From: an uncultured Nitratifractor sp.
Lineage (GTDB): Bacteria > Campylobacterota > Campylobacteria > Campylobacterales > Sulfurovaceae
DNA length: 36,945 nt
Direction: 5' to 3'
Assembly: GCA_947311565.1 (NCBI GenBank)
Contig: CAMZLH010000054.1
Span: 1-36,945, forward strand
Shown here: in pieces, positions 1 to 36,945 of the stretch
Position numbering within the stretch: position 1 is the stretch's first letter
Layout of the letters: every line of letters starts with the position of its first letter
Program-made: the position numbers and the translations under genes
The notes under the pieces: generated by a model
What the model was told of the DNA's origin: nothing
The model's database searches: none
What the model saw: the letters and a program-made list of their open reading frames with translations, nothing else

Positions 1-602
1 TTACACCAACAACAACTTGTACACCAGAGGGTACATACTCTGTAACTCCAGATACAGCACTAAGTGTAGGGACACATACAGTAGTTGCAACAGAGAGTGA
101 TAATGCAGGTAATATTAAAACAACATCAGCAGTTGAACTTACAATAACAGAAACAGAACTAGATCCAGATTATGAAGTAGCACTATCAGTAAGTAAAACA
201 ACATTTATAGATAATGCGCAGAGTTTCTTTGTAACAATAAGAATATCAGAGAAACTAGGTGGAGTAAACACAGGAGATGTAGTTTACTCTATTAATAAAA
301 ATAGTAATATCTCTTTAACATTTGATAATGCATTAACAGCAAATCCATTTGGGCAACTAATTTCAAATGTAGATTTCGAATGGATAGAGACACCATCTAT
401 GTATCAACTTGTATATAGAGGGAATAGCTCTATATTCCCAGCATCAGGACGTCTATATGTTGGTGTAGCAGGAGTCTTTACGCCACCAGATGGTGCTAAA
501 GGTAAATTTATCTTTAAAGTGAATCTAAGAAATGGTTCTGGAGATACTTATGATGGTAACAATGAAGATAGCGATGCTATCTCTTACTCTAGTGTAAACT
601 AG
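1..602 (+). CDS. C-terminal part of a secreted protein with Ig-like repeats (5' truncated)
   Basis: Reading frame 3 is open from the left edge to the TAG at 600-602, giving about 199 residues of a longer protein. The first ~50 residues (motifs TYSV, GTHTVVA, DNAGN) resemble the end of a bacterial Ig-like repeat as found in large surface or adhesin-like proteins. A Thr-rich linker follows, then a ~140-residue C-terminal beta-rich segment containing VALSVSKTTF and ending in ISYSSVN. I recognise no LPXTG, type I secretion or type IX sorting signal, and no terminal beta-barrel. The role is inferred: an exported or surface-attached protein. The start and most of the gene lie outside the window, so the family cannot be fixed. 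Confidence 0.65.
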   Translation, partial: TPTTTCTPEGTYSVTPDTALSVGTHTVVATESDNAGNIKTTSAVELTITETELDPDYEVALSVSKTTFIDNAQSFFVTIRISEKLGGVNTGDVVYSINKNSNISLTFDNALTANPFGQLISNVDFEWIETPSMYQLVYRGNSSIFPASGRLYVGVAGVFTPPDGAKGKFIFKVNLRNGSGDTYDGNNEDSDAISYSSVN

Positions 603-608
603 ATAATT

Positions 609-635
609 GCTGTAGATACTCTTTGTATCTGCAAC
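609..635 (+). terminator. Possible stem-loop terminator after the Ig-like gene
   Basis: An imperfect stem of about 9-10 bp (GTAGATAC paired with GTATCTGC, including one G-U pair) with a TCTTT loop begins 7 bases after the stop codon. The following CTTCTT is only a weak T tract, so termination may be inefficient. Confidence 0.4.
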
Positions 636-979
636 TTCTTAAAGATATCTATTAGTTTAAACTTTTATACTAACTTTACTTTTAACTCTAAGTCTATCTC
701 TTAATAATTGGTACTTTATCTAGTAATAGCATTATAGTTAAAAATAGTACTCTAAAAATTGAAGAAGATTATTTATAGTATGATATAATAAGTTCGATCT
801 TTATATATTAAAATTACTTCATATTCTGTAAAGGCTTAGATTATAGGTAGTTGTAAAAAACTTAAGTTAACCCATAGGTTAATCGATAGTTATTTATAGA
901 TGCATACTATCTCAATACTTTATAGAAAATGTGTAGTCTATATTGTATAATCTGTCTTAAATTAAAATATGGAAAGCTA
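636..979. other. Intergenic region upstream of cvfB
   Basis: About 340 bases without a convincing gene. It holds an extended -10 box (TGATATAAT, 781-789), a palindrome TTAACC-cata-GGTTAA (867-882) and a second -10 box (TATAAT, 946-951). The rest is low-complexity AT-rich sequence. Confidence 0.5.
943..951 (+). promoter_or_regulatory. Candidate -10 box for cvfB
   Basis: TTGTATAAT at 943-951 includes a perfect TATAAT. It would start transcription near 958, about 22 bases before the ATG at 980. An upstream alternative (TGATATAAT, 781-789) would give a leader of about 185 bases. No clear -35 box is visible. Confidence 0.4.
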
Positions 980-1837
980 ATGAATAAAACACAAAACGAA
1001 ACAATAAAAGTGGGAGAGATAAATAGACTCTTAATAAAAAGGGATACAGACTTTGGCTTCTTTTTAGAGGCTAAAGATGAGAGCGAAATTTTACTACCAA
1101 ATTCATATATTATCGAGAGCCAAATGCCTATGGAGTCTTTATTAGATGTTTTTGTTTATACAGATTCAGAAGATAGGATAGTAGCATCTACTAAAATACC
1201 ATATGCAAAACTTGGTGAATTTGGATATTTTACAGCAGTAGATTATAGAAAAATTGGGGCTTTTGTAAACTGGGGTTTGCCAAAAGATCTTTTTGTACCA
1301 CTATCACAACAAACAGAGCGTTTTGAAGTAGGGAAAAAATATATATTAAGAGTATGTCTAGATAAACAAACTAACAGACTATATGGCACACAAAAGATAG
1401 GTAAATATATTAATAGAGATATGAAGGGTCTATTTGTAAAAAAAGAGCTAAATGGATTTGTAATAGCCAAAACCCCACTAGGCTATAAAGTTATAGCCGA
1501 TAACCAATACGAGGGAATGCTATTTAACAACGAAATATATGAAGATATTAAGGTTGGTGATACTAAAGTAGTATATATTAAAAAAGTAAGAGAAGACTAC
1601 AAGCTAGATTTGACCCTAAATCCAATAGGAAAAGCCGATAAAGTATCTAAATCTGAAGATATAATAATTAAAATGCTACAAAGCTCAGGAGGAACACTAC
1701 CTTTTACCTATAAAAGTGATTCAGAGGATATTAGAGCAAAATTTAATATTAGTAAAAAAAGTTTTAAAAGTACACTTACAAAATTAATAGAGTCTAAAAA
1801 AATAGAGCTTACTGAGAGTACAATAGAGTTATTATAA
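980..1837 (+). CDS. cvfB: CvfB-family S1 RNA-binding protein
   Basis: The 285-residue product matches the CvfB/YitL layout: N-terminal S1-like OB-fold modules (VGEINRLLIKRDTDFGFFL near the start, then a second module with GFVIAKTPLGYKVI and YEGMLFNNEI) and a C-terminal winged-helix-like region of about 60 residues (SEDIIIKMLQ, FNISKKSFKSTLTKLIESK). Family members bind RNA and affect expression of virulence or stress genes in firmicutes; the role in this group is unknown. The frame extends upstream to an ATG at 929, but I chose 980 because homologues begin there, GGAAAG precedes it, and a -10 box at 946-951 would lie inside the longer version. Monocistronic by appearance. Confidence 0.85.
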   Translation: MNKTQNETIKVGEINRLLIKRDTDFGFFLEAKDESEILLPNSYIIESQMPMESLLDVFVYTDSEDRIVASTKIPYAKLGEFGYFTAVDYRKIGAFVNWGLPKDLFVPLSQQTERFEVGKKYILRVCLDKQTNRLYGTQKIGKYINRDMKGLFVKKELNGFVIAKTPLGYKVIADNQYEGMLFNNEIYEDIKVGDTKVVYIKKVREDYKLDLTLNPIGKADKVSKSEDIIIKMLQSSGGTLPFTYKSDSEDIRAKFNISKKSFKSTLTKLIESKKIELTESTIELL

Positions 1838-1989
1838 TCATTAACACCATCTAATATAAAATGAGGCCTTTGCTGCTTAGTATATTAGTTGTTGTAATCA
1901 TAAGTTACTACTCCTATAGATATATTTAATTTCCTTTAAATTATAAGAGTAAGTCTATATTTTTTTCTTTCAAAATATATAAACTCTAC

Positions 1990-2008
1990 AAAAAGCTTAA
2001 AGCTTTTT
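1990..2008 (-). terminator. Terminator of the RND efflux operon
   Basis: A perfect 7-bp stem AAAAAGC/GCTTTTT with a 5-base loop lies about 20 bases past the stop codon of the permease gene. A and T runs at both ends make it potentially bidirectional, so it could also end cvfB transcripts. Confidence 0.7.
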
Positions 2009-2029
2009 GTATTGAGCTTTAATCTAACT

Positions 2030-3763
2030 CTATCTTGTTATAGATACATTCTTAAGGTCATGGTGAATTGGGTTTTCGTCATCTTCATCCATCGCTTTTG
2101 CTCCATCTAGTAGTATAGGAACAAAAATTAAAGATACAAATACTGCTGCTACTGTTCCAGAGATTAGCGCAACTCCTAAACCTCCAAATATTGGGTCTCC
2201 TGCTAGTAGTGCTGAGCCTAATATAATTGCAACTGCAGTTAGTAAAATTGGTTTTGCTCTTGTTGCACTCGATACTGCTATTGCTCTTCTTTTCTCCATG
2301 CCGTGAGCCTCTATTAAAGACTTTGCAAAGTCTATAAGAAGTAGTGAGTTTCTTGAGCTAATTCCCATTAGGGCAATAAAGCCAATAAGGCTTGTTGCTG
2401 TTAAGAAAAATACATCTGTAGTTACTAAATTTGCCACCCAGTGACCAACAATAACACCAATTATAGATAAAAAGCTACCTGCTAATACAATTCCACTTAA
2501 GGCGAAGCTTTTGTAGTAGATTACTAGCAGTAGAAATATTAGAACTAAAGCACCTATAAATGCTCCACCTAAGTCTCTAAATGTGTCTAGAGATACTTTC
2601 ATCTCTCCATCCCATCTAAGTAGATATTTTTTACCCGTTTTTTTATCTGTTAAGTGTAGATCGAACATATATGTTGTTATGCCTGGGTCTTTCTCTACCT
2701 TGTAACCTTTTTTACTAAAGTACTCTATCATTTTATCTCTTGCTTCAAGTAGTGGGTATACTTGCGACTCATTATCTGTTTCGGCTATTACATTAATAAG
2801 GCGTTTTAAATCTTTATGCATAATCATTGAATTAGAGTTTGTCTCTTTTATATCTACCACCTCTGTAAGTGGTACAAGCATACCTTTTTGATTCATTAAG
2901 TTCATAGAGCCTAATTTACTCTGCAGAGCCTCTTTAGTACTATTTTCAAACTTTTTTGTATCTTGACTTAGAGATAGAAATATATCTATCTGTCCAGCTT
3001 CGGTTTTAGAGTTTTTATGAGCAATTGCCATACCTTCGAAAGCAAGATAGATAATTTTATTAACCTGATCAACACTTAATCCACTTCTTGCTATTTTGTC
3101 GTTATTTGGAATAAGGCTATACTTTTTAAATATATCATCTGCCATAATATCTACATCTACAACCTTAGTTGTATTGCCTAAAACTTTTGCTGTCTCTAAG
3201 GCTAACTCTCTAATTTTATCTAAATCATCACCAGTTACCTCTACAACAATAGACGCCATTGTCGGAGGACCTGCAGGCTGCTCTATAAACTTAATAACAC
3301 TACCTTTAACCAAAGGCTCACACTCTTTTTTAATTACTGGGCGTAAGCGACTAACCATTGAGAAACTCTTCTCATCTCTTTCATGTTTATCTGTTAAGTT
3401 TACCGAAATCTCTGCAACATTTTCGCTACTTTTCATACTAGCACCTTTAACAAGACCTGCATAGTCTAGTGGAACACCCTCTCCCACATAAAGTACCATA
3501 TTGGTTATCTCTTTTTCGCTTTTTAGCTTATCTATAACACACTGTGCTACCTGCTTTGTCTGCTCTTTAGAGCTACCATTTGGTGTATCTACATAAACAG
3601 AGTATGTATTATCACTCTTACCTGGTAGCATTCTTGCTTTGACTAGATCTGCTGGTATCATTAAAACAGATAGAACCAATGCAACCAGAGTTAAAACAAT
3701 TACCATAAATTTTTTACTTTTCGATTGTAGTATGTTATATACTATATTTTCTAAATTACCCAT
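2030..3763 (-). CDS. RND efflux permease, C-terminal half
   Basis: 577 residues correspond to the second half of an AcrB-type resistance-nodulation-division transporter. They comprise an amphipathic linker, TM7 (around residues 18-40, VIVLTLVALVLSVLMIP), a large periplasmic domain (about 45-385), then TM8-TM12. The TM10 region reads SSRNSLLLIDFAKSL (about 469-483), with Arg where AcrB has the proton-relay Lys940; Arg here is common in related exporters. The ATG directly follows the TAG of the N-terminal half in the same frame, so the two would form one 1112-residue protein without that stop. GAGGAG nine bases upstream can serve as its ribosome-binding site. The substrate cannot be told from sequence. 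Confidence 0.88.
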   Translation of the reverse strand: MGNLENIVYNILQSKSKKFMVIVLTLVALVLSVLMIPADLVKARMLPGKSDNTYSVYVDTPNGSSKEQTKQVAQCVIDKLKSEKEITNMVLYVGEGVPLDYAGLVKGASMKSSENVAEISVNLTDKHERDEKSFSMVSRLRPVIKKECEPLVKGSVIKFIEQPAGPPTMASIVVEVTGDDLDKIRELALETAKVLGNTTKVVDVDIMADDIFKKYSLIPNNDKIARSGLSVDQVNKIIYLAFEGMAIAHKNSKTEAGQIDIFLSLSQDTKKFENSTKEALQSKLGSMNLMNQKGMLVPLTEVVDIKETNSNSMIMHKDLKRLINVIAETDNESQVYPLLEARDKMIEYFSKKGYKVEKDPGITTYMFDLHLTDKKTGKKYLLRWDGEMKVSLDTFRDLGGAFIGALVLIFLLLVIYYKSFALSGIVLAGSFLSIIGVIVGHWVANLVTTDVFFLTATSLIGFIALMGISSRNSLLLIDFAKSLIEAHGMEKRRAIAVSSATRAKPILLTAVAIILGSALLAGDPIFGGLGVALISGTVAAVFVSLIFVPILLDGAKAMDEDDENPIHHDLKNVSITR

Positions 3764-5371
3764 CTACTTAGTCTCCTCTTTACTCTTGTGCTGTTTATGC
3801 TTTGGCTTTTTAAGCAATTTATAACTTAAATATGGTGTAAATATATATGCAATAAACAAAGATGCAATAAGTGCTACAGGAACATTTAGTGGTATTGGTT
3901 TCATAAATGAACCCATCATTCCTCCAACAAACATCATTGGAACCATAGTTAATATAATTGCTAATGTTGCAACATTTGTTGGTGCTCCAATTTCGTCTGT
4001 TGCCTCTACAAGCAATACATCCATCTCTTTCTCATCTACATCGTGTGCATGTAGGTGTCTATGAATATTTTCAATAACAATAATAGCTGCATCAACCAAT
4101 AGCCCCAAAGAGAGCAAGAAGGCAAATAGAGTAATACGGTTTATCGTCTGCCCACCCATAAATGCAATAAATAGTGTAATTGCCAAAATTGCAGGAACTG
4201 TAAATGTAACAATAATTGACTCTTTAAATCCAAGTGCAAATACAAGCATTACTGCAATAATTAAAATTGTTATAAGTAGATGTTGAACCAACTCATTAAC
4301 TGCTTCATTTGCTCTCTCTCCATAATCTCTTGTTACTAAATAACCAATACCCTCTTTTCCAAGCTCCTCTTTATACTCTTCAAAATACTTCTCTACATCT
4401 TTTGCAACATAAACTGCATTAGTTCCAGCAAGTTTAGATACTGTAATTGTAACTTGCTCTTTTTGAGCAATATATTTGCCATCTTTCTCATTCTTATCTT
4501 TCATATCAATATATGATTTTTTAAAGTTTTGGTAATCTATTCCTCTCTCAACCTTTGCAACATCTTTTAGATATATTGGCGAACCCATATATGAAGCTAC
4601 AATTACATTTTGTAAATCTCTTACGCTCTCGATTGCATTTTTAACACCAAAAACAACTAACTTATTACCTTTTGTTCTACCCTTTACATCTGGAACATCA
4701 ACAGCAATTGACTGAACTGATTTCATTATCTGACCCATAGATAGATTATAAGCAGATAGTTTACCCATATCAACTTCTATATTAAATTGTGGCTTATGAG
4801 AGCCTTTGAGTGTTGTCTTTGCTACATTAGGAAGTGCATTTAAGTCTTGTTGCATTTTACGCATAATATCATATAGCTTCTCATAATTTACTTTTTGGCT
4901 ATCTTTAGAGTATAGAGCAACTGTTACGATTGGAATATCGATATCAATATCAAAAGGTTTAACTAAAGGTTGCATTGTACCTTTTGGCATCTGATCCATA
5001 TTTTGCATAACTTTATCATAAAGCTTAAGGTTAGAGTCTTCTCTTCTCTCTCCAATTTTATACTGAATATTTACAATACCTACATTATCCATTGCCATTC
5101 CATAGATATGTTCAATTCCTTTAACCTCTCTTAATCTTCTCTCTAGAGGGTTTACTATAACTTTTTCAACCTCAGATGCAGTAGCACCTGGTAGTGGAAC
5201 AATTACTGCACCACCACTAATGGCAATTTGGGGGTCCTCTTCTCTTGGCATTACTTGCAACGATATAAATCCTAGCAGAAGCAGAGCAATACCAAGAAGT
5301 GCAGTTAATGGATTCTTTAAAAACCCTTTAGCTAACTTTCCTGCTACATCTTTGGGCTCATAGTTAATCAT
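3764..5371 (-). CDS. RND efflux permease, N-terminal half
   Basis: 535 residues cover TM1 (about 19-41, ending in the typical QVMPREEDP), the first periplasmic porter/docking domain (motifs VPLPGATASEVEKVI, NPLERRL) and TM2-TM6. TM4 carries GLLVDAAIIVIEN; the Asp near residue 427 is equivalent to AcrB Asp407, while the adjacent Asp408 is Ala, as also seen in CusA-type pumps. The protein ends in a basic cytoplasmic tail (KKPKHKQHKSKEETK) at the point where intact RND pumps continue through the TM6-TM7 linker. Together with the next gene it should form the inner-membrane proton-driven pump. Its ATG overlaps the adaptor gene's stop by 4 bp, implying coupled translation. Confidence 0.9.
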   Translation of the reverse strand: MINYEPKDVAGKLAKGFLKNPLTALLGIALLLLGFISLQVMPREEDPQIAISGGAVIVPLPGATASEVEKVIVNPLERRLREVKGIEHIYGMAMDNVGIVNIQYKIGERREDSNLKLYDKVMQNMDQMPKGTMQPLVKPFDIDIDIPIVTVALYSKDSQKVNYEKLYDIMRKMQQDLNALPNVAKTTLKGSHKPQFNIEVDMGKLSAYNLSMGQIMKSVQSIAVDVPDVKGRTKGNKLVVFGVKNAIESVRDLQNVIVASYMGSPIYLKDVAKVERGIDYQNFKKSYIDMKDKNEKDGKYIAQKEQVTITVSKLAGTNAVYVAKDVEKYFEEYKEELGKEGIGYLVTRDYGERANEAVNELVQHLLITILIIAVMLVFALGFKESIIVTFTVPAILAITLFIAFMGGQTINRITLFAFLLSLGLLVDAAIIVIENIHRHLHAHDVDEKEMDVLLVEATDEIGAPTNVATLAIILTMVPMMFVGGMMGSFMKPIPLNVPVALIASLFIAYIFTPYLSYKLLKKPKHKQHKSKEETK

Positions 5372-6168
5372 TTACCATCTCCTATGTAGATCTTTGCATA
5401 CATACCAGGAAATATTGTTCTGTCACCTTTGTTAAATTTAACTTTTACTCTAAATTTATGTGTCATTGGGTTAGAAGCTGGAATTATTGCGGCAATTTGC
5501 CCCTCGCCTTTATAGACAGCAGATGGTATCTCTACAGTTACTTTTTTACCAATTTTAATATTTTTAAGATCACTCTCACTAATTTCTGTTGTAATTTTTA
5601 AAGAGCTTAAATCTGTTAAAACAAGTGCTGGCATACCAGGTATAGAGATCTCTCCCTCTTTAGCCATTTTTCTAACAATTACTCCATCATTTGGTGCTTT
5701 AATTTTTAAATATCTATATTGATTTAGGACCTCTTCTCTTTGTGCTTTTGCTTGTGCAACTTGCTTCTGTGCAATCTTTACCATATCTCTCATATTTCTA
5801 GCTGCTAGCTCTAAATTTTCTAAATCAAACTTAGATACCATACCCTTTTTATGAAGTCTTTTATTTCTTGCAAGGTTAGTTAAAACATTGTTTAGTTGGT
5901 TCTTATTCATCTGTAAAGCTAGTTGCGCTTGAGATATACCTAAATCTACTTGACGCTTAGCAGAATCTATCTCTTTAGAGTCAATCTCATACAGAGGATC
6001 TCCTTTTTTAACCATATCACCCTCTGAAACTTTCATATTTTTTATAAAGCCCATAAATCTACTTGTTATCATCTTTTGATTATCACTAGTAACTGACCCG
6101 CTAAGCTCTAAATTCAGAGCCATTGCCGAATTTATAAGTAAAATTGTACCTAAAATTAATCTCTTCAT
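5368..6168 (-). CDS. RND efflux periplasmic adaptor (membrane fusion protein)
   Basis: The 266-residue product has an N-terminal signal peptide (MKRLILGTILLINSAMA). A first half-lipoyl segment follows (GFIKNMKVSEGDMVKKGDP), then a long alpha-hairpin (about residues 60-140), the second lipoyl half (IKAPNDGVIVRKMAKEGE) and a beta-barrel domain (KITTEISESDLKNIKIG to FPGMYAKIYIG). It would bridge the inner-membrane permease and the TolC-like channel. It is short for the family (usually 350-400 residues), with little or no membrane-proximal domain. I chose the ATG at 6168 over 6186 because AAGGGG sits six bases before it and the resulting Met-Lys-Arg start gives a normal signal peptide. It lies 10 bases after the outer-membrane gene. 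Confidence 0.88.
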   Translation of the reverse strand: MKRLILGTILLINSAMALNLELSGSVTSDNQKMITSRFMGFIKNMKVSEGDMVKKGDPLYEIDSKEIDSAKRQVDLGISQAQLALQMNKNQLNNVLTNLARNKRLHKKGMVSKFDLENLELAARNMRDMVKIAQKQVAQAKAQREEVLNQYRYLKIKAPNDGVIVRKMAKEGEISIPGMPALVLTDLSSLKITTEISESDLKNIKIGKKVTVEIPSAVYKGEGQIAAIIPASNPMTHKFRVKVKFNKGDRTIFPGMYAKIYIGDGK

Positions 6169-6178
6169 ATGCATCCCC

Positions 6179-7594
6179 TTAACCATTAATTAAATTTTGT
6201 AACTCTAACACTTTTGCATTTCTCTTGTTTTTAACCTCTAAAAGTCTCATTAGCTTCTCTACCTCTAAAGATTGTTTTATTAACAAATCTGTAATAGATG
6301 CGACACCCTCTTTATATTTAGCTTTATAAGTTTCATAAACTTTTTTAGAGAACTTATATTGCTTTTGATAACTTCTAACTTGTGAAGTCAAAGTCTTAAC
6401 CTCTGACTTTAGTTTACTAGCCTTTAACCATAAACCTTTTTTAGCTAAAATCACTTGTGTAGATACCTTAAGATAGTTTGTTTTAGCCTTCTCTAAAGAT
6501 GCTTTATCTGCTCCACCATTAAATAGATTCATCTTAGCTTGAACACCAACTGTATAGAAATCTTTTTTACTTATTTGATCTGGTATTAATTTATGATCAG
6601 CATATCCATACTCTGCAAATGCGCCTACTGTCGGCTTAGACTTAGCTTTCTCTATCTCTATAGCATCTTTTGTAATAGAGCGACCAAGTCTCGCTTTGGC
6701 AATATCTAGATTACTACTCTCTAATATCTCTTTAGTCACTACCGGGACTTTCGGAGAGTGTTTAGGTGCTATGATGCTACTAACATTATCATTTAATAAG
6801 AAAGATATAAAGTGATAAGCTAACTTCTTATTTAACTTAGCTTCATCTAGCATTGCATCTACTTCAGCAAGCTTTGCATCTACTTCTAGATAGTCTGTCT
6901 CTACTGCATAACCCTCTTTTTGCATCTCTTTTATGACTCTTTTTAATTTAGCTACATTTTTTTTGATACTAACTAAATTAGATATAAAGTTATTGACCAG
7001 AGCTACATCGTAAAATGCCTTTTTAAGCTCATACTTTTTAAGGTTTAGAACTTTTTGAGTATCATATTGACTAAGTTCATATAGTTTTGTTGTAATCTTT
7101 TTATAATTACCAAGCATTCCACCAGTATATATAGGTACCTGATAACTAAATTTCGTAATAAAATGATTTACTGCGGTTGGATAGTTTAAATCTTTTGGTT
7201 GTATTGCTAAAATAGATGGACCAGCTTCTCCTAAACCCTGTGAAAATGCACCAAAATTACCATTTGCAGCTTGTGCACCCTGCCCTATTGCACCCATAAA
7301 ATCAGAGAAACCAAAATCGCCAAATGTTGCCTCTCTACTTTGAAGCTTAAATCCAAAAACATTACCAGCATCATTAGAGCGAAGTGCAGTTATTGTTAAA
7401 TCTAAAGTACCAAGCCTCTTAGCTTTAACTGCTGTTATATCATAAAACTTCATACTCTCTTCATACTTTGCTACCTGAACCTCTAAGTTTGAACTCTCTA
7501 ATATATCTAATGCTCTGCTTAAAGATAATCTCTTTATGCCAGCATTTAGAGTCATTGTTGCTACGATAGTAATAAAAATAAATAGTCTCAACAC
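6179..7594 (-). CDS. TolC-family outer-membrane efflux channel
   Basis: 471 residues with a signal peptide (LRLFIFITIVATMTLNAG) and the two-fold OEP architecture. The first helical repeat (ALDILESSNLEVQVAKYE) is followed by a Gly/Phe-rich insert (about 70-125), strand residues (KFSYQVPIYTGGML), long coiled helices, and a second repeat (NLDIAKARLGRSI to VGVQAKMNLFNGG, SITDLLIKQSLEVEKL). It forms the trimeric duct through the outer membrane for the adaptor and pump downstream. There is no ATG: GTG at 7594 or TTG at 7591 are the possible starts, both just after AAGGGGG; TTG has the better spacing. First gene of the efflux operon, with about 265 bases of AT-rich upstream sequence. Confidence 0.88.
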   Translation of the reverse strand: MLRLFIFITIVATMTLNAGIKRLSLSRALDILESSNLEVQVAKYEESMKFYDITAVKAKRLGTLDLTITALRSNDAGNVFGFKLQSREATFGDFGFSDFMGAIGQGAQAANGNFGAFSQGLGEAGPSILAIQPKDLNYPTAVNHFITKFSYQVPIYTGGMLGNYKKITTKLYELSQYDTQKVLNLKKYELKKAFYDVALVNNFISNLVSIKKNVAKLKRVIKEMQKEGYAVETDYLEVDAKLAEVDAMLDEAKLNKKLAYHFISFLLNDNVSSIIAPKHSPKVPVVTKEILESSNLDIAKARLGRSITKDAIEIEKAKSKPTVGAFAEYGYADHKLIPDQISKKDFYTVGVQAKMNLFNGGADKASLEKAKTNYLKVSTQVILAKKGLWLKASKLKSEVKTLTSQVRSYQKQYKFSKKVYETYKAKYKEGVASITDLLIKQSLEVEKLMRLLEVKNKRNAKVLELQNLING

Positions 7595-7791
7595 TATACC
7601 CCCTTAAAATTTTTTCAATATTAACATAAAGTCAATATTTTTTAACTAAATTAAGATAATTACTCAAATTAATTTATTTTTTTATAACATAAATACACTT
7701 AAATTATTTAAATATAGTAGAGCTACTCTATAAATCATCTATCTATAGTAACTTATGTTTACTATATTGTTTAATTTATTAGCACATAGAT

Positions 7792-7814
7792 ATTACCTCA
7801 CTAAGTCAATAGAT
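7792..7814. repeat. Dispersed intergenic motif, copy 1
   Basis: ATTA followed by CCTCACTAAGTCAATAGAT. The 19-base core recurs exactly at 30482-30500, and diverged copies flank the leader of the sugar phosphomutase gene (29007-29060). Here it lies about 200 bases upstream of the efflux operon and 50 bases past the end of the polysaccharide operon. Confidence 0.6.
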
Positions 7815-7862
7815 GTAGTAGAAGCTAATTATTCTCTATATTTTTAGTTTGTACTAATGTAA

Positions 7863-9020
7863 TTAAAATCTCATAGATAATGATATTGATCCTTTTGCAA
7901 ATGATGGACCTTTTTTCTTTCTCCAGAAAAATCTAGTTGGAGTATAGTAGTTGGAGTACATTATTGTTAATCTTCTTTTTTTACTATCTTTCCAGCCAAA
8001 TGAGAAAGCATAATCTGGCTCTTGAGATGTCTGCTTATTAAGCTTAGAGTATAGATATACAGAACCCGAGGCATAAAACTTTTTATATATAAACCCTTTT
8101 AGTGAAAGTGTTAATTGGTCTTGTGATGTATGCAGATACCTTTTATACTGTACAGAGCCTAATAGTTTATATATTTTTTTACTTGCAGATAGAGATAGAT
8201 AAGCTTTTTTAGACTTAGGAGTATACTTTAAAGATCCTCTTAAACTAACATCTTTTATCTTAGTTTTATAAGATAAGTCCCAAGTACCTGAACTAAAATT
8301 AAATCTATTATATCCACTATCTGGGCTAAATTTATTATCAGAGTAGTTTGAATAGACTAAACTCCAAGTATCTTGATGCCAATCAGAATAACCAAACGTA
8401 TAAGAGAAATCTGGCTCATAATATTTATTGTGCACACTATTTAATGTTTTTGCAAATGTTGCTCCAATAAAAAAATATTTTATAGGAGAGATATTAAGAG
8501 TTAGCTTTGCTTGCTCTCTACCACTATCTTCACCTATAATATTCTCTAAAGATGTAGAGTAACCTAAAGAGTAGCTAAACCACTTACTTAATGGCTTAAA
8601 AAATCTCTTTTTCATCTCTTTATCTTTAACTAATTTATTAGACTTTTGCTTAGATTTTTTACTATTAGTACTATTAAAATTGTTAGAGTTAAGAACTTTT
8701 CTTCTAGATTGTTTCTCCACACTCTCTTTACGGCTCTCCATCTCACTATCTATCTCATTTTGCATAAATAGTGATAGCTCATCACTCATCTCTTCTAACT
8801 CTTTAATATTCGCTATATCTACAACTATATCCTCTCTTTTTTGAGTCAAATTTTTATCTAAGAGAATAGTTTTACTATTACTACTATTTTTATCACTACT
8901 TACATTTGAATCTGCTCTACTGTTATTATCTATCTCTTTAAATATTGAGGCTATTGATTTATCTATAATCCACTGGCTATTTAGTGCTTTTTTTGCTAAT
9001 TCCCTGCTTCTTTTTTGCAC
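7863..9020 (-). CDS. Outer-membrane beta-barrel domain, probably expressed as a frameshift fusion
   Basis: 385 residues counted from the only start-like codon, GTG at 9020. The first ~140 residues are Lys/Glu/Ser-rich and helical. The rest is a run of amphipathic beta-strands with many Tyr/Trp/Ser (YSLGYSTSLEN, YTFGYSDWHQDTWSLVYSNY, GTWDLSYKTKI) and ends in SISLSMRF, a C-terminal Phe typical of BAM-inserted barrels. Size and pattern recall YaiO-like barrels, but I am not certain of the family. An outer-membrane protein needs a signal peptide and this frame has none; there is no ATG or good ribosome-binding site. The frame stays open upstream to 9149 and overlaps the end of the DUF3131 gene, so a -1 shift at the A10 run would fuse them into about 1414 residues. 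Likely role: the export pore or anchor for the polysaccharide. Confidence 0.7.
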   Translation of the reverse strand: MQKRSRELAKKALNSQWIIDKSIASIFKEIDNNSRADSNVSSDKNSSNSKTILLDKNLTQKREDIVVDIANIKELEEMSDELSLFMQNEIDSEMESRKESVEKQSRRKVLNSNNFNSTNSKKSKQKSNKLVKDKEMKKRFFKPLSKWFSYSLGYSTSLENIIGEDSGREQAKLTLNISPIKYFFIGATFAKTLNSVHNKYYEPDFSYTFGYSDWHQDTWSLVYSNYSDNKFSPDSGYNRFNFSSGTWDLSYKTKIKDVSLRGSLKYTPKSKKAYLSLSASKKIYKLLGSVQYKRYLHTSQDQLTLSLKGFIYKKFYASGSVYLYSKLNKQTSQEPDYAFSFGWKDSKKRRLTIMYSNYYTPTRFFWRKKKGPSFAKGSISLSMRF

Positions 9021-9097
9021 TAACTCTTTTGCTAACTTTAGTGCCTTTAATCTCTTTTGGGCTAGCTTTTTCTCTTCTATAATCTTTTGTAATAGGG

Positions 9098-12000
9098 CTA
9101 TTTTTTTTTTATTTTTTGAGCATTGACAACTTTTTTTAAACTTAAATAGTCACTATATGCTTTATTTACTACACTATCTATGCTATTTTTATATGGTATG
9201 TGATAATTATAGTTATAGTGACCACTAGAGTATACAAATTTAGTAGAGTCTATAGCGCCCTCTTTTATCTCGAAAAACTCTGGAAATGACTCCTCTTTAC
9301 TCTCTAGAAAAAATATTAAATCTTTTTTACTATTAAAGCTACCACCCCTTACTACAAACTCTTTACCTACTCTCTCTAATCTTTTATATGGTAAATCTTT
9401 AGGCAACTTTTGCATTAACATTTGCGCTTTATGTCTTAACTCTATAGGTGTACTCTCTAAATAGAAACTGCTATTGGTATCGATTACATCTAGATGGACA
9501 CTACTTAATAGTGAGCTATGTTTACTATAGTAATAGTTACCAAATCGTTTATAGAATATAGACTCTAATACTGCGCTATTTGTAGATATATTAAGAGATC
9601 TATTTACTCTGTTGTTATGAGAGTAAACACCGCCATACCAACCTTCTTTACTGCTACAATTAGAGTCTACAACTTCTAAGAGTTTAGCACTATAACTATC
9701 TGTATATCCATATAGAGCATCATATATAAATGCTGCTTTTGTACTAATTAACTTACTCTTAGATACAGACTTCTTCTCTCTATTTAAATCACTCCATTTT
9801 TTACCATTATTATAGATTGTATTCTCTATAAAGTATGGCTTTTTATCTAATGCTTCACTTGTTGATGTCGAGATTTTATGATTAATCGTATATTGCCCTT
9901 TTAGACTTAAATATATATTTGATGAGTAGTGCTTATACTTAATATAGTATGGATGCTCTAACATACTCCAGAGATAGCTTTCACCATTAGTTATCTGATA
10001 CTTATGCCCCATTGGTACCTCATAGTTATTAACAGCTTTATAATCTAAATTTCTCTCATCATAAAGATAGCTATAAGATTTTATATTAAATAGATTTAGT
10101 GCATTAAAAATATAGTACTCTTTTGCTGGATCTTTTATATCTGTAAAACCACCTTTACTCTTTCCATCAAAATATCTATTTTGCATACTTTTTTCTAAAA
10201 CTGCTCTCTTAAAATCCCATTTTGATATAATATCAAATACACTCTCTCTATATTGTGGATATGACTCTTCTAGATGATATAATGCAGTCATAAGTTTTGC
10301 TATAGAGTATAGCTCCCAACCATTACCTGTTGGGCTATCTTTACCTGCACTTGTAACCATTTTACCTGTTAGAGCATTATAATATAGGTTTGGCAACTCA
10401 TTATGGTAAAGTTTCATACTACTTAAAGAGCTCAAAACTTTAGAGATCTTACCGTTAAACTCCTCTTCATCAATTATCTCTAATTTAAAAGCAGATATTG
10501 TAGAGATAATAGCTTTTCCTATATGTGCTGGTTTTATAATTTTATACTTGTTTAGTCCATTAACATAACCTGTCTCTTGATGATAGTTATTTTCAAAATA
10601 TCTCCAAGCTACCTTTGCATTCTCTATATCTTTTGTACTATTAAGCTCTCTTGTCATTAGTGTATCGAATGGCTCTAAAATTGTCATTTGATTATCTGTT
10701 GGCAGACACCTAAAGTTATTTACATTATTTCTATAGTAATCATATGCTCCTCTATTTTCTATCTTATGCAGACTCTGTAAAGAGCCCATTTTAGAGGACA
10801 ACATTGCCTCTAGTATAATAGAGTTAGTATTGAGAGTCATAGCCTTGTTCTGTCCTGGTCTTTTCTCGTAAATACCTGCATAGTAGCCCTTTTTTGGATC
10901 ATAATTATTTTTAACATAATTAAATACTTTATTAGAGTATGGTGTATCAAATAGATATCTCATACCAATTGCAGCTTTAGTACTTACTGTTTTATAGTTA
11001 TCGTAATCTTCACCTTTTTGGTTAATTGTTTTCCAAGCTTCTCCACCTGTATATACAGTATTAAATAAGAAGTATGGTCGAGTATCTATATTATCTTCAG
11101 TAACAGCTGTAAGTTGTCCTGTACGCTCATATCTTCTCTTTTGCACCTCATACATATTTTTAATATATCTACCTGACTCATTATCATCTACTCCATACTC
11201 AAAACCAAGATACCAAAATGGCTCACTCTCGATAAAGTTAGAGAAGAAGGGTCTTGTATCTGTTGGTATCTTCACACCATAAACATCTACCTCTTTTACA
11301 AACTTATATGAGCGCGCCTCACTTGCATTATGGTGCCAAAGTTCATAACCTCTAGCAAGATACTCTTCGTATCCTGTAAGTGCTTCATGTCTAATATGAA
11401 GTTTTCCATTCTCCATTGAACCACCATAGAGATCACCCTCTACACTTAATGCTCTACAGTATCTATATCTAAGTAATAGTTTTTCAATTTGTGGCGCTAA
11501 GGTCTCTTCGCACTGCTCCACCATATTTAGTGACGACAATAACCTTGCTAAGTCTGCAGCTGACCAACCTGTACCATCTTTTTGTACTTTATTAACATAG
11601 TCGGTCATTTTAGCTGAGTTAGTATTATATGTTTTATTTGGTAGTTCGTTATTAAATATTTCCATTTTTTGCATAGTTTTTAAGAAAGTGTTCATCATTT
11701 TCTCATACTTTTCTTGCGTAATAATATTAAACTTTCTAGCTGCATATATTGCATATACTGCATTTGCCCAATCCCAGGTAGCAGCAGATGGATACTTATG
11801 TGCTGCGGCTGTTAAACCTGTTTTTTTATTAAAGTTATTCTCTATATATTTCCATGCAATACGAGCCATCTTTATCTCCTCTTTTGTAGGAGCACACTTT
11901 AACTGACAAGGAGAAGTTAATGGTGTAGGGTATATACACTCACCTGGTTTTATACCAATATCGTTATATAGATCTAAAGAGTCATTACTATCTGTAACAG

Positions 12001-12106
12001 CTATATCTACTCTATTTTTACTATTTAAAGTATATACAATATAGGAGTTAAATAGTAGTATCAATAGTAAAATTACTGCAATAATTAATTTTATATTTTT
12101 TCTCAT
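9098..12106 (-). CDS. Membrane-anchored protein with two DUF3131 domains
   Basis: 1002 residues: an N-terminal signal or anchor helix (about 7-26), a short Cys-containing linker (C57, C67, C71), DUF3131 domain 1 (about 75-445), DUF3131 domain 2 (about 490-880), and a ~120-residue tail ending in a Lys-rich helix. DUF3131 proteins are found beside cellulose-synthase-like glycosyltransferases and are predicted helical, (alpha/alpha)-barrel-like glycan enzymes; the activity is not established. Domain 1 keeps the residues shared with the one-domain paralogue in this operon (W111-D112, GWSAAD with D185, LTAVTED with E337/D338), whereas domain 2 has lost them. The start is firm: AAGGAG six bases before the ATG. 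Its TAG follows directly after ten A, the proposed slippage site into the barrel frame. Confidence 0.82.
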   Translation of the reverse strand: MRKNIKLIIAVILLLILLFNSYIVYTLNSKNRVDIAVTDSNDSLDLYNDIGIKPGECIYPTPLTSPCQLKCAPTKEEIKMARIAWKYIENNFNKKTGLTAAAHKYPSAATWDWANAVYAIYAARKFNIITQEKYEKMMNTFLKTMQKMEIFNNELPNKTYNTNSAKMTDYVNKVQKDGTGWSAADLARLLSSLNMVEQCEETLAPQIEKLLLRYRYCRALSVEGDLYGGSMENGKLHIRHEALTGYEEYLARGYELWHHNASEARSYKFVKEVDVYGVKIPTDTRPFFSNFIESEPFWYLGFEYGVDDNESGRYIKNMYEVQKRRYERTGQLTAVTEDNIDTRPYFLFNTVYTGGEAWKTINQKGEDYDNYKTVSTKAAIGMRYLFDTPYSNKVFNYVKNNYDPKKGYYAGIYEKRPGQNKAMTLNTNSIILEAMLSSKMGSLQSLHKIENRGAYDYYRNNVNNFRCLPTDNQMTILEPFDTLMTRELNSTKDIENAKVAWRYFENNYHQETGYVNGLNKYKIIKPAHIGKAIISTISAFKLEIIDEEEFNGKISKVLSSLSSMKLYHNELPNLYYNALTGKMVTSAGKDSPTGNGWELYSIAKLMTALYHLEESYPQYRESVFDIISKWDFKRAVLEKSMQNRYFDGKSKGGFTDIKDPAKEYYIFNALNLFNIKSYSYLYDERNLDYKAVNNYEVPMGHKYQITNGESYLWSMLEHPYYIKYKHYSSNIYLSLKGQYTINHKISTSTSEALDKKPYFIENTIYNNGKKWSDLNREKKSVSKSKLISTKAAFIYDALYGYTDSYSAKLLEVVDSNCSSKEGWYGGVYSHNNRVNRSLNISTNSAVLESIFYKRFGNYYYSKHSSLLSSVHLDVIDTNSSFYLESTPIELRHKAQMLMQKLPKDLPYKRLERVGKEFVVRGGSFNSKKDLIFFLESKEESFPEFFEIKEGAIDSTKFVYSSGHYNYNYHIPYKNSIDSVVNKAYSDYLSLKKVVNAQKIKKK
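9101..9110 (-). other. A10 homopolymer: proposed -1 slippage site
   Basis: On the coding strand the DUF3131 frame ends AAA-ATA-AAA-AAA-AAA-TAG, with ten consecutive A before TAG. Slipping back one base reads ATA-GCC and enters the barrel frame, which is open to 7863. The junction then reads as one Lys/Leu-rich helix. Real slippage, a strain mutation or a homopolymer sequencing error could each explain it. Confidence 0.55.
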
Positions 12107-12147
12107 ATTTAACTCCTTTCATTTTTATCACACATTATATCTTAATT

Positions 12148-13698
12148 TTACTTCGATTTATCGGTAAATAAACTAATATTAGACATAATTTTACTATTTA
12201 TTTTTTTATAACTTGGTATTAAGTTACAACTAGTAGCACTAATTGGGTGCGAAGCACCTTTTATAAATATAGTTGTGATCTTATTTTTACTTTTAACTGT
12301 TTCTAAATCTAACTTTTTTAAATTATCAAATGTTACTAAAGTATCATCTATACTATGAATCGCTAATATTGGTATGTTAAAATTATCTAAGTGATCTATT
12401 GGCGAGTATTTATGTAACCATTCTAATCTCTTTTTGTCATCATTAACTCCAGACAACTTTATCTGCTTATTTTCTGGGTATAGAGTTAAGTCACTACTCA
12501 TGCTATTTAAGAGAACCAATTTAATACCCTTAGATATACTTTTATCCATTTTAGATATAGCCATAAATAGTAACTGTGCTCCTGCAGAATCACCCATAAC
12601 AACAGTTTTTTGTGAGTTAGCTCTATACTTAGATGCATTATTAATTAAATATTCAATTACCCTCTTAACATCATCTATCTGTTTAGATATATGCATATCT
12701 TTTGAACCTAATAGTCTATAGTTAACTACTGCTGCACTAAAGCCAATATCTGCATAATATTTGGCATAGCCTCTAAATTGAGACTTATCTCCACCACTCC
12801 AGCCTCCTCCATGAACATATATAAAGAGACTATTGTTGTTAGACTCCTTTTTATAGTATATATCAAACTTTTGCAGTTCACCCTCTGCATATGGCTGATC
12901 AAGCTCTTTAGAGAGCTTATTTGTAGGTCGATATAGTATCTTACCAAGATGTAGACGAATTTGTGGATAGTAACTACCTAATGTAGATTTGACTACTCTT
13001 TTACTCTGAAGATTAGATATTACAGATTTTAAATATCGATTAATCTCCAGCTCTATCTTCTGTTTATCTATAGCAAAATAGTAGTTGTAATTAAGTGAAA
13101 GGGGTAGAGATATTTTATCTATATCATCTCTTCTATCTTTATTGGATTTGGTATCAATATATAGAGTATTAGGAAAGTACCAGTCTCTTTGAATAGCAGG
13201 ATCAAGTGCATTAGATATCTCATATAGTGAAGTATCTAATTTTAACTCTTTGTAGTAGCCATCTATCGCATTACAATACTCTAAAACTCTTCTTTCTTTT
13301 CGACTTTTACTAAAGCAATTTTTATATATATTTAGAGGAGTATTCTCTAATATAAATGCCTCTACACTCTTTTGATAATCTCTACTAAGATTATGATAAG
13401 CAACAGCAGCTAAAGCAGCATTAATCCCCTTTGCATATATAATTAAATTTGGATACTCTTTACCCTCATCATTAGTTATTTTTTTAATACTATCTTGTAT
13501 AGTAAAAACTCTCTCTTCTATTGTGATCTTACTATTAAATGTTACTGTTGTGATATCTATATTTTTATCTATATCTACACCATTACAACTATTAACCTTA
13601 TAGTACTCACTATCTTCTATGCATAGCATTTTAGTAGTTGCAGAAAACAGTAAAATAGATGTAGATATAGCTACAGATACAACTCTAAAAAGATTCAA
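12148..13698 (-). CDS. Secreted alpha/beta-hydrolase esterase (HSL/BD-FAE-like)
   Basis: 516 residues with a signal peptide (about 1-25). The C-terminal half is a complete esterase of the hormone-sensitive-lipase type: oxyanion motif HGGGWSGGDKSQ, nucleophile elbow GDSAGAQL, Asp in HSIDDTLVTF, His in GASHPIS. The N-terminal half (about 45-210) seems hydrolase-like but degenerate: LIIYAKGINAALAAVAYHN looks like an elbow with Asn in place of Ser. The gene sits between the OpgC-like acyltransferase (11-base gap) and the DUF3131 gene (41-base gap). I infer that it removes ester substituents from the operon's polysaccharide; a peptide or lipid ester substrate is possible. The family is confident, the substrate is not. 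Confidence 0.8.
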   Translation of the reverse strand: MNLFRVVSVAISTSILLFSATTKMLCIEDSEYYKVNSCNGVDIDKNIDITTVTFNSKITIEERVFTIQDSIKKITNDEGKEYPNLIIYAKGINAALAAVAYHNLSRDYQKSVEAFILENTPLNIYKNCFSKSRKERRVLEYCNAIDGYYKELKLDTSLYEISNALDPAIQRDWYFPNTLYIDTKSNKDRRDDIDKISLPLSLNYNYYFAIDKQKIELEINRYLKSVISNLQSKRVVKSTLGSYYPQIRLHLGKILYRPTNKLSKELDQPYAEGELQKFDIYYKKESNNNSLFIYVHGGGWSGGDKSQFRGYAKYYADIGFSAAVVNYRLLGSKDMHISKQIDDVKRVIEYLINNASKYRANSQKTVVMGDSAGAQLLFMAISKMDKSISKGIKLVLLNSMSSDLTLYPENKQIKLSGVNDDKKRLEWLHKYSPIDHLDNFNIPILAIHSIDDTLVTFDNLKKLDLETVKSKNKITTIFIKGASHPISATSCNLIPSYKKINSKIMSNISLFTDKSK

Positions 13699-13709
13699 AT
13701 AACGATCTC

Positions 13710-14924
13710 CTATCTAGGTATTACATTATATAGAACTTTATTCTTAACCATAATCCACATAAATGCAAATACTAATGTATGGCCTAAAGTATTAATCCAA
13801 AAATTATCTTGATGGAAAATAGCAATATTTGCAATAACTATACATGCATAGACATGCAAAATAAATACATATAAAGATGCCTGACCTATCGGAATAAAAA
13901 ACCATCCAAACAACTTATTAATAGGTTTCCATAAATATGAGAGCATTGCATAAGAGACAATAAGTACGACAAAATCATTTATGAGTCTACCTATACCTAA
14001 TGTATTCTTTGGAAAAAACATATGGTAGTAGTGCCTAAATGTCTCAGGTGATATATAGTGTAATTTCAAATAATCTGGTATATCTTTTAATGGATTATTA
14101 TAGGTAAAAAATAGAAATAGAAAAAATAGTAACAGAATAAATGAGAAGACTATTCCACCTAATTTAGTATGAAAAAAGTTCCAAATTTCGTCTCTATAGT
14201 AGCCTATACTTAAACCGTGTATAAATAGTATTTGCCAAGTTAAAAGTGGAAAAGCATATTCAAATTGTGCTCCAGTAGGTCGAACATGAAATCCATTATT
14301 TGCAAAATATATAATCCAACTGAGTGCAAGTACTACCTTCACTTTATCTTTGCTAAGTAACCACAAAACAAATGGAGACAACATAAGTAAAAAAACATAT
14401 AGTCCTAGTATCTGAAACTGATGTGGTCCATACTGTAACATAAGATATTTAGCTATAATCTTATTGTAGTGTGTTGCAAATTGCTCCATATTTGGATATA
14501 AATTATAAACTTTACCACTATATGTAGTAAATGTCATAGCAGCATGTGCATCTATGTATGGTATTAAATCTATTAATAATACAGATAAAATAACAAATAA
14601 AGATGTGCGATATAGTAAGAAAGAGCGATTATACTGCTTATTAATTGTAGATGCCAAACCATCATGCGCCATGCGCATTCTAGATAACATTCCAAGTATT
14701 AATCCAGATAATAAAACAAAACCTTCTGCACCAGTTACAACACCAAATCTCTCCCAAGCTATATAGTCATATGCAGATATTATATCAATATGTACAGCTA
14801 TGAGTATTAGCATTACCATACCACGAATAAAATCTACTCTTAAATCTCTCTTTCCACCACCTTCTTGATAGTGCCACTGATTCATAAAATTTAACATTAT
14901 TGCAGCTTTAGGCTCTTTTTCCAT
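13710..14924 (-). CDS. OpgC-like membrane acyltransferase
   Basis: 404 residues, polytopic (about ten membrane helices), matching the OpgC family that transfers succinyl groups to periplasmic glucans in proteobacteria. Typical features are the N-terminal RDLRVDFIRG before TM1, the His in IAVHIDII, then AEGFVLLSGLILG and a run of hydrophobic helices to the C terminus. The acyl donor and acceptor are inferred from the family: an O-linked acyl group, probably succinyl, on the glycan made by the neighbouring synthase. It lies 14 bases after the one-domain DUF3131 gene and 11 bases before the esterase, so it is an operon member. Length is normal. Confidence 0.83.
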   Translation of the reverse strand: MEKEPKAAIMLNFMNQWHYQEGGGKRDLRVDFIRGMVMLILIAVHIDIISAYDYIAWERFGVVTGAEGFVLLSGLILGMLSRMRMAHDGLASTINKQYNRSFLLYRTSLFVILSVLLIDLIPYIDAHAAMTFTTYSGKVYNLYPNMEQFATHYNKIIAKYLMLQYGPHQFQILGLYVFLLMLSPFVLWLLSKDKVKVVLALSWIIYFANNGFHVRPTGAQFEYAFPLLTWQILFIHGLSIGYYRDEIWNFFHTKLGGIVFSFILLLFFLFLFFTYNNPLKDIPDYLKLHYISPETFRHYYHMFFPKNTLGIGRLINDFVVLIVSYAMLSYLWKPINKLFGWFFIPIGQASLYVFILHVYACIVIANIAIFHQDNFWINTLGHTLVFAFMWIMVKNKVLYNVIPR

Positions 14925-14938
14925 ACTTATATCCCCCT

Positions 14939-16252
14939 CTACTTACTAGGTATCATTTTAACTAATGGACCATGCTCTTTATACATAAGAGACTCTAATA
15001 TAATGGCATTTGTATTACAAGTTAAAGATTTATTAAGCTTTTCATCCTTTTCATATATACCTGTGTACCAACCTCTAGGACTCTTTAAGCTATTAACTTT
15101 TTTAATCAATTTCTTTGTGTACTCTGTATGATATAAAGCATCCATAGCAAATGAAGCTTTTGTACTTAGCTGCTTCATATCATTATGTACTTTACCATTA
15201 TCATCAATCGCTACCCACTCTTTTCTATTAACATATATACAGTTATAGATAAAGTATGGTGCTTTATCTAAGTGGTCTTCTGTTACTGCTGTAAGAGTGC
15301 CTGTCTCTTTATATCTTGCCTCTTGTGCCGCATATAGTCTATATGAGAACTCTTTAGAAAAGTAATCCCAACCAAACTCTAAACCATCTAACATATATGG
15401 TTCCATAAGAACATAGTTATTCGCAGTAGAGTGTTTTTTATCTCTTCTATCGTAAGGTATAGAGTAACCCTCTATATCTGTAAACTCTAAAAATTTATCA
15501 TATCTTAGAGCATTAGTAATATCAACCCCAAAACTAGCAAACATTTTAGAGGTGTACTGCTCGTAACCTAAACGACCCTCTTGTAGCAAAGACTCTTTAC
15601 CATTTTTAACTATAGCACCAAATAGAGCACCCTCTTTAGTCATATCTTTTATACTCCATCTTCTAAGAATAGAGTCTATTTTATTACTAAATTTAGGTTC
15701 ATTGTATTGTAAATAAGCTAAAGGAATTAACAATCTACCAATATCTATTGCCGACCAGCCGATACCTTTTTTTGTTGCTTTATTTTCGTAGTTGCTCATC
15801 TCTAATGTCTGAGTATTATATACCTTATTTGGAAGAGCACCTCTATATAATTTAATTTTAGAAAATGTATCTAAAATTTTGTTCATTCTATCTTCATAGA
15901 CATTTTCTTCTATAATATGAAGATTTTTTGCAGAAATTAGTGCCATCATATAGTTTCCACTATCCCAAAGTGTTGTAGATGGAAAGTTATCAACAGAGTT
16001 AACTAATCCAGTACTTTCTTGGTAGTTATTTTCAAAATAGCTCCATGCAACTTTAGCAGCATCGAGTTCTTCTTTATTAAGTTTTCTTACTGTTATATTT
16101 AGTTCTGGTGCTACTTTATCTTTAATTACAACCACTCCTAATCCTTGTCTTTTCATATCTATTCCATTTAAAAAATATATCACAACCGAACCAAAAATAA
16201 GTGCTAATAAAAAGACAATATGGTGTCTTGCTCTTTGTAAACTTTTATTCAT
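14939..16252 (-). CDS. Membrane-anchored one-domain DUF3131 protein
   Basis: 437 residues: one N-terminal anchor helix (about 11-29), a linker, then one DUF3131 domain (about 60-432). It aligns well with domain 1 of the larger paralogue: LWDSGN (D97), ALPNKVYNTQTLEMSNY, GWSAIDIGRLL (D170), GYEQY, LTAVTEDHLDKAPYF (E325, D326), STKASFAMDALY, GWYTGIYEK and CNTNAIILESLM. The repeated Asp/Glu residues and aromatic positions suggest a glycan-binding or glycan-cleaving periplasmic enzyme, but no activity is established for the family as far as I know. It starts 3 bases after the glycosyltransferase stop, which suggests that it works with the synthase. Confidence 0.83.
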   Translation of the reverse strand: MNKSLQRARHHIVFLLALIFGSVVIYFLNGIDMKRQGLGVVVIKDKVAPELNITVRKLNKEELDAAKVAWSYFENNYQESTGLVNSVDNFPSTTLWDSGNYMMALISAKNLHIIEENVYEDRMNKILDTFSKIKLYRGALPNKVYNTQTLEMSNYENKATKKGIGWSAIDIGRLLIPLAYLQYNEPKFSNKIDSILRRWSIKDMTKEGALFGAIVKNGKESLLQEGRLGYEQYTSKMFASFGVDITNALRYDKFLEFTDIEGYSIPYDRRDKKHSTANNYVLMEPYMLDGLEFGWDYFSKEFSYRLYAAQEARYKETGTLTAVTEDHLDKAPYFIYNCIYVNRKEWVAIDDNGKVHNDMKQLSTKASFAMDALYHTEYTKKLIKKVNSLKSPRGWYTGIYEKDEKLNKSLTCNTNAIILESLMYKEHGPLVKMIPSK

Positions 16253-16255
16253 CTA

Positions 16256-18010
16256 TTATCCTTCAAATTTATATAGGGCTGCTTGTACAATAGCCCAAAG
16301 TGATGTAATGTTAAAAAATGACCACATTAAATTAACTACATATCCTGCTAAATATACTCTATCGCCTATAATATATAGAGTTGCCGAGTATACTATTGCA
16401 ACTAAATAGAGTGCTATAATTGCCAACTGTATGCGAACTAATGGTAAAAAATTACCAGATTTAGCAGTTTTAGCAGTAACTACAAACCGTATAGGTTTGC
16501 GTCTTGCAACATCCCAAAAAGCTCTTAATACTATAGGAAATATTGCAATAAAAAATTGACCACCTCTGTTGGAGTTAATACCCCATGTTGCTATCATTAA
16601 AGCTAGTTGATTAAAAAATAAAAATGGTATTAAGTGTATAAAAAAATCCATTGAATAGCTTTGCACTGGTGCAATATTTGTAAACATATAGATAATTGGA
16701 GATGCTAAAAGAATCATAAGCCAAATTGCACCTGTATATGACCAAAATGTACTAAAATACATCAATTTTTGCCCAAGAGAGAGTCCAGATTTAAAGAACT
16801 GACCAAACTCTTTTGTAACTAAATCTATAGTACCGCCCGCATATCTAAACCTCTGTGCACTCCAAGTAATTAGATCTAAAGGAGATAACATTTTAGACTC
16901 AACATCTGGGTGTAGTACAGATTTATACTTCTTTTGCTTATGTGCATGTACAAGCAAAGATGTATAGATATCTTCAGAGGTATGGTAAGAGATATACTCT
17001 ACATCTATCTTCTCAATAGCACTCTTTTTATCTTTTGCTTCGATAACCCTATTTGCCCATCTAGTTATAGCAACACGACGCAGTGCGCTTGCTCTATGAA
17101 TAGATGTAGCACCACAACAAAAAGATGCATTGTAGTTATTTCTTCTTCTTTGTATTACATCAAAAAAAACGGCAGGGTCATTTGCAAATACATCTTCACC
17201 TACTTTTATTTTTCCCATTACCTTTTGTGTTGCTCTAGCTATATATTTACCAACAACTCCATATCTACGACTCCAATGATTATCTAAGCTCTCACCGGTA
17301 GTCAAGTCACAAAACCACTGAGGTGTTTGTACCCAAGCAACAGCATCATCTTTAAAGTAGCCTAGTGTATTTAGCAATATATTAGGGAATAGTCTAGTAT
17401 CAGAGTCTATTATAACAATAAAATCACCTAGTGTTTGATCCATGGCATATGTAATTGCACCAGCTTTTCTACCTTTGGTACTATCTCTTAAAATTTGAGG
17501 TACTCCCTCCTCTTGTGCCATTTTTGTCATATCATCACTATTACTATCATCAAGTAGATATAAGTTTACACTCCAAGTGGGTAACTTTTTAACTGATTTT
17601 GCCGCCTTTATTGTCTCTCTTACTAAAGATGGATCTTCATTAAATACAGGTATATAGATATCTATCTTAAGAGGATTATCTTTATACTCTGATTTTAGAC
17701 TCTTCTCTACAATTTCATCTTTTGTTGTAGGTGGAGTCTTCTTAGGTGTATCGTTAGTTTTCCAAAAATTGATAACTACTAAGATAGTACCTATAAACAT
17801 CATACTTTCAGCAAATGCTAGTGGTATTGCAAACCACAAGGCATCTGTATTTAAGGACTCTGTCCATCTATATTTTAGATACCAAATACCTAGCATCAAA
17901 GCAATAACTGCAAAAAACTGAAATAGCAGTTGCATCACTATTGATTGCTTCTGTGGTGGCTCTGGTACTCTCTTATCAAACCTATCTTCTAAAAAATAGA
18001 GTTCATCCAT
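16256..18010 (-). CDS. Processive family 2 glycosyltransferase (BcsA/MdoH-like)
   Basis: 584 residues with two N-terminal membrane helices (about 25-47 and 59-82), a cytoplasmic GT-A domain and several C-terminal membrane helices (about 415-445, 455-478, 485-500, 525-580). Catalytic motifs are present: DD (154-155), DSD (202-204, metal binding), QTPQWF, TSED (344-347, general base) and QRFRY (386-390, where most synthases have QxxRW). FVVTAK at 509-514 matches the BcsA gating-loop pattern FxVTxK. The protein ends at the last membrane helix, so there is no PilZ domain and no direct c-di-GMP switch. It should polymerise a nucleotide-activated hexose and push the chain across the inner membrane. 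The product is probably a beta-glucan, given MdoH/OpgC likeness, but linkage is unknown. Confidence 0.86.
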   Translation of the reverse strand: MDELYFLEDRFDKRVPEPPQKQSIVMQLLFQFFAVIALMLGIWYLKYRWTESLNTDALWFAIPLAFAESMMFIGTILVVINFWKTNDTPKKTPPTTKDEIVEKSLKSEYKDNPLKIDIYIPVFNEDPSLVRETIKAAKSVKKLPTWSVNLYLLDDSNSDDMTKMAQEEGVPQILRDSTKGRKAGAITYAMDQTLGDFIVIIDSDTRLFPNILLNTLGYFKDDAVAWVQTPQWFCDLTTGESLDNHWSRRYGVVGKYIARATQKVMGKIKVGEDVFANDPAVFFDVIQRRRNNYNASFCCGATSIHRASALRRVAITRWANRVIEAKDKKSAIEKIDVEYISYHTSEDIYTSLLVHAHKQKKYKSVLHPDVESKMLSPLDLITWSAQRFRYAGGTIDLVTKEFGQFFKSGLSLGQKLMYFSTFWSYTGAIWLMILLASPIIYMFTNIAPVQSYSMDFFIHLIPFLFFNQLALMIATWGINSNRGGQFFIAIFPIVLRAFWDVARRKPIRFVVTAKTAKSGNFLPLVRIQLAIIALYLVAIVYSATLYIIGDRVYLAGYVVNLMWSFFNITSLWAIVQAALYKFEG

Positions 18011-20157
18011 TATCTCTCCTTTTCAAACTTATAACTATTATTAGCAATATCTACACTCTTTTTTTTCAAATATAGATCTAGACTCTCTATACTATTTTGA
18101 TTAAGTGTAGCTACTTTAACTACACTATCGGCTGGTATCGAAATATCAAACTCCTCTTTAAATGTATGCTCTCCACTCTTATATCTAGCAACTACTTTCG
18201 CACCATTAAGTGCTTGAAGCTTATCATTAACTACATATATCTCTACCTCTCCACCCTCTATTTGCTTAGCAACTACTATAACTGGTGCATAGCTACTCTT
18301 TAGTGCGTTATATCCAGCTTTAGGTACTCTATAGTAATCTACAATACCCCAATTCATAGATGGCCAACCTTCGTTAAACATAAATTGGAAAATTCCCGTT
18401 GTATGGCTATATTTTTGCACTCTTAGCATCTCTACTGTAAACTTAATTAAAGAGGCTTGATACTCTTGAGACTCTTTTATAAACTCTTTTATATCACCTC
18501 TGTATTCGATTCCATTTTTACTATTCCAATTGAACTGAAAGTTATGATACTCCCACTCTTTTTTAGCCTTTTTACCTTTTGGTTTTAGATATTTTTTAGG
18601 TAGTATTCTCTTTAGGCTATCATAGTCTGGCAAAGCTTGCGCACCATATTCGCTAACAACTGCTACTTTAGAGTCTTTAGCAAAATCATGATAATCTCCA
18701 CTATACCACCCAAACCATGGATGTTCAAGCGAAGATGATATCTTCTTAATCATATGATAACTATCATAATTAGATATAGTTGTATAGAGCTTATCATCTA
18801 ACTCTACATTCTCTTTACCACTATAATCTCTATATTTCCACTTCATCCACTCAGAGTTCCAAGGTGGCTCATTATGCATAGACCATATAAATATTGAAGC
18901 ATGGTTATATAGTTTATCTACCATATCTTTGGCCTCTTTAATAGCTAAACTATGCATCTCTTTATTATCTATATATCCCCATTGTAAATTATAATCTTGC
19001 CAAACTAAAAAGCCCATCTCATCACATAACTCATAAAATCTCTTAGGCTCAATATGCGCATGTACTCTAATAGTATTTATATGCGCATCTCGCATAAGCT
19101 CTAAATCTTTTCTTAGCTTAGCAATACTCATCTCACTCATATATTGACTAGAGATATAGTTAGTACCCTTTATATATAGAGATTTCCCATTTAAAATAAA
19201 TCTTTTATTACTATCTTGAACCATAGATTTAAGTCCAATATTTTGACTATATATAGTATTATCAATTTTTATCTTAAGTGTATATAAATTAGCATCTCCT
19301 CTATCATGTGTACTCCATAGCTTTGAATTAGGTAAATTTATCTCTAAATGATGCACTCCAAAGGCGTTAAAATTAAACTTTTTAGAGTAAGAGTCTCCTT
19401 TAAAATTATATGGAACAACTTCTATCTCTATATTTTTAGGAACACTACTCATGGCATCACTATAGATAAACGATTTTTTACTACTGCTATATAGTTTTGT
19501 AATATTAAAATCTATCGATAGAGAGACATTACTATTATCTAAAATTTTTGGTGTAATTTTAAGATTATCTAGCTTTATACTATTAAGACTCTCTATAGAG
19601 ATATGGTTCCATATTCCACCAGAGTTTCTATCTTGACCCTTAGCAGACCATGCTCCACCAGCTCTTGTATCGTGGTGAGAAAATATGCCACGAAGTAGAG
19701 TCTTGTGTAGACTATAGTGCTCTGGATAGTTCTCTAATGGTGAGTTTACTCTAACTTCTATTTTGTTTATTCCTTTAACAAGATATGGTGTGATATCAAA
19801 TTTAAACTCTTGAAAATAACCACTATGAGAACCAACATAGTTACTATTTACCCATATATCACACTGGTAATCTACGCCTTCAAAATTAATAAAATGGTGC
19901 TTAGCTCTAGGTAGAAGCTTACTATTAAAACTCTTCTCAAACCAGACAATACCTGCATGGTTTAGACCCTCTTTATACCAGTTGTTTGGTAGCTGCATGC
20001 TGCTCTCTTTGCCGCTAAATATATATCTATAATCTAGTGTATGAGGCAAGTGCTCAACATGGTAGAGCCATTTGCCATCTAAAGATACTTTTTTAGGGAA
20101 AGTATCTGAAAATAGTATGCTATATAGGGCAAAGAATAGTACTAAAAACTTTTTCAT
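18010..20157 (-). CDS. Secreted glycoside hydrolase family 2
   Basis: 715 residues with a signal peptide (KKFLVLFFALYSILFSDT). The GH2 layout is complete: an N-terminal jelly-roll sugar-binding domain (about 25-195; GIVWFEKSF, CDIWVNSNYVGSHSGYF), an Ig-like domain (about 196-315), and a TIM barrel (about 318-600) with acid/base Glu430 in SMHNEPPW and nucleophile Glu503 in VVSEYGAQ. A further C-terminal domain follows. Known GH2 activities include beta-galactosidase, beta-glucuronidase and beta-mannosidase; I cannot choose among them. In this operon it probably trims or edits the exported polymer in the periplasm. Its ATG overlaps the preceding stop (TAATG) by one base, and its own stop overlaps the glycosyltransferase start. 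Confidence 0.87.
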   Translation of the reverse strand: MKKFLVLFFALYSILFSDTFPKKVSLDGKWLYHVEHLPHTLDYRYIFSGKESSMQLPNNWYKEGLNHAGIVWFEKSFNSKLLPRAKHHFINFEGVDYQCDIWVNSNYVGSHSGYFQEFKFDITPYLVKGINKIEVRVNSPLENYPEHYSLHKTLLRGIFSHHDTRAGGAWSAKGQDRNSGGIWNHISIESLNSIKLDNLKITPKILDNSNVSLSIDFNITKLYSSSKKSFIYSDAMSSVPKNIEIEVVPYNFKGDSYSKKFNFNAFGVHHLEINLPNSKLWSTHDRGDANLYTLKIKIDNTIYSQNIGLKSMVQDSNKRFILNGKSLYIKGTNYISSQYMSEMSIAKLRKDLELMRDAHINTIRVHAHIEPKRFYELCDEMGFLVWQDYNLQWGYIDNKEMHSLAIKEAKDMVDKLYNHASIFIWSMHNEPPWNSEWMKWKYRDYSGKENVELDDKLYTTISNYDSYHMIKKISSSLEHPWFGWYSGDYHDFAKDSKVAVVSEYGAQALPDYDSLKRILPKKYLKPKGKKAKKEWEYHNFQFNWNSKNGIEYRGDIKEFIKESQEYQASLIKFTVEMLRVQKYSHTTGIFQFMFNEGWPSMNWGIVDYYRVPKAGYNALKSSYAPVIVVAKQIEGGEVEIYVVNDKLQALNGAKVVARYKSGEHTFKEEFDISIPADSVVKVATLNQNSIESLDLYLKKKSVDIANNSYKFEKER

Positions 20158-21335
20158 TATCTATTTATGGTCATCTCGCCAATATTTTTAATCATCTCCA
20201 TAATATCTTTTTGCTCTTGGCTCATTACTGTTTCATCTTTTCTAGCATCATCAACTAAGAAGTTCATATCTGACTCCTCAATATCTATTGAGCTTCCAAA
20301 TGGATTAATAATATATTTTCCTGCAATAATCTTCTCTTTAATCTTTGCATGTGCAGTTACTTTTGTGTATCCTAATATGACACTTTTATCAATTGTAACA
20401 CCCTCTTTTATAACAGATCCAGAACCAATCATTGTAGGACCAATAATTTTCGCACCCTTCTCTATGCGAACACTACTTCCAATATATACAGGACCCTCAA
20501 ATGTTACTTCATCTAAATCTATATCACAGTTAATTCCCATCCATAAATCTTTTTTAACCTCTTTTCCATAAGGCACTAAATCATTCACCTCTTTATTTAC
20601 CAGCATTGTATTAGCTACATAGAAATCTTTAGTAGATCCTACATCTACCCATTGAAATTTTGGTGCTGTTGCAAAAAATGGTAAACCCTTCTCTACTAAA
20701 AGTGGTAGTAATTCTCCACCAATATCAAATTCACCCTCATTTGGAATATAGTCAAAGACTTCTGGATTAAAGATATAGATACCTGTATTAATTATATTAC
20801 TCTTAGCCTCTTCTACTTTTGGTTTCTCTTGAAACGATAATACTCTCTTATCATCATCTGTAACAACAACTCCATATTTATATACTTCATCTTTTGGTAC
20901 CTCTTTACAAATAACTGTAGCGACTGCACCCTTTTCTTTATGATAATTCATAGCTTCAGTTAAATCTATATCTATTAATGCATCACCACAAATAACTAAA
21001 AATGGTTCATCAAAAAAGTTTGAATAATCTTGCACTTTCTTTAAACCTCCAGCAGAGCCTAATCCAACTGGTACGATCTCTCCCTCTTCTAGTTTTCCCT
21101 CTAAAGAGTAAGCAATTTGCATACCATAATCTGCACCATTTTTATAGTGATCTTCTATTGTATTTGCCATATACCCTACTGTAACAATTACTTCATTAAA
21201 ATCATGTTTTTTTAGTAGATCTAAGAGATAGCTCATTATTGGTCTCTCTGCAATTGGTACCATTGGCTTTGGTAGCATATAAGTTAGTGGTCTAACTCTT
21301 GTTCCTTTTCCTCCAGCTAAAATAACTGCTTTCAT
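20157..21335 (-). CDS. Sugar-1-phosphate nucleotidyltransferase with hexapeptide repeats
   Basis: 392 residues. The N-terminal nucleotidyltransferase domain (1-235) has the signature AGGKGTRVRPLTYMLPKPM, VICGDALIDID (metal-binding Asp), EKPKVEE, NTGIYIF and WVDVGSTKDF. The C-terminal part (about 250-350) is a left-handed beta-helix of hexapeptide repeats (VYIGSSVRIEKGAKIIGP, MIGSGSVIKEGVTI). It converts a hexose 1-phosphate and an NTP into an NDP-sugar. The layout fits mannose-1-phosphate guanylyltransferase or glucose-1-phosphate nucleotidyltransferase families; the base and sugar cannot be fixed from motifs. It starts inside the end of the kinase gene (4-bp overlap), and supplies the donor for the synthase two genes downstream. 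Confidence 0.87.
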   Translation of the reverse strand: MKAVILAGGKGTRVRPLTYMLPKPMVPIAERPIMSYLLDLLKKHDFNEVIVTVGYMANTIEDHYKNGADYGMQIAYSLEGKLEEGEIVPVGLGSAGGLKKVQDYSNFFDEPFLVICGDALIDIDLTEAMNYHKEKGAVATVICKEVPKDEVYKYGVVVTDDDKRVLSFQEKPKVEEAKSNIINTGIYIFNPEVFDYIPNEGEFDIGGELLPLLVEKGLPFFATAPKFQWVDVGSTKDFYVANTMLVNKEVNDLVPYGKEVKKDLWMGINCDIDLDEVTFEGPVYIGSSVRIEKGAKIIGPTMIGSGSVIKEGVTIDKSVILGYTKVTAHAKIKEKIIAGKYIINPFGSSIDIEESDMNFLVDDARKDETVMSQEQKDIMEMIKNIGEMTINR

Positions 21336-21727
21336 TCTTTATCCTTTTTAAATATAAATACTATTTTACTTTTTTCAGTATATATCGTATCACTTAATAA
21401 TACTGCAAGCTTTAAACCACGACCATTTTCTGCTAGATAATCCATATTTTTTGCCTCATCTTTTGTAGGTAAAACAATTTCAACACTACCCTCGTCAACA
21501 ATTGTAAACTCTATTAAATCAGCACTCTCTTTGAGTGTTACATATACTTGCTTACTCTTATCAAGAGAGTTAGCATGAACAATAGAGTTAGTAACTAACT
21601 CTTGATTTATTAGTAGTATATTATTGTGTAATTTAAGACTAATATCTTTTGGTAAATTACGTTTTAGCCACTCTTGTAAATTTACCAACTCACTTAATTG
21701 GCTATCTAGCTGTATAGATTGCAACAT
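21332..21727 (-). CDS. RsbW-like anti-sigma-type serine kinase (HATPase)
   Basis: 131 residues forming a single GHKL ATPase domain of the RsbW/SpoIIAB type: N box INQELVTNSIVHAN (about 45-58), VDEGSVEI, and glycine box NGRGLKLAVLLSD. It has no histidine-kinase phosphoacceptor domain. In known partner switches such a kinase phosphorylates a STAS antagonist on Ser and binds an alternative target when the antagonist is phosphorylated. The partner STAS gene is immediately upstream (12-base gap) and the PP2C phosphatase gene is divergent. No sigma factor gene is nearby, so its output is unknown; it may act on the polysaccharide enzymes rather than on transcription. The 4-bp overlap with the nucleotidyltransferase ties it to that operon. 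Confidence 0.82.
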   Translation of the reverse strand: MLQSIQLDSQLSELVNLQEWLKRNLPKDISLKLHNNILLINQELVTNSIVHANSLDKSKQVYVTLKESADLIEFTIVDEGSVEIVLPTKDEAKNMDYLAENGRGLKLAVLLSDTIYTEKSKIVFIFKKDKE

Positions 21728-21739
21728 ATTAAAGCTATT

Positions 21740-22060
21740 TTAGTTATCGCAATTATCTACTATTGTAAATACATTATTTAGCTGTGTTATCTGCATCAAC
21801 TCTGTTGGTTGTTCATTTAAACCACACAATTTCAAATCTGAGTTTTCAACATTATTTAAATGTTTCAAGATTGTAATCAATACACTTAAACCAGAACTAT
21901 CTAAAAAATTAATATTAGATAGATCTAAAATAATCTTATCCTTACCCTCTATCAGTTTCATCACTTTATCTTTCGTCTCTTGCATTACAGATACATCTAA
22001 TCTCTCATACCATATTTTAATAACTAAATACTCACCACTATCATTTACATCAATTTGCAT
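21740..22060 (-). CDS. STAS-domain anti-anti-sigma-type protein (RsbV/SpoIIAA-like)
   Basis: 106 residues, one STAS domain. LDLSNINFLDSSGLSVLI (about 45-62) holds the conserved DSSG; Ser56 matches the serine phosphorylated by SpoIIAB/RsbW-type kinases. As first gene of the operon it would report the phosphorylation state set by the kinase downstream and the PP2C phosphatase encoded divergently. The frame extends upstream to 22132, but I chose the ATG at 22060 because AAGGAG lies six bases before it and the STAS fold begins at once (MQIDVNDSGEYLVIKI). An AT-rich -10-like sequence overlaps the longer version. Confidence 0.86.
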   Translation of the reverse strand: MQIDVNDSGEYLVIKIWYERLDVSVMQETKDKVMKLIEGKDKIILDLSNINFLDSSGLSVLITILKHLNNVENSDLKLCGLNEQPTELMQITQLNNVFTIVDNCDN

Positions 22061-22079
22061 TTTATTCTCCTTAATATTT

Positions 22080-22095
22080 GCTATAATATATACTG
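22080..22095 (-). promoter_or_regulatory. Candidate -10 region for the polysaccharide operon
   Basis: On the minus strand GCAGTATATTATAG supplies TATATT/TATTAT-like -10 sequences about 25-30 bases before the STAS start codon. No clear -35 box is visible. It is the only gap in the region suitable for a promoter, since the ten genes downstream are separated by at most about 41 bases or overlap. Confidence 0.35.
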
Positions 22096-22240
22096 CTATA
22101 TTTTTTACATAAATTAGACAGTTATATGGCATTATTATAACCTCTTAAACCTTATTAGTAACTTTGATATCATAAAATGGTAATAAAATATTTTATAAAA
22201 GTTAAAATTTAGTTTCAATTATGTTATATTAATGTTTTTT

Positions 22241-22267
22241 TTGATACTATATTAAATAGAATATAGT
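22241..22267 (+). promoter_or_regulatory. Candidate promoter of the response regulator-phosphatase gene
   Basis: TTGATA at 22241-22246 and TATAGT at 22262-22267, 15 bases apart, lie about 40 bases before the start codon. The spacing is short for a sigma-70 promoter, so this is tentative. Confidence 0.3.
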
Positions 22268-22306
22268 AGAGTTAATAAGCAATAAAAAATTTAAATAAGA
22301 GGTAAA

Positions 22307-23464
22307 ATGAAAAATAAAATACTAATTGTAGATGACGAGATATTTAATATAGAGTTACTAAAGTTCTCTTTAAATGAACTAGATGAACTAGAGATACTAC
22401 AAAGTTCTAGTGCACAAGGTGCATTAGATATTGTCTCTAAAACTGAAATTGATTTAATTATACTAGATATATCTATGCCTGGAATGAGTGGGCTAGAGGC
22501 ACTAAAAATTTTAAAAGATGATGATAGATATAAGTATATTCCTGTAATTATGGTAACAGCTAAAAATGAAGATCGCCATATAGCACTAGAGTATGGATCT
22601 GAAGATTTTTTAGCAAAGCCTATAGATACAGTTGAGCTACGCTTTAAAGTTAATAATCTTCTAAAACTAAAAAAGTTTAACGATCTACAGAAACACTTTA
22701 ATCAAAGATTAGAAGAGGAGATAGCAAAGAAAGAGGAGCAGCTAAAGAAGTTTGCACATATAGAGCAAGAGCTTAAGATGGCTAAAGAGATACAGGAGAG
22801 TATTTTACCAAAGAAGTATCCAACCTCATCTGGTTTAGATATATATGGATCATGCAATCAAGCGAGTGATGTTGGTGGTGACTATTTTGATATATTCGAA
22901 ACTGATTGTGGTAACTATACATACTTTATTATGGCTGATGTATCTGGTCATGGATTTGCATCATCTCTTTTAGCTATGCAGTTTAGAACAATTGTACATG
23001 CCGAATTAAATGCTTATAGTAGTGATTTCTCTAAAGTTATAGAAAAAATAAACTATATTTTTACTAAAAATAATAGTGACTCCTCAATGTTTATTACTGC
23101 ACTTATGTTAAGGTATTCACATAAAGACTCTACTATAGAGTCTATAAATGCTGGTCACTTTAATCCTTTAGGTAATATAGAGATGAAACACGAAAGTGGA
23201 ATACCATTTGGAATTTTAGATAATGCTTTATACCCAACACTTACAACAGTAATAAACAAAGGAGATAAAATACTACTCTTTACTGATGGTATTATTGAAG
23301 GCGAATCTACTACTGGTGAGATGTATGAAGAGAGTCTATACAGACTCCATAAAACTATTTATGATAAATCTAGCCAAGAGCAAGTAGAGATTATACTAAA
23401 TGAGTATCATAAATTTATCGATAAACAGATTGATGATGTAACTATTATGGCTATAGGTAAGTAG
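22307..23464 (+). CDS. Response regulator with PP2C (SpoIIE/RsbU-like) phosphatase output
   Basis: 385 residues. The N-terminal receiver domain (about 1-120) has VDDE, the phosphoacceptor Asp54 in LIILDISMPG, VTAKNED and LAKPID. A coiled-coil linker (about 122-165) contains AKEIQESILP, typical of RsbU-like proteins. The C-terminal PP2C/SpoIIE domain (about 175-385) keeps the metal-binding motifs GGDYFDIF, MADVSGHG, FTDGIIEG and DDVTIMAIG. It should dephosphorylate the STAS protein encoded divergently when its receiver is phosphorylated, releasing or capturing the RsbW-like kinase. A likely phosphodonor is the hybrid kinase encoded next door, whose Hpt domain could pass phosphate on. AAGAGGT precedes the ATG. 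Confidence 0.88.
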   Translation: MKNKILIVDDEIFNIELLKFSLNELDELEILQSSSAQGALDIVSKTEIDLIILDISMPGMSGLEALKILKDDDRYKYIPVIMVTAKNEDRHIALEYGSEDFLAKPIDTVELRFKVNNLLKLKKFNDLQKHFNQRLEEEIAKKEEQLKKFAHIEQELKMAKEIQESILPKKYPTSSGLDIYGSCNQASDVGGDYFDIFETDCGNYTYFIMADVSGHGFASSLLAMQFRTIVHAELNAYSSDFSKVIEKINYIFTKNNSDSSMFITALMLRYSHKDSTIESINAGHFNPLGNIEMKHESGIPFGILDNALYPTLTTVINKGDKILLFTDGIIEGESTTGEMYEESLYRLHKTIYDKSSQEQVEIILNEYHKFIDKQIDDVTIMAIGK

Positions 23465-23556
23465 TAAGTATCTTAATATTTACATTGTTTGGTTTAGAAT
23501 CCCTTAGAGGGTTTATCTTTGAATTATATGACAATGATATTACATAGAACTCTAAT

Positions 23557-23583
23557 TATAAGGTGTAAAAGATACACCTTATA
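23557..23583. terminator. Bidirectional terminator between converging genes
   Basis: A perfect 11-bp stem TATAAGGTGTA/TACACCTTATA with the loop AAAGA, in the 136-base gap between the converging phosphatase and hybrid kinase genes. The T tracts are weak, but position and symmetry fit a shared terminator. Confidence 0.6.
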
Positions 23584-23600
23584 GCAATAGTAATCATATT

Positions 23601-26480
23601 TTATCTTAAACTATCACTTATTTCATCTTTCTTACTATGTATAGTATTAATTATTCTATGTAGTTTTACAGACTCTTCTTTATAATCTACGCTATCTATA
23701 TTATACTCTAAATCATTACATATATTTGCTATCTCATCGAGAGATAAAGATAGTGCACTACCTCTTATAGCATGAGATAGCTCTTTTACTCTATCTTTAT
23801 CATCATTTTCAGCAGCACTTTTAAGTTTATCTACACTACCATATGCACTACTTATAAAAGAGTCAAATAGCTTTTGCATAATCACAAGATTAAAGCCCAT
23901 ACTCTTTTGAGACTTATGTAGAGACTCTAATGTACTCTCTATAATAGATTTCTCTTCATCTGGCTTATTATCTTGGCTATTGTTATCTTGGCTATCAATA
24001 TTTTGCACTTTACTATATTTTACTAATATCTTATCTAACTCTTCAATCTCAATAGGTTTACTTAAATAGTCATCCATACCACTATTAATAAAGTGTTCTC
24101 TATCTCCCTCTAGGGCATTTGCTGTAAGTGCTACAATAGGGGTTGTAACTCCTTTTGATTTCAACTCTTTTGTGGCATCTAAACCATTTAACTCTGGCAT
24201 ATTAATATCCATAAAGATAAGATCATATTTAGTTGATAAAGCTCTGATAACTGCTTCTCTTCCATCAAATGCAAAATCTGGAATAATATTATACTCCTTA
24301 AATATCTCTTCAATTAATATTCTATTTATCTCATAATCTTCAGCAACTAATATTCTTAAGTTTAACTCTTTACCCTTGACTTTATTTATACTATTAGTTA
24401 TTAGATTTAAAGATACTAATGCGTTATATAGATCTGATGCTGTATCATTGAACGAACTTAAGTGTGTTATACTTTCAACTCTTTTTGCTACAGCACTAGC
24501 TGCATCTGTAGCATCAATTAGTATAACTTTACTAGAGCTAAAATCTAAAGATAGGTAGTCTAAGTAGTCAAAGATAAGCACTATCTTATCACTTAAATCC
24601 ATACTACTAGCATCATCTAGAGATATTGCATTACTATTTAATTTAAAGTGTTGTAAGTGTTGTAATGTATTAATATACTGCTCTTGTGAACTCTTAATTA
24701 CATAAATTGGTGGATTATTAATTTGATCAACTATAGTTAAACTATTAGTACATCTAGGAACATCTAGTTCAAAATAAAATTTACTGCCAACACCTAACTT
24801 ACTCTGAACCTTTAATTCACTACTCATTAGCTCACAAAGAGAAGAGCTAATACTTAAGCCTAATCCTGTACCTCCAAAGTTTCTAGTTGTAGATGTATCT
24901 GCTTGAACGAACGATTTAAATACACTCTCAACTCTATCTTCTGCAATACCAATACCTGTATCTGTTACACTAAACTCTATCTTATCTCTCGTATCACTAG
25001 AAGAGACTAAAGCTAGTCTTACACTTACAGTACCATTTTCTGGAGTAAACTTAATTGCATTATTGATAAGGTTATTTAATACTTGGGTTACTCTAAGTTC
25101 ATCTATTAATATACATTCACTAATAGATGAGTCTATATCTACAACAAGTGTGATTGATTTTTCTATAGATTTAGATCTAAAAAATGTTATAGAGTTATGT
25201 AGGTTAATAAATGGATTAACCTCTGTCGGATCTAGTTCTAAATTTCCGCTCTCTATTTTAGAAAAATCTAAAATATCATTTACTATTTTTAACAAAATAG
25301 AAGTTGAGTGTTCTATAAGTTGAGTATATTTAAGTTGCTGTTTAGATAAATTTGTCTTTAATAGCAATTCACTAAATCCAAGAATACCATTCATTGGTGT
25401 TCTAATCTCGTGGCTCATATTTGCCATAAATTCTGACTTAGCTTTTTCAGAGGCTCTAGCTCTCTCTTTTTCATTCTCTAATTCTGTAATATCTGTAAAG
25501 CTACTTATTATAAACTGATCGTCATCAAACTCTAGTGGACTAACTCTAACAGAGAATATTCTCTCTTCTTTAGAAGATGTTTTAATTAGTGCTTTATGCT
25601 CTTTATTAGGATTATCTAAGATAGTCTCTGTCCAGTATCTATCTTCAGAAGATTGTTTTAAATAACCAGCTTTCTCTATAAATAGTTCACAAATACAACT
25701 ATATTTATCTTTAAACTCCTCTATAGAGTTAAACCCAAGATTAGTATAGAAGTTCTTGTTTGTCTTTAATATTCCCTCTTCCTTATTTGCAGTAAAGACA
25801 ATATTATCTTGATTATCAAATAGAAGTTGATTAAACTTATACTCTTTTTTAAGCTTCTGCTCAGCTACAATACGATCTGTTAAGTCTACTCTGATTGCCA
25901 TATACTCTACAATCTCTTTATCTTTATCAATTAAAGGAAAAATATGAGCATCTACATAGTATGTAGAACCATCTTTAGCTAAATTTTTAATCTCTCCATG
26001 CCATTTTTTCTTATTTGAGATTGTCTGCCAAAGATTTTTAAATACACTACTTGGTTCACTAGGATGACGAACAATATTGTGTGCATGACCTATTAATTCA
26101 TCTTTACTATATCCACTTAACTCACAAAATCTATCATTTACATATGTTATTCTTCCTCTAGTATCAGTTTTAGAGACAATCATTGTATTATCGATTGCAC
26201 TTTTATACTGCTGAAGTAGAAATGTCTGCTCAACTATTTTATCTTTTAAACTTAAGTTATTAGCCTCTATTGTCTCATAAGCTTGCATCAGCTCTTGAGT
26301 ATTTATATCTATTGTATGCTTTAGCAATCTCTTCTCTTTATCACTCTCTTCGTAGGCACTATTTATTACCTCTAAAAAATTTTGTATCTCTTTACTTTGA
26401 GACTCAAAAGAGAATGATTTTCCAAGTATATTTTTTATTTGTCTCTTTAGTAACCTATTCATAATAAATTTAACCTTCAT
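23601..26480 (-). CDS. Hybrid sensor histidine kinase (PAS-PAS-HisKA-HATPase-REC-Hpt)
   Basis: 959 residues with no membrane helix, so a cytoplasmic sensor. Order: N-terminal coiled region (1-90), PAS (about 95-205, with [20 protein letters not shown]), a second PAS-like domain (about 210-335), HisKA with His357 in [16 protein letters not shown], HATPase ([41 protein letters not shown]), a receiver domain ([28 protein letters not shown]) and a C-terminal Hpt domain ([13 protein letters not shown]). The complete internal phosphorelay could end on the receiver-PP2C protein next door. The start codon at 26480 overlaps the FIST gene by 11 bases and lacks a clear ribosome-binding site; ATG at 26462 is an alternative. 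The gene follows FIST, a usual partner of such kinases. Confidence 0.9.
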
Positions 26481-27594
26481 ATATTGCTGTAAGTGTCATA
26501 GTTTGATTATGCAACTGACAATTTAATATCTCATTAGAGTGTGGCGCTAACTCTCCGTATGAGTAGAACCCTGTTAACTCAACATTATCACCTAATATCA
26601 TAGATATTGACTCTAACTCCTCATCACTAAGTTGATTTAGTACTGCTCTTCTACCAACACAACTAACAACTAAGCATAGTGCACTTTTACTATTTTCTTG
26701 ACTAATATCTTTTGCTGCTATTTCTGATGCATCTATAAGACTATCTATATCAGACTTCATAAGTCTTGCAAGTGAACCCTCTTTTACATCTCCTGCAAAT
26801 ATTAAAGAGTTTTTATCTTCATCTACTGCTAGTACACTTCTAATAACAGGTGTAGACTCTTTACTATCTTTTACATTAAAAGGAAATAGTAGACCAGAGT
26901 TTGGCAAGTCTTTAGCATACTCACCTAGATACTTTTTATATAACCCTAGTGCCGGTTGATTATCTATTTCGTAAACTATATTAGTTGTAGATTTTGTAAT
27001 TGTTCTAAAAATACCAAACTCTTCCCAGCCTGAATAACAGCCACTACTGACATGCAAAGATTTGCCATAAAATCCAATAGCTACAACAATATTGTTTCTA
27101 GCAGGTGCATTTGCTACAATATATGTCTCTTCAAACTCTAGACCATCTCCTGCTAATCCACCAGTAATTGAGATACTATTTTTATATGCACTATTTACAC
27201 CTTCTGCTAATAAAGAGCCATTCATATTTAGTCCATCTGATAATACAAAGATATGTTTTAAATCATCACTCTCTAACTCTTTTACCAATTTAGCACTATC
27301 TCTAACTTGATCTTCATTGCTATCTATTTGCATAGTACTTATTTTGACATATCCACTACTAAAAGTAACTGCTGAAGCAACTATAGAAGCACTACTTAAT
27401 CTATCTCCTTGGATATTACCACTAGAGCTACAACCAACTATATCTGCATTTGGATATAGTTTTTTTAACTCTATATAGCTACTCTCTTCTTTTATCGCCT
27501 CTCTATCACCAAAAACAAATACAATATTTACATCTGTATTAACACTCTCTATACTCCATTTACTATCACTATATATTAAGTTCTCTATCTTCAT
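26470..27594 (-). CDS. FIST N/C-domain sensory protein
   Basis: 374 residues covering FIST_N (about 25-205; [34 protein letters not shown]) and FIST_C (about 215-355; [52 protein letters not shown]). FIST proteins are thought to bind small ligands, possibly amino-acid-like, and often occur with two-component or methyl-accepting proteins. It has no signal peptide or membrane helix. It lies 1 base after pgi and overlaps the hybrid kinase start, so pgi, FIST and kinase form an operon. I infer that it passes a metabolic cue to the kinase; the ligand is unknown. Confidence 0.88.
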
Positions 27595-27595
27595 A

Positions 27596-28819
27596 CTATA
27601 CCTTAGTTAATTTATCTTTTAATATAATTTTTCCAGCCTCTACACCAGGTTGATCATATGTATTTACACCTAGTAGTTGCCCAACTAAGGAGGTTAATAG
27701 CTCATAATAGTATATTAGACTACCTATACTATTCTCATCTACTCTATCTATTATGATCTCGTCTAGAGGAATATCTTCTGTATCTTTTAAAGCCTCTAAT
27801 ACAGAGTCACTCTGCATATTTATTAACTTATGAAAAGGGACATTATTTAAGATATCTAAAGACTCTAAATGCTTAAGTGTAATTGGTGGAATATATAACT
27901 CATGCTCAAAGTTAGCTACTTTAATAAATGTAACTGTTTTATCAGTCTTACCCTCCATAATAAGTTGTAAAAATGAGTGTTGATCTTTTGGTCCAATCAA
28001 GCCAATTGGTGTTAAACCAGTATTACAAACTGCATTTTTTTGTTTTTTACCTAGACTCTCACCCCATAACTGGACATACCATTCACTAAAGTACTTTAAT
28101 GTCTCTGTATATGCAAAAGTGCAATTAATAATATAACATCTACTATGTTTAGCATAGTAGTGTGCCTTATTCATTATTGGCTCATATATATCTTGCTTTT
28201 TAAAAAAAGAGTCTGAAACATCTTTCGCACCAGATAGTAGAGATTTAATATCTACACCACAAAGAGCCAAAGGTATAAGCCCAACAGGAGATAAAACAGA
28301 GAATCTACCACCTACATTACTTGGTAGATAGAGTCTTTTAGATCCTATGCTTTTTGCAAATTTATCTAAATTAGAGTCTCTATCTGTTATAAATGTATAT
28401 GAATTAGCATCTGGATTTGGTGCATATATATATTTAAAGATAGATATTGTCTCAACAGTAGAACCTGATTTAGAGATAATTAAAAAGTGACTTTTATTAA
28501 TATCTAACTCTTTGAGAGTAGATGCAATATTTAATGGATCTGTACTCTCAAAAAAATAGAGCTTTCTCTTTAAGCTCTTTACTGGTCTTAAAAACTCATA
28601 AATTGCTTTTGCACCAAGTGAACTGCCACCTATACCCAATACAACAATATTTTCTATACTATCGTCAAAATCATCTGCAAACTCTAAAATTTCATCTATA
28701 TTTTGCTCTGGAAGGTTGTAATAACCTATATAATTTCTCTCTTCAACTATCTTAGAATATAACTCATTTTTTGCATCATTATTACTATAATTACACTTAA
28801 ATAGAATCTCATTTTTCAT
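27596..28819 (-). CDS. pgi: Glucose-6-phosphate isomerase
   Basis: 407 residues, a cytoplasmic enzyme interconverting glucose 6-phosphate and fructose 6-phosphate. Motifs: VVLGIGGSSLGAKA (about 59-72), ISKSGSTVETISIFKY (phosphate binding), GGRFSVLSPVGLIPLAL (PGI signature), IGPKDQHSFLQLIMEG and YDQPGVEAGK with the C-terminal Lys. It is of the short type seen in Campylobacterota and related groups, against about 550 residues in E. coli. It heads an operon with FIST and the hybrid kinase, an unusual pairing that puts hexose-phosphate supply under the same promoter as the proposed regulators of the polysaccharide operon. Confidence 0.93.
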   Translation of the reverse strand: MKNEILFKCNYSNNDAKNELYSKIVEERNYIGYYNLPEQNIDEILEFADDFDDSIENIVVLGIGGSSLGAKAIYEFLRPVKSLKRKLYFFESTDPLNIASTLKELDINKSHFLIISKSGSTVETISIFKYIYAPNPDANSYTFITDRDSNLDKFAKSIGSKRLYLPSNVGGRFSVLSPVGLIPLALCGVDIKSLLSGAKDVSDSFFKKQDIYEPIMNKAHYYAKHSRCYIINCTFAYTETLKYFSEWYVQLWGESLGKKQKNAVCNTGLTPIGLIGPKDQHSFLQLIMEGKTDKTVTFIKVANFEHELYIPPITLKHLESLDILNNVPFHKLINMQSDSVLEALKDTEDIPLDEIIIDRVDENSIGSLIYYYELLTSLVGQLLGVNTYDQPGVEAGKIILKDKLTKV

Positions 28820-29006
28820 TATTTTCCTTTATATGCTTAGCTACTTCACACTATTATACAATGTTTTAATAAAATTTTAGTCCCATATAATGTATTATTG
28901 ACAATTTTATTAAATTATTAAACATAATATACACATATTAATAAATTTATATTATTATCATATGTTTTTAAGTTTACCAAATAGAAAAAGTGTATATACT
29001 TTTACT

Positions 29007-29060
29007 ATTACTCACTAAGTAAATAGATTAATATTTGATATATTTATTTAGTGAGGTAAT
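29007..29060. repeat. Imperfect inverted repeat upstream of the sugar phosphomutase gene
   Basis: Left arm ATTACTCACTAAGTAAATA (29007-29025) and right arm, read on the minus strand, ATTACCTCACTAAATAAATA (29041-29060), separated by 15 bases. Both arms resemble the 19-base dispersed motif at 7796 and 30482. The right arm ends 10 bases before the ribosome-binding site, so it could be an operator or a leader hairpin. Confidence 0.55.
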
Positions 29061-29084
29061 ATAATATATAAAAAGGTGAAGATT

Positions 29085-30470
29085 ATGACAAAAACTATAT
29101 TTAGAGAGTACGATATTAGAGGAGTATTTGAAAAAGAGTTAAACAAACAAAGTGTAAAGCTGATAGGTTATTTTTTGGGTAAAAAAATAAAAGAGCTAGG
29201 TGGAGTAGTAGCCATTGGTTACGATGCAAGACTACACTCTCCTATACTATGCGACTACTTAACAAGTGGACTAAATGCGAGTGGATGTGAAGTTTTAAAT
29301 ATGGGGCTAGTAGCTACACCTGTAAACTATTTTGCAAACTTTAATAAACCAAAAAACCTAGATAAAGAGATAAATGGCTCTATTATGATAACAGGATCAC
29401 ACAATCCACCAGAGTATAATGGATTTAAAATAACTATTAATAAAGAGCCATTCTTTGGTGAAGATATATATAGTTTAGGTGATGATATTTTAGCTAACAG
29501 CGAACTAGAGATTAATGACAACTTAACTTCTACAAAAATAGATACTAAAGATGAGTATATAGAGTATATTGTAGATCAATTTAAAGATTTAAAAGCTCTT
29601 AAAGAGAAAATTGTTGTTGATGGTGGGAATGGAGTAGTAGGAGTAGTACTAAAAGATATTTTTGATAGACTAGAACTAAACTATGAAGGTATCTTTTTAG
29701 AGCCCGATGGTAACTTTCCAAATCATCATCCAGATCCATCAGAGGAGAAAAACTTAAAGGACTTAAAAGAGCTTCAGCTAGCTAAAGATGCAGATATTGC
29801 TTTTGCTTACGATGGTGACGCAGATAGGGTAGCAATATTGACTCAAAAAAATAATGTAAAGGGAGATATGATGGCAATTATATTTGCCAAAGATATACCT
29901 AATCCTACAGTTATAGGAGAGGTTAAGTGCTCTCAGGTTATGTATGATGAACTTACAAAAATGGGTGCTAAAGCTATTATGTATAAGACTGGACACTCTA
30001 ATTTAAAAGTTAAAATGAAAGAGGAAAATGCAGATCTAGCATGTGAAGTTAGTGGTCATATATTCTTTAAACATAGATATTTTGGATACGATGACGCAAT
30101 ATATGCAACTCTAAGAGCTCTAGAGCTTATTAAAAAAGGTGTAGATTTCGATAAAGAGCTAGAGGCTTTACCAAAAGTCTATACAACAGATGAAGAGAAG
30201 GTAGAGACTACAGATGAACATAAGTTTACACTTATGAATAAGATAAAAGAATTACTTACAAATGTAGATAGTAGTTTCCCAACAATTAATGATATAATAG
30301 ATGTAGATGGTGTTAGAGTAAACTTTAAAAATGGGTGGGGATTAGTTAGAGCAAGTAATACCACACCTCTATTGGTTACAAGATTTGAAGCAAAAAGCCA
30401 AGATGAGTTAAATATATATAAAGATGCCCTACTAGAAGTAATTAAACAAGCAAAAGATGAGCTAAATTAG
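29085..30470 (+). CDS. Phosphomannomutase/phosphoglucomutase
   Basis: 461 residues of the alpha-D-phosphohexomutase family, in four domains. Motifs: start TIFREYDIRG, phosphoserine loop TGSHNPPEYNGFK, metal-binding DGDADRVAI, sugar-binding EVSGHIFFKHR and phosphate-binding RASNTTPLLVTRFE. It interconverts hexose 6- and 1-phosphates (mannose and/or glucose), linking Pgi to the nucleotidyltransferase in the polysaccharide operon. I chose ATG at 29085 over the GTG at 29076 because AAAAGG (29071-29076) then lies at normal spacing and homologues begin with this Thr/Phe-Arg-Glu-Tyr segment. It is divergent from pgi across about 265 bases containing an inverted repeat. Whether its main substrate is glucose or mannose is undecided. 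Confidence 0.9.
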   Translation: MTKTIFREYDIRGVFEKELNKQSVKLIGYFLGKKIKELGGVVAIGYDARLHSPILCDYLTSGLNASGCEVLNMGLVATPVNYFANFNKPKNLDKEINGSIMITGSHNPPEYNGFKITINKEPFFGEDIYSLGDDILANSELEINDNLTSTKIDTKDEYIEYIVDQFKDLKALKEKIVVDGGNGVVGVVLKDIFDRLELNYEGIFLEPDGNFPNHHPDPSEEKNLKDLKELQLAKDADIAFAYDGDADRVAILTQKNNVKGDMMAIIFAKDIPNPTVIGEVKCSQVMYDELTKMGAKAIMYKTGHSNLKVKMKEENADLACEVSGHIFFKHRYFGYDDAIYATLRALELIKKGVDFDKELEALPKVYTTDEEKVETTDEHKFTLMNKIKELLTNVDSSFPTINDIIDVDGVRVNFKNGWGLVRASNTTPLLVTRFEAKSQDELNIYKDALLEVIKQAKDELN

Positions 30471-30480
30471 CTTATCTTTT
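30456..30480 (+). terminator. Terminator overlapping the mutase stop codon
   Basis: GATGAGCTAA and TTAGCTTATC form a near-perfect stem (one G-U pair) followed by TTTT. The stop codon lies within the stem-loop. Confidence 0.55.
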
Positions 30481-30481
30481 G

Positions 30482-30500
30482 CCTCACTAAGTCAATAGAT
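30482..30500. repeat. Dispersed intergenic motif, copy 2
   Basis: CCTCACTAAGTCAATAGAT, identical over 19 bases to 7796-7814. It fills the gap between the mutase terminator and the end of the converging ychJ gene. Confidence 0.6.
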
Positions 30501-30899
30501 CTACTCAAACTCACCATCTATGTAGAACCAGCTATTAGAGATTTTTAAAAACCTACTTCTCTCGACCATAACTCCACTTCCTAAAGTAGCTTTAAATTTA
30601 ACAAATGCTTCAAGCTCTCCATTTATAAACTCTAATATCTCCAACTTTAAAAAGTGATCATTTTTACAAAAGGTATCTATCTCATCTCTCCATATCTTCT
30701 TATTCTCTTGGTAATCAATATTTTGAGTATGTGTAGTTTTAACTATATAACTGCTATCACCTACTGCATAGGCACTATATCTACTCTTCATAAGTATTAA
30801 TGCATCTTTAGCAACTGCACCTTTATGATATATTTGACAACACTTTTTATACTTTTTAGTTGAACCACATGGACATTGACTATTTGGTGAGACTCTCAT
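30501..30899 (-). CDS. ychJ: YchJ-family protein with SEC-C zinc motif
   Basis: 132 residues of the UPF0225/YchJ family. The N terminus carries the SEC-C zinc-binding motif (CPCGSTKKYKKCC), followed by the family core (LMKSRYSAYAVGDSSYIVKT, WRDEIDTFC, SRFLKISNSWFYIDGE). Function is not established; SEC-C motifs bind zinc and often contact proteins or ribosomes. I chose ATG at 30899, since AGGA lies five bases upstream and the family starts just before the Cys motif; the longer frame from 30926 runs into the TRIC gene. Last gene of a three-gene minus-strand unit. Confidence 0.82.
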   Translation of the reverse strand: MRVSPNSQCPCGSTKKYKKCCQIYHKGAVAKDALILMKSRYSAYAVGDSSYIVKTTHTQNIDYQENKKIWRDEIDTFCKNDHFLKLEILEFINGELEAFVKFKATLGSGVMVERSRFLKISNSWFYIDGEFE

Positions 30900-30901
30900 A
30901 T

Positions 30902-31501
30902 CTATCCTAATTTTGGTATATGCCAATCTTTATAGTAGGCTATAACTCTTAGTGTAACACCAATAACTAAAATAGAAATTAAACTATAGTAATTTAAAAT
31001 GCCAAATACCCATATAGAATATAGTAGTAGAGCAACAATTAGTGTTATAGTACCATAAAACCCACTCTTAAATATTTGAGGTACTTCATTAATTATGATA
31101 TCTCTAACAACTCCACCACCTACACCACTAATAAATGCAATTGAAAGTACTCCTGTTAAATTTAAACCAGCCTCTATAGCCAAACTAGTACCACTTATAC
31201 TAAAAGCAACTAAGCCCAAAGAGTCACTAAGTATAAAAAAGAAATTACTCTCTAAATCTTTTTTATATAGCTTAAAAACTGTTAATAGAAATATTACAGC
31301 CAATATTAAAATAGCAGGTGTTGTATGACCAAAGCTATATGGAGTTGTTTGTAAAATAGTATCTCTAATTAATCCCCCACCAAGTGCAGTTAAAAAAGTA
31401 GATACCAAAATACCAAGCAGATCAAGCGAGTTCTTAACAGCTATTAAGAAGCCACTAATTGCAAAAGCAACTATACCTACATACTCTATATACTCAAACA
31501 T
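30902..31501 (-). CDS. TRIC/UPF0126 (YicG-like) membrane protein
   Basis: 199 residues, about seven membrane helices arranged as two repeats, each with a glycine-rich motif followed by Arg-Asp: TALGGGLIRDTIL in the first and SGVGGGVVRDIII in the second. This is the signature of the UPF0126/TRIC family; prokaryotic TRIC proteins form trimeric potassium-permeable channels, while some relatives are linked to glycine uptake. Conservation is good and length normal. I chose ATG at 31501 rather than the upstream GTG-type start, because it is one base after the stop of the DUF420 gene, implying coupled translation. Confidence 0.85.
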   Translation of the reverse strand: MFEYIEYVGIVAFAISGFLIAVKNSLDLLGILVSTFLTALGGGLIRDTILQTTPYSFGHTTPAILILAVIFLLTVFKLYKKDLESNFFFILSDSLGLVAFSISGTSLAIEAGLNLTGVLSIAFISGVGGGVVRDIIINEVPQIFKSGFYGTITLIVALLLYSIWVFGILNYYSLISILVIGVTLRVIAYYKDWHIPKLG

Positions 31502-31502
31502 A

Positions 31503-31952
31503 TCAATAGACAAACAATAGTAAATATACCCAAATACCACTAAACGAAGTTAAAAATATTAATATAAAACTAATATATCCATTTCTACTATGCTTTGATC
31601 TATCTGTTTTAGCCTTAAATAGAGTATAGCTCCAGATAATTAGCATTAAAACAGATAAAATAATATGCCCAATTAGAACATAAGTAAAGTAGTTTTTATT
31701 AACTAAACTTAGCTCTAAATAGCCTTTAAAACCACCTGCAACTCTTACACTAATTTCAAAAAATAGAACTACTATAAGTGAGAATATATAGATATAAACT
31801 TGTACTAATTTGTGCAGTTTATACTCTTTTTTTCTTGCAAAATTTATTGCAAATGCAATTAGTAGGGGCAATAAAGATACAATTAGTGTAGTGATATCCA
31901 TAAAAAGTGGCGCTCGTGTTCCAAAAAAACCATTTTCAAATATAAAATTCAA
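31503..31952 (-). CDS. DUF420 membrane protein (YozB/CtaM-like)
   Basis: 149 residues with four membrane helices (about 18-40, 50-70, 88-108, 124-148). Histidines occur in KLHKLVQ, IGHIILS and RSKHSRNG, a pattern typical of DUF420. In firmicutes a DUF420 member, CtaM, is needed for maturation of haem-copper oxidase; a similar respiratory role here is an inference and no oxidase gene lies nearby. The start appears to be TTG at 31952, preceded by AAAAAGG about nine bases away; I see no in-frame ATG near it. First gene of the unit with TRIC and ychJ. Confidence 0.75.
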   Translation of the reverse strand: MNFIFENGFFGTRAPLFMDITTLIVSLLPLLIAFAINFARKKEYKLHKLVQVYIYIFSLIVVLFFEISVRVAGGFKGYLELSLVNKNYFTYVLIGHIILSVLMLIIWSYTLFKAKTDRSKHSRNGYISFILIFLTSFSGIWVYLLLFVY

Positions 31953-32052
31953 CTTTTTTACCTTTTTAATTAATTATAGCATATCTCTTAAATTTTTCAA
32001 GATATACTGTCATTTAATTTTTATTATACTAACTATAAGAAGGAGTAATATA

Positions 32053-32385
32053 TTGCAGTTTATTACGATTTTATTAATTATGCTATACTTTAAAATAGCG
32101 AGAGTTCACAAAAAAGAGGAAAAAAGCAATAGCGCTATAATGATACAACATGCAGTTGTAGCCATAGCAGCACTTCTCTTTTATATATTAGCATTTCAAA
32201 GTGGCAACTATTTAACTATAGTAGTAGAGTCTTTAGTATCATTTATATTAGCTGCTCTAGCTATTACAGCTGTACAACTTGGTATTTTTGTAGATGGTAG
32301 ACCACTATTTGGGTTATCTCATATATATAAATTCTTACCTTTTTTAACTACACTTATTACTATTTTTGTGCTACTAAATCTATAA
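32053..32385 (+). CDS. Small hydrophobic membrane protein, function unknown
   Basis: 110 residues with about four hydrophobic segments (FITILLIMLYFKI, VVAIAALLFYILAF, VESLVSFILAALAITAV, FLPFLTTLITIFVLLNL). I recognise no family. The frame is open further upstream, but translation most likely begins at TTG 32053, which has AAGGAG at 32039-32044, seven bases away. The longer version would run antisense through the DUF420 gene. The 3' end overlaps the converging NAD(P)HX repair gene by 26 bases. Confidence 0.6.
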   Translation: MQFITILLIMLYFKIARVHKKEEKSNSAIMIQHAVVAIAALLFYILAFQSGNYLTIVVESLVSFILAALAITAVQLGIFVDGRPLFGLSHIYKFLPFLTTLITIFVLLNL

Positions 32386-33751
32386 TATCTAGTGGTATCA
32401 AAGAGTAGTTTGCACCACTATACTTTTTAGAGTTTAAAGTAAGTGCCAAAGAGCCATTAATAGCTGCATCTAAAGCACTATAATTTTGAGCTAAAAGGGC
32501 AGCTATTAATCCACTTAAAACATCTCCACTTCCACCTTTTGATAAAATATTACTGCCTTTATTATTTATATAAACCTTACCATTTTTTGCAATAAGAGTA
32601 TTTGCACCCTTTAAAAGCAAAGTTACATTTGGGTACTTAAGGCTAAAATTTTTCGCTAACTCTAATCTACTTTTTTGAATATCTATAACACTTATATCTC
32701 TATTCTCTAAAATCTTTAAAATAGCACTAAACTCTTTTGGGTGAGGTGTAATAACAATCTCTCTTTTTTGCTCAATAATTGCTAAAAGCTTTGGTTTATA
32801 GAGAGCATCTGCATCTAATACAATTGGAGTATTAGACTCTACTACCTCATCTAATGCGCTATCTTCAAAAAACTCTCCAAGTCCCATACCAATTACAATT
32901 GCATTAAGCTTTTTAGGAAGTTTTGTTGCACTCATTAAGTGTGGAGGGTGTATAATTTTTTCATGATATATTAAAGTAGTAAGCCCTGCTCCAAAACGAG
33001 TAGCTGCCATTGCACTTATAATTCCAGCTCCCTCTTTTGCTCCAACATATACTGCAAGATGTCCAAAAGTTCCTTTATTAGAGTTTTTAGAGACCCTTAG
33101 AGGTGCTTTATAGTCTCTTTTTTGTAGCAAAAAGTAATTTGTACTATCTTCGTAAAGCTTTGCAGAGACTCCTAAATTTATAGCCTTAATTTTACCTACA
33201 TAATCTTTTGACAAGTCACTATATAACGAGAGCTGTCTAGCACCCATTGTTAAGGTTATATCTGCTTTAAATGCTACAGGCATTGGTACACCACTCTCGC
33301 TAATTCCACTAGGTATATCACAAGCAATTTTTTTTGCTTTTAATCTGTTTAGCTCTTTTATAATATCTATACTCTGGCTATTTAACTCTCTATTTAAACC
33401 AGCCCCAAAAATAGCATCTATAACGATATCTGCCTTTTTAACTTTAGATATAACCTTAACACCAATCGCATTAGCTCTTTGTAGCTGAAGCTTAGCCATC
33501 TTAGATTTTACTCCAAATGGTAAGTATAGATAAACTTTATAATCTTTATGCAGTAATCTTGCTAGTGCTATGCCATCTGCTCCATTATTTCCTGCTCCAC
33601 AAACTATTAAAATATTTACCTTTTTAAACCTTTTTCTAATATAGTTTTCCACTCCTATAGCTGCATGTTCCATTAAGATATCTTCACTAAGGGCATATGA
33701 GATGTAGCACTTTTCATCCATTTTATAGCAATTCTTAAATAGTTTATACAT
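32360..33751 (-). CDS. nnr: Bifunctional NAD(P)HX epimerase/dehydratase
   Basis: 463 residues combining the YjeF N-terminal epimerase domain (about 10-200; VCGAGNNGADGIALARLL, DAIFGAGLNREL, ACDIPSGIS) and the ribokinase-like ADP-dependent dehydratase domain (about 215-460; GMGLGEFF, VLDADALY, VITPHPKEFS, LLKGANTLIA, NILSKGGSGDVLSGLIAALL). It repairs hydrated, inactive NAD(P)H in the cytoplasm. Length and motifs are normal for the fused bacterial enzyme. The ATG has AAAAGG eight bases upstream. It is divergent from rpsU, and its 3' end overlaps that of the small membrane protein gene. Confidence 0.92.
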   Translation of the reverse strand: MYKLFKNCYKMDEKCYISYALSEDILMEHAAIGVENYIRKRFKKVNILIVCGAGNNGADGIALARLLHKDYKVYLYLPFGVKSKMAKLQLQRANAIGVKVISKVKKADIVIDAIFGAGLNRELNSQSIDIIKELNRLKAKKIACDIPSGISESGVPMPVAFKADITLTMGARQLSLYSDLSKDYVGKIKAINLGVSAKLYEDSTNYFLLQKRDYKAPLRVSKNSNKGTFGHLAVYVGAKEGAGIISAMAATRFGAGLTTLIYHEKIIHPPHLMSATKLPKKLNAIVIGMGLGEFFEDSALDEVVESNTPIVLDADALYKPKLLAIIEQKREIVITPHPKEFSAILKILENRDISVIDIQKSRLELAKNFSLKYPNVTLLLKGANTLIAKNGKVYINNKGSNILSKGGSGDVLSGLIAALLAQNYSALDAAINGSLALTLNSKKYSGANYSLIPLDIIDLVAQK

Positions 33752-33795
33752 TTTTTGAGCCTTTTTAAAATATTTGTCTATATTTTAATATAAAA

Positions 33796-33805
33796 TTTGT
33801 ATAAT
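33796..33805 (+). promoter_or_regulatory. Promoter -10 region of rpsU
   Basis: TTTGTATAAT contains a perfect TATAAT at 33800-33805, about 60 bases before the start codon. T-rich sequence lies upstream but no clear -35 box, as is common in Campylobacterota promoters. Confidence 0.55.
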
Positions 33806-33864
33806 TGCAAGCAAATTCTTAATATCTAATATAGATAAATCTAAGAAGAGAGGGGGTGAGTTGT

Positions 33865-34077
33865 ATGCCAGGAATTTTAGTAGGTTCAAGAGATAATTTT
33901 GATGATGCTTATAGAAAGTTTAAGCGCCAGTGCGATAGAAACCTTATCGTTACAGAAGCAAGAGCTAGACAGCATTTCGAAAAACCAGCAGAGACTCGTA
34001 AAAAAGAGAAAATTGCTAATCGTAAAAAGATTCTTAAGAAACTTTATATGCTTAGAAGATACGAGTCTAGACTGTAG
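33865..34077 (+). CDS. rpsU: Ribosomal protein S21
   Basis: 70 residues, small-subunit protein bS21. The basic sequence with [20 protein letters not shown], then Lys/Arg-rich helices, and ending in [12 protein letters not shown] matches S21 of Campylobacter and Helicobacter, supporting the taxonomic assignment. I chose ATG at 33865 over GTG at 33856: family members begin MPGI, and the purine-rich AGAGAGGGGG lies at normal distance. It stands alone, with its own promoter and a terminator hairpin 12 bases after the stop. Confidence 0.95.
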
Positions 34078-34088
34078 TTTTCTACCCC

Positions 34089-34110
34089 TTGAGGGCTTTG
34101 CCCCTCAATT
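34089..34110 (+). terminator. rpsU stem-loop terminator
   Basis: TTGAGGG and CCCTCAA form a perfect 7-bp GC-rich stem with a six-base loop (CTTTGC) twelve bases after the rpsU stop. The T tract is short (TTC), so read-through into purT is possible. Confidence 0.65.
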
Positions 34111-34179
34111 CAATCCAAAATCCATTAAATATTTACTTTTTTTAGATAAAATAACCTTAAAAATATAAAAGGTATTTTT

Positions 34180-35346
34180 ATGCAATTTACAACCCCATTA
34201 AACGATAACTCTACATCTATTATGCTACTTGGCTCTGGAGAGCTTGGAAAAGAGGTCGCTATAGAAGCACAGCGACTTGGTATTGAAGTGATTGCCGTAG
34301 ATAAATATGAAAATGCTCCTGCGCACTTGGTAGCAAACGAAGCAGTGGTTGTAGATATGCAAGATACAGAGGCACTTTTGGGTGTAATTAGACACTATAA
34401 ACCAAATTTTGTTTTGCCTGAAGTTGAAGCAATTAGTATAGAAGCACTCTTTGAAGCAGAGAGTGAGGGCTTTAATATTATCCCAAATGCCGAAGCAGTA
34501 AACAAAACAATGAATAGAAAAAATATTAGAGTATTTGCAGCCGAAGAGCTTGGGGTGAAAACTAGTAACTATAAGTTTGTAAAGAGCCTAGAAGAGCTAA
34601 AAAAGGCTGCTGTTGATATTGGCTTCCCATGCGTAATAAAGCCAGTAATGAGCAGTTCTGGACACGGACAAAGCATTGCAAAAAGTGAAGCAGATATAGA
34701 TAAAAGCTTCGAGATAGCTCAAGAGGCAAGAGGTGACGCGAGTGAATTGATAGTAGAAGAGTTTATAAAATTCGATTACGAAATTACACTTTTAACTGCA
34801 AGAAACGATAATGAAACAATATATTGCGAACCAATTGGGCATGTTCAAAAAGATGGAGACTATATTTTGTCGTGGCAGCCAATGCCAATGAGCCAAGAGG
34901 CACTAAAGAGTGCCCAAGAGATTGCAAAAGCAGTAACAGACGGCTTAGGAGGCAGAGGAATTTTTGGAGTAGAGTTTTTTGTTAAAGGCGATGAAGTTTA
35001 CTTTAGCGAACTAAGCCCAAGACCACACGATACAGGAATGGTAACTCTAATAACCCAAAGCCAAAGCGAATTTGCCTTGCACCTTAGAGCTGTGCTAAAC
35101 TTACCACTAGGTTTCAAATTCTACGGAGCAGGAGCAAGTGGAGCATATAAAGCTAAAAGTGAGAGCCTAAACCCAATAATAGATGTGCCAAATAGAGCAT
35201 TTAGCAATACTAGCTTTGTAAGAGTTTTTGGCAAACCCGAAAGCCACAAAGGCAGAAGAGTGGCAGTATCACTTGTATTAGATGATGATATAGAGAAGGC
35301 AAAACAAAGAGCCTTGGAGATAGCAGACTCTATTAGCGATAGTTAG
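34180..35346 (+). CDS. purT: Formate-dependent GAR transformylase (PurT)
   Basis: 388 residues of the ATP-grasp superfamily. N-terminal Rossmann-like domain ([32 protein letters not shown]), central ATP-grasp domain ([61 protein letters not shown]) and a C-terminal domain ([26 protein letters not shown]). It makes formyl-GAR from GAR, formate and ATP in purine synthesis, independent of tetrahydrofolate. AAAAGG is seven to eight bases before the ATG. Base composition is unusual: lines I counted by hand here are about 42% G+C, against about 32% in the polysaccharide genes and 25-28% in the next gene, which may point to acquisition. Confidence 0.95.
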
Positions 35347-35355
35347 GAGCAAAAA

Positions 35356-36516
35356 ATGGATAGATTAATAGTAAAAAACTTTGGACCACTAAAAGATATT
35401 GATATTGAGCTTAATAAGGTTAATCTATTCATTGGAGAAAATGGCAGCGGTAAGAGCGTGTTGGCTAAGTTGATAACTGTCATAACAGATTTAGGAGACT
35501 TTGATTATCATTTATATTATGATTATAATACTATGCCTCTTGCTGAAGAAAATTTTAAAGATATATTAAAGAGATTTAATATTAATTATTTATCTAAAGA
35601 AAGCCATATAGAATATATTTGTAATAGGGGGTTATACAAATTTATATATTCAAATAATATAATTGATATTGAAAATAATTTAACTGAAAATTATTTAGAT
35701 TTAGAAGAATTATCAATTTTAGATATAATGCAAAAATCTCTTAATTTAAGTGAAAAGAAAATAATTGATCAAGTATTTGATAGTAAAATCTATGAAAATA
35801 TATTAAAAAAACTTCAATCTTTAGAAAATAGATACATTCCAGCAGAAAGAAATATATTATCAATTTTAAATGAATCAATAAATAGCTTAGTTAGATACAA
35901 AGTTCCTCTGCCTGACTTTTTATTAGACTTTGCAAGTGAGTATGAGTATGCAAGAAAAGAGATAAAAGAGGTAGAAGCTTTAAATGTTAAATATCAATTT
36001 GATGGGACAGATAAAGTATATTATGACAAAAATAACTATTTAAAATTAAGCCATAGTTCAAGTGGAATACAATCAGCAATTCCTATGCTTTTAACAGCAA
36101 AATATTTTGCTAAAAAATATAGAGGTATTGTTATAGAAGAGCCAGAGCAAAATCTATTTCCAAAGGCTCAAGATGAAGTTGTTAAATTTATTATAGAGCA
36201 AGTAAAAAGCGAAAACAGTAATCTATTTTTAATGACACACAGCCCTTATGTTTTATCTACTCTTAATAATTTAATCTTTGCACACAAAGTTGGTAATTTA
36301 AACAATAAAGCAAAAGAGCAGGTAGAAGAGCTTATAAAAGAGGAGCAGTGGATTAATTCAGATAGTTTTAGAGCTTACTTCTTAAAAGATGGCATTGCAA
36401 AGAGTATTGTTAGCAAAAGAGGATTGATTAGTGATAATATTATAGATGATGTTAGTGATGAAGTAGATACACAATTTGAAGAGCTTATGGAAATCTATAG
36501 AGAATATAAACAATGA
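35356..36516 (+). CDS. ABC-type AAA ATPase (AAA_15/AAA_21-like)
   Basis: 386 residues. Walker A is at the N terminus (FIGENGSGKSVLAKL, residues 26-40), with a signature-like LSHSSSGIQSAIPML, Walker B GIVIEEPEQNLFP and the switch-His motif FLMTHSPYVLSTL. This is the compact SMC/OLD-like ATPase arrangement with a mid-length insert and no TOPRIM nuclease domain. A ~75-residue C-terminal extension (EEQWINSDSFRAYF onward) follows. Such ATPases are often the sensor or motor of two-gene anti-phage systems (for example PtuA of Septu, AriA of PARIS), with the effector encoded next. The stop overlaps the next gene's ATG by 4 bp. TAGGAG, partly within the purT stop, is its ribosome-binding site, and the gene is very AT-rich. 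Confidence 0.82.
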   Translation: MDRLIVKNFGPLKDIDIELNKVNLFIGENGSGKSVLAKLITVITDLGDFDYHLYYDYNTMPLAEENFKDILKRFNINYLSKESHIEYICNRGLYKFIYSNNIIDIENNLTENYLDLEELSILDIMQKSLNLSEKKIIDQVFDSKIYENILKKLQSLENRYIPAERNILSILNESINSLVRYKVPLPDFLLDFASEYEYARKEIKEVEALNVKYQFDGTDKVYYDKNNYLKLSHSSSGIQSAIPMLLTAKYFAKKYRGIVIEEPEQNLFPKAQDEVVKFIIEQVKSENSNLFLMTHSPYVLSTLNNLIFAHKVGNLNNKAKEQVEELIKEEQWINSDSFRAYFLKDGIAKSIVSKRGLISDNIIDDVSDEVDTQFEELMEIYREYKQ

Positions 36517-36945
36517 TAGAAAATCTAAAAGTTGAGTATCCTCATATCAACAAGGATAAGTGTTTAAAAATTATCAATAGAGACTATTTTGAAATTTGTG
36601 ATCATCCTATAAAAAAGAGATGTTATATTGTAAAAAATAGTGGTGATTTTAAGGTAATAAATTCTAAATCTTTGGATATAAATTTTATTGCAGTTGATTC
36701 ATGTATGCTAGGTTCTTCAGATCCAAAAAGATGTGATTGCATGCTTATTTGTGAAAATAATATTCATTTTATAGAGTTAAAAAGTTGCCAACCTCGATTA
36801 AAACCAATTAGTCGAAATAGAAAAAAAGCAAAAGATCAACTAAAAGAGTTTATTGAATTTTTTATAGATAAATTTAACCCAATATGCAATTTAAATGCGT
36901 ATATTTGTGTAAATTGCACAAATAATAGCGATAGTTTTATAAAAA
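36513..36945 (+). CDS. Partial gene: putative ExK nuclease-like partner of the AAA ATPase
   Basis: The ATG overlaps the ATPase stop (ATGA) and the frame is open to the right edge, giving 144 residues without the C terminus. Residues 60-92 contain VDSCMLGSSDPKRCDCML and then HFIELKSCQ: an Asp about 12 residues before Glu-x-Lys, each at the end of a short hydrophobic strand, as in PD-(D/E)xK nuclease cores. A helix rich in Lys follows (KKAKDQLKEFIEFF). Seven Cys in the first 90 residues (for example CDC) could bind metal, or be chance. I do not recognise the family. The overlap makes it the natural partner, possibly effector, of the ATPase. Confidence 0.6.
   Translation, partial: MIENLKVEYPHINKDKCLKIINRDYFEICDHPIKKRCYIVKNSGDFKVINSKSLDINFIAVDSCMLGSSDPKRCDCMLICENNIHFIELKSCQPRLKPISRNRKKAKDQLKEFIEFFIDKFNPICNLNAYICVNCTNNSDSFIK

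Follow-up and report, generated by a model that had tools for sequence, protein, structure and literature searches.

Organization of the locus

The window, by which we mean the whole 36,945-base stretch that was analyzed, contained a minus-strand polysaccharide operon at positions 7863–22060, and this operon is real. All ten open reading frames (ORFs) reported there by the initial annotation were present, and the identities given to the first nine were borne out, with Pfam returning STAS, HATPase_c_2, NTP_transferase, GH2, GT2, DUF3131, OpgC_C, BD-FAE/Abhydrolase_3 and, in the ninth ORF, two DUF3131 domains. The close spacing claimed for the set was observed across the first nine genes, from 4-nt overlaps to a 41-nt gap, but not at the barrel ORF, which lay 77 nt from the preceding stop when begun at GTG 9020. 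For the STAS gene, initiation at 22060 (M25 in the longest ORF) was preferred over 22132 because it gave a product closer in length to its relatives. Promoter and terminator scans gave no clear excess over shuffles. The features of the operon and its surroundings were as follows.

21740–22060, minus: STAS-domain protein, anti-sigma-factor-antagonist type, first gene (Pfam PF01740, 6e-14; TIGR00377, 7e-17, above cut-off)
21332–21727, minus: RsbW/SpoIIAB-like HATPase serine kinase (Pfam PF13581, 9.5e-10)
20157–21335, minus: nucleotidyltransferase, most likely UTP-glucose-1-phosphate uridylyltransferase (closest solved structure 8x7s)
18010–20157, minus: periplasmic GH2 glycosidase (Pfam GH2 N, C and central domains)
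16256–18010, minus: inner-membrane GT2 polymerase (Pfam GT2; alignment and tree)
14939–16252, minus: membrane-anchored single DUF3131 protein (PF11329, 3e-138)
13710–14924, minus: OpgC-type membrane acyltransferase (PF10129, 2e-49, 168.7 bits)
12148–13698, minus: alpha/beta-hydrolase esterase (BD-FAE, 5e-27; Abhydrolase_3, 4e-13)
9098–12106, minus: membrane-anchored double-DUF3131 protein, 0-frame product of 1002 aa with a Lys-rich tail (PF11329, two domains)
9101–9110, minus: A10 slippery run, proposed -1 shift site, directly before the 0-frame TAG, with in-phase A AAA AAA heptamers
7863–9149, minus: -1-frame extension, Lys-rich linker and C-terminal outer-membrane beta-barrel (open frame)
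22307–23464, plus: response regulator-SpoIIE (PP2C) phosphatase (RR-SpoIIE), divergent from the operon (PF00072, 9e-24; PF07228, 7e-32)
23601–26480, minus: hybrid histidine kinase containing PAS, REC and Hpt (H-box HEIRTP, residue 357)
26470–27594, minus: FIST N/C protein, NosP-type candidate haem sensor (PF08495, 2e-41; PF10442, 1e-33)
27596–28819, minus: phosphoglucose isomerase (PGI), 1 nt upstream of the FIST gene (PF00342, 1e-32)
29076–30470, plus: phosphoglucomutase/phosphomannomutase (PGM)

Regulatory module

The operon had been described as headed by its own partner-switch pair; the STAS protein and kinase were indeed present, but the module was larger, with RR-SpoIIE, hybrid kinase, FIST and PGI genes lying outside the ten genes first described. 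The partner-switch set (RsbU/V/W type) was complete, comprising STAS, HATPase kinase and PP2C phosphatase with their motifs intact: a DSSG phosphoacceptor-type motif in STAS, also kept in relatives; the N-box and GRGLKL motifs in the RsbW-like kinase; and the phosphoacceptor Asp and metal motifs in RR-SpoIIE, which is likely the STAS phosphatase. Its gene adjoined the operon, beside a string of PGI, FIST (NosP-like) and hybrid-kinase genes in which the FIST gene overlapped the kinase gene by 11 nt. At the gene level this corresponded to a NosP-type arrangement, with FIST N and C domains adjoining a hybrid kinase.

Among the Campylobacterota loci, only the window had a FIST match. Elsewhere, the Pseudooceanicola locus contained H-NOX (Pfam, 6e-35), and globin-annotated genes occurred in the Pantoea stewartii, Salmonella and Chimaeribacter loci, the Pantoea one having no Pfam match. 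A broader association of such loci with haem-based gas sensing was kept as a lead only, as the other Campylobacterota loci were without FIST. Minimal loci retained STAS without a detected kinase or phosphatase, and the STAS phospho-site did not cleanly separate full from minimal loci.

Sugar supply, synthase, and modifying enzymes

Among solved structures, the nucleotidyltransferase was nearest to 8x7s, a UTP--glucose-1-phosphate uridylyltransferase (E 5.7e-126, residues 1–378), and a glucan product was supported because of this proximity; by homology, the enzyme is most likely the UDP-glucose supplier. In one relative (L049) the barrel end of the locus adjoined PGM and PGI, and in another (L047) it adjoined an ORF that matched PGM and was truncated where the contig stopped. 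The nearest solved chains to the GH2 protein were beta-mannosidases and other GH2 enzymes, and a PDB sequence search with OpgC gave no match.

The GT2 synthase contained DxD, ED and FxVTxK-type motifs, with QRF[RK]Y in place of QxxRW (QRFRY in the window copy). It was 18% identical to E. coli OpgH and 24% to BcsA by alignment, and scored 128 bits against a cut-off of 699 with the NCBIfam CelA model. In a tree whose outgroup branches were long, it grouped apart from BcsA and OpgH, on a branch of 23 rows with 98/98 support. As claimed originally, BcsB, BcsC and OpgG were not found among the operon genes, and PilZ likewise had no Pfam match there. Identity as BcsA was ruled out by QRFRY, the separate branch, the CelA score and the absent PilZ, BcsB and BcsC partners. 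The match to biosynthesis of the OPG type was partial: an OpgC-type acyltransferase was present, but the synthase was not OpgH-type and no OpgG-type match was found.

The two DUF3131 proteins scored 461 and 633 bits with PF11329, against a gathering score of 20.3, and several acidic residues were invariant. The AlphaFold2 (AF2) model of the single DUF3131 protein (pLDDT 86, pTM 0.86) had as its top 19 PDB fold matches either entries of the SGL clan or relatives, themselves uncharacterised, labelled "putative glucoamylase"; the best matches of the DUF3131 model were 4qt9, 8xuj, 5gzh, 4gl3 and 8wy1 (TM 0.56–0.65), and the DUF3131 profile also matched the CGS cyclization domain 8wy1 (4e-7). By its modelled fold, DUF3131 is a member of the beta-1,2-glucanase fold clan. 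The double-DUF3131 protein had a hydrophobic segment at its N-terminus. A SPOR domain was found at the equivalent C-terminal place in two relatives (L042, 4e-7; L045, 1e-4) and was not detected in the window copy by profile search.

The DUF3131 fold suggests a beta-1,2 linkage for the polymer, while GH16 neighbours suggest beta-1,3/1,4. Such neighbours occurred in the Vibrio, Paracoccus and Sphingobium loci and sit uneasily with the beta-1,2 hint. The polymer might alternatively stay in the cell. The DUF3131, OpgC and GH enzymes would then make a beta-glucan of the periplasm, either OPG-like or cyclised, and the barrel would serve solely as their anchor. In keeping with that idea, DUF3131 genes of Shewanella belong to a module co-expressed on salt shock (PMC8371737); nevertheless, the low identity of the GT2 to both OpgH and BcsA, the absence of OpgG and the fact that some relatives have GH16 and not beta-1,2 enzymes make it unlikely, though worth bearing in mind.

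The barrel and the A10 junction

The initial annotation had read the barrel ORF (7863–9020, GTG start at 9020) as a separate beta-barrel gene. This reading did not hold: the frame was open upstream to approximately 9149, lay in -1 relative to the double-DUF3131 gene, ran across A10 and had no signal peptide. An ordinary gene was thus ruled out by the -1 overlap with an open frame and the missing signal peptide. In the window the -1 frame overlapped the double-DUF3131 gene by 52 nt and extended about 411 aa past the 0-frame stop. The extension was 50–59% identical among relatives; its AF2 model had 14 strands (pLDDT 81) and matched porin-like folds moderately (TM about 0.5), and the barrel profile matched no sequence in the PDB. 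A hydrophobic N-terminus was present in nearly all double-DUF3131 ORFs and in free-standing Vibrio and Enterobacterales barrels, but in none of the split barrels.

The -1 arrangement was found in all evaluable split loci (11/11), from which one error-ridden-looking copy, G133, had been left out. Past the 0-frame stop, the -1 frame was open for 297–462 aa and the +1 frame for 2–40 aa in these loci, and the overlaps, of 13–109 nt, each contained an in-phase A AAA AAR heptamer. The junction run was A9–A11 in ten of the eleven; the other, L049, had A AAA AAG followed by a strong hairpin (z = -4.7). Such a hairpin was moderate in L047 and L050 and absent in most loci; transcriptional slippage needs no stimulatory RNA structure. 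In 7/11 the 0-frame stop lay at most one codon from the run. Two further copies, G012 and G052, had the barrel and the double-DUF3131 part fused in one ORF.

A10 was the sole A/T homopolymer of at least 9 in the window, as was the junction run in L040, L044, L045, L046, L047 and L050. It was one of four A10 runs in the 1.69-Mb genome, and in G121 the junction A10 was the only one in the whole genome. Apart from the junction run, only dnaX was found to have an A10 within a long open frame in the window's genome; this dnaX run was not conserved in most relatives, and therefore dnaX is only suggestive as an internal slippage control. Run length alone was not taken as evidence of selection, because synonymous-codon shuffling, given the Lys-rich tail and AAA-biased codons, often yielded an equally long run (P 0.08–0.93). 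The argument for slippage rests instead on the position of the run, the consistency of frame and the genome-wide rarity, with the slippery site and the constant frame relation conserved across species. On this sequence evidence, the last two "genes" are probably one protein joined through slippage on A10, and slippage most likely yields both barrel-less and outer-membrane-anchored forms.

Homopolymer phase variation is classic in Campylobacterota, and slipped-strand mispairing could alter the length of the poly-A run, turning the barrel fusion on or off between cells. In its favor, the run is A11 in the fused G012 but A10 in its near-identical split counterparts G013/G014, and a different A-run gene in the same genus spanned A10 to A20. 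Run lengths at the junction did vary, yet the 13 loci comprised 11 in -1, two in 0 and none in +1, whereas random lengths predict +1 in about one-third; the corresponding probability, (2/3)^13, is about 0.005, with loci that are not fully independent. Together with L049, which had a hairpin in place of a long run, and the stop so close to the run in most split loci, this renders phase variation improbable. The Campylobacterota copies were draft assemblies throughout, mostly or all metagenome-assembled genomes (MAGs), and homopolymers are error-prone, so that truly fused genes, as seen in two relatives, might have lost one base of the run in short-read assembly. Such an error would hardly recur in the same direction in 11/11 loci, which span more than one family and were sequenced in unrelated projects, or at the L049 junction, which has only A6G, and L050 (48% GC) and other loci were otherwise intact; we consider it very improbable. 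A separate barrel gene, whose translation would depend on reinitiation or coupling and whose product would have to take an unusual export route, is scarcely credible, for despite the short gap after the stop and the GTG/TTG codons downstream, the candidate starts lay at non-homologous places, none had a hydrophobic export signal, and the frame was open through the overlap in every case.

Proposed pathway and its significance

Slippage forms part of the model that we favor, with a probability of roughly 0.6: the locus would direct the synthesis, editing and export of a beta-linked glucan with acyl modifications, the switch at its head would gate output, and slippage would add the barrel to the terminal protein. 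UDP-glucose would come from the nucleotidyltransferase, with PGI and PGM nearby, and would be polymerised across the inner membrane by the GT2 synthase. OpgC and the esterase may add and remove acyl groups, and the periplasmic chain could be trimmed or transglycosylated by GH2 and the DUF3131 enzymes, the activity of the latter being predicted from fold. The terminal polypeptide would run from a membrane anchor through two DUF3131 domains and a linker to the outer-membrane barrel. Its 0-frame product would end at the A10 run, and the barrel would be added by a -1 shift, through either RNA-polymerase slippage on A9–A11 or ribosomal slippage on A AAA AAR. Given the arrangement observed, each cell would therefore express barrel-less and outer-membrane-inserted forms, the latter possibly bridging the envelope. 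The hybrid kinase, perhaps informed by the FIST/NosP-type haem protein, would phosphorylate the RR-SpoIIE phosphatase, which would oppose the RsbW-like kinase on STAS, and STAS may set synthase activity or transcription.

The proposal of a distinct acylated-glucan pathway was thus upheld in part: a coherent synthase-dependent pathway with a switch, and a glucan product through the nucleotidyltransferase, stood, but the last "gene" became a barrel domain, the module grew, and the gene set had been reported before. More tentatively, and with doubt prevailing, one programmed slippage event could set the place of the enzyme, either inner membrane and periplasm or a single-chain export conduit from inner to outer membrane, in a partner-switched, possibly gas-sensing, system of several phyla. 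If true, the conduit would be a recoding-controlled envelope exporter. If slippage holds, it would be an unusual recoding that picks an enzyme's cellular compartment, and a way for annotation pipelines to miss or misread outer-membrane domains. The polysaccharide system is widespread and unstudied, and its DUF3131 family is without assigned activity; the DUF3131 fold clan and the grouping of the nucleotidyltransferase with UDP-glucose makers open direct enzyme tests.

Distribution and comparison with known systems

The GT2, DUF3131, OpgC, GH2, esterase and STAS/kinase genes co-occurred in Campylobacterota, Enterobacterales, Vibrio and Rhodobacterales. The genome search recommended with the initial annotation thus found the set together across phyla, not scattered, with minimal variants lacking OpgC, esterase, GH2 and kinase. 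The locus was also seen on Pantoea, Salmonella and Paracoccus plasmids, and the Salmonella GT2-DUF3131 DNA had no match in 5,426 E. coli genomes. The literature yielded no functional study of the operon and no paper combining these parts, and DUF3131 was named in only three of the papers found. The gene set is not new, however, as a similar block 3b of K. pneumoniae, with a cellulose-synthase-like protein, three DUF3131, OpgC, hybrid kinase, anti-sigma factor and antagonist, has been reported without assigned function (PMC12974863, 2026). Going by its published description, that block has these components in common with the window. The Pantoea, Salmonella and Chimaeribacter plasmid loci resemble the window in having RR-SpoIIE, GH2 and a barrel-like "hypothetical", but they encode the barrel independently, with an N-terminus resembling a signal peptide, distribute the DUF3131 domains over three genes, and usually have a globin gene in the place of FIST.

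Orthologues of dnaX use either transcriptional or ribosomal slippage (PMC1088944). Recoding of the dnaX and mxiE type resembles the junction in its A9–A10 or A AAA AAG sites and two products, whereas the shift in the window would join an outer-membrane barrel to a periplasmic enzyme. To our knowledge, no case of recoding that adds an outer-membrane barrel to a periplasmic enzyme has been described.

Like Bcs, the window has a GT2 synthase with DxD, ED and FxVTxK-type motifs, a periplasmic (alpha/alpha)6 enzyme and a predicted outer-membrane barrel that, in the manner of BcsC, would be joined to a periplasmic part; it differs in the QRF[RK]Y motif, in lacking PilZ, BcsB and a TPR-barrel BcsC, and in using a partner switch instead of a c-di-GMP domain. 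The OpgC-type acyltransferase recalls Opg/Mdo, and the DUF3131 fold, that of beta-1,2-glucanases and the CGS cyclisation domain, recalls cyclic beta-1,2-glucan; unlike both, the window has a GT2 that is not OpgH-like and no OpgG, and adds GH2, an esterase and the barrel. In syp of Vibrio fischeri, a STAS protein accompanies polysaccharide genes, a response regulator with PP2C and a hybrid kinase. The window has the same combination, but its kinase and phosphatase are separate proteins and its polymer-making genes are of another kind.

Gene content and distribution of the operon

The window was one complete contig of 36,945 bases from a 1.69-Mb Campylobacterota genome, and Sulfurovum-type MAGs held the closest relatives of its GT2 and DUF3131 proteins. 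ORF calls and Pfam bore out the initial annotation's list, giving ten minus-strand ORFs within 22,132 to 7,863. Pfam and NCBIfam together assigned STAS, RsbW-like ATPase, nucleotidyltransferase, GH2, GT2, DUF3131, OpgC, alpha/beta hydrolase and double DUF3131 domains, the operon holding all three DUF3131 domains of the genome. Elsewhere in the window, two adjoining minus-strand ORFs encoded an AcrB-type RND permease (N half, 3764-5371; C half, 2030-3763), adjoined by MFP and OEP genes (5368-7594), and an AAA_15/AAA_21 (OLD/AbiEii-like) ATPase gene (35356-36516, plus strand) immediately followed an ATP-grasp gene (34180-35346).

DUF3131 was sporadic, being carried by 14/175 genomes of the family and by 7/397 genomes sampled evenly across the phylum, a set that largely overlapped the family's 14. 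The gene content was nevertheless conserved: fuller loci repeated STAS, ATPase, nucleotidyltransferase, GH2, GT2, DUF3131, OpgC, esterase, double DUF3131 and barrel, and minimal loci retained STAS, nucleotidyltransferase, GT2, DUF3131 and double DUF3131 with barrel. In minimal loci, a conserved lipoprotein-like gene of ~460 aa preceded STAS, replacing GH2 (L042:14150-15517; L045:4519-5913, the latter with no Pfam match). Plasmids of Pantoea, Salmonella, Chimaeribacter, Paracoccus, Pseudooceanicola and another Rhodobacteraceae member carried largely the same functions, including RR-SpoIIE, STAS and ATP-binding genes; an unannotated Vibrio plasmid locus was matched through ORF search. A matching block in K. 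pneumoniae was given without function in a 2026 paper (PMC12974863), and DUF3131 genes of Shewanella piezotolerans form a salt-shock module (PMC8371737).

Regulatory neighbours

The partner-switch pair proposed to head the operon was present, and its extent was widened to a complete switch, as a response regulator–SpoIIE phosphatase gene lay divergently and the window's STAS, kinase and phosphatase all retained intact phosphoacceptor and metal motifs.

22307-23464, divergent from STAS: response regulator fused to SpoIIE phosphatase
Beyond the RR-SpoIIE gene: PGI – FIST – hybrid kinase gene string (1-nt gap, 11-nt overlap)
Past that string: phosphoglucomutase gene
L059:6091-6633, L053:20066-20500, L060:20060-20494, L072:18134-18583 (compared loci) and window 26470-27594: candidate haem-sensor genes

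The gene next to the hybrid kinase in these loci encoded a candidate haem sensor of differing type (H-NOX, a globin by annotation, or FIST), which suggests gas sensing as their common input. The direction in which the switch would regulate is presumptive.

Probable fusion of the double DUF3131 and the barrel

The tenth gene of the initial annotation (7863-9020) did encode a predicted barrel, modelled with 14 strands and porin-like matches. It was not an independent gene, having neither export signal nor homologous start codon; its frame, at -1, was already open within the 3' end of the double-DUF3131 gene (9098-12106, minus strand) and crossed an A10 run (9101-9110) directly abutting that gene's stop codon. 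The comparison left out G133, a heavily broken draft genome, and contig-truncated copies. In 11/11 evaluable loci with the barrel in a different frame, the -1 frame stayed open 297-462 codons beyond the stop and the +1 frame closed within 40 codons; the frames overlapped by 13-109 nt, and every overlap contained an in-phase heptamer, either A AAA AAA or A AAA AAG.

No further A or T homopolymer of at least 9 occurred in the window, and the genome held four A10 runs: the junction, dnaX and two outside any open frame of at least 70 codons. The junction run was the sole A10 of genome G121, where the locus had 48% GC, and one of two in G052 and G014. Synonymous shuffling within the Lys-rich gene often matched the run's length, so the argument against chance draws on where the run lies, on the frame shared between loci and on its rarity.

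Phase variation of the poly-A run was the main rival to slippage. Two relatives, G052 and G012, had a single fused ORF; the G012 run was A11, and that of its near-identical sisters G013 and G014 was A10. Locus L049 lacked a long run at the junction and instead had A AAA AAG with a hairpin downstream (z = -4.7), the pattern expected for ribosomal slippage, as judged from sequence; in the same comparison most A9–A11 loci had no hairpin. Separately, another gene of the genus (g3) had a coding A-run whose length was A10 in two of three genomes and A20 in the other (L085/G013, L081/G014, L090/G012), and it is possibly phase-variable.

The double-DUF3131 part had a hydrophobic N-terminal anchor in nearly all copies, and two relatives had a SPOR domain ahead of the linker. 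If uncleaved, the anchor would let the slippage-fused form span inner to outer membrane. We infer that both protein forms are made; transport is likewise a predicted function.

Polymer and comparison with known systems

Among solved structures, the nucleotidyltransferase matched a UTP–glucose-1-phosphate uridylyltransferase (8x7s, E 6e-126) much more closely than it did mannose or other enzymes, which supports UDP-glucose as the predicted sugar donor and hence a glucan. DUF3131 was modelled confidently (pLDDT 86), and its profile matched a cyclisation domain by sequence (4e-7). For the polymer, the main rival reading was a periplasmic OPG-like product. Since GH16 enzymes occurred beside some relatives, no single linkage was assigned. 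The enzyme reactions of the locus are putative, whereas its gene content and conservation, the frame relation and the rarity of the run were observed. The fusion was better supported than the regulatory chain; enzyme chemistry, switch, slippage fusion and transport together form an account that we hold at a probability of roughly 0.6.

The dnaX run of this genome resembled slippage-type dnaX, with an in-phase A10 (L075, G000:C26, locus position 1501) and early stops in both shifted frames, and dnaX orthologues achieve one outcome via either slippage route (PMC1088944). The run recurred in G092 (A10) and G074 (A9) and was absent from most other relatives, making dnaX a weak control. In the tree, the GT2 and its Gamma- and Alphaproteobacterial counterparts made up a separate branch with 98/98 support, although the outgroup branches were long. 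Whereas cellulose synthase has QxxRW, the alignment showed QRF[RK]Y or QRYKY across this entire branch, a loss of note because the Trp stacks on the acceptor glucose in cellulose synthase (PMC6821405).

Follow-up and report, generated by a model that had tools for sequence, protein, structure and literature searches.

How does an outer-membrane barrel reach its membrane when its reading frame seems to offer neither a usable start nor an export signal? The question is raised by the window analysed here, a stretch of 36,945 nucleotides that is contig C54 of a draft genome (G000; 73 contigs, 1.69 Mb) of an uncultured Nitratifractor sp. On its minus strand, the frame of a two-domain DUF3131 protein ends AAA AAA AAA TAG, and a barrel frame that is open from 9149 to 7863 overlaps it. 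A preliminary description of this DNA proposed that the two are joined by a -1 shift at the run of ten A. Based on the anatomy of the locus, the conserved -1 relation, the selection on the barrel frame and the predicted folds, all established below, we consider it very probable that they are one gene with two products made through a conserved -1 recoding site. The slippage itself, the ratio of the products, the machine that slips and the role in glucan metabolism are inferred, and experimental evidence is lacking throughout.

Anatomy of the DUF3131/barrel junction

The features of the locus are as follows.

9098..12106, minus strand: zero-frame ORF, short product of 1002 aa (membrane anchor, two DUF3131 domains, SPOR-like region)
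12008..12106, minus strand: N-terminal hydrophobic segment, signal or anchor (from the sequence and the N-termini of relatives)
10793..11869, minus strand: DUF3131 domain 1, PF11329 (domain match and fold model)
9542..10621, minus strand: DUF3131 domain 2, PF11329 (domain match)
9179..9439, minus strand: SPOR-like region, inferred by position (shared end motif; Pfam SPOR match in relatives only)
9150..9152, minus strand: stop closing the -1 frame upstream, which bounds the region where a -1 shift can work
9101..9110, minus strand: putative A10 slip site, T10 on the plus strand, with A_AAA_AAA in phase twice
9098..9100, minus strand: zero-frame stop TAG, immediately 3' of A10
7863..9149, minus strand: -1 frame ORF of 428 codons, a Lys-rich linker followed by the outer-membrane barrel
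7866..8615, minus strand: predicted 14-strand β-barrel with an OmpG/CymA-like fold (model, pLDDT 88.9)

The A10 run, the TAG straight after it and the opening of the barrel frame up to 9149 were all confirmed from the sequence. The joined protein of about 1414 residues that had been proposed is likewise borne out by the coordinates, which give 1002 + 412 = 1414 residues for a -1 slip at A10. Apart from the hydrophobic segment at 12008..12106, neither product shows an export signal.

The starts of the barrel frame were described less accurately. It had been said to contain no ATG, but ATGs are present at residues 121, 129, 137 and 179 of 428. It had also been credited with a single, poorly sited GTG; further TTG and GTG codons exist, so that only the poor siting holds, in that neither a good Shine-Dalgarno sequence nor a signal peptide was found at any start codon of the window barrel frame. 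The first of these starts lies 80 nt past the zero-frame stop and has a 3-nt Shine-Dalgarno match. Among related barrels that are split from the enzyme in the same manner, no conserved start position was found; in one of them (L033) the first start falls inside the barrel domain, and none of the 12 split Campylobacterota barrels, the window included, has a start codon with a hydrophobic signal segment, as the proposed absence of a signal peptide would have it. The frame at 7863..9149 is probably reached only via a shift, and as the barrel is without a start and signal of its own, it would be exported solely as the tail of the enzyme.

Both the run and the overlap are rare in this genome. In 317,334 bases, comprising the window and 17 stretches of the same 1.69-Mb genome, there are 762 A/T runs of length 6, 303 of length 7, 57 of length 8, 6 of length 9 and one of length 10, and this last is the DUF3131/barrel junction. 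Only four A10 sites exist genome-wide: two are genic (the junction and dnaX) and two lie between ORFs. Within the same 317 kb, 94 pairs of ORFs overlap on the same strand (ORFs counted from stop to stop, with 100 codons or more, and not taken from gene calls), and the junction is the only pair in which the downstream ORF has no start up to 60 nt past the upstream stop. Elsewhere in the window (2030-5371) an RND pump is encoded as two in-frame genes, with TAG at 3764-3766 followed at once by an ATG and with AGGAG upstream. We rejected it as a recoding case, for it looks like an ordinary gene pair with a Shine-Dalgarno sequence.

The junction in related genomes

A search with the single barrel protein identified it in 6 of 60 genomes, its own included. 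It is present in 14 of 175 genomes of the family, where the distribution is patchy, and in 10 of 398 and 7 of 397 genomes sampled from the order and the phylum, respectively. The named genome collection, in which all relatives are metagenome-assembled according to their record titles, contains 17 barrel loci, mostly from Sulfurovum, with one from Hydrogenimonas, one from Campylobacteraceae and four from Desulfovibrionaceae. The junction is readable in 14 Campylobacterota loci (the window and L026-L038). In 12 of these (window, L026-L033, L035-L037), which span the three named families Sulfurovaceae, Hydrogenimonadaceae and Campylobacteraceae, the barrel ORF overlaps the two-domain DUF3131 ORF in the -1 frame; in the other two (L034 and L038) both parts are fused in one ORF of 1381 or 1455 codons, and in no case does the barrel lie in the +1 frame. 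The proposed joining of enzyme and barrel by a -1 shift is thus supported by 12 of 14 junctions split in the same sense, and the single-ORF fusions indicate that the DUF3131 part and the barrel can form one chain. Fused homologues lacking the A run had been anticipated as support; fused homologues exist, but both keep the run (A11 or A10).

The least secure of the 14 rows is L031, which has an N run inside the barrel ORF; the frame read immediately past its junction nevertheless holds, because the same peptide occurs in the same frame on both sides of the N run. In L029 the contig covers no more of the DUF3131 frame than its end. Excluded from the survey were L053/L022 (G160, broken frames), L054/L024 (G163, a fragment), L025/L010 (a second G030 fragment), the separate genes of Desulfovibrionaceae (L039-L042) and repeat records, recognised by identical contig or ORF lengths (L005-L009, L011-L021, L023, L043-L052, L055). 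In G160 an A10 is present (L053:4132-4141) without a simple -1 join, and there are several frame breaks, one of them inside the barrel; the copy seems to be either decaying or poorly assembled. The G030 fragment (L025:1480-1794, G030:C26) is a second, partial barrel copy; the complete copy of this genome lies on another contig.

In the overlap bounded by the -1 stop and the zero-frame stop, all 12 split junctions contain A_AAA_AAA or A_AAA_AAG in phase with the zero frame. Six of them have A10 as their longest run, four have A9 and one has A11; the last, L030, has A6G, which leaves it as the only junction, split or fused, without a run of at least nine A. Because any run of nine or more contains an in-phase heptamer, the phase is informative for L030 alone. 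There the junction reads GCA AAA AAG AAT TAG, and A_AAA_AAG is followed by a 3-nt spacer and a stem-loop; the 55-nt fold has an energy of -19.0 kcal/mol (z -3.2), and 2 of 200 shuffled sequences fold as well. No clear structure was found in the 55 nt downstream of the remaining 13 junctions (z -2.0 or weaker), of which L037 comes closest with a weak z of -2.0. The heptamer A_AAA_AAG also occurs in L027 and L032, strong structure being confined to L030, and the window has A_AAA_AAA with TAG abutting the run and no strong structure. Structure downstream of L028 was not counted, since its z of -3.1 at 70 nt falls to -1.3 at 55 nt.

Judged by substitution rates, the barrel frame is under purifying selection even where it is split off. 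In four split/split pairs (L035/L036, L028/L030, L028/L029, L029/L030) its dN/dS is 0.15-0.18, and the DUF3131 frame comes close to this with 0.10-0.17, likewise from four pairs; where one partner is the fused L034, two comparisons give 0.16 and 0.25 for the barrel, and the comparison of the window with L026 is saturated. In a tree of 18 barrels, many inner branches of which are unresolved, the four Desulfovibrionaceae sequences group together (100/100) and the fused copies are nested in the split group as two separate changes. From this nesting the -1 split looks ancestral in Campylobacterota, as far as the tree allows.

Could the break instead be an artefact, a phase-variable tract or a step in the loss of the barrel? 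Loss of one A from a fused gene through a sequencing or assembly error has in its favour that long A runs are error-prone, that the named relatives are metagenome assemblies and that A11 in L034 stands against A10 in L035, the former fused and the latter split, with barrel proteins that are 99% identical. We nevertheless regard it as very improbable, because 11 further A9/T9 runs lie in ORFs at the same 14 loci without breaking a frame, whereas all four junction A9 runs are split, a contrast of 1 in 1365 (hand arithmetic; rows not fully independent). Moreover, L030 has just A6, and the direction is always identical. The chance of 12 breaks in 12 having the same direction is 1 in 4096 for equal directions and independent rows, which is too strong as the rows are related; by about seven lineages (our count) it is near 1 in 128. 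The pair L034/L035 could equally speak for a contingency locus, in which the DNA run gains or loses As to give ON (fused) or OFF (enzyme only) cells, and so could the instability of poly-A runs and the phase variation discussed in PMC3711429 for poly-A/T stretches of surface-protein genes. Simple phase variation of this kind remains unlikely given that the shift is one-sided: random length change should also give +1 frames, but 12 junctions are -1, two are in-frame and none is +1. Furthermore, L030 keeps the -1 relation without a long run, through a ribosomal-type heptamer and stem-loop, and selection acts on the barrel frame among split copies. As L034 and L035 demonstrate, the number of As varies among close relatives or among their assemblies, and DNA length variation cannot be excluded as a further layer.

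It is also conceivable that enzyme and barrel are separate proteins, the barrel being translated alone by reinitiation or from an internal start. Start codons do occur within the window frame, and standalone barrels with signal peptides of their own, which had been named as a refutation of the -1 join, are present in all four Desulfovibrionaceae loci (with a strong Shine-Dalgarno sequence in L039 and L041). However, such barrels are absent from the 12 split Campylobacterota junctions, and the late, weakly sited first start of the window without a signal peptide, the first start inside the barrel domain of L033 and the lack of a conserved start position make separate translation there a poor explanation, which we give very little weight. 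Decay of the barrel is harder still to credit: a patchy distribution and the broken appearance of L053 and L054 might suggest a gene being lost, but the low dN/dS among split copies, barrels intact across families and an identical -1 break everywhere are at odds with it. Around the Desulfovibrionaceae barrels there are several single DUF3131 genes, and GT2 and STAS genes adjoin in L040-L042.

Putative polymerase slippage or ribosomal shifting

With recoding of one gene as the preferred reading, a fraction of expression would slip by -1 at the A run, either because RNA polymerase adds an A or because the ribosome slips on A_AAA_AAA/G. For the members with A9-A11, including the window, we lean slightly to the polymerase, and both may act; for L030 we lean strongly to the ribosome. 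The polymerase is favoured by the 11 of 12 split sites with at least A9, which is beyond the ribosome's need and occurs where such runs are scarce, and by the late A10 in dnaX of the genus, while the lack of strong downstream structure within 55 nt at 13 of 14 junctions disfavours ribosomal shifting. The ribosome is favoured by the single direction together with the dnaX-type signal in L030. According to PMC3711429, a single shift direction among orthologues points to ribosomal and not transcriptional shifting; its expectation of both directions, an inference rule and not a strict definition, is not met here, as only -1 is found.

The dnaX A10 is present in all four genomes of the genus that were examined (G000, G003, G005, G011). 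Elsewhere there is an A10 in G119 and an A9 in G029 and in both G102 copies; ten other dnaX ORFs that were read have no run of at least nine, and the ORF of G160 is too short to tell. In the same genome as the window the run is located at L073:1501-1510 (G000:C26:21279-21288), at codon 473 of 544, and the gain or loss of one or two As would truncate DnaX within a few codons. In Thermus, transcriptional slippage at an A9 in dnaX is reported to yield a truncated DnaX (PMC1088944, PMC5009743). By analogy, the dnaX A10 is likely a site of Thermus-type slippage giving two DnaX forms.

Predicted products, operon and known parallels

Standard decoding would yield a periplasmic protein that is anchored in the inner membrane and carries two DUF3131 domains of glucanase fold, to which a SPOR domain is added in most relatives tested (PF05036 above cut-off in four of five proteins, the window copy being the one without a match). 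SPOR domains bind peptidoglycan. The slipped product would continue through the Lys-rich linker into the 14-strand outer-membrane barrel. As the window copy has a hydrophobic N-terminal anchor, and inspection by eye shows one in most relatives, the short form is expected in the inner membrane and periplasm, whereas the long form should span on to the outer membrane (predicted locations). If this is true, one continuous chain of the long form would run from the inner membrane through the peptidoglycan layer to the outer-membrane barrel.

PDB sequence searches gave no match for the DUF3131 protein, and the barrel profile gave only marginal matches (E about 0.04, C5a peptidase); the single DUF3131 protein searched against plasmid records showed the domain to be present in many other bacteria. 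The folds come from predicted models. DUF3131 domain 1 adopts an α/α6 fold, as in SGL clan glycoside hydrolases, and superimposes on 8wy1 with Z 34.2 (rmsd 2.8, 343 aligned) and on β-1,2-glucanase structures with Z about 32. Despite this likeness the identity in these rows is 9-14%, and catalytic residues were not mapped; E239, F286 and Y367 of XcSGL are given as conserved residues of the SGL clan in PMC12102758. The barrel model, with 14 strands of at least three residues, matches CymA with Z 15.5 (rmsd 4.4, 217 aligned) and OmpG with Z about 14. Here the identity is 4-10%, and OmpG and CymA are free monomeric porins, whereas the present barrel is predicted to be attached to an inner-membrane-anchored enzyme.

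The genes of the same operon lie next to the enzyme gene.

12148..13698, minus strand: BD-FAE-type esterase
13710..14924, minus strand: OpgC-type acyltransferase
14939..16252, minus strand: single-domain DUF3131 protein
16256..18010, minus strand: GT2 glucan-synthase-like glycosyltransferase (best NCBIfam match CelA, cellulose synthase, below cut-off)
18010..21335, minus strand: GH2-like protein and sugar nucleotidyltransferase

Several of these neighbours are also kept adjacent in relatives. Together (GT2, DUF3131, OpgC, esterase, GH2-like protein and nucleotidyltransferase) they suggest that the operon makes, trims and exports a substituted β-glucan, the substrate being inferred. The likely role of the recoded gene would then be in making or exporting the β-glucan-like polymer, with some enzyme copies tied to the pore and most of them free. 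BcsZ and BcsC, which appear lower in the fold-match lists of the DUF3131 and barrel models, offer a similar combination of a glucan-acting α/α barrel and an outer-membrane pore beside a GT2 synthase, but they are separate proteins in cellulose secretion. BcsC has TPR repeats and a larger barrel. If the predictions hold, the locus suggests that Sulfurovaceae have a glucan pathway not characterised so far, in which DUF3131 is a domain of glucanase fold.

Mechanisms of this kind are already known from dnaX and from Citrobacter tssM, the closest worked case being tssM1 of Citrobacter rodentium. In that gene, according to PMC4256274, an A11 precedes an early stop, slippage adds As to give 20-25% long form, and short and full-length forms are both needed at a set ratio. 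Common to both are an A run just before an early stop, a gene for an envelope protein and a short and a long form, which in our case are predicted. The tssM1 arrangement was reportedly found in only two tssM genes, whereas here the -1 arrangement is the rule of the family, and the long part of TssM1 is a periplasmic domain where ours is an outer-membrane barrel. In E. coli, dnaX is shifted by the ribosome on a heptamer followed by a stem-loop. Like the present family as we read it, dnaX relies on slippage at a poly-A run in certain species and on a ribosomal signal elsewhere, a contrast that L030 forms here with its sisters L028 and L029; it differs in that the dnaX shift yields the shorter form, and the shift here (12 of 14) the longer one. 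In the literature, supplements of which were not searchable, no report of a DUF3131-barrel recoding gene was found.

We further propose, tentatively and with some doubt, that in the whole family the recoding device fixes the stoichiometry of free and pore-linked glucan enzyme, that the barrel is exported only via the slip, and that lineages have swapped the slipping machine while keeping the same two products. The preliminary description spoke of a possible switch, and switch is perhaps too strong a word, a fixed ratio being just as likely. If the proposal is true, the machine depends on the lineage, with RNA polymerase acting on A9-A11 and the ribosome on A_AAA_AAG plus a stem-loop; it would offer an example from nature, next to dnaX, of one gene family in which slippage by the polymerase and shifting by the ribosome may substitute for each other. 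A cellular, non-mobile gene family would also be added to the few conserved bacterial recoding genes, bringing a two-product logic to the cell envelope. Annotation pipelines will give two genes at such loci, one of them for an outer-membrane protein without a signal peptide.

Finally, the polysaccharide operon is flanked in the window (21332-23464) by genes for a STAS protein, an anti-sigma-type HATPase and a response regulator with a SpoIIE phosphatase domain, which suggests that the operon is under partner-switch control.

What the first reader, a model, noticed from the sequence alone, without database searches (positions are those of the whole stretch)
9098..12106. Second DUF3131 domain has lost the conserved acidic residues
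Domain 1 of the large protein and the separate one-domain protein share W-D (D112/D97), GWSAxD (D185/D170) and TAVTED (E337-D338/E325-D326). At the equivalent places domain 2 has H528, S601 and STSTSE, while the structural motifs (LPNxxYN, GW, PYF, STKA, GWYxG, TNSxxLE) remain. This suggests one active and one binding or scaffold domain, and marks candidate catalytic residues of a family without an assigned activity.
Basis: partly seen in the sequence, partly recalled or inferred. Interest (0 to 1): 0.5.

Follow-up and report, generated by a model that had tools for sequence, protein, structure and literature searches.

The report
Dead enzyme domain, frameshifted outer-membrane tail
A bacterial polysaccharide-gene cluster encodes a protein with one sugar-chain-cutting domain that looks intact and a second that has lost key residues, and the gene seems to continue, by a conserved reading-frame slip, into an outer-membrane barrel, which makes the function of a widespread unnamed protein family testable.

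Summary
D112, D185 and E337-D338 of domain 1 face H528, S601 and S750-E751 in domain 2. DUF3131 folds like the beta-1,2-glucanase clan; GH189 (8wy1) is the top match (Z 35.6 for D1, 35.0 for D2). D185/D170 aligns with the Asp found essential in EeSGL1 (D149). E337/E325 probably aligns with the GH189 nucleophile E1442. D112/D97 is probably not catalytic. The single-domain clade keeps the named acids in 79 of 80 rows. Twelve Sulfurovum-type domain-2 rows lost most of them, but a more distant tandem (G040) keeps acids at all positions: the loss is derived and stepwise. Domain 2 keeps its fold and has invariant residues of its own, so it is probably a non-catalytic glycan-handling domain. The larger discovery: the tandem ORF overlaps an outer-membrane-type barrel ORF in the -1 frame at an A-run. 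All 11 readable split loci show the -1 frame with an in-phase A AAA AAN heptamer; two loci are fused in one frame. Best reading: frameshifting or transcriptional slippage makes an inner-membrane-anchored enzyme-scaffold-barrel protein for a BcsA-like exopolysaccharide system. No expression or activity data exist.

The parts
9098..12106 (-). Tandem DUF3131 protein, 1002 aa; N-terminal hydrophobic anchor (aa about 6-27), D1, D2, possible SPOR-like tail
   Evidence: SPOR-like only from a sub-cutoff hit in a relative (L030, E 0.025, 15.3 vs 21 bits)
10760..11899 (-). DUF3131 domain 1 (aa 70-449): full acid set D112, D185, E241, E247, E295, E337, D338
   Evidence: AlphaFold pLDDT 96.0; best PDB match 8wy1 Z 35.6
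9515..10639 (-). DUF3131 domain 2 (aa 490-864): H528, S601, I657, E663, E709, S750, E751
   Evidence: pLDDT 93.5; best PDB match 8wy1 Z 35.0
9101..9110 (-). A10 run (T10 on + strand) with in-phase A AAA AAA heptamers; proposed -1 frameshift / transcriptional slippage site, just before the TAG stop (9098-9100) of the tandem ORF
7863..9149 (-). Barrel reading frame (stop-to-stop 7866-9149 plus stop): outer-membrane-type beta-barrel, -1 frame relative to the tandem ORF, overlaps it by 49 nt, no hydrophobic signal-like N-terminus
14939..16252 (-). Single-domain DUF3131 protein S with N-terminal anchor: D97, D170, E225, E231, E284, E325, D326
16256..18010 (-). GT2 synthase, closest NCBIfam model is cellulose synthase CelA (127.8 bits, far below its cut-off of 699)
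   Evidence: homologue in 79 of 80 loci
13710..14924 (-). OpgC-type membrane acyltransferase
   Evidence: PF10129 E 2.3e-49
12148..13698 (-). alpha/beta hydrolase (BD-FAE), possible deacylase
   Evidence: PF20434 E 4.8e-27
18010..20157 (-). GH2-family glycoside hydrolase
   Evidence: PF02837, PF02836, PF22666 and PF00703 over their cut-offs
20157..21335 (-). sugar-1-phosphate nucleotidyltransferase
   Evidence: PF00483 E 7.3e-56
21332..22132 (-). HATPase_c_2 (21332-21727) and STAS (21740-22132): anti-sigma / antagonist type pair

Best explanation
[quoted passage not shown] S and domain 1 are probably glycan-cleaving or transglycosylating enzymes acting in the periplasm on the polymer made by the neighbouring BcsA-like synthase, with E325/E337 as nucleophile, D170/D185 as a second essential acid and E231/E247 (or E225/E241) as general acid. 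Domain 2 of the Sulfurovum-type tandem is a derived pseudoenzyme: it keeps the fold, lost catalytic positions stepwise and has its own conserved residues, so it most likely binds or guides the glycan. In part of the molecules the ribosome or RNA polymerase slips by one base at the A-run and translation runs on into an outer-membrane barrel. This yields an inner-membrane-anchored enzyme + scaffold + outer-membrane barrel in one chain, beside a shorter barrel-less form. Shown by computation: fold, residue losses, ORF arrangement. Inferred: activity, slippage, export role.
For: Fold: D1 vs 8wy1 (GH189) Z 35.6, rmsd 2.8, 349 aligned; D2 Z 35.0, rmsd 2.7, 344 aligned; other SGL-clan entries 25-34; next folds about 22 and lower. 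Sequence: S vs 8wy1 phmmer E 9.7e-4, profile 3.4e-5, over about 95 N-terminal residues only; profile-profile E 5.2e-9 with, 8.6e-10 without the variable insert. D170 falls on TiCGS D1127 in 5 of 5 hhalign settings, in line with EeSGL1 D149, whose mutant fell under 0.1% activity (PMC12102758 passages). E325 on E1442 in 2 of 5 settings; its 27-residue ungapped window ranks 1 of 353 and 2 of 426. TiCGS numbering fits four published residues at one offset (PMC10834661 passages). Conservation. Cluster: of 80 loci, GT2 homologue in 79, STAS 67, nucleotidyltransferase 52, a barrel ORF of its own 44. Frame switch: 11 of 11 readable split loci are -1 with an in-phase A AAA AAN heptamer in the overlap; 2 fused in frame; in G040 the overlap is 10 nt, almost only the A-run; L026 (fused) and L028 (split) differ at the run by one A. 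Control: in 966 kb of the 1.69-Mb own genome this is the only -1 switch among 180 A>=8 runs (one +1 switch at an A8; 30 runs lie inside intact ORFs); in 14 related loci all 7 switches are this junction and 13 runs lie inside intact ORFs. Split barrel ORFs lack a hydrophobic stretch near the start in 8 of 9 (12-residue maximum 1.22 or less); other loci's barrels have a median of 2.09, n 34.
Against: No activity, substrate, expression or peptide data. The C-terminal half of the DUF3131-GH189 alignment is not significant alone (E 0.51). Of the five hhalign settings two nearly equal ones pair E325 with E1442, one covers only the N-terminal part, and two global ones put E325 on a Lys and E284 on E1356. 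A shorter E325 window ranks only 6 of 362 and 6 of 435, the rows used were chosen to have E325, and the E284-E1400 window scores badly. General acid: ambiguous. Seven of 12 D2 rows keep the E325 acid and the G040 D2 keeps all. RNA downstream of the slip site is unremarkable in 5 of 10 tested loci including the window (z 0.58), and strong only in L024 (z -2.85). One split barrel (L019) does have a moderately hydrophobic start (1.74), and three barrels of other loci score under 1.5. The 11 loci share ancestry, so they are not 11 independent trials. Many genomes are draft MAGs.
Confidence: 0.6

Rival explanations
1. The frame switch is not programmed: it is a phase-variable A tract (slipped-strand mispairing at replication) that turns the barrel fusion on and off between cells.
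For: L026 (A11, fused) and L028/L027 (A10, split) are close relatives that differ by one A at the run; surface proteins are typical phase-variable products (PMC3711429 passages).
Against: All 11 split loci are in the -1 frame and none in the +1 frame; L024 has only A6 followed by G, an A AAA AAG heptamer, with a stem-loop 3 nt downstream, a poor replication-slippage tract.
Confidence: 0.2
2. The split is a sequencing or assembly error, and the true gene is one uninterrupted fusion everywhere.
For: Homopolymer runs are error-prone; two loci are fused; one MAG (L032) is frame-broken in neighbouring genes too and was left out.
Against: The same -1 relation in 11 loci, the named ones from at least five record series by their titles, while 30 A>=8 runs elsewhere in the own genome lie inside intact ORFs; L024 has no long run.
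Confidence: 0.1
3. Domain 2 is still an enzyme with another catalytic set (for example E663, E709, E751).
For: Acids at S columns 231, 284 and 326 are kept in 12/12 D2 rows (11 Glu + 1 Asp, 12 Glu, 12 Glu); SGL-clan families use different bases (PMC12102758).
Against: Loss of the D149-equivalent in 11/12 and of E225 in 12/12, also of W96, R173, Y230, D268, R270 and E401 (0/12 each); what replaces D170 and E325 varies (Ser, His, Pro, Asn; Ser, Tyr, His).
Confidence: 0.15
4. Domain 2 is merely decaying under relaxed selection with no role.
For: Long branch (1.11) and 53% retention of 48 core columns; G040 keeps the acids, so loss is derived and stepwise.
Against: Confident intact fold (pLDDT 93.5, Z 35.0); residues invariant in D2 but different from the core family (G268, Y296, T322).
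Confidence: 0.08

Closest known systems
[quoted passage not shown] PMC10834661 passages)
   Same: (alpha/alpha)6 fold, top structural match of both domains; D1127 and probably E1442 have counterparts in S and D1
   Different: 12-13% identity over the structural alignment; stand-alone or tandem domains; HH1536-1537 would be N-T; no long helical insert
GH144/GH192/GH193/GH194 beta-1,2-glucanases (clan GH-S; PMC12102758)
   Same: Same fold; acid at the EeSGL1 D149 position
   Different: Inverting; their candidate bases lie elsewhere than the TiCGS nucleophile; the clan-marker Phe (XcSGL F286) was not found at the expected place, on a weak alignment
Klebsiella pneumoniae accessory block 3b (PMC12974863, one passage)
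   Same: Cellulose-synthase-like gene, three DUF3131 proteins, OpgC, anti-sigma regulators: same kind of cluster
   Different: No function assigned in the passage seen; no barrel fusion or frameshift mentioned in it
Synthase-dependent exopolysaccharide secretion (Bcs, Pga; recalled)
   Same: Inner-membrane GT2, periplasmic hydrolase, outer-membrane barrel joined to a periplasmic scaffold
   Different: The scaffold would be an SGL-fold pseudoenzyme instead of TPR repeats, anchored at both membranes through a frameshift
dnaX-type programmed -1 frameshifting / transcriptional slippage (PMC3711429 passages)
   Same: A AAA AAG, A AAA AAA and long A runs
   Different: Here it would extend an exported protein by an outer-membrane domain; not found in the searches made

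Membership tests
Pfam PF11329 (DUF3131) | Score above the gathering cut-off | tested here: met
   633.3 and 461.2 bits vs 20.3; the two tandem domains separately 392 and 255 bits
SGL clan fold (GH144/162/189/192-194) | (alpha/alpha)6 barrel of this clan | tested here: met
   Z 25-36 to clan members against about 22 for the next fold
SGL clan | Conserved Glu (XcSGL E239 / TiCGS E1356) | tested here: inconclusive
   E231 or E225 could be the equivalent
SGL clan | Conserved Phe and Tyr (XcSGL F286, Y367) | tested here: inconclusive
   The residue before E284 is Met in S and Ser in D1, not Phe, if E284 = E1400; that alignment is weak; Y367 not mapped
GH189 | Nucleophile Glu at TiCGS E1442 | tested here: inconclusive
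   E325/E337 aligned in 2 of 5 settings and in one best-ranked window; S750 in window D2
GH189 | Cyclization/transglycosylation of beta-1,2-glucan | not testable with these tools
   needs purified protein
Programmed -1 frameshift or slippage gene | In-phase slippery heptamer inside the ORF overlap, conserved frame relation | tested here: met
   11 of 11 readable split loci
Programmed -1 ribosomal frameshift | Downstream stimulatory RNA structure | tested here: inconclusive
   Of 10 loci: z -2.85 in L024, -1.4 to -2.0 in four, -0.05 to 1.19 in five incl. the window; L205 not folded
Programmed frameshift gene | Both protein products observed | not testable with these tools
   no proteomics
Outer-membrane beta-barrel | Known barrel family or structure match | tested here: inconclusive
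   No Pfam family over cut-off in 7 proteins; one hits PLA1 below cut-off (E 5.5e-4); no convincing PDB match (best E 0.088); two repeats of aromatic-rich alternating strands, many aromatic C-termini

The most novel reading that the evidence does not exclude
A frameshift- or slippage-made trans-envelope polysaccharide conduit: one chain carries an inner-membrane anchor, an active SGL-type glycan-processing domain, a neofunctionalised dead SGL domain that holds the polymer, and an outer-membrane barrel, while the unshifted product is a barrel-less partner; the ratio is set by an A-run kept in the -1 frame across Sulfurovum-type genomes and at least one other family of the order, with the slip device in one lineage changed from an A run to A AAA AAG plus stem-loop.
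Probability: 0.35. Interest if true: 0.85.

Novelty: new variant of a known kind. Interest (0 to 1): 0.62.

Why it matters
DUF3131 occurs beside cellulose-synthase-like genes in many bacteria (Vibrio, Shewanella, Campylobacterota here; Klebsiella in print) and has no assigned activity in the passages seen of the three papers found; placing it on the GH189/SGL fold names residues and substrates to test first. A conserved reading-frame slip that adds an outer-membrane barrel to a periplasmic enzyme-pseudoenzyme would be an unusual way to build or tune a polysaccharide export machine, and the same gene offers natural in-frame comparisons (L026, L030).

Tried and rejected
Sequence-only proof of the full DUF3131-GH189 alignment: the N-terminal part is strong, the C-terminal part alone is not (E 0.51). 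General acid: in 16 alignment settings the free optimum put E1356 on E231 in 8, on neither Glu in the other 8, on E225 in none; forced, E231 beat E225 in 14 of 16; left open. Groove test with coordinates: no model files to read. Frame errors as cause: tested with the A-run control. Barrel export on its own: judged by a hydrophobicity measure only, not a signal-peptide program. Pfam and PDB searches for the barrel: nothing usable. PF10091 in 16 genomes gave one hit. Rows left out before counts: 7 of 223 DUF3131 hits before the tree (five identical to kept rows over the compared columns, among them the L028 D2, and two short pieces of L035 and L032), so 12 of 13 D2 rows of the named loci and window are counted; the G040 D2 is not among them. 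Junction count: L032 (= G541, frame-broken MAG), L025 and L203 (contig ends), L208, L209, L121 (fragments or weak hits) left out; L201, L202, L204, L206 and L115-L119 were taken as the same loci as L019, L021, L023, L024, L026, L028, L027, L030, L087 by ORF lengths. L100 and L111 left out of the GH189 profile (L100 translated wrongly); L111 used again. L032 and L059 left out of the 34 comparison barrels, and the two fused ones. Foldseek/VIA lists do not exclude other families.

Papers: PMC12102758 (abstract, sections 2.1 and 3.3, passages; one sentence there gives D148N to EeSGL1 and D149N to PgSGL3, two others the reverse, which I follow); PMC10834661, PMC3711429, PMC8371737, PMC6382750, PMC12974863: passages only; the rest: search listings. 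Absence claims rest on the searches.

[quoted passage not shown] the window's own S protein inside scripts; stretches of 8wy1 and EeSGL1 copied into. Joined inside scripts: N- and C-terminal parts of ten or eleven cyclic glucan synthase-type domains with the variable insert left out, for profile comparison only (used again in 79 and 83; one search stopped before joining). Fetched from unnamed sources: G-handle genomes and stretches of the window's own genome; genomes behind named loci were searched too.
Full report
Observation. The two DUF3131 domains of the 1002-aa protein and the single-domain protein S align over their full length. Named positions, S/D1/D2: D97/D112/H528, D170/D185/S601, E325/E337/S750, D326/D338/E751. 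D338 is exchanged for Glu, not lost.

Family conservation. From 80 named loci (the best 80 of 298) I took 223 domain hits, the window's three included, and built a tree of 216 rows. Residues at S columns 97, 170, 225, 231, 284, 325, 326: S clade DDEEEED in 79 of 80 (one EDEEEES); D1 clade DDEEEED in 12 of 13, one row truncated at the first two; second-gene clade of Vibrio-like clusters DDEEEEH in 43 of 43; a mostly third-gene clade of 42 lost D97 in 42 and E284 in 42, kept D170 in 37 (Glu in 5) and E325 in 28 (Asp in 12, Ser in 2). D2 clade, 12 distinct rows: D97 1, D170 1, E225 0, E231 11 (Asp in 1), E284 12, E325 7, and Glu at D326 in 12. The D2 of G040, from another family of the order and not in the tree, reads D, D, E, E, E, E, E in the alignment. 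So an altered DUF3131 partner seems to have arisen at least twice, and D2 lost its acids stepwise. Over 48 core columns D2 keeps 53%, and 37% of the ten acidic ones; other columns lost in 12/12 (W96, R173, Y230, D268, R270, E401) suggest that the whole cleft changed while fold residues stayed. D2 groups with a fourth DUF3131 clade (support 0.985) but on a long branch (1.11), so this placement is uncertain.

Fold and chemistry. AlphaFold models: D1 pLDDT 96.0, D2 93.5. Both match 8wy1, the GH189 domain of TiCGS, best (Z 35.6 and 35.0), then other SGL-clan enzymes (25-34), with the next folds near 22. Ten cyclic glucan synthases show the published spacing of E1356, E1400, E1442, H1536 (+44, +86, +180; one has +88 and +182), and 8wy1 fits all four with one offset, which puts the Asp of VDSGN at 1127. 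EeSGL1 has an Asp there at chain index 150, read as published D149 with a one-residue offset (the offset is my assumption); its Asn mutant fell under 0.1% activity (PMC12102758). hhalign puts D170 on D1127 and D97 on N1063 in 5 of 5 settings. E325 goes on E1442 in two nearly equal settings, is not covered in one, and goes on Lys in two global ones; its long window ranks 1 of 353 and 2 of 426, a shorter one 6 of 362 and 6 of 435. The acid is E231 or E225; in the D1 model E247 lies in the first turn of a helix and E241 five residues before the helix, which favours E231 if E1356 starts a helix (inference). Hence S and D1 look like complete enzymes, perhaps retaining like GH189, and the window's D2 lacks the nucleophile and the D149-equivalent. 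Substrate is open: the synthase resembles BcsA more than OpgH (127.8 vs 23.7 bits), so beta-1,2-glucan is only the first candidate.

Surroundings. Of 80 loci, many cut short, 79 hold a homologue of the GT2 (all but L025, which starts inside the cluster), 67 STAS, 52 nucleotidyltransferase, 44 a barrel ORF of its own, 28 GH2, 18 OpgC (phmmer E <= 1e-5). A passage on Klebsiella block 3b lists the same kind of genes. DUF3131 is named in three papers of the library, none with a function for it in the passages seen. The barrel is rare in the window's own group: matches in 15 of 175 family genomes and 8 of 397 phylum genomes, some weak or partial.

Frame switch. The barrel ORF next to the tandem has no signal-like start; it opens inside the tandem ORF (49 nt overlap) in the -1 frame, at A10. 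Split loci: window, L019, L021, L022, L023, L024, L027, L028, L087, G040, G503: 11 of 11 are -1, with an in-phase A AAA AAN heptamer in the overlap; A runs of 9-11 in ten, A6 plus G in L024. L026 and L030 are fused in one frame; at the run L026 has A11 where L028, nearly identical around it, has A10; L030 has an in-frame A10. Control: in 59 pieces (966 kb) of the own genome, 180 A>=8 runs: 30 inside intact ORFs, one -1 switch (this one), one +1 switch, the rest at ORF ends or starts or outside; in 14 related loci 7 of 7 switches are this junction and 13 runs lie inside intact ORFs. In L024 a strong stem-loop starts 3 nt after the heptamer (z -2.85); five of ten loci including the window show nothing. 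This would fit slippage by RNA polymerase at long runs and ribosomal frameshifting in L024, as reported for dnaX in different species (PMC3711429, passages). Shared ancestry of the loci limits the statistics.

Verdict. My odds: SGL fold for DUF3131 0.97; S and D1 active 0.8; window D2 non-catalytic 0.85; barrel fusion made in cells 0.75; role in polymer export 0.6.

Noticed in passing
window 7863-9149 with 9098-12106: Tandem DUF3131 and barrel ORFs overlap in the -1 frame at an A10 run; same relation in all 11 readable split loci (became part of the finding).
   Followed up: yes
window 21332-23464: STAS, HATPase_c_2 and a divergent response-regulator ORF (22307-23464 +) that by eye ends in a PP2C-like domain: looks like a partner-switch control of the cluster, next to a hybrid-kinase-like ORF (23601-26480).
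   Followed up: no
window 2030-5371: Two adjacent ORFs (577 and 535 aa) look by eye like halves of one RND pump, beside HlyD- and TolC-like ORFs; a naturally split pump or a broken gene.
   Followed up: no
L037, L041 and other Vibrio/Shewanella loci, third DUF3131 gene: This clade (42 rows) keeps D97 in 0, E284 in 0 and N413 in 1, but D170 in 37: a second, separate altered DUF3131 lineage.
   Followed up: partly
L042, L062, L066, L072, L085 (678-774 aa ORFs): A fourth DUF3131 gene carries about 300 or more N-terminal residues before the domain; no Pfam match there in the four scanned.
   Followed up: partly
L098 11274-15848: Acaryochloris ORF of 1525 aa with three DUF3131 domains fused, the third again altered.
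   Followed up: no
L121: G030 holds a second, short stretch of the barrel gene (105-aa frame) on another contig.
   Followed up: no
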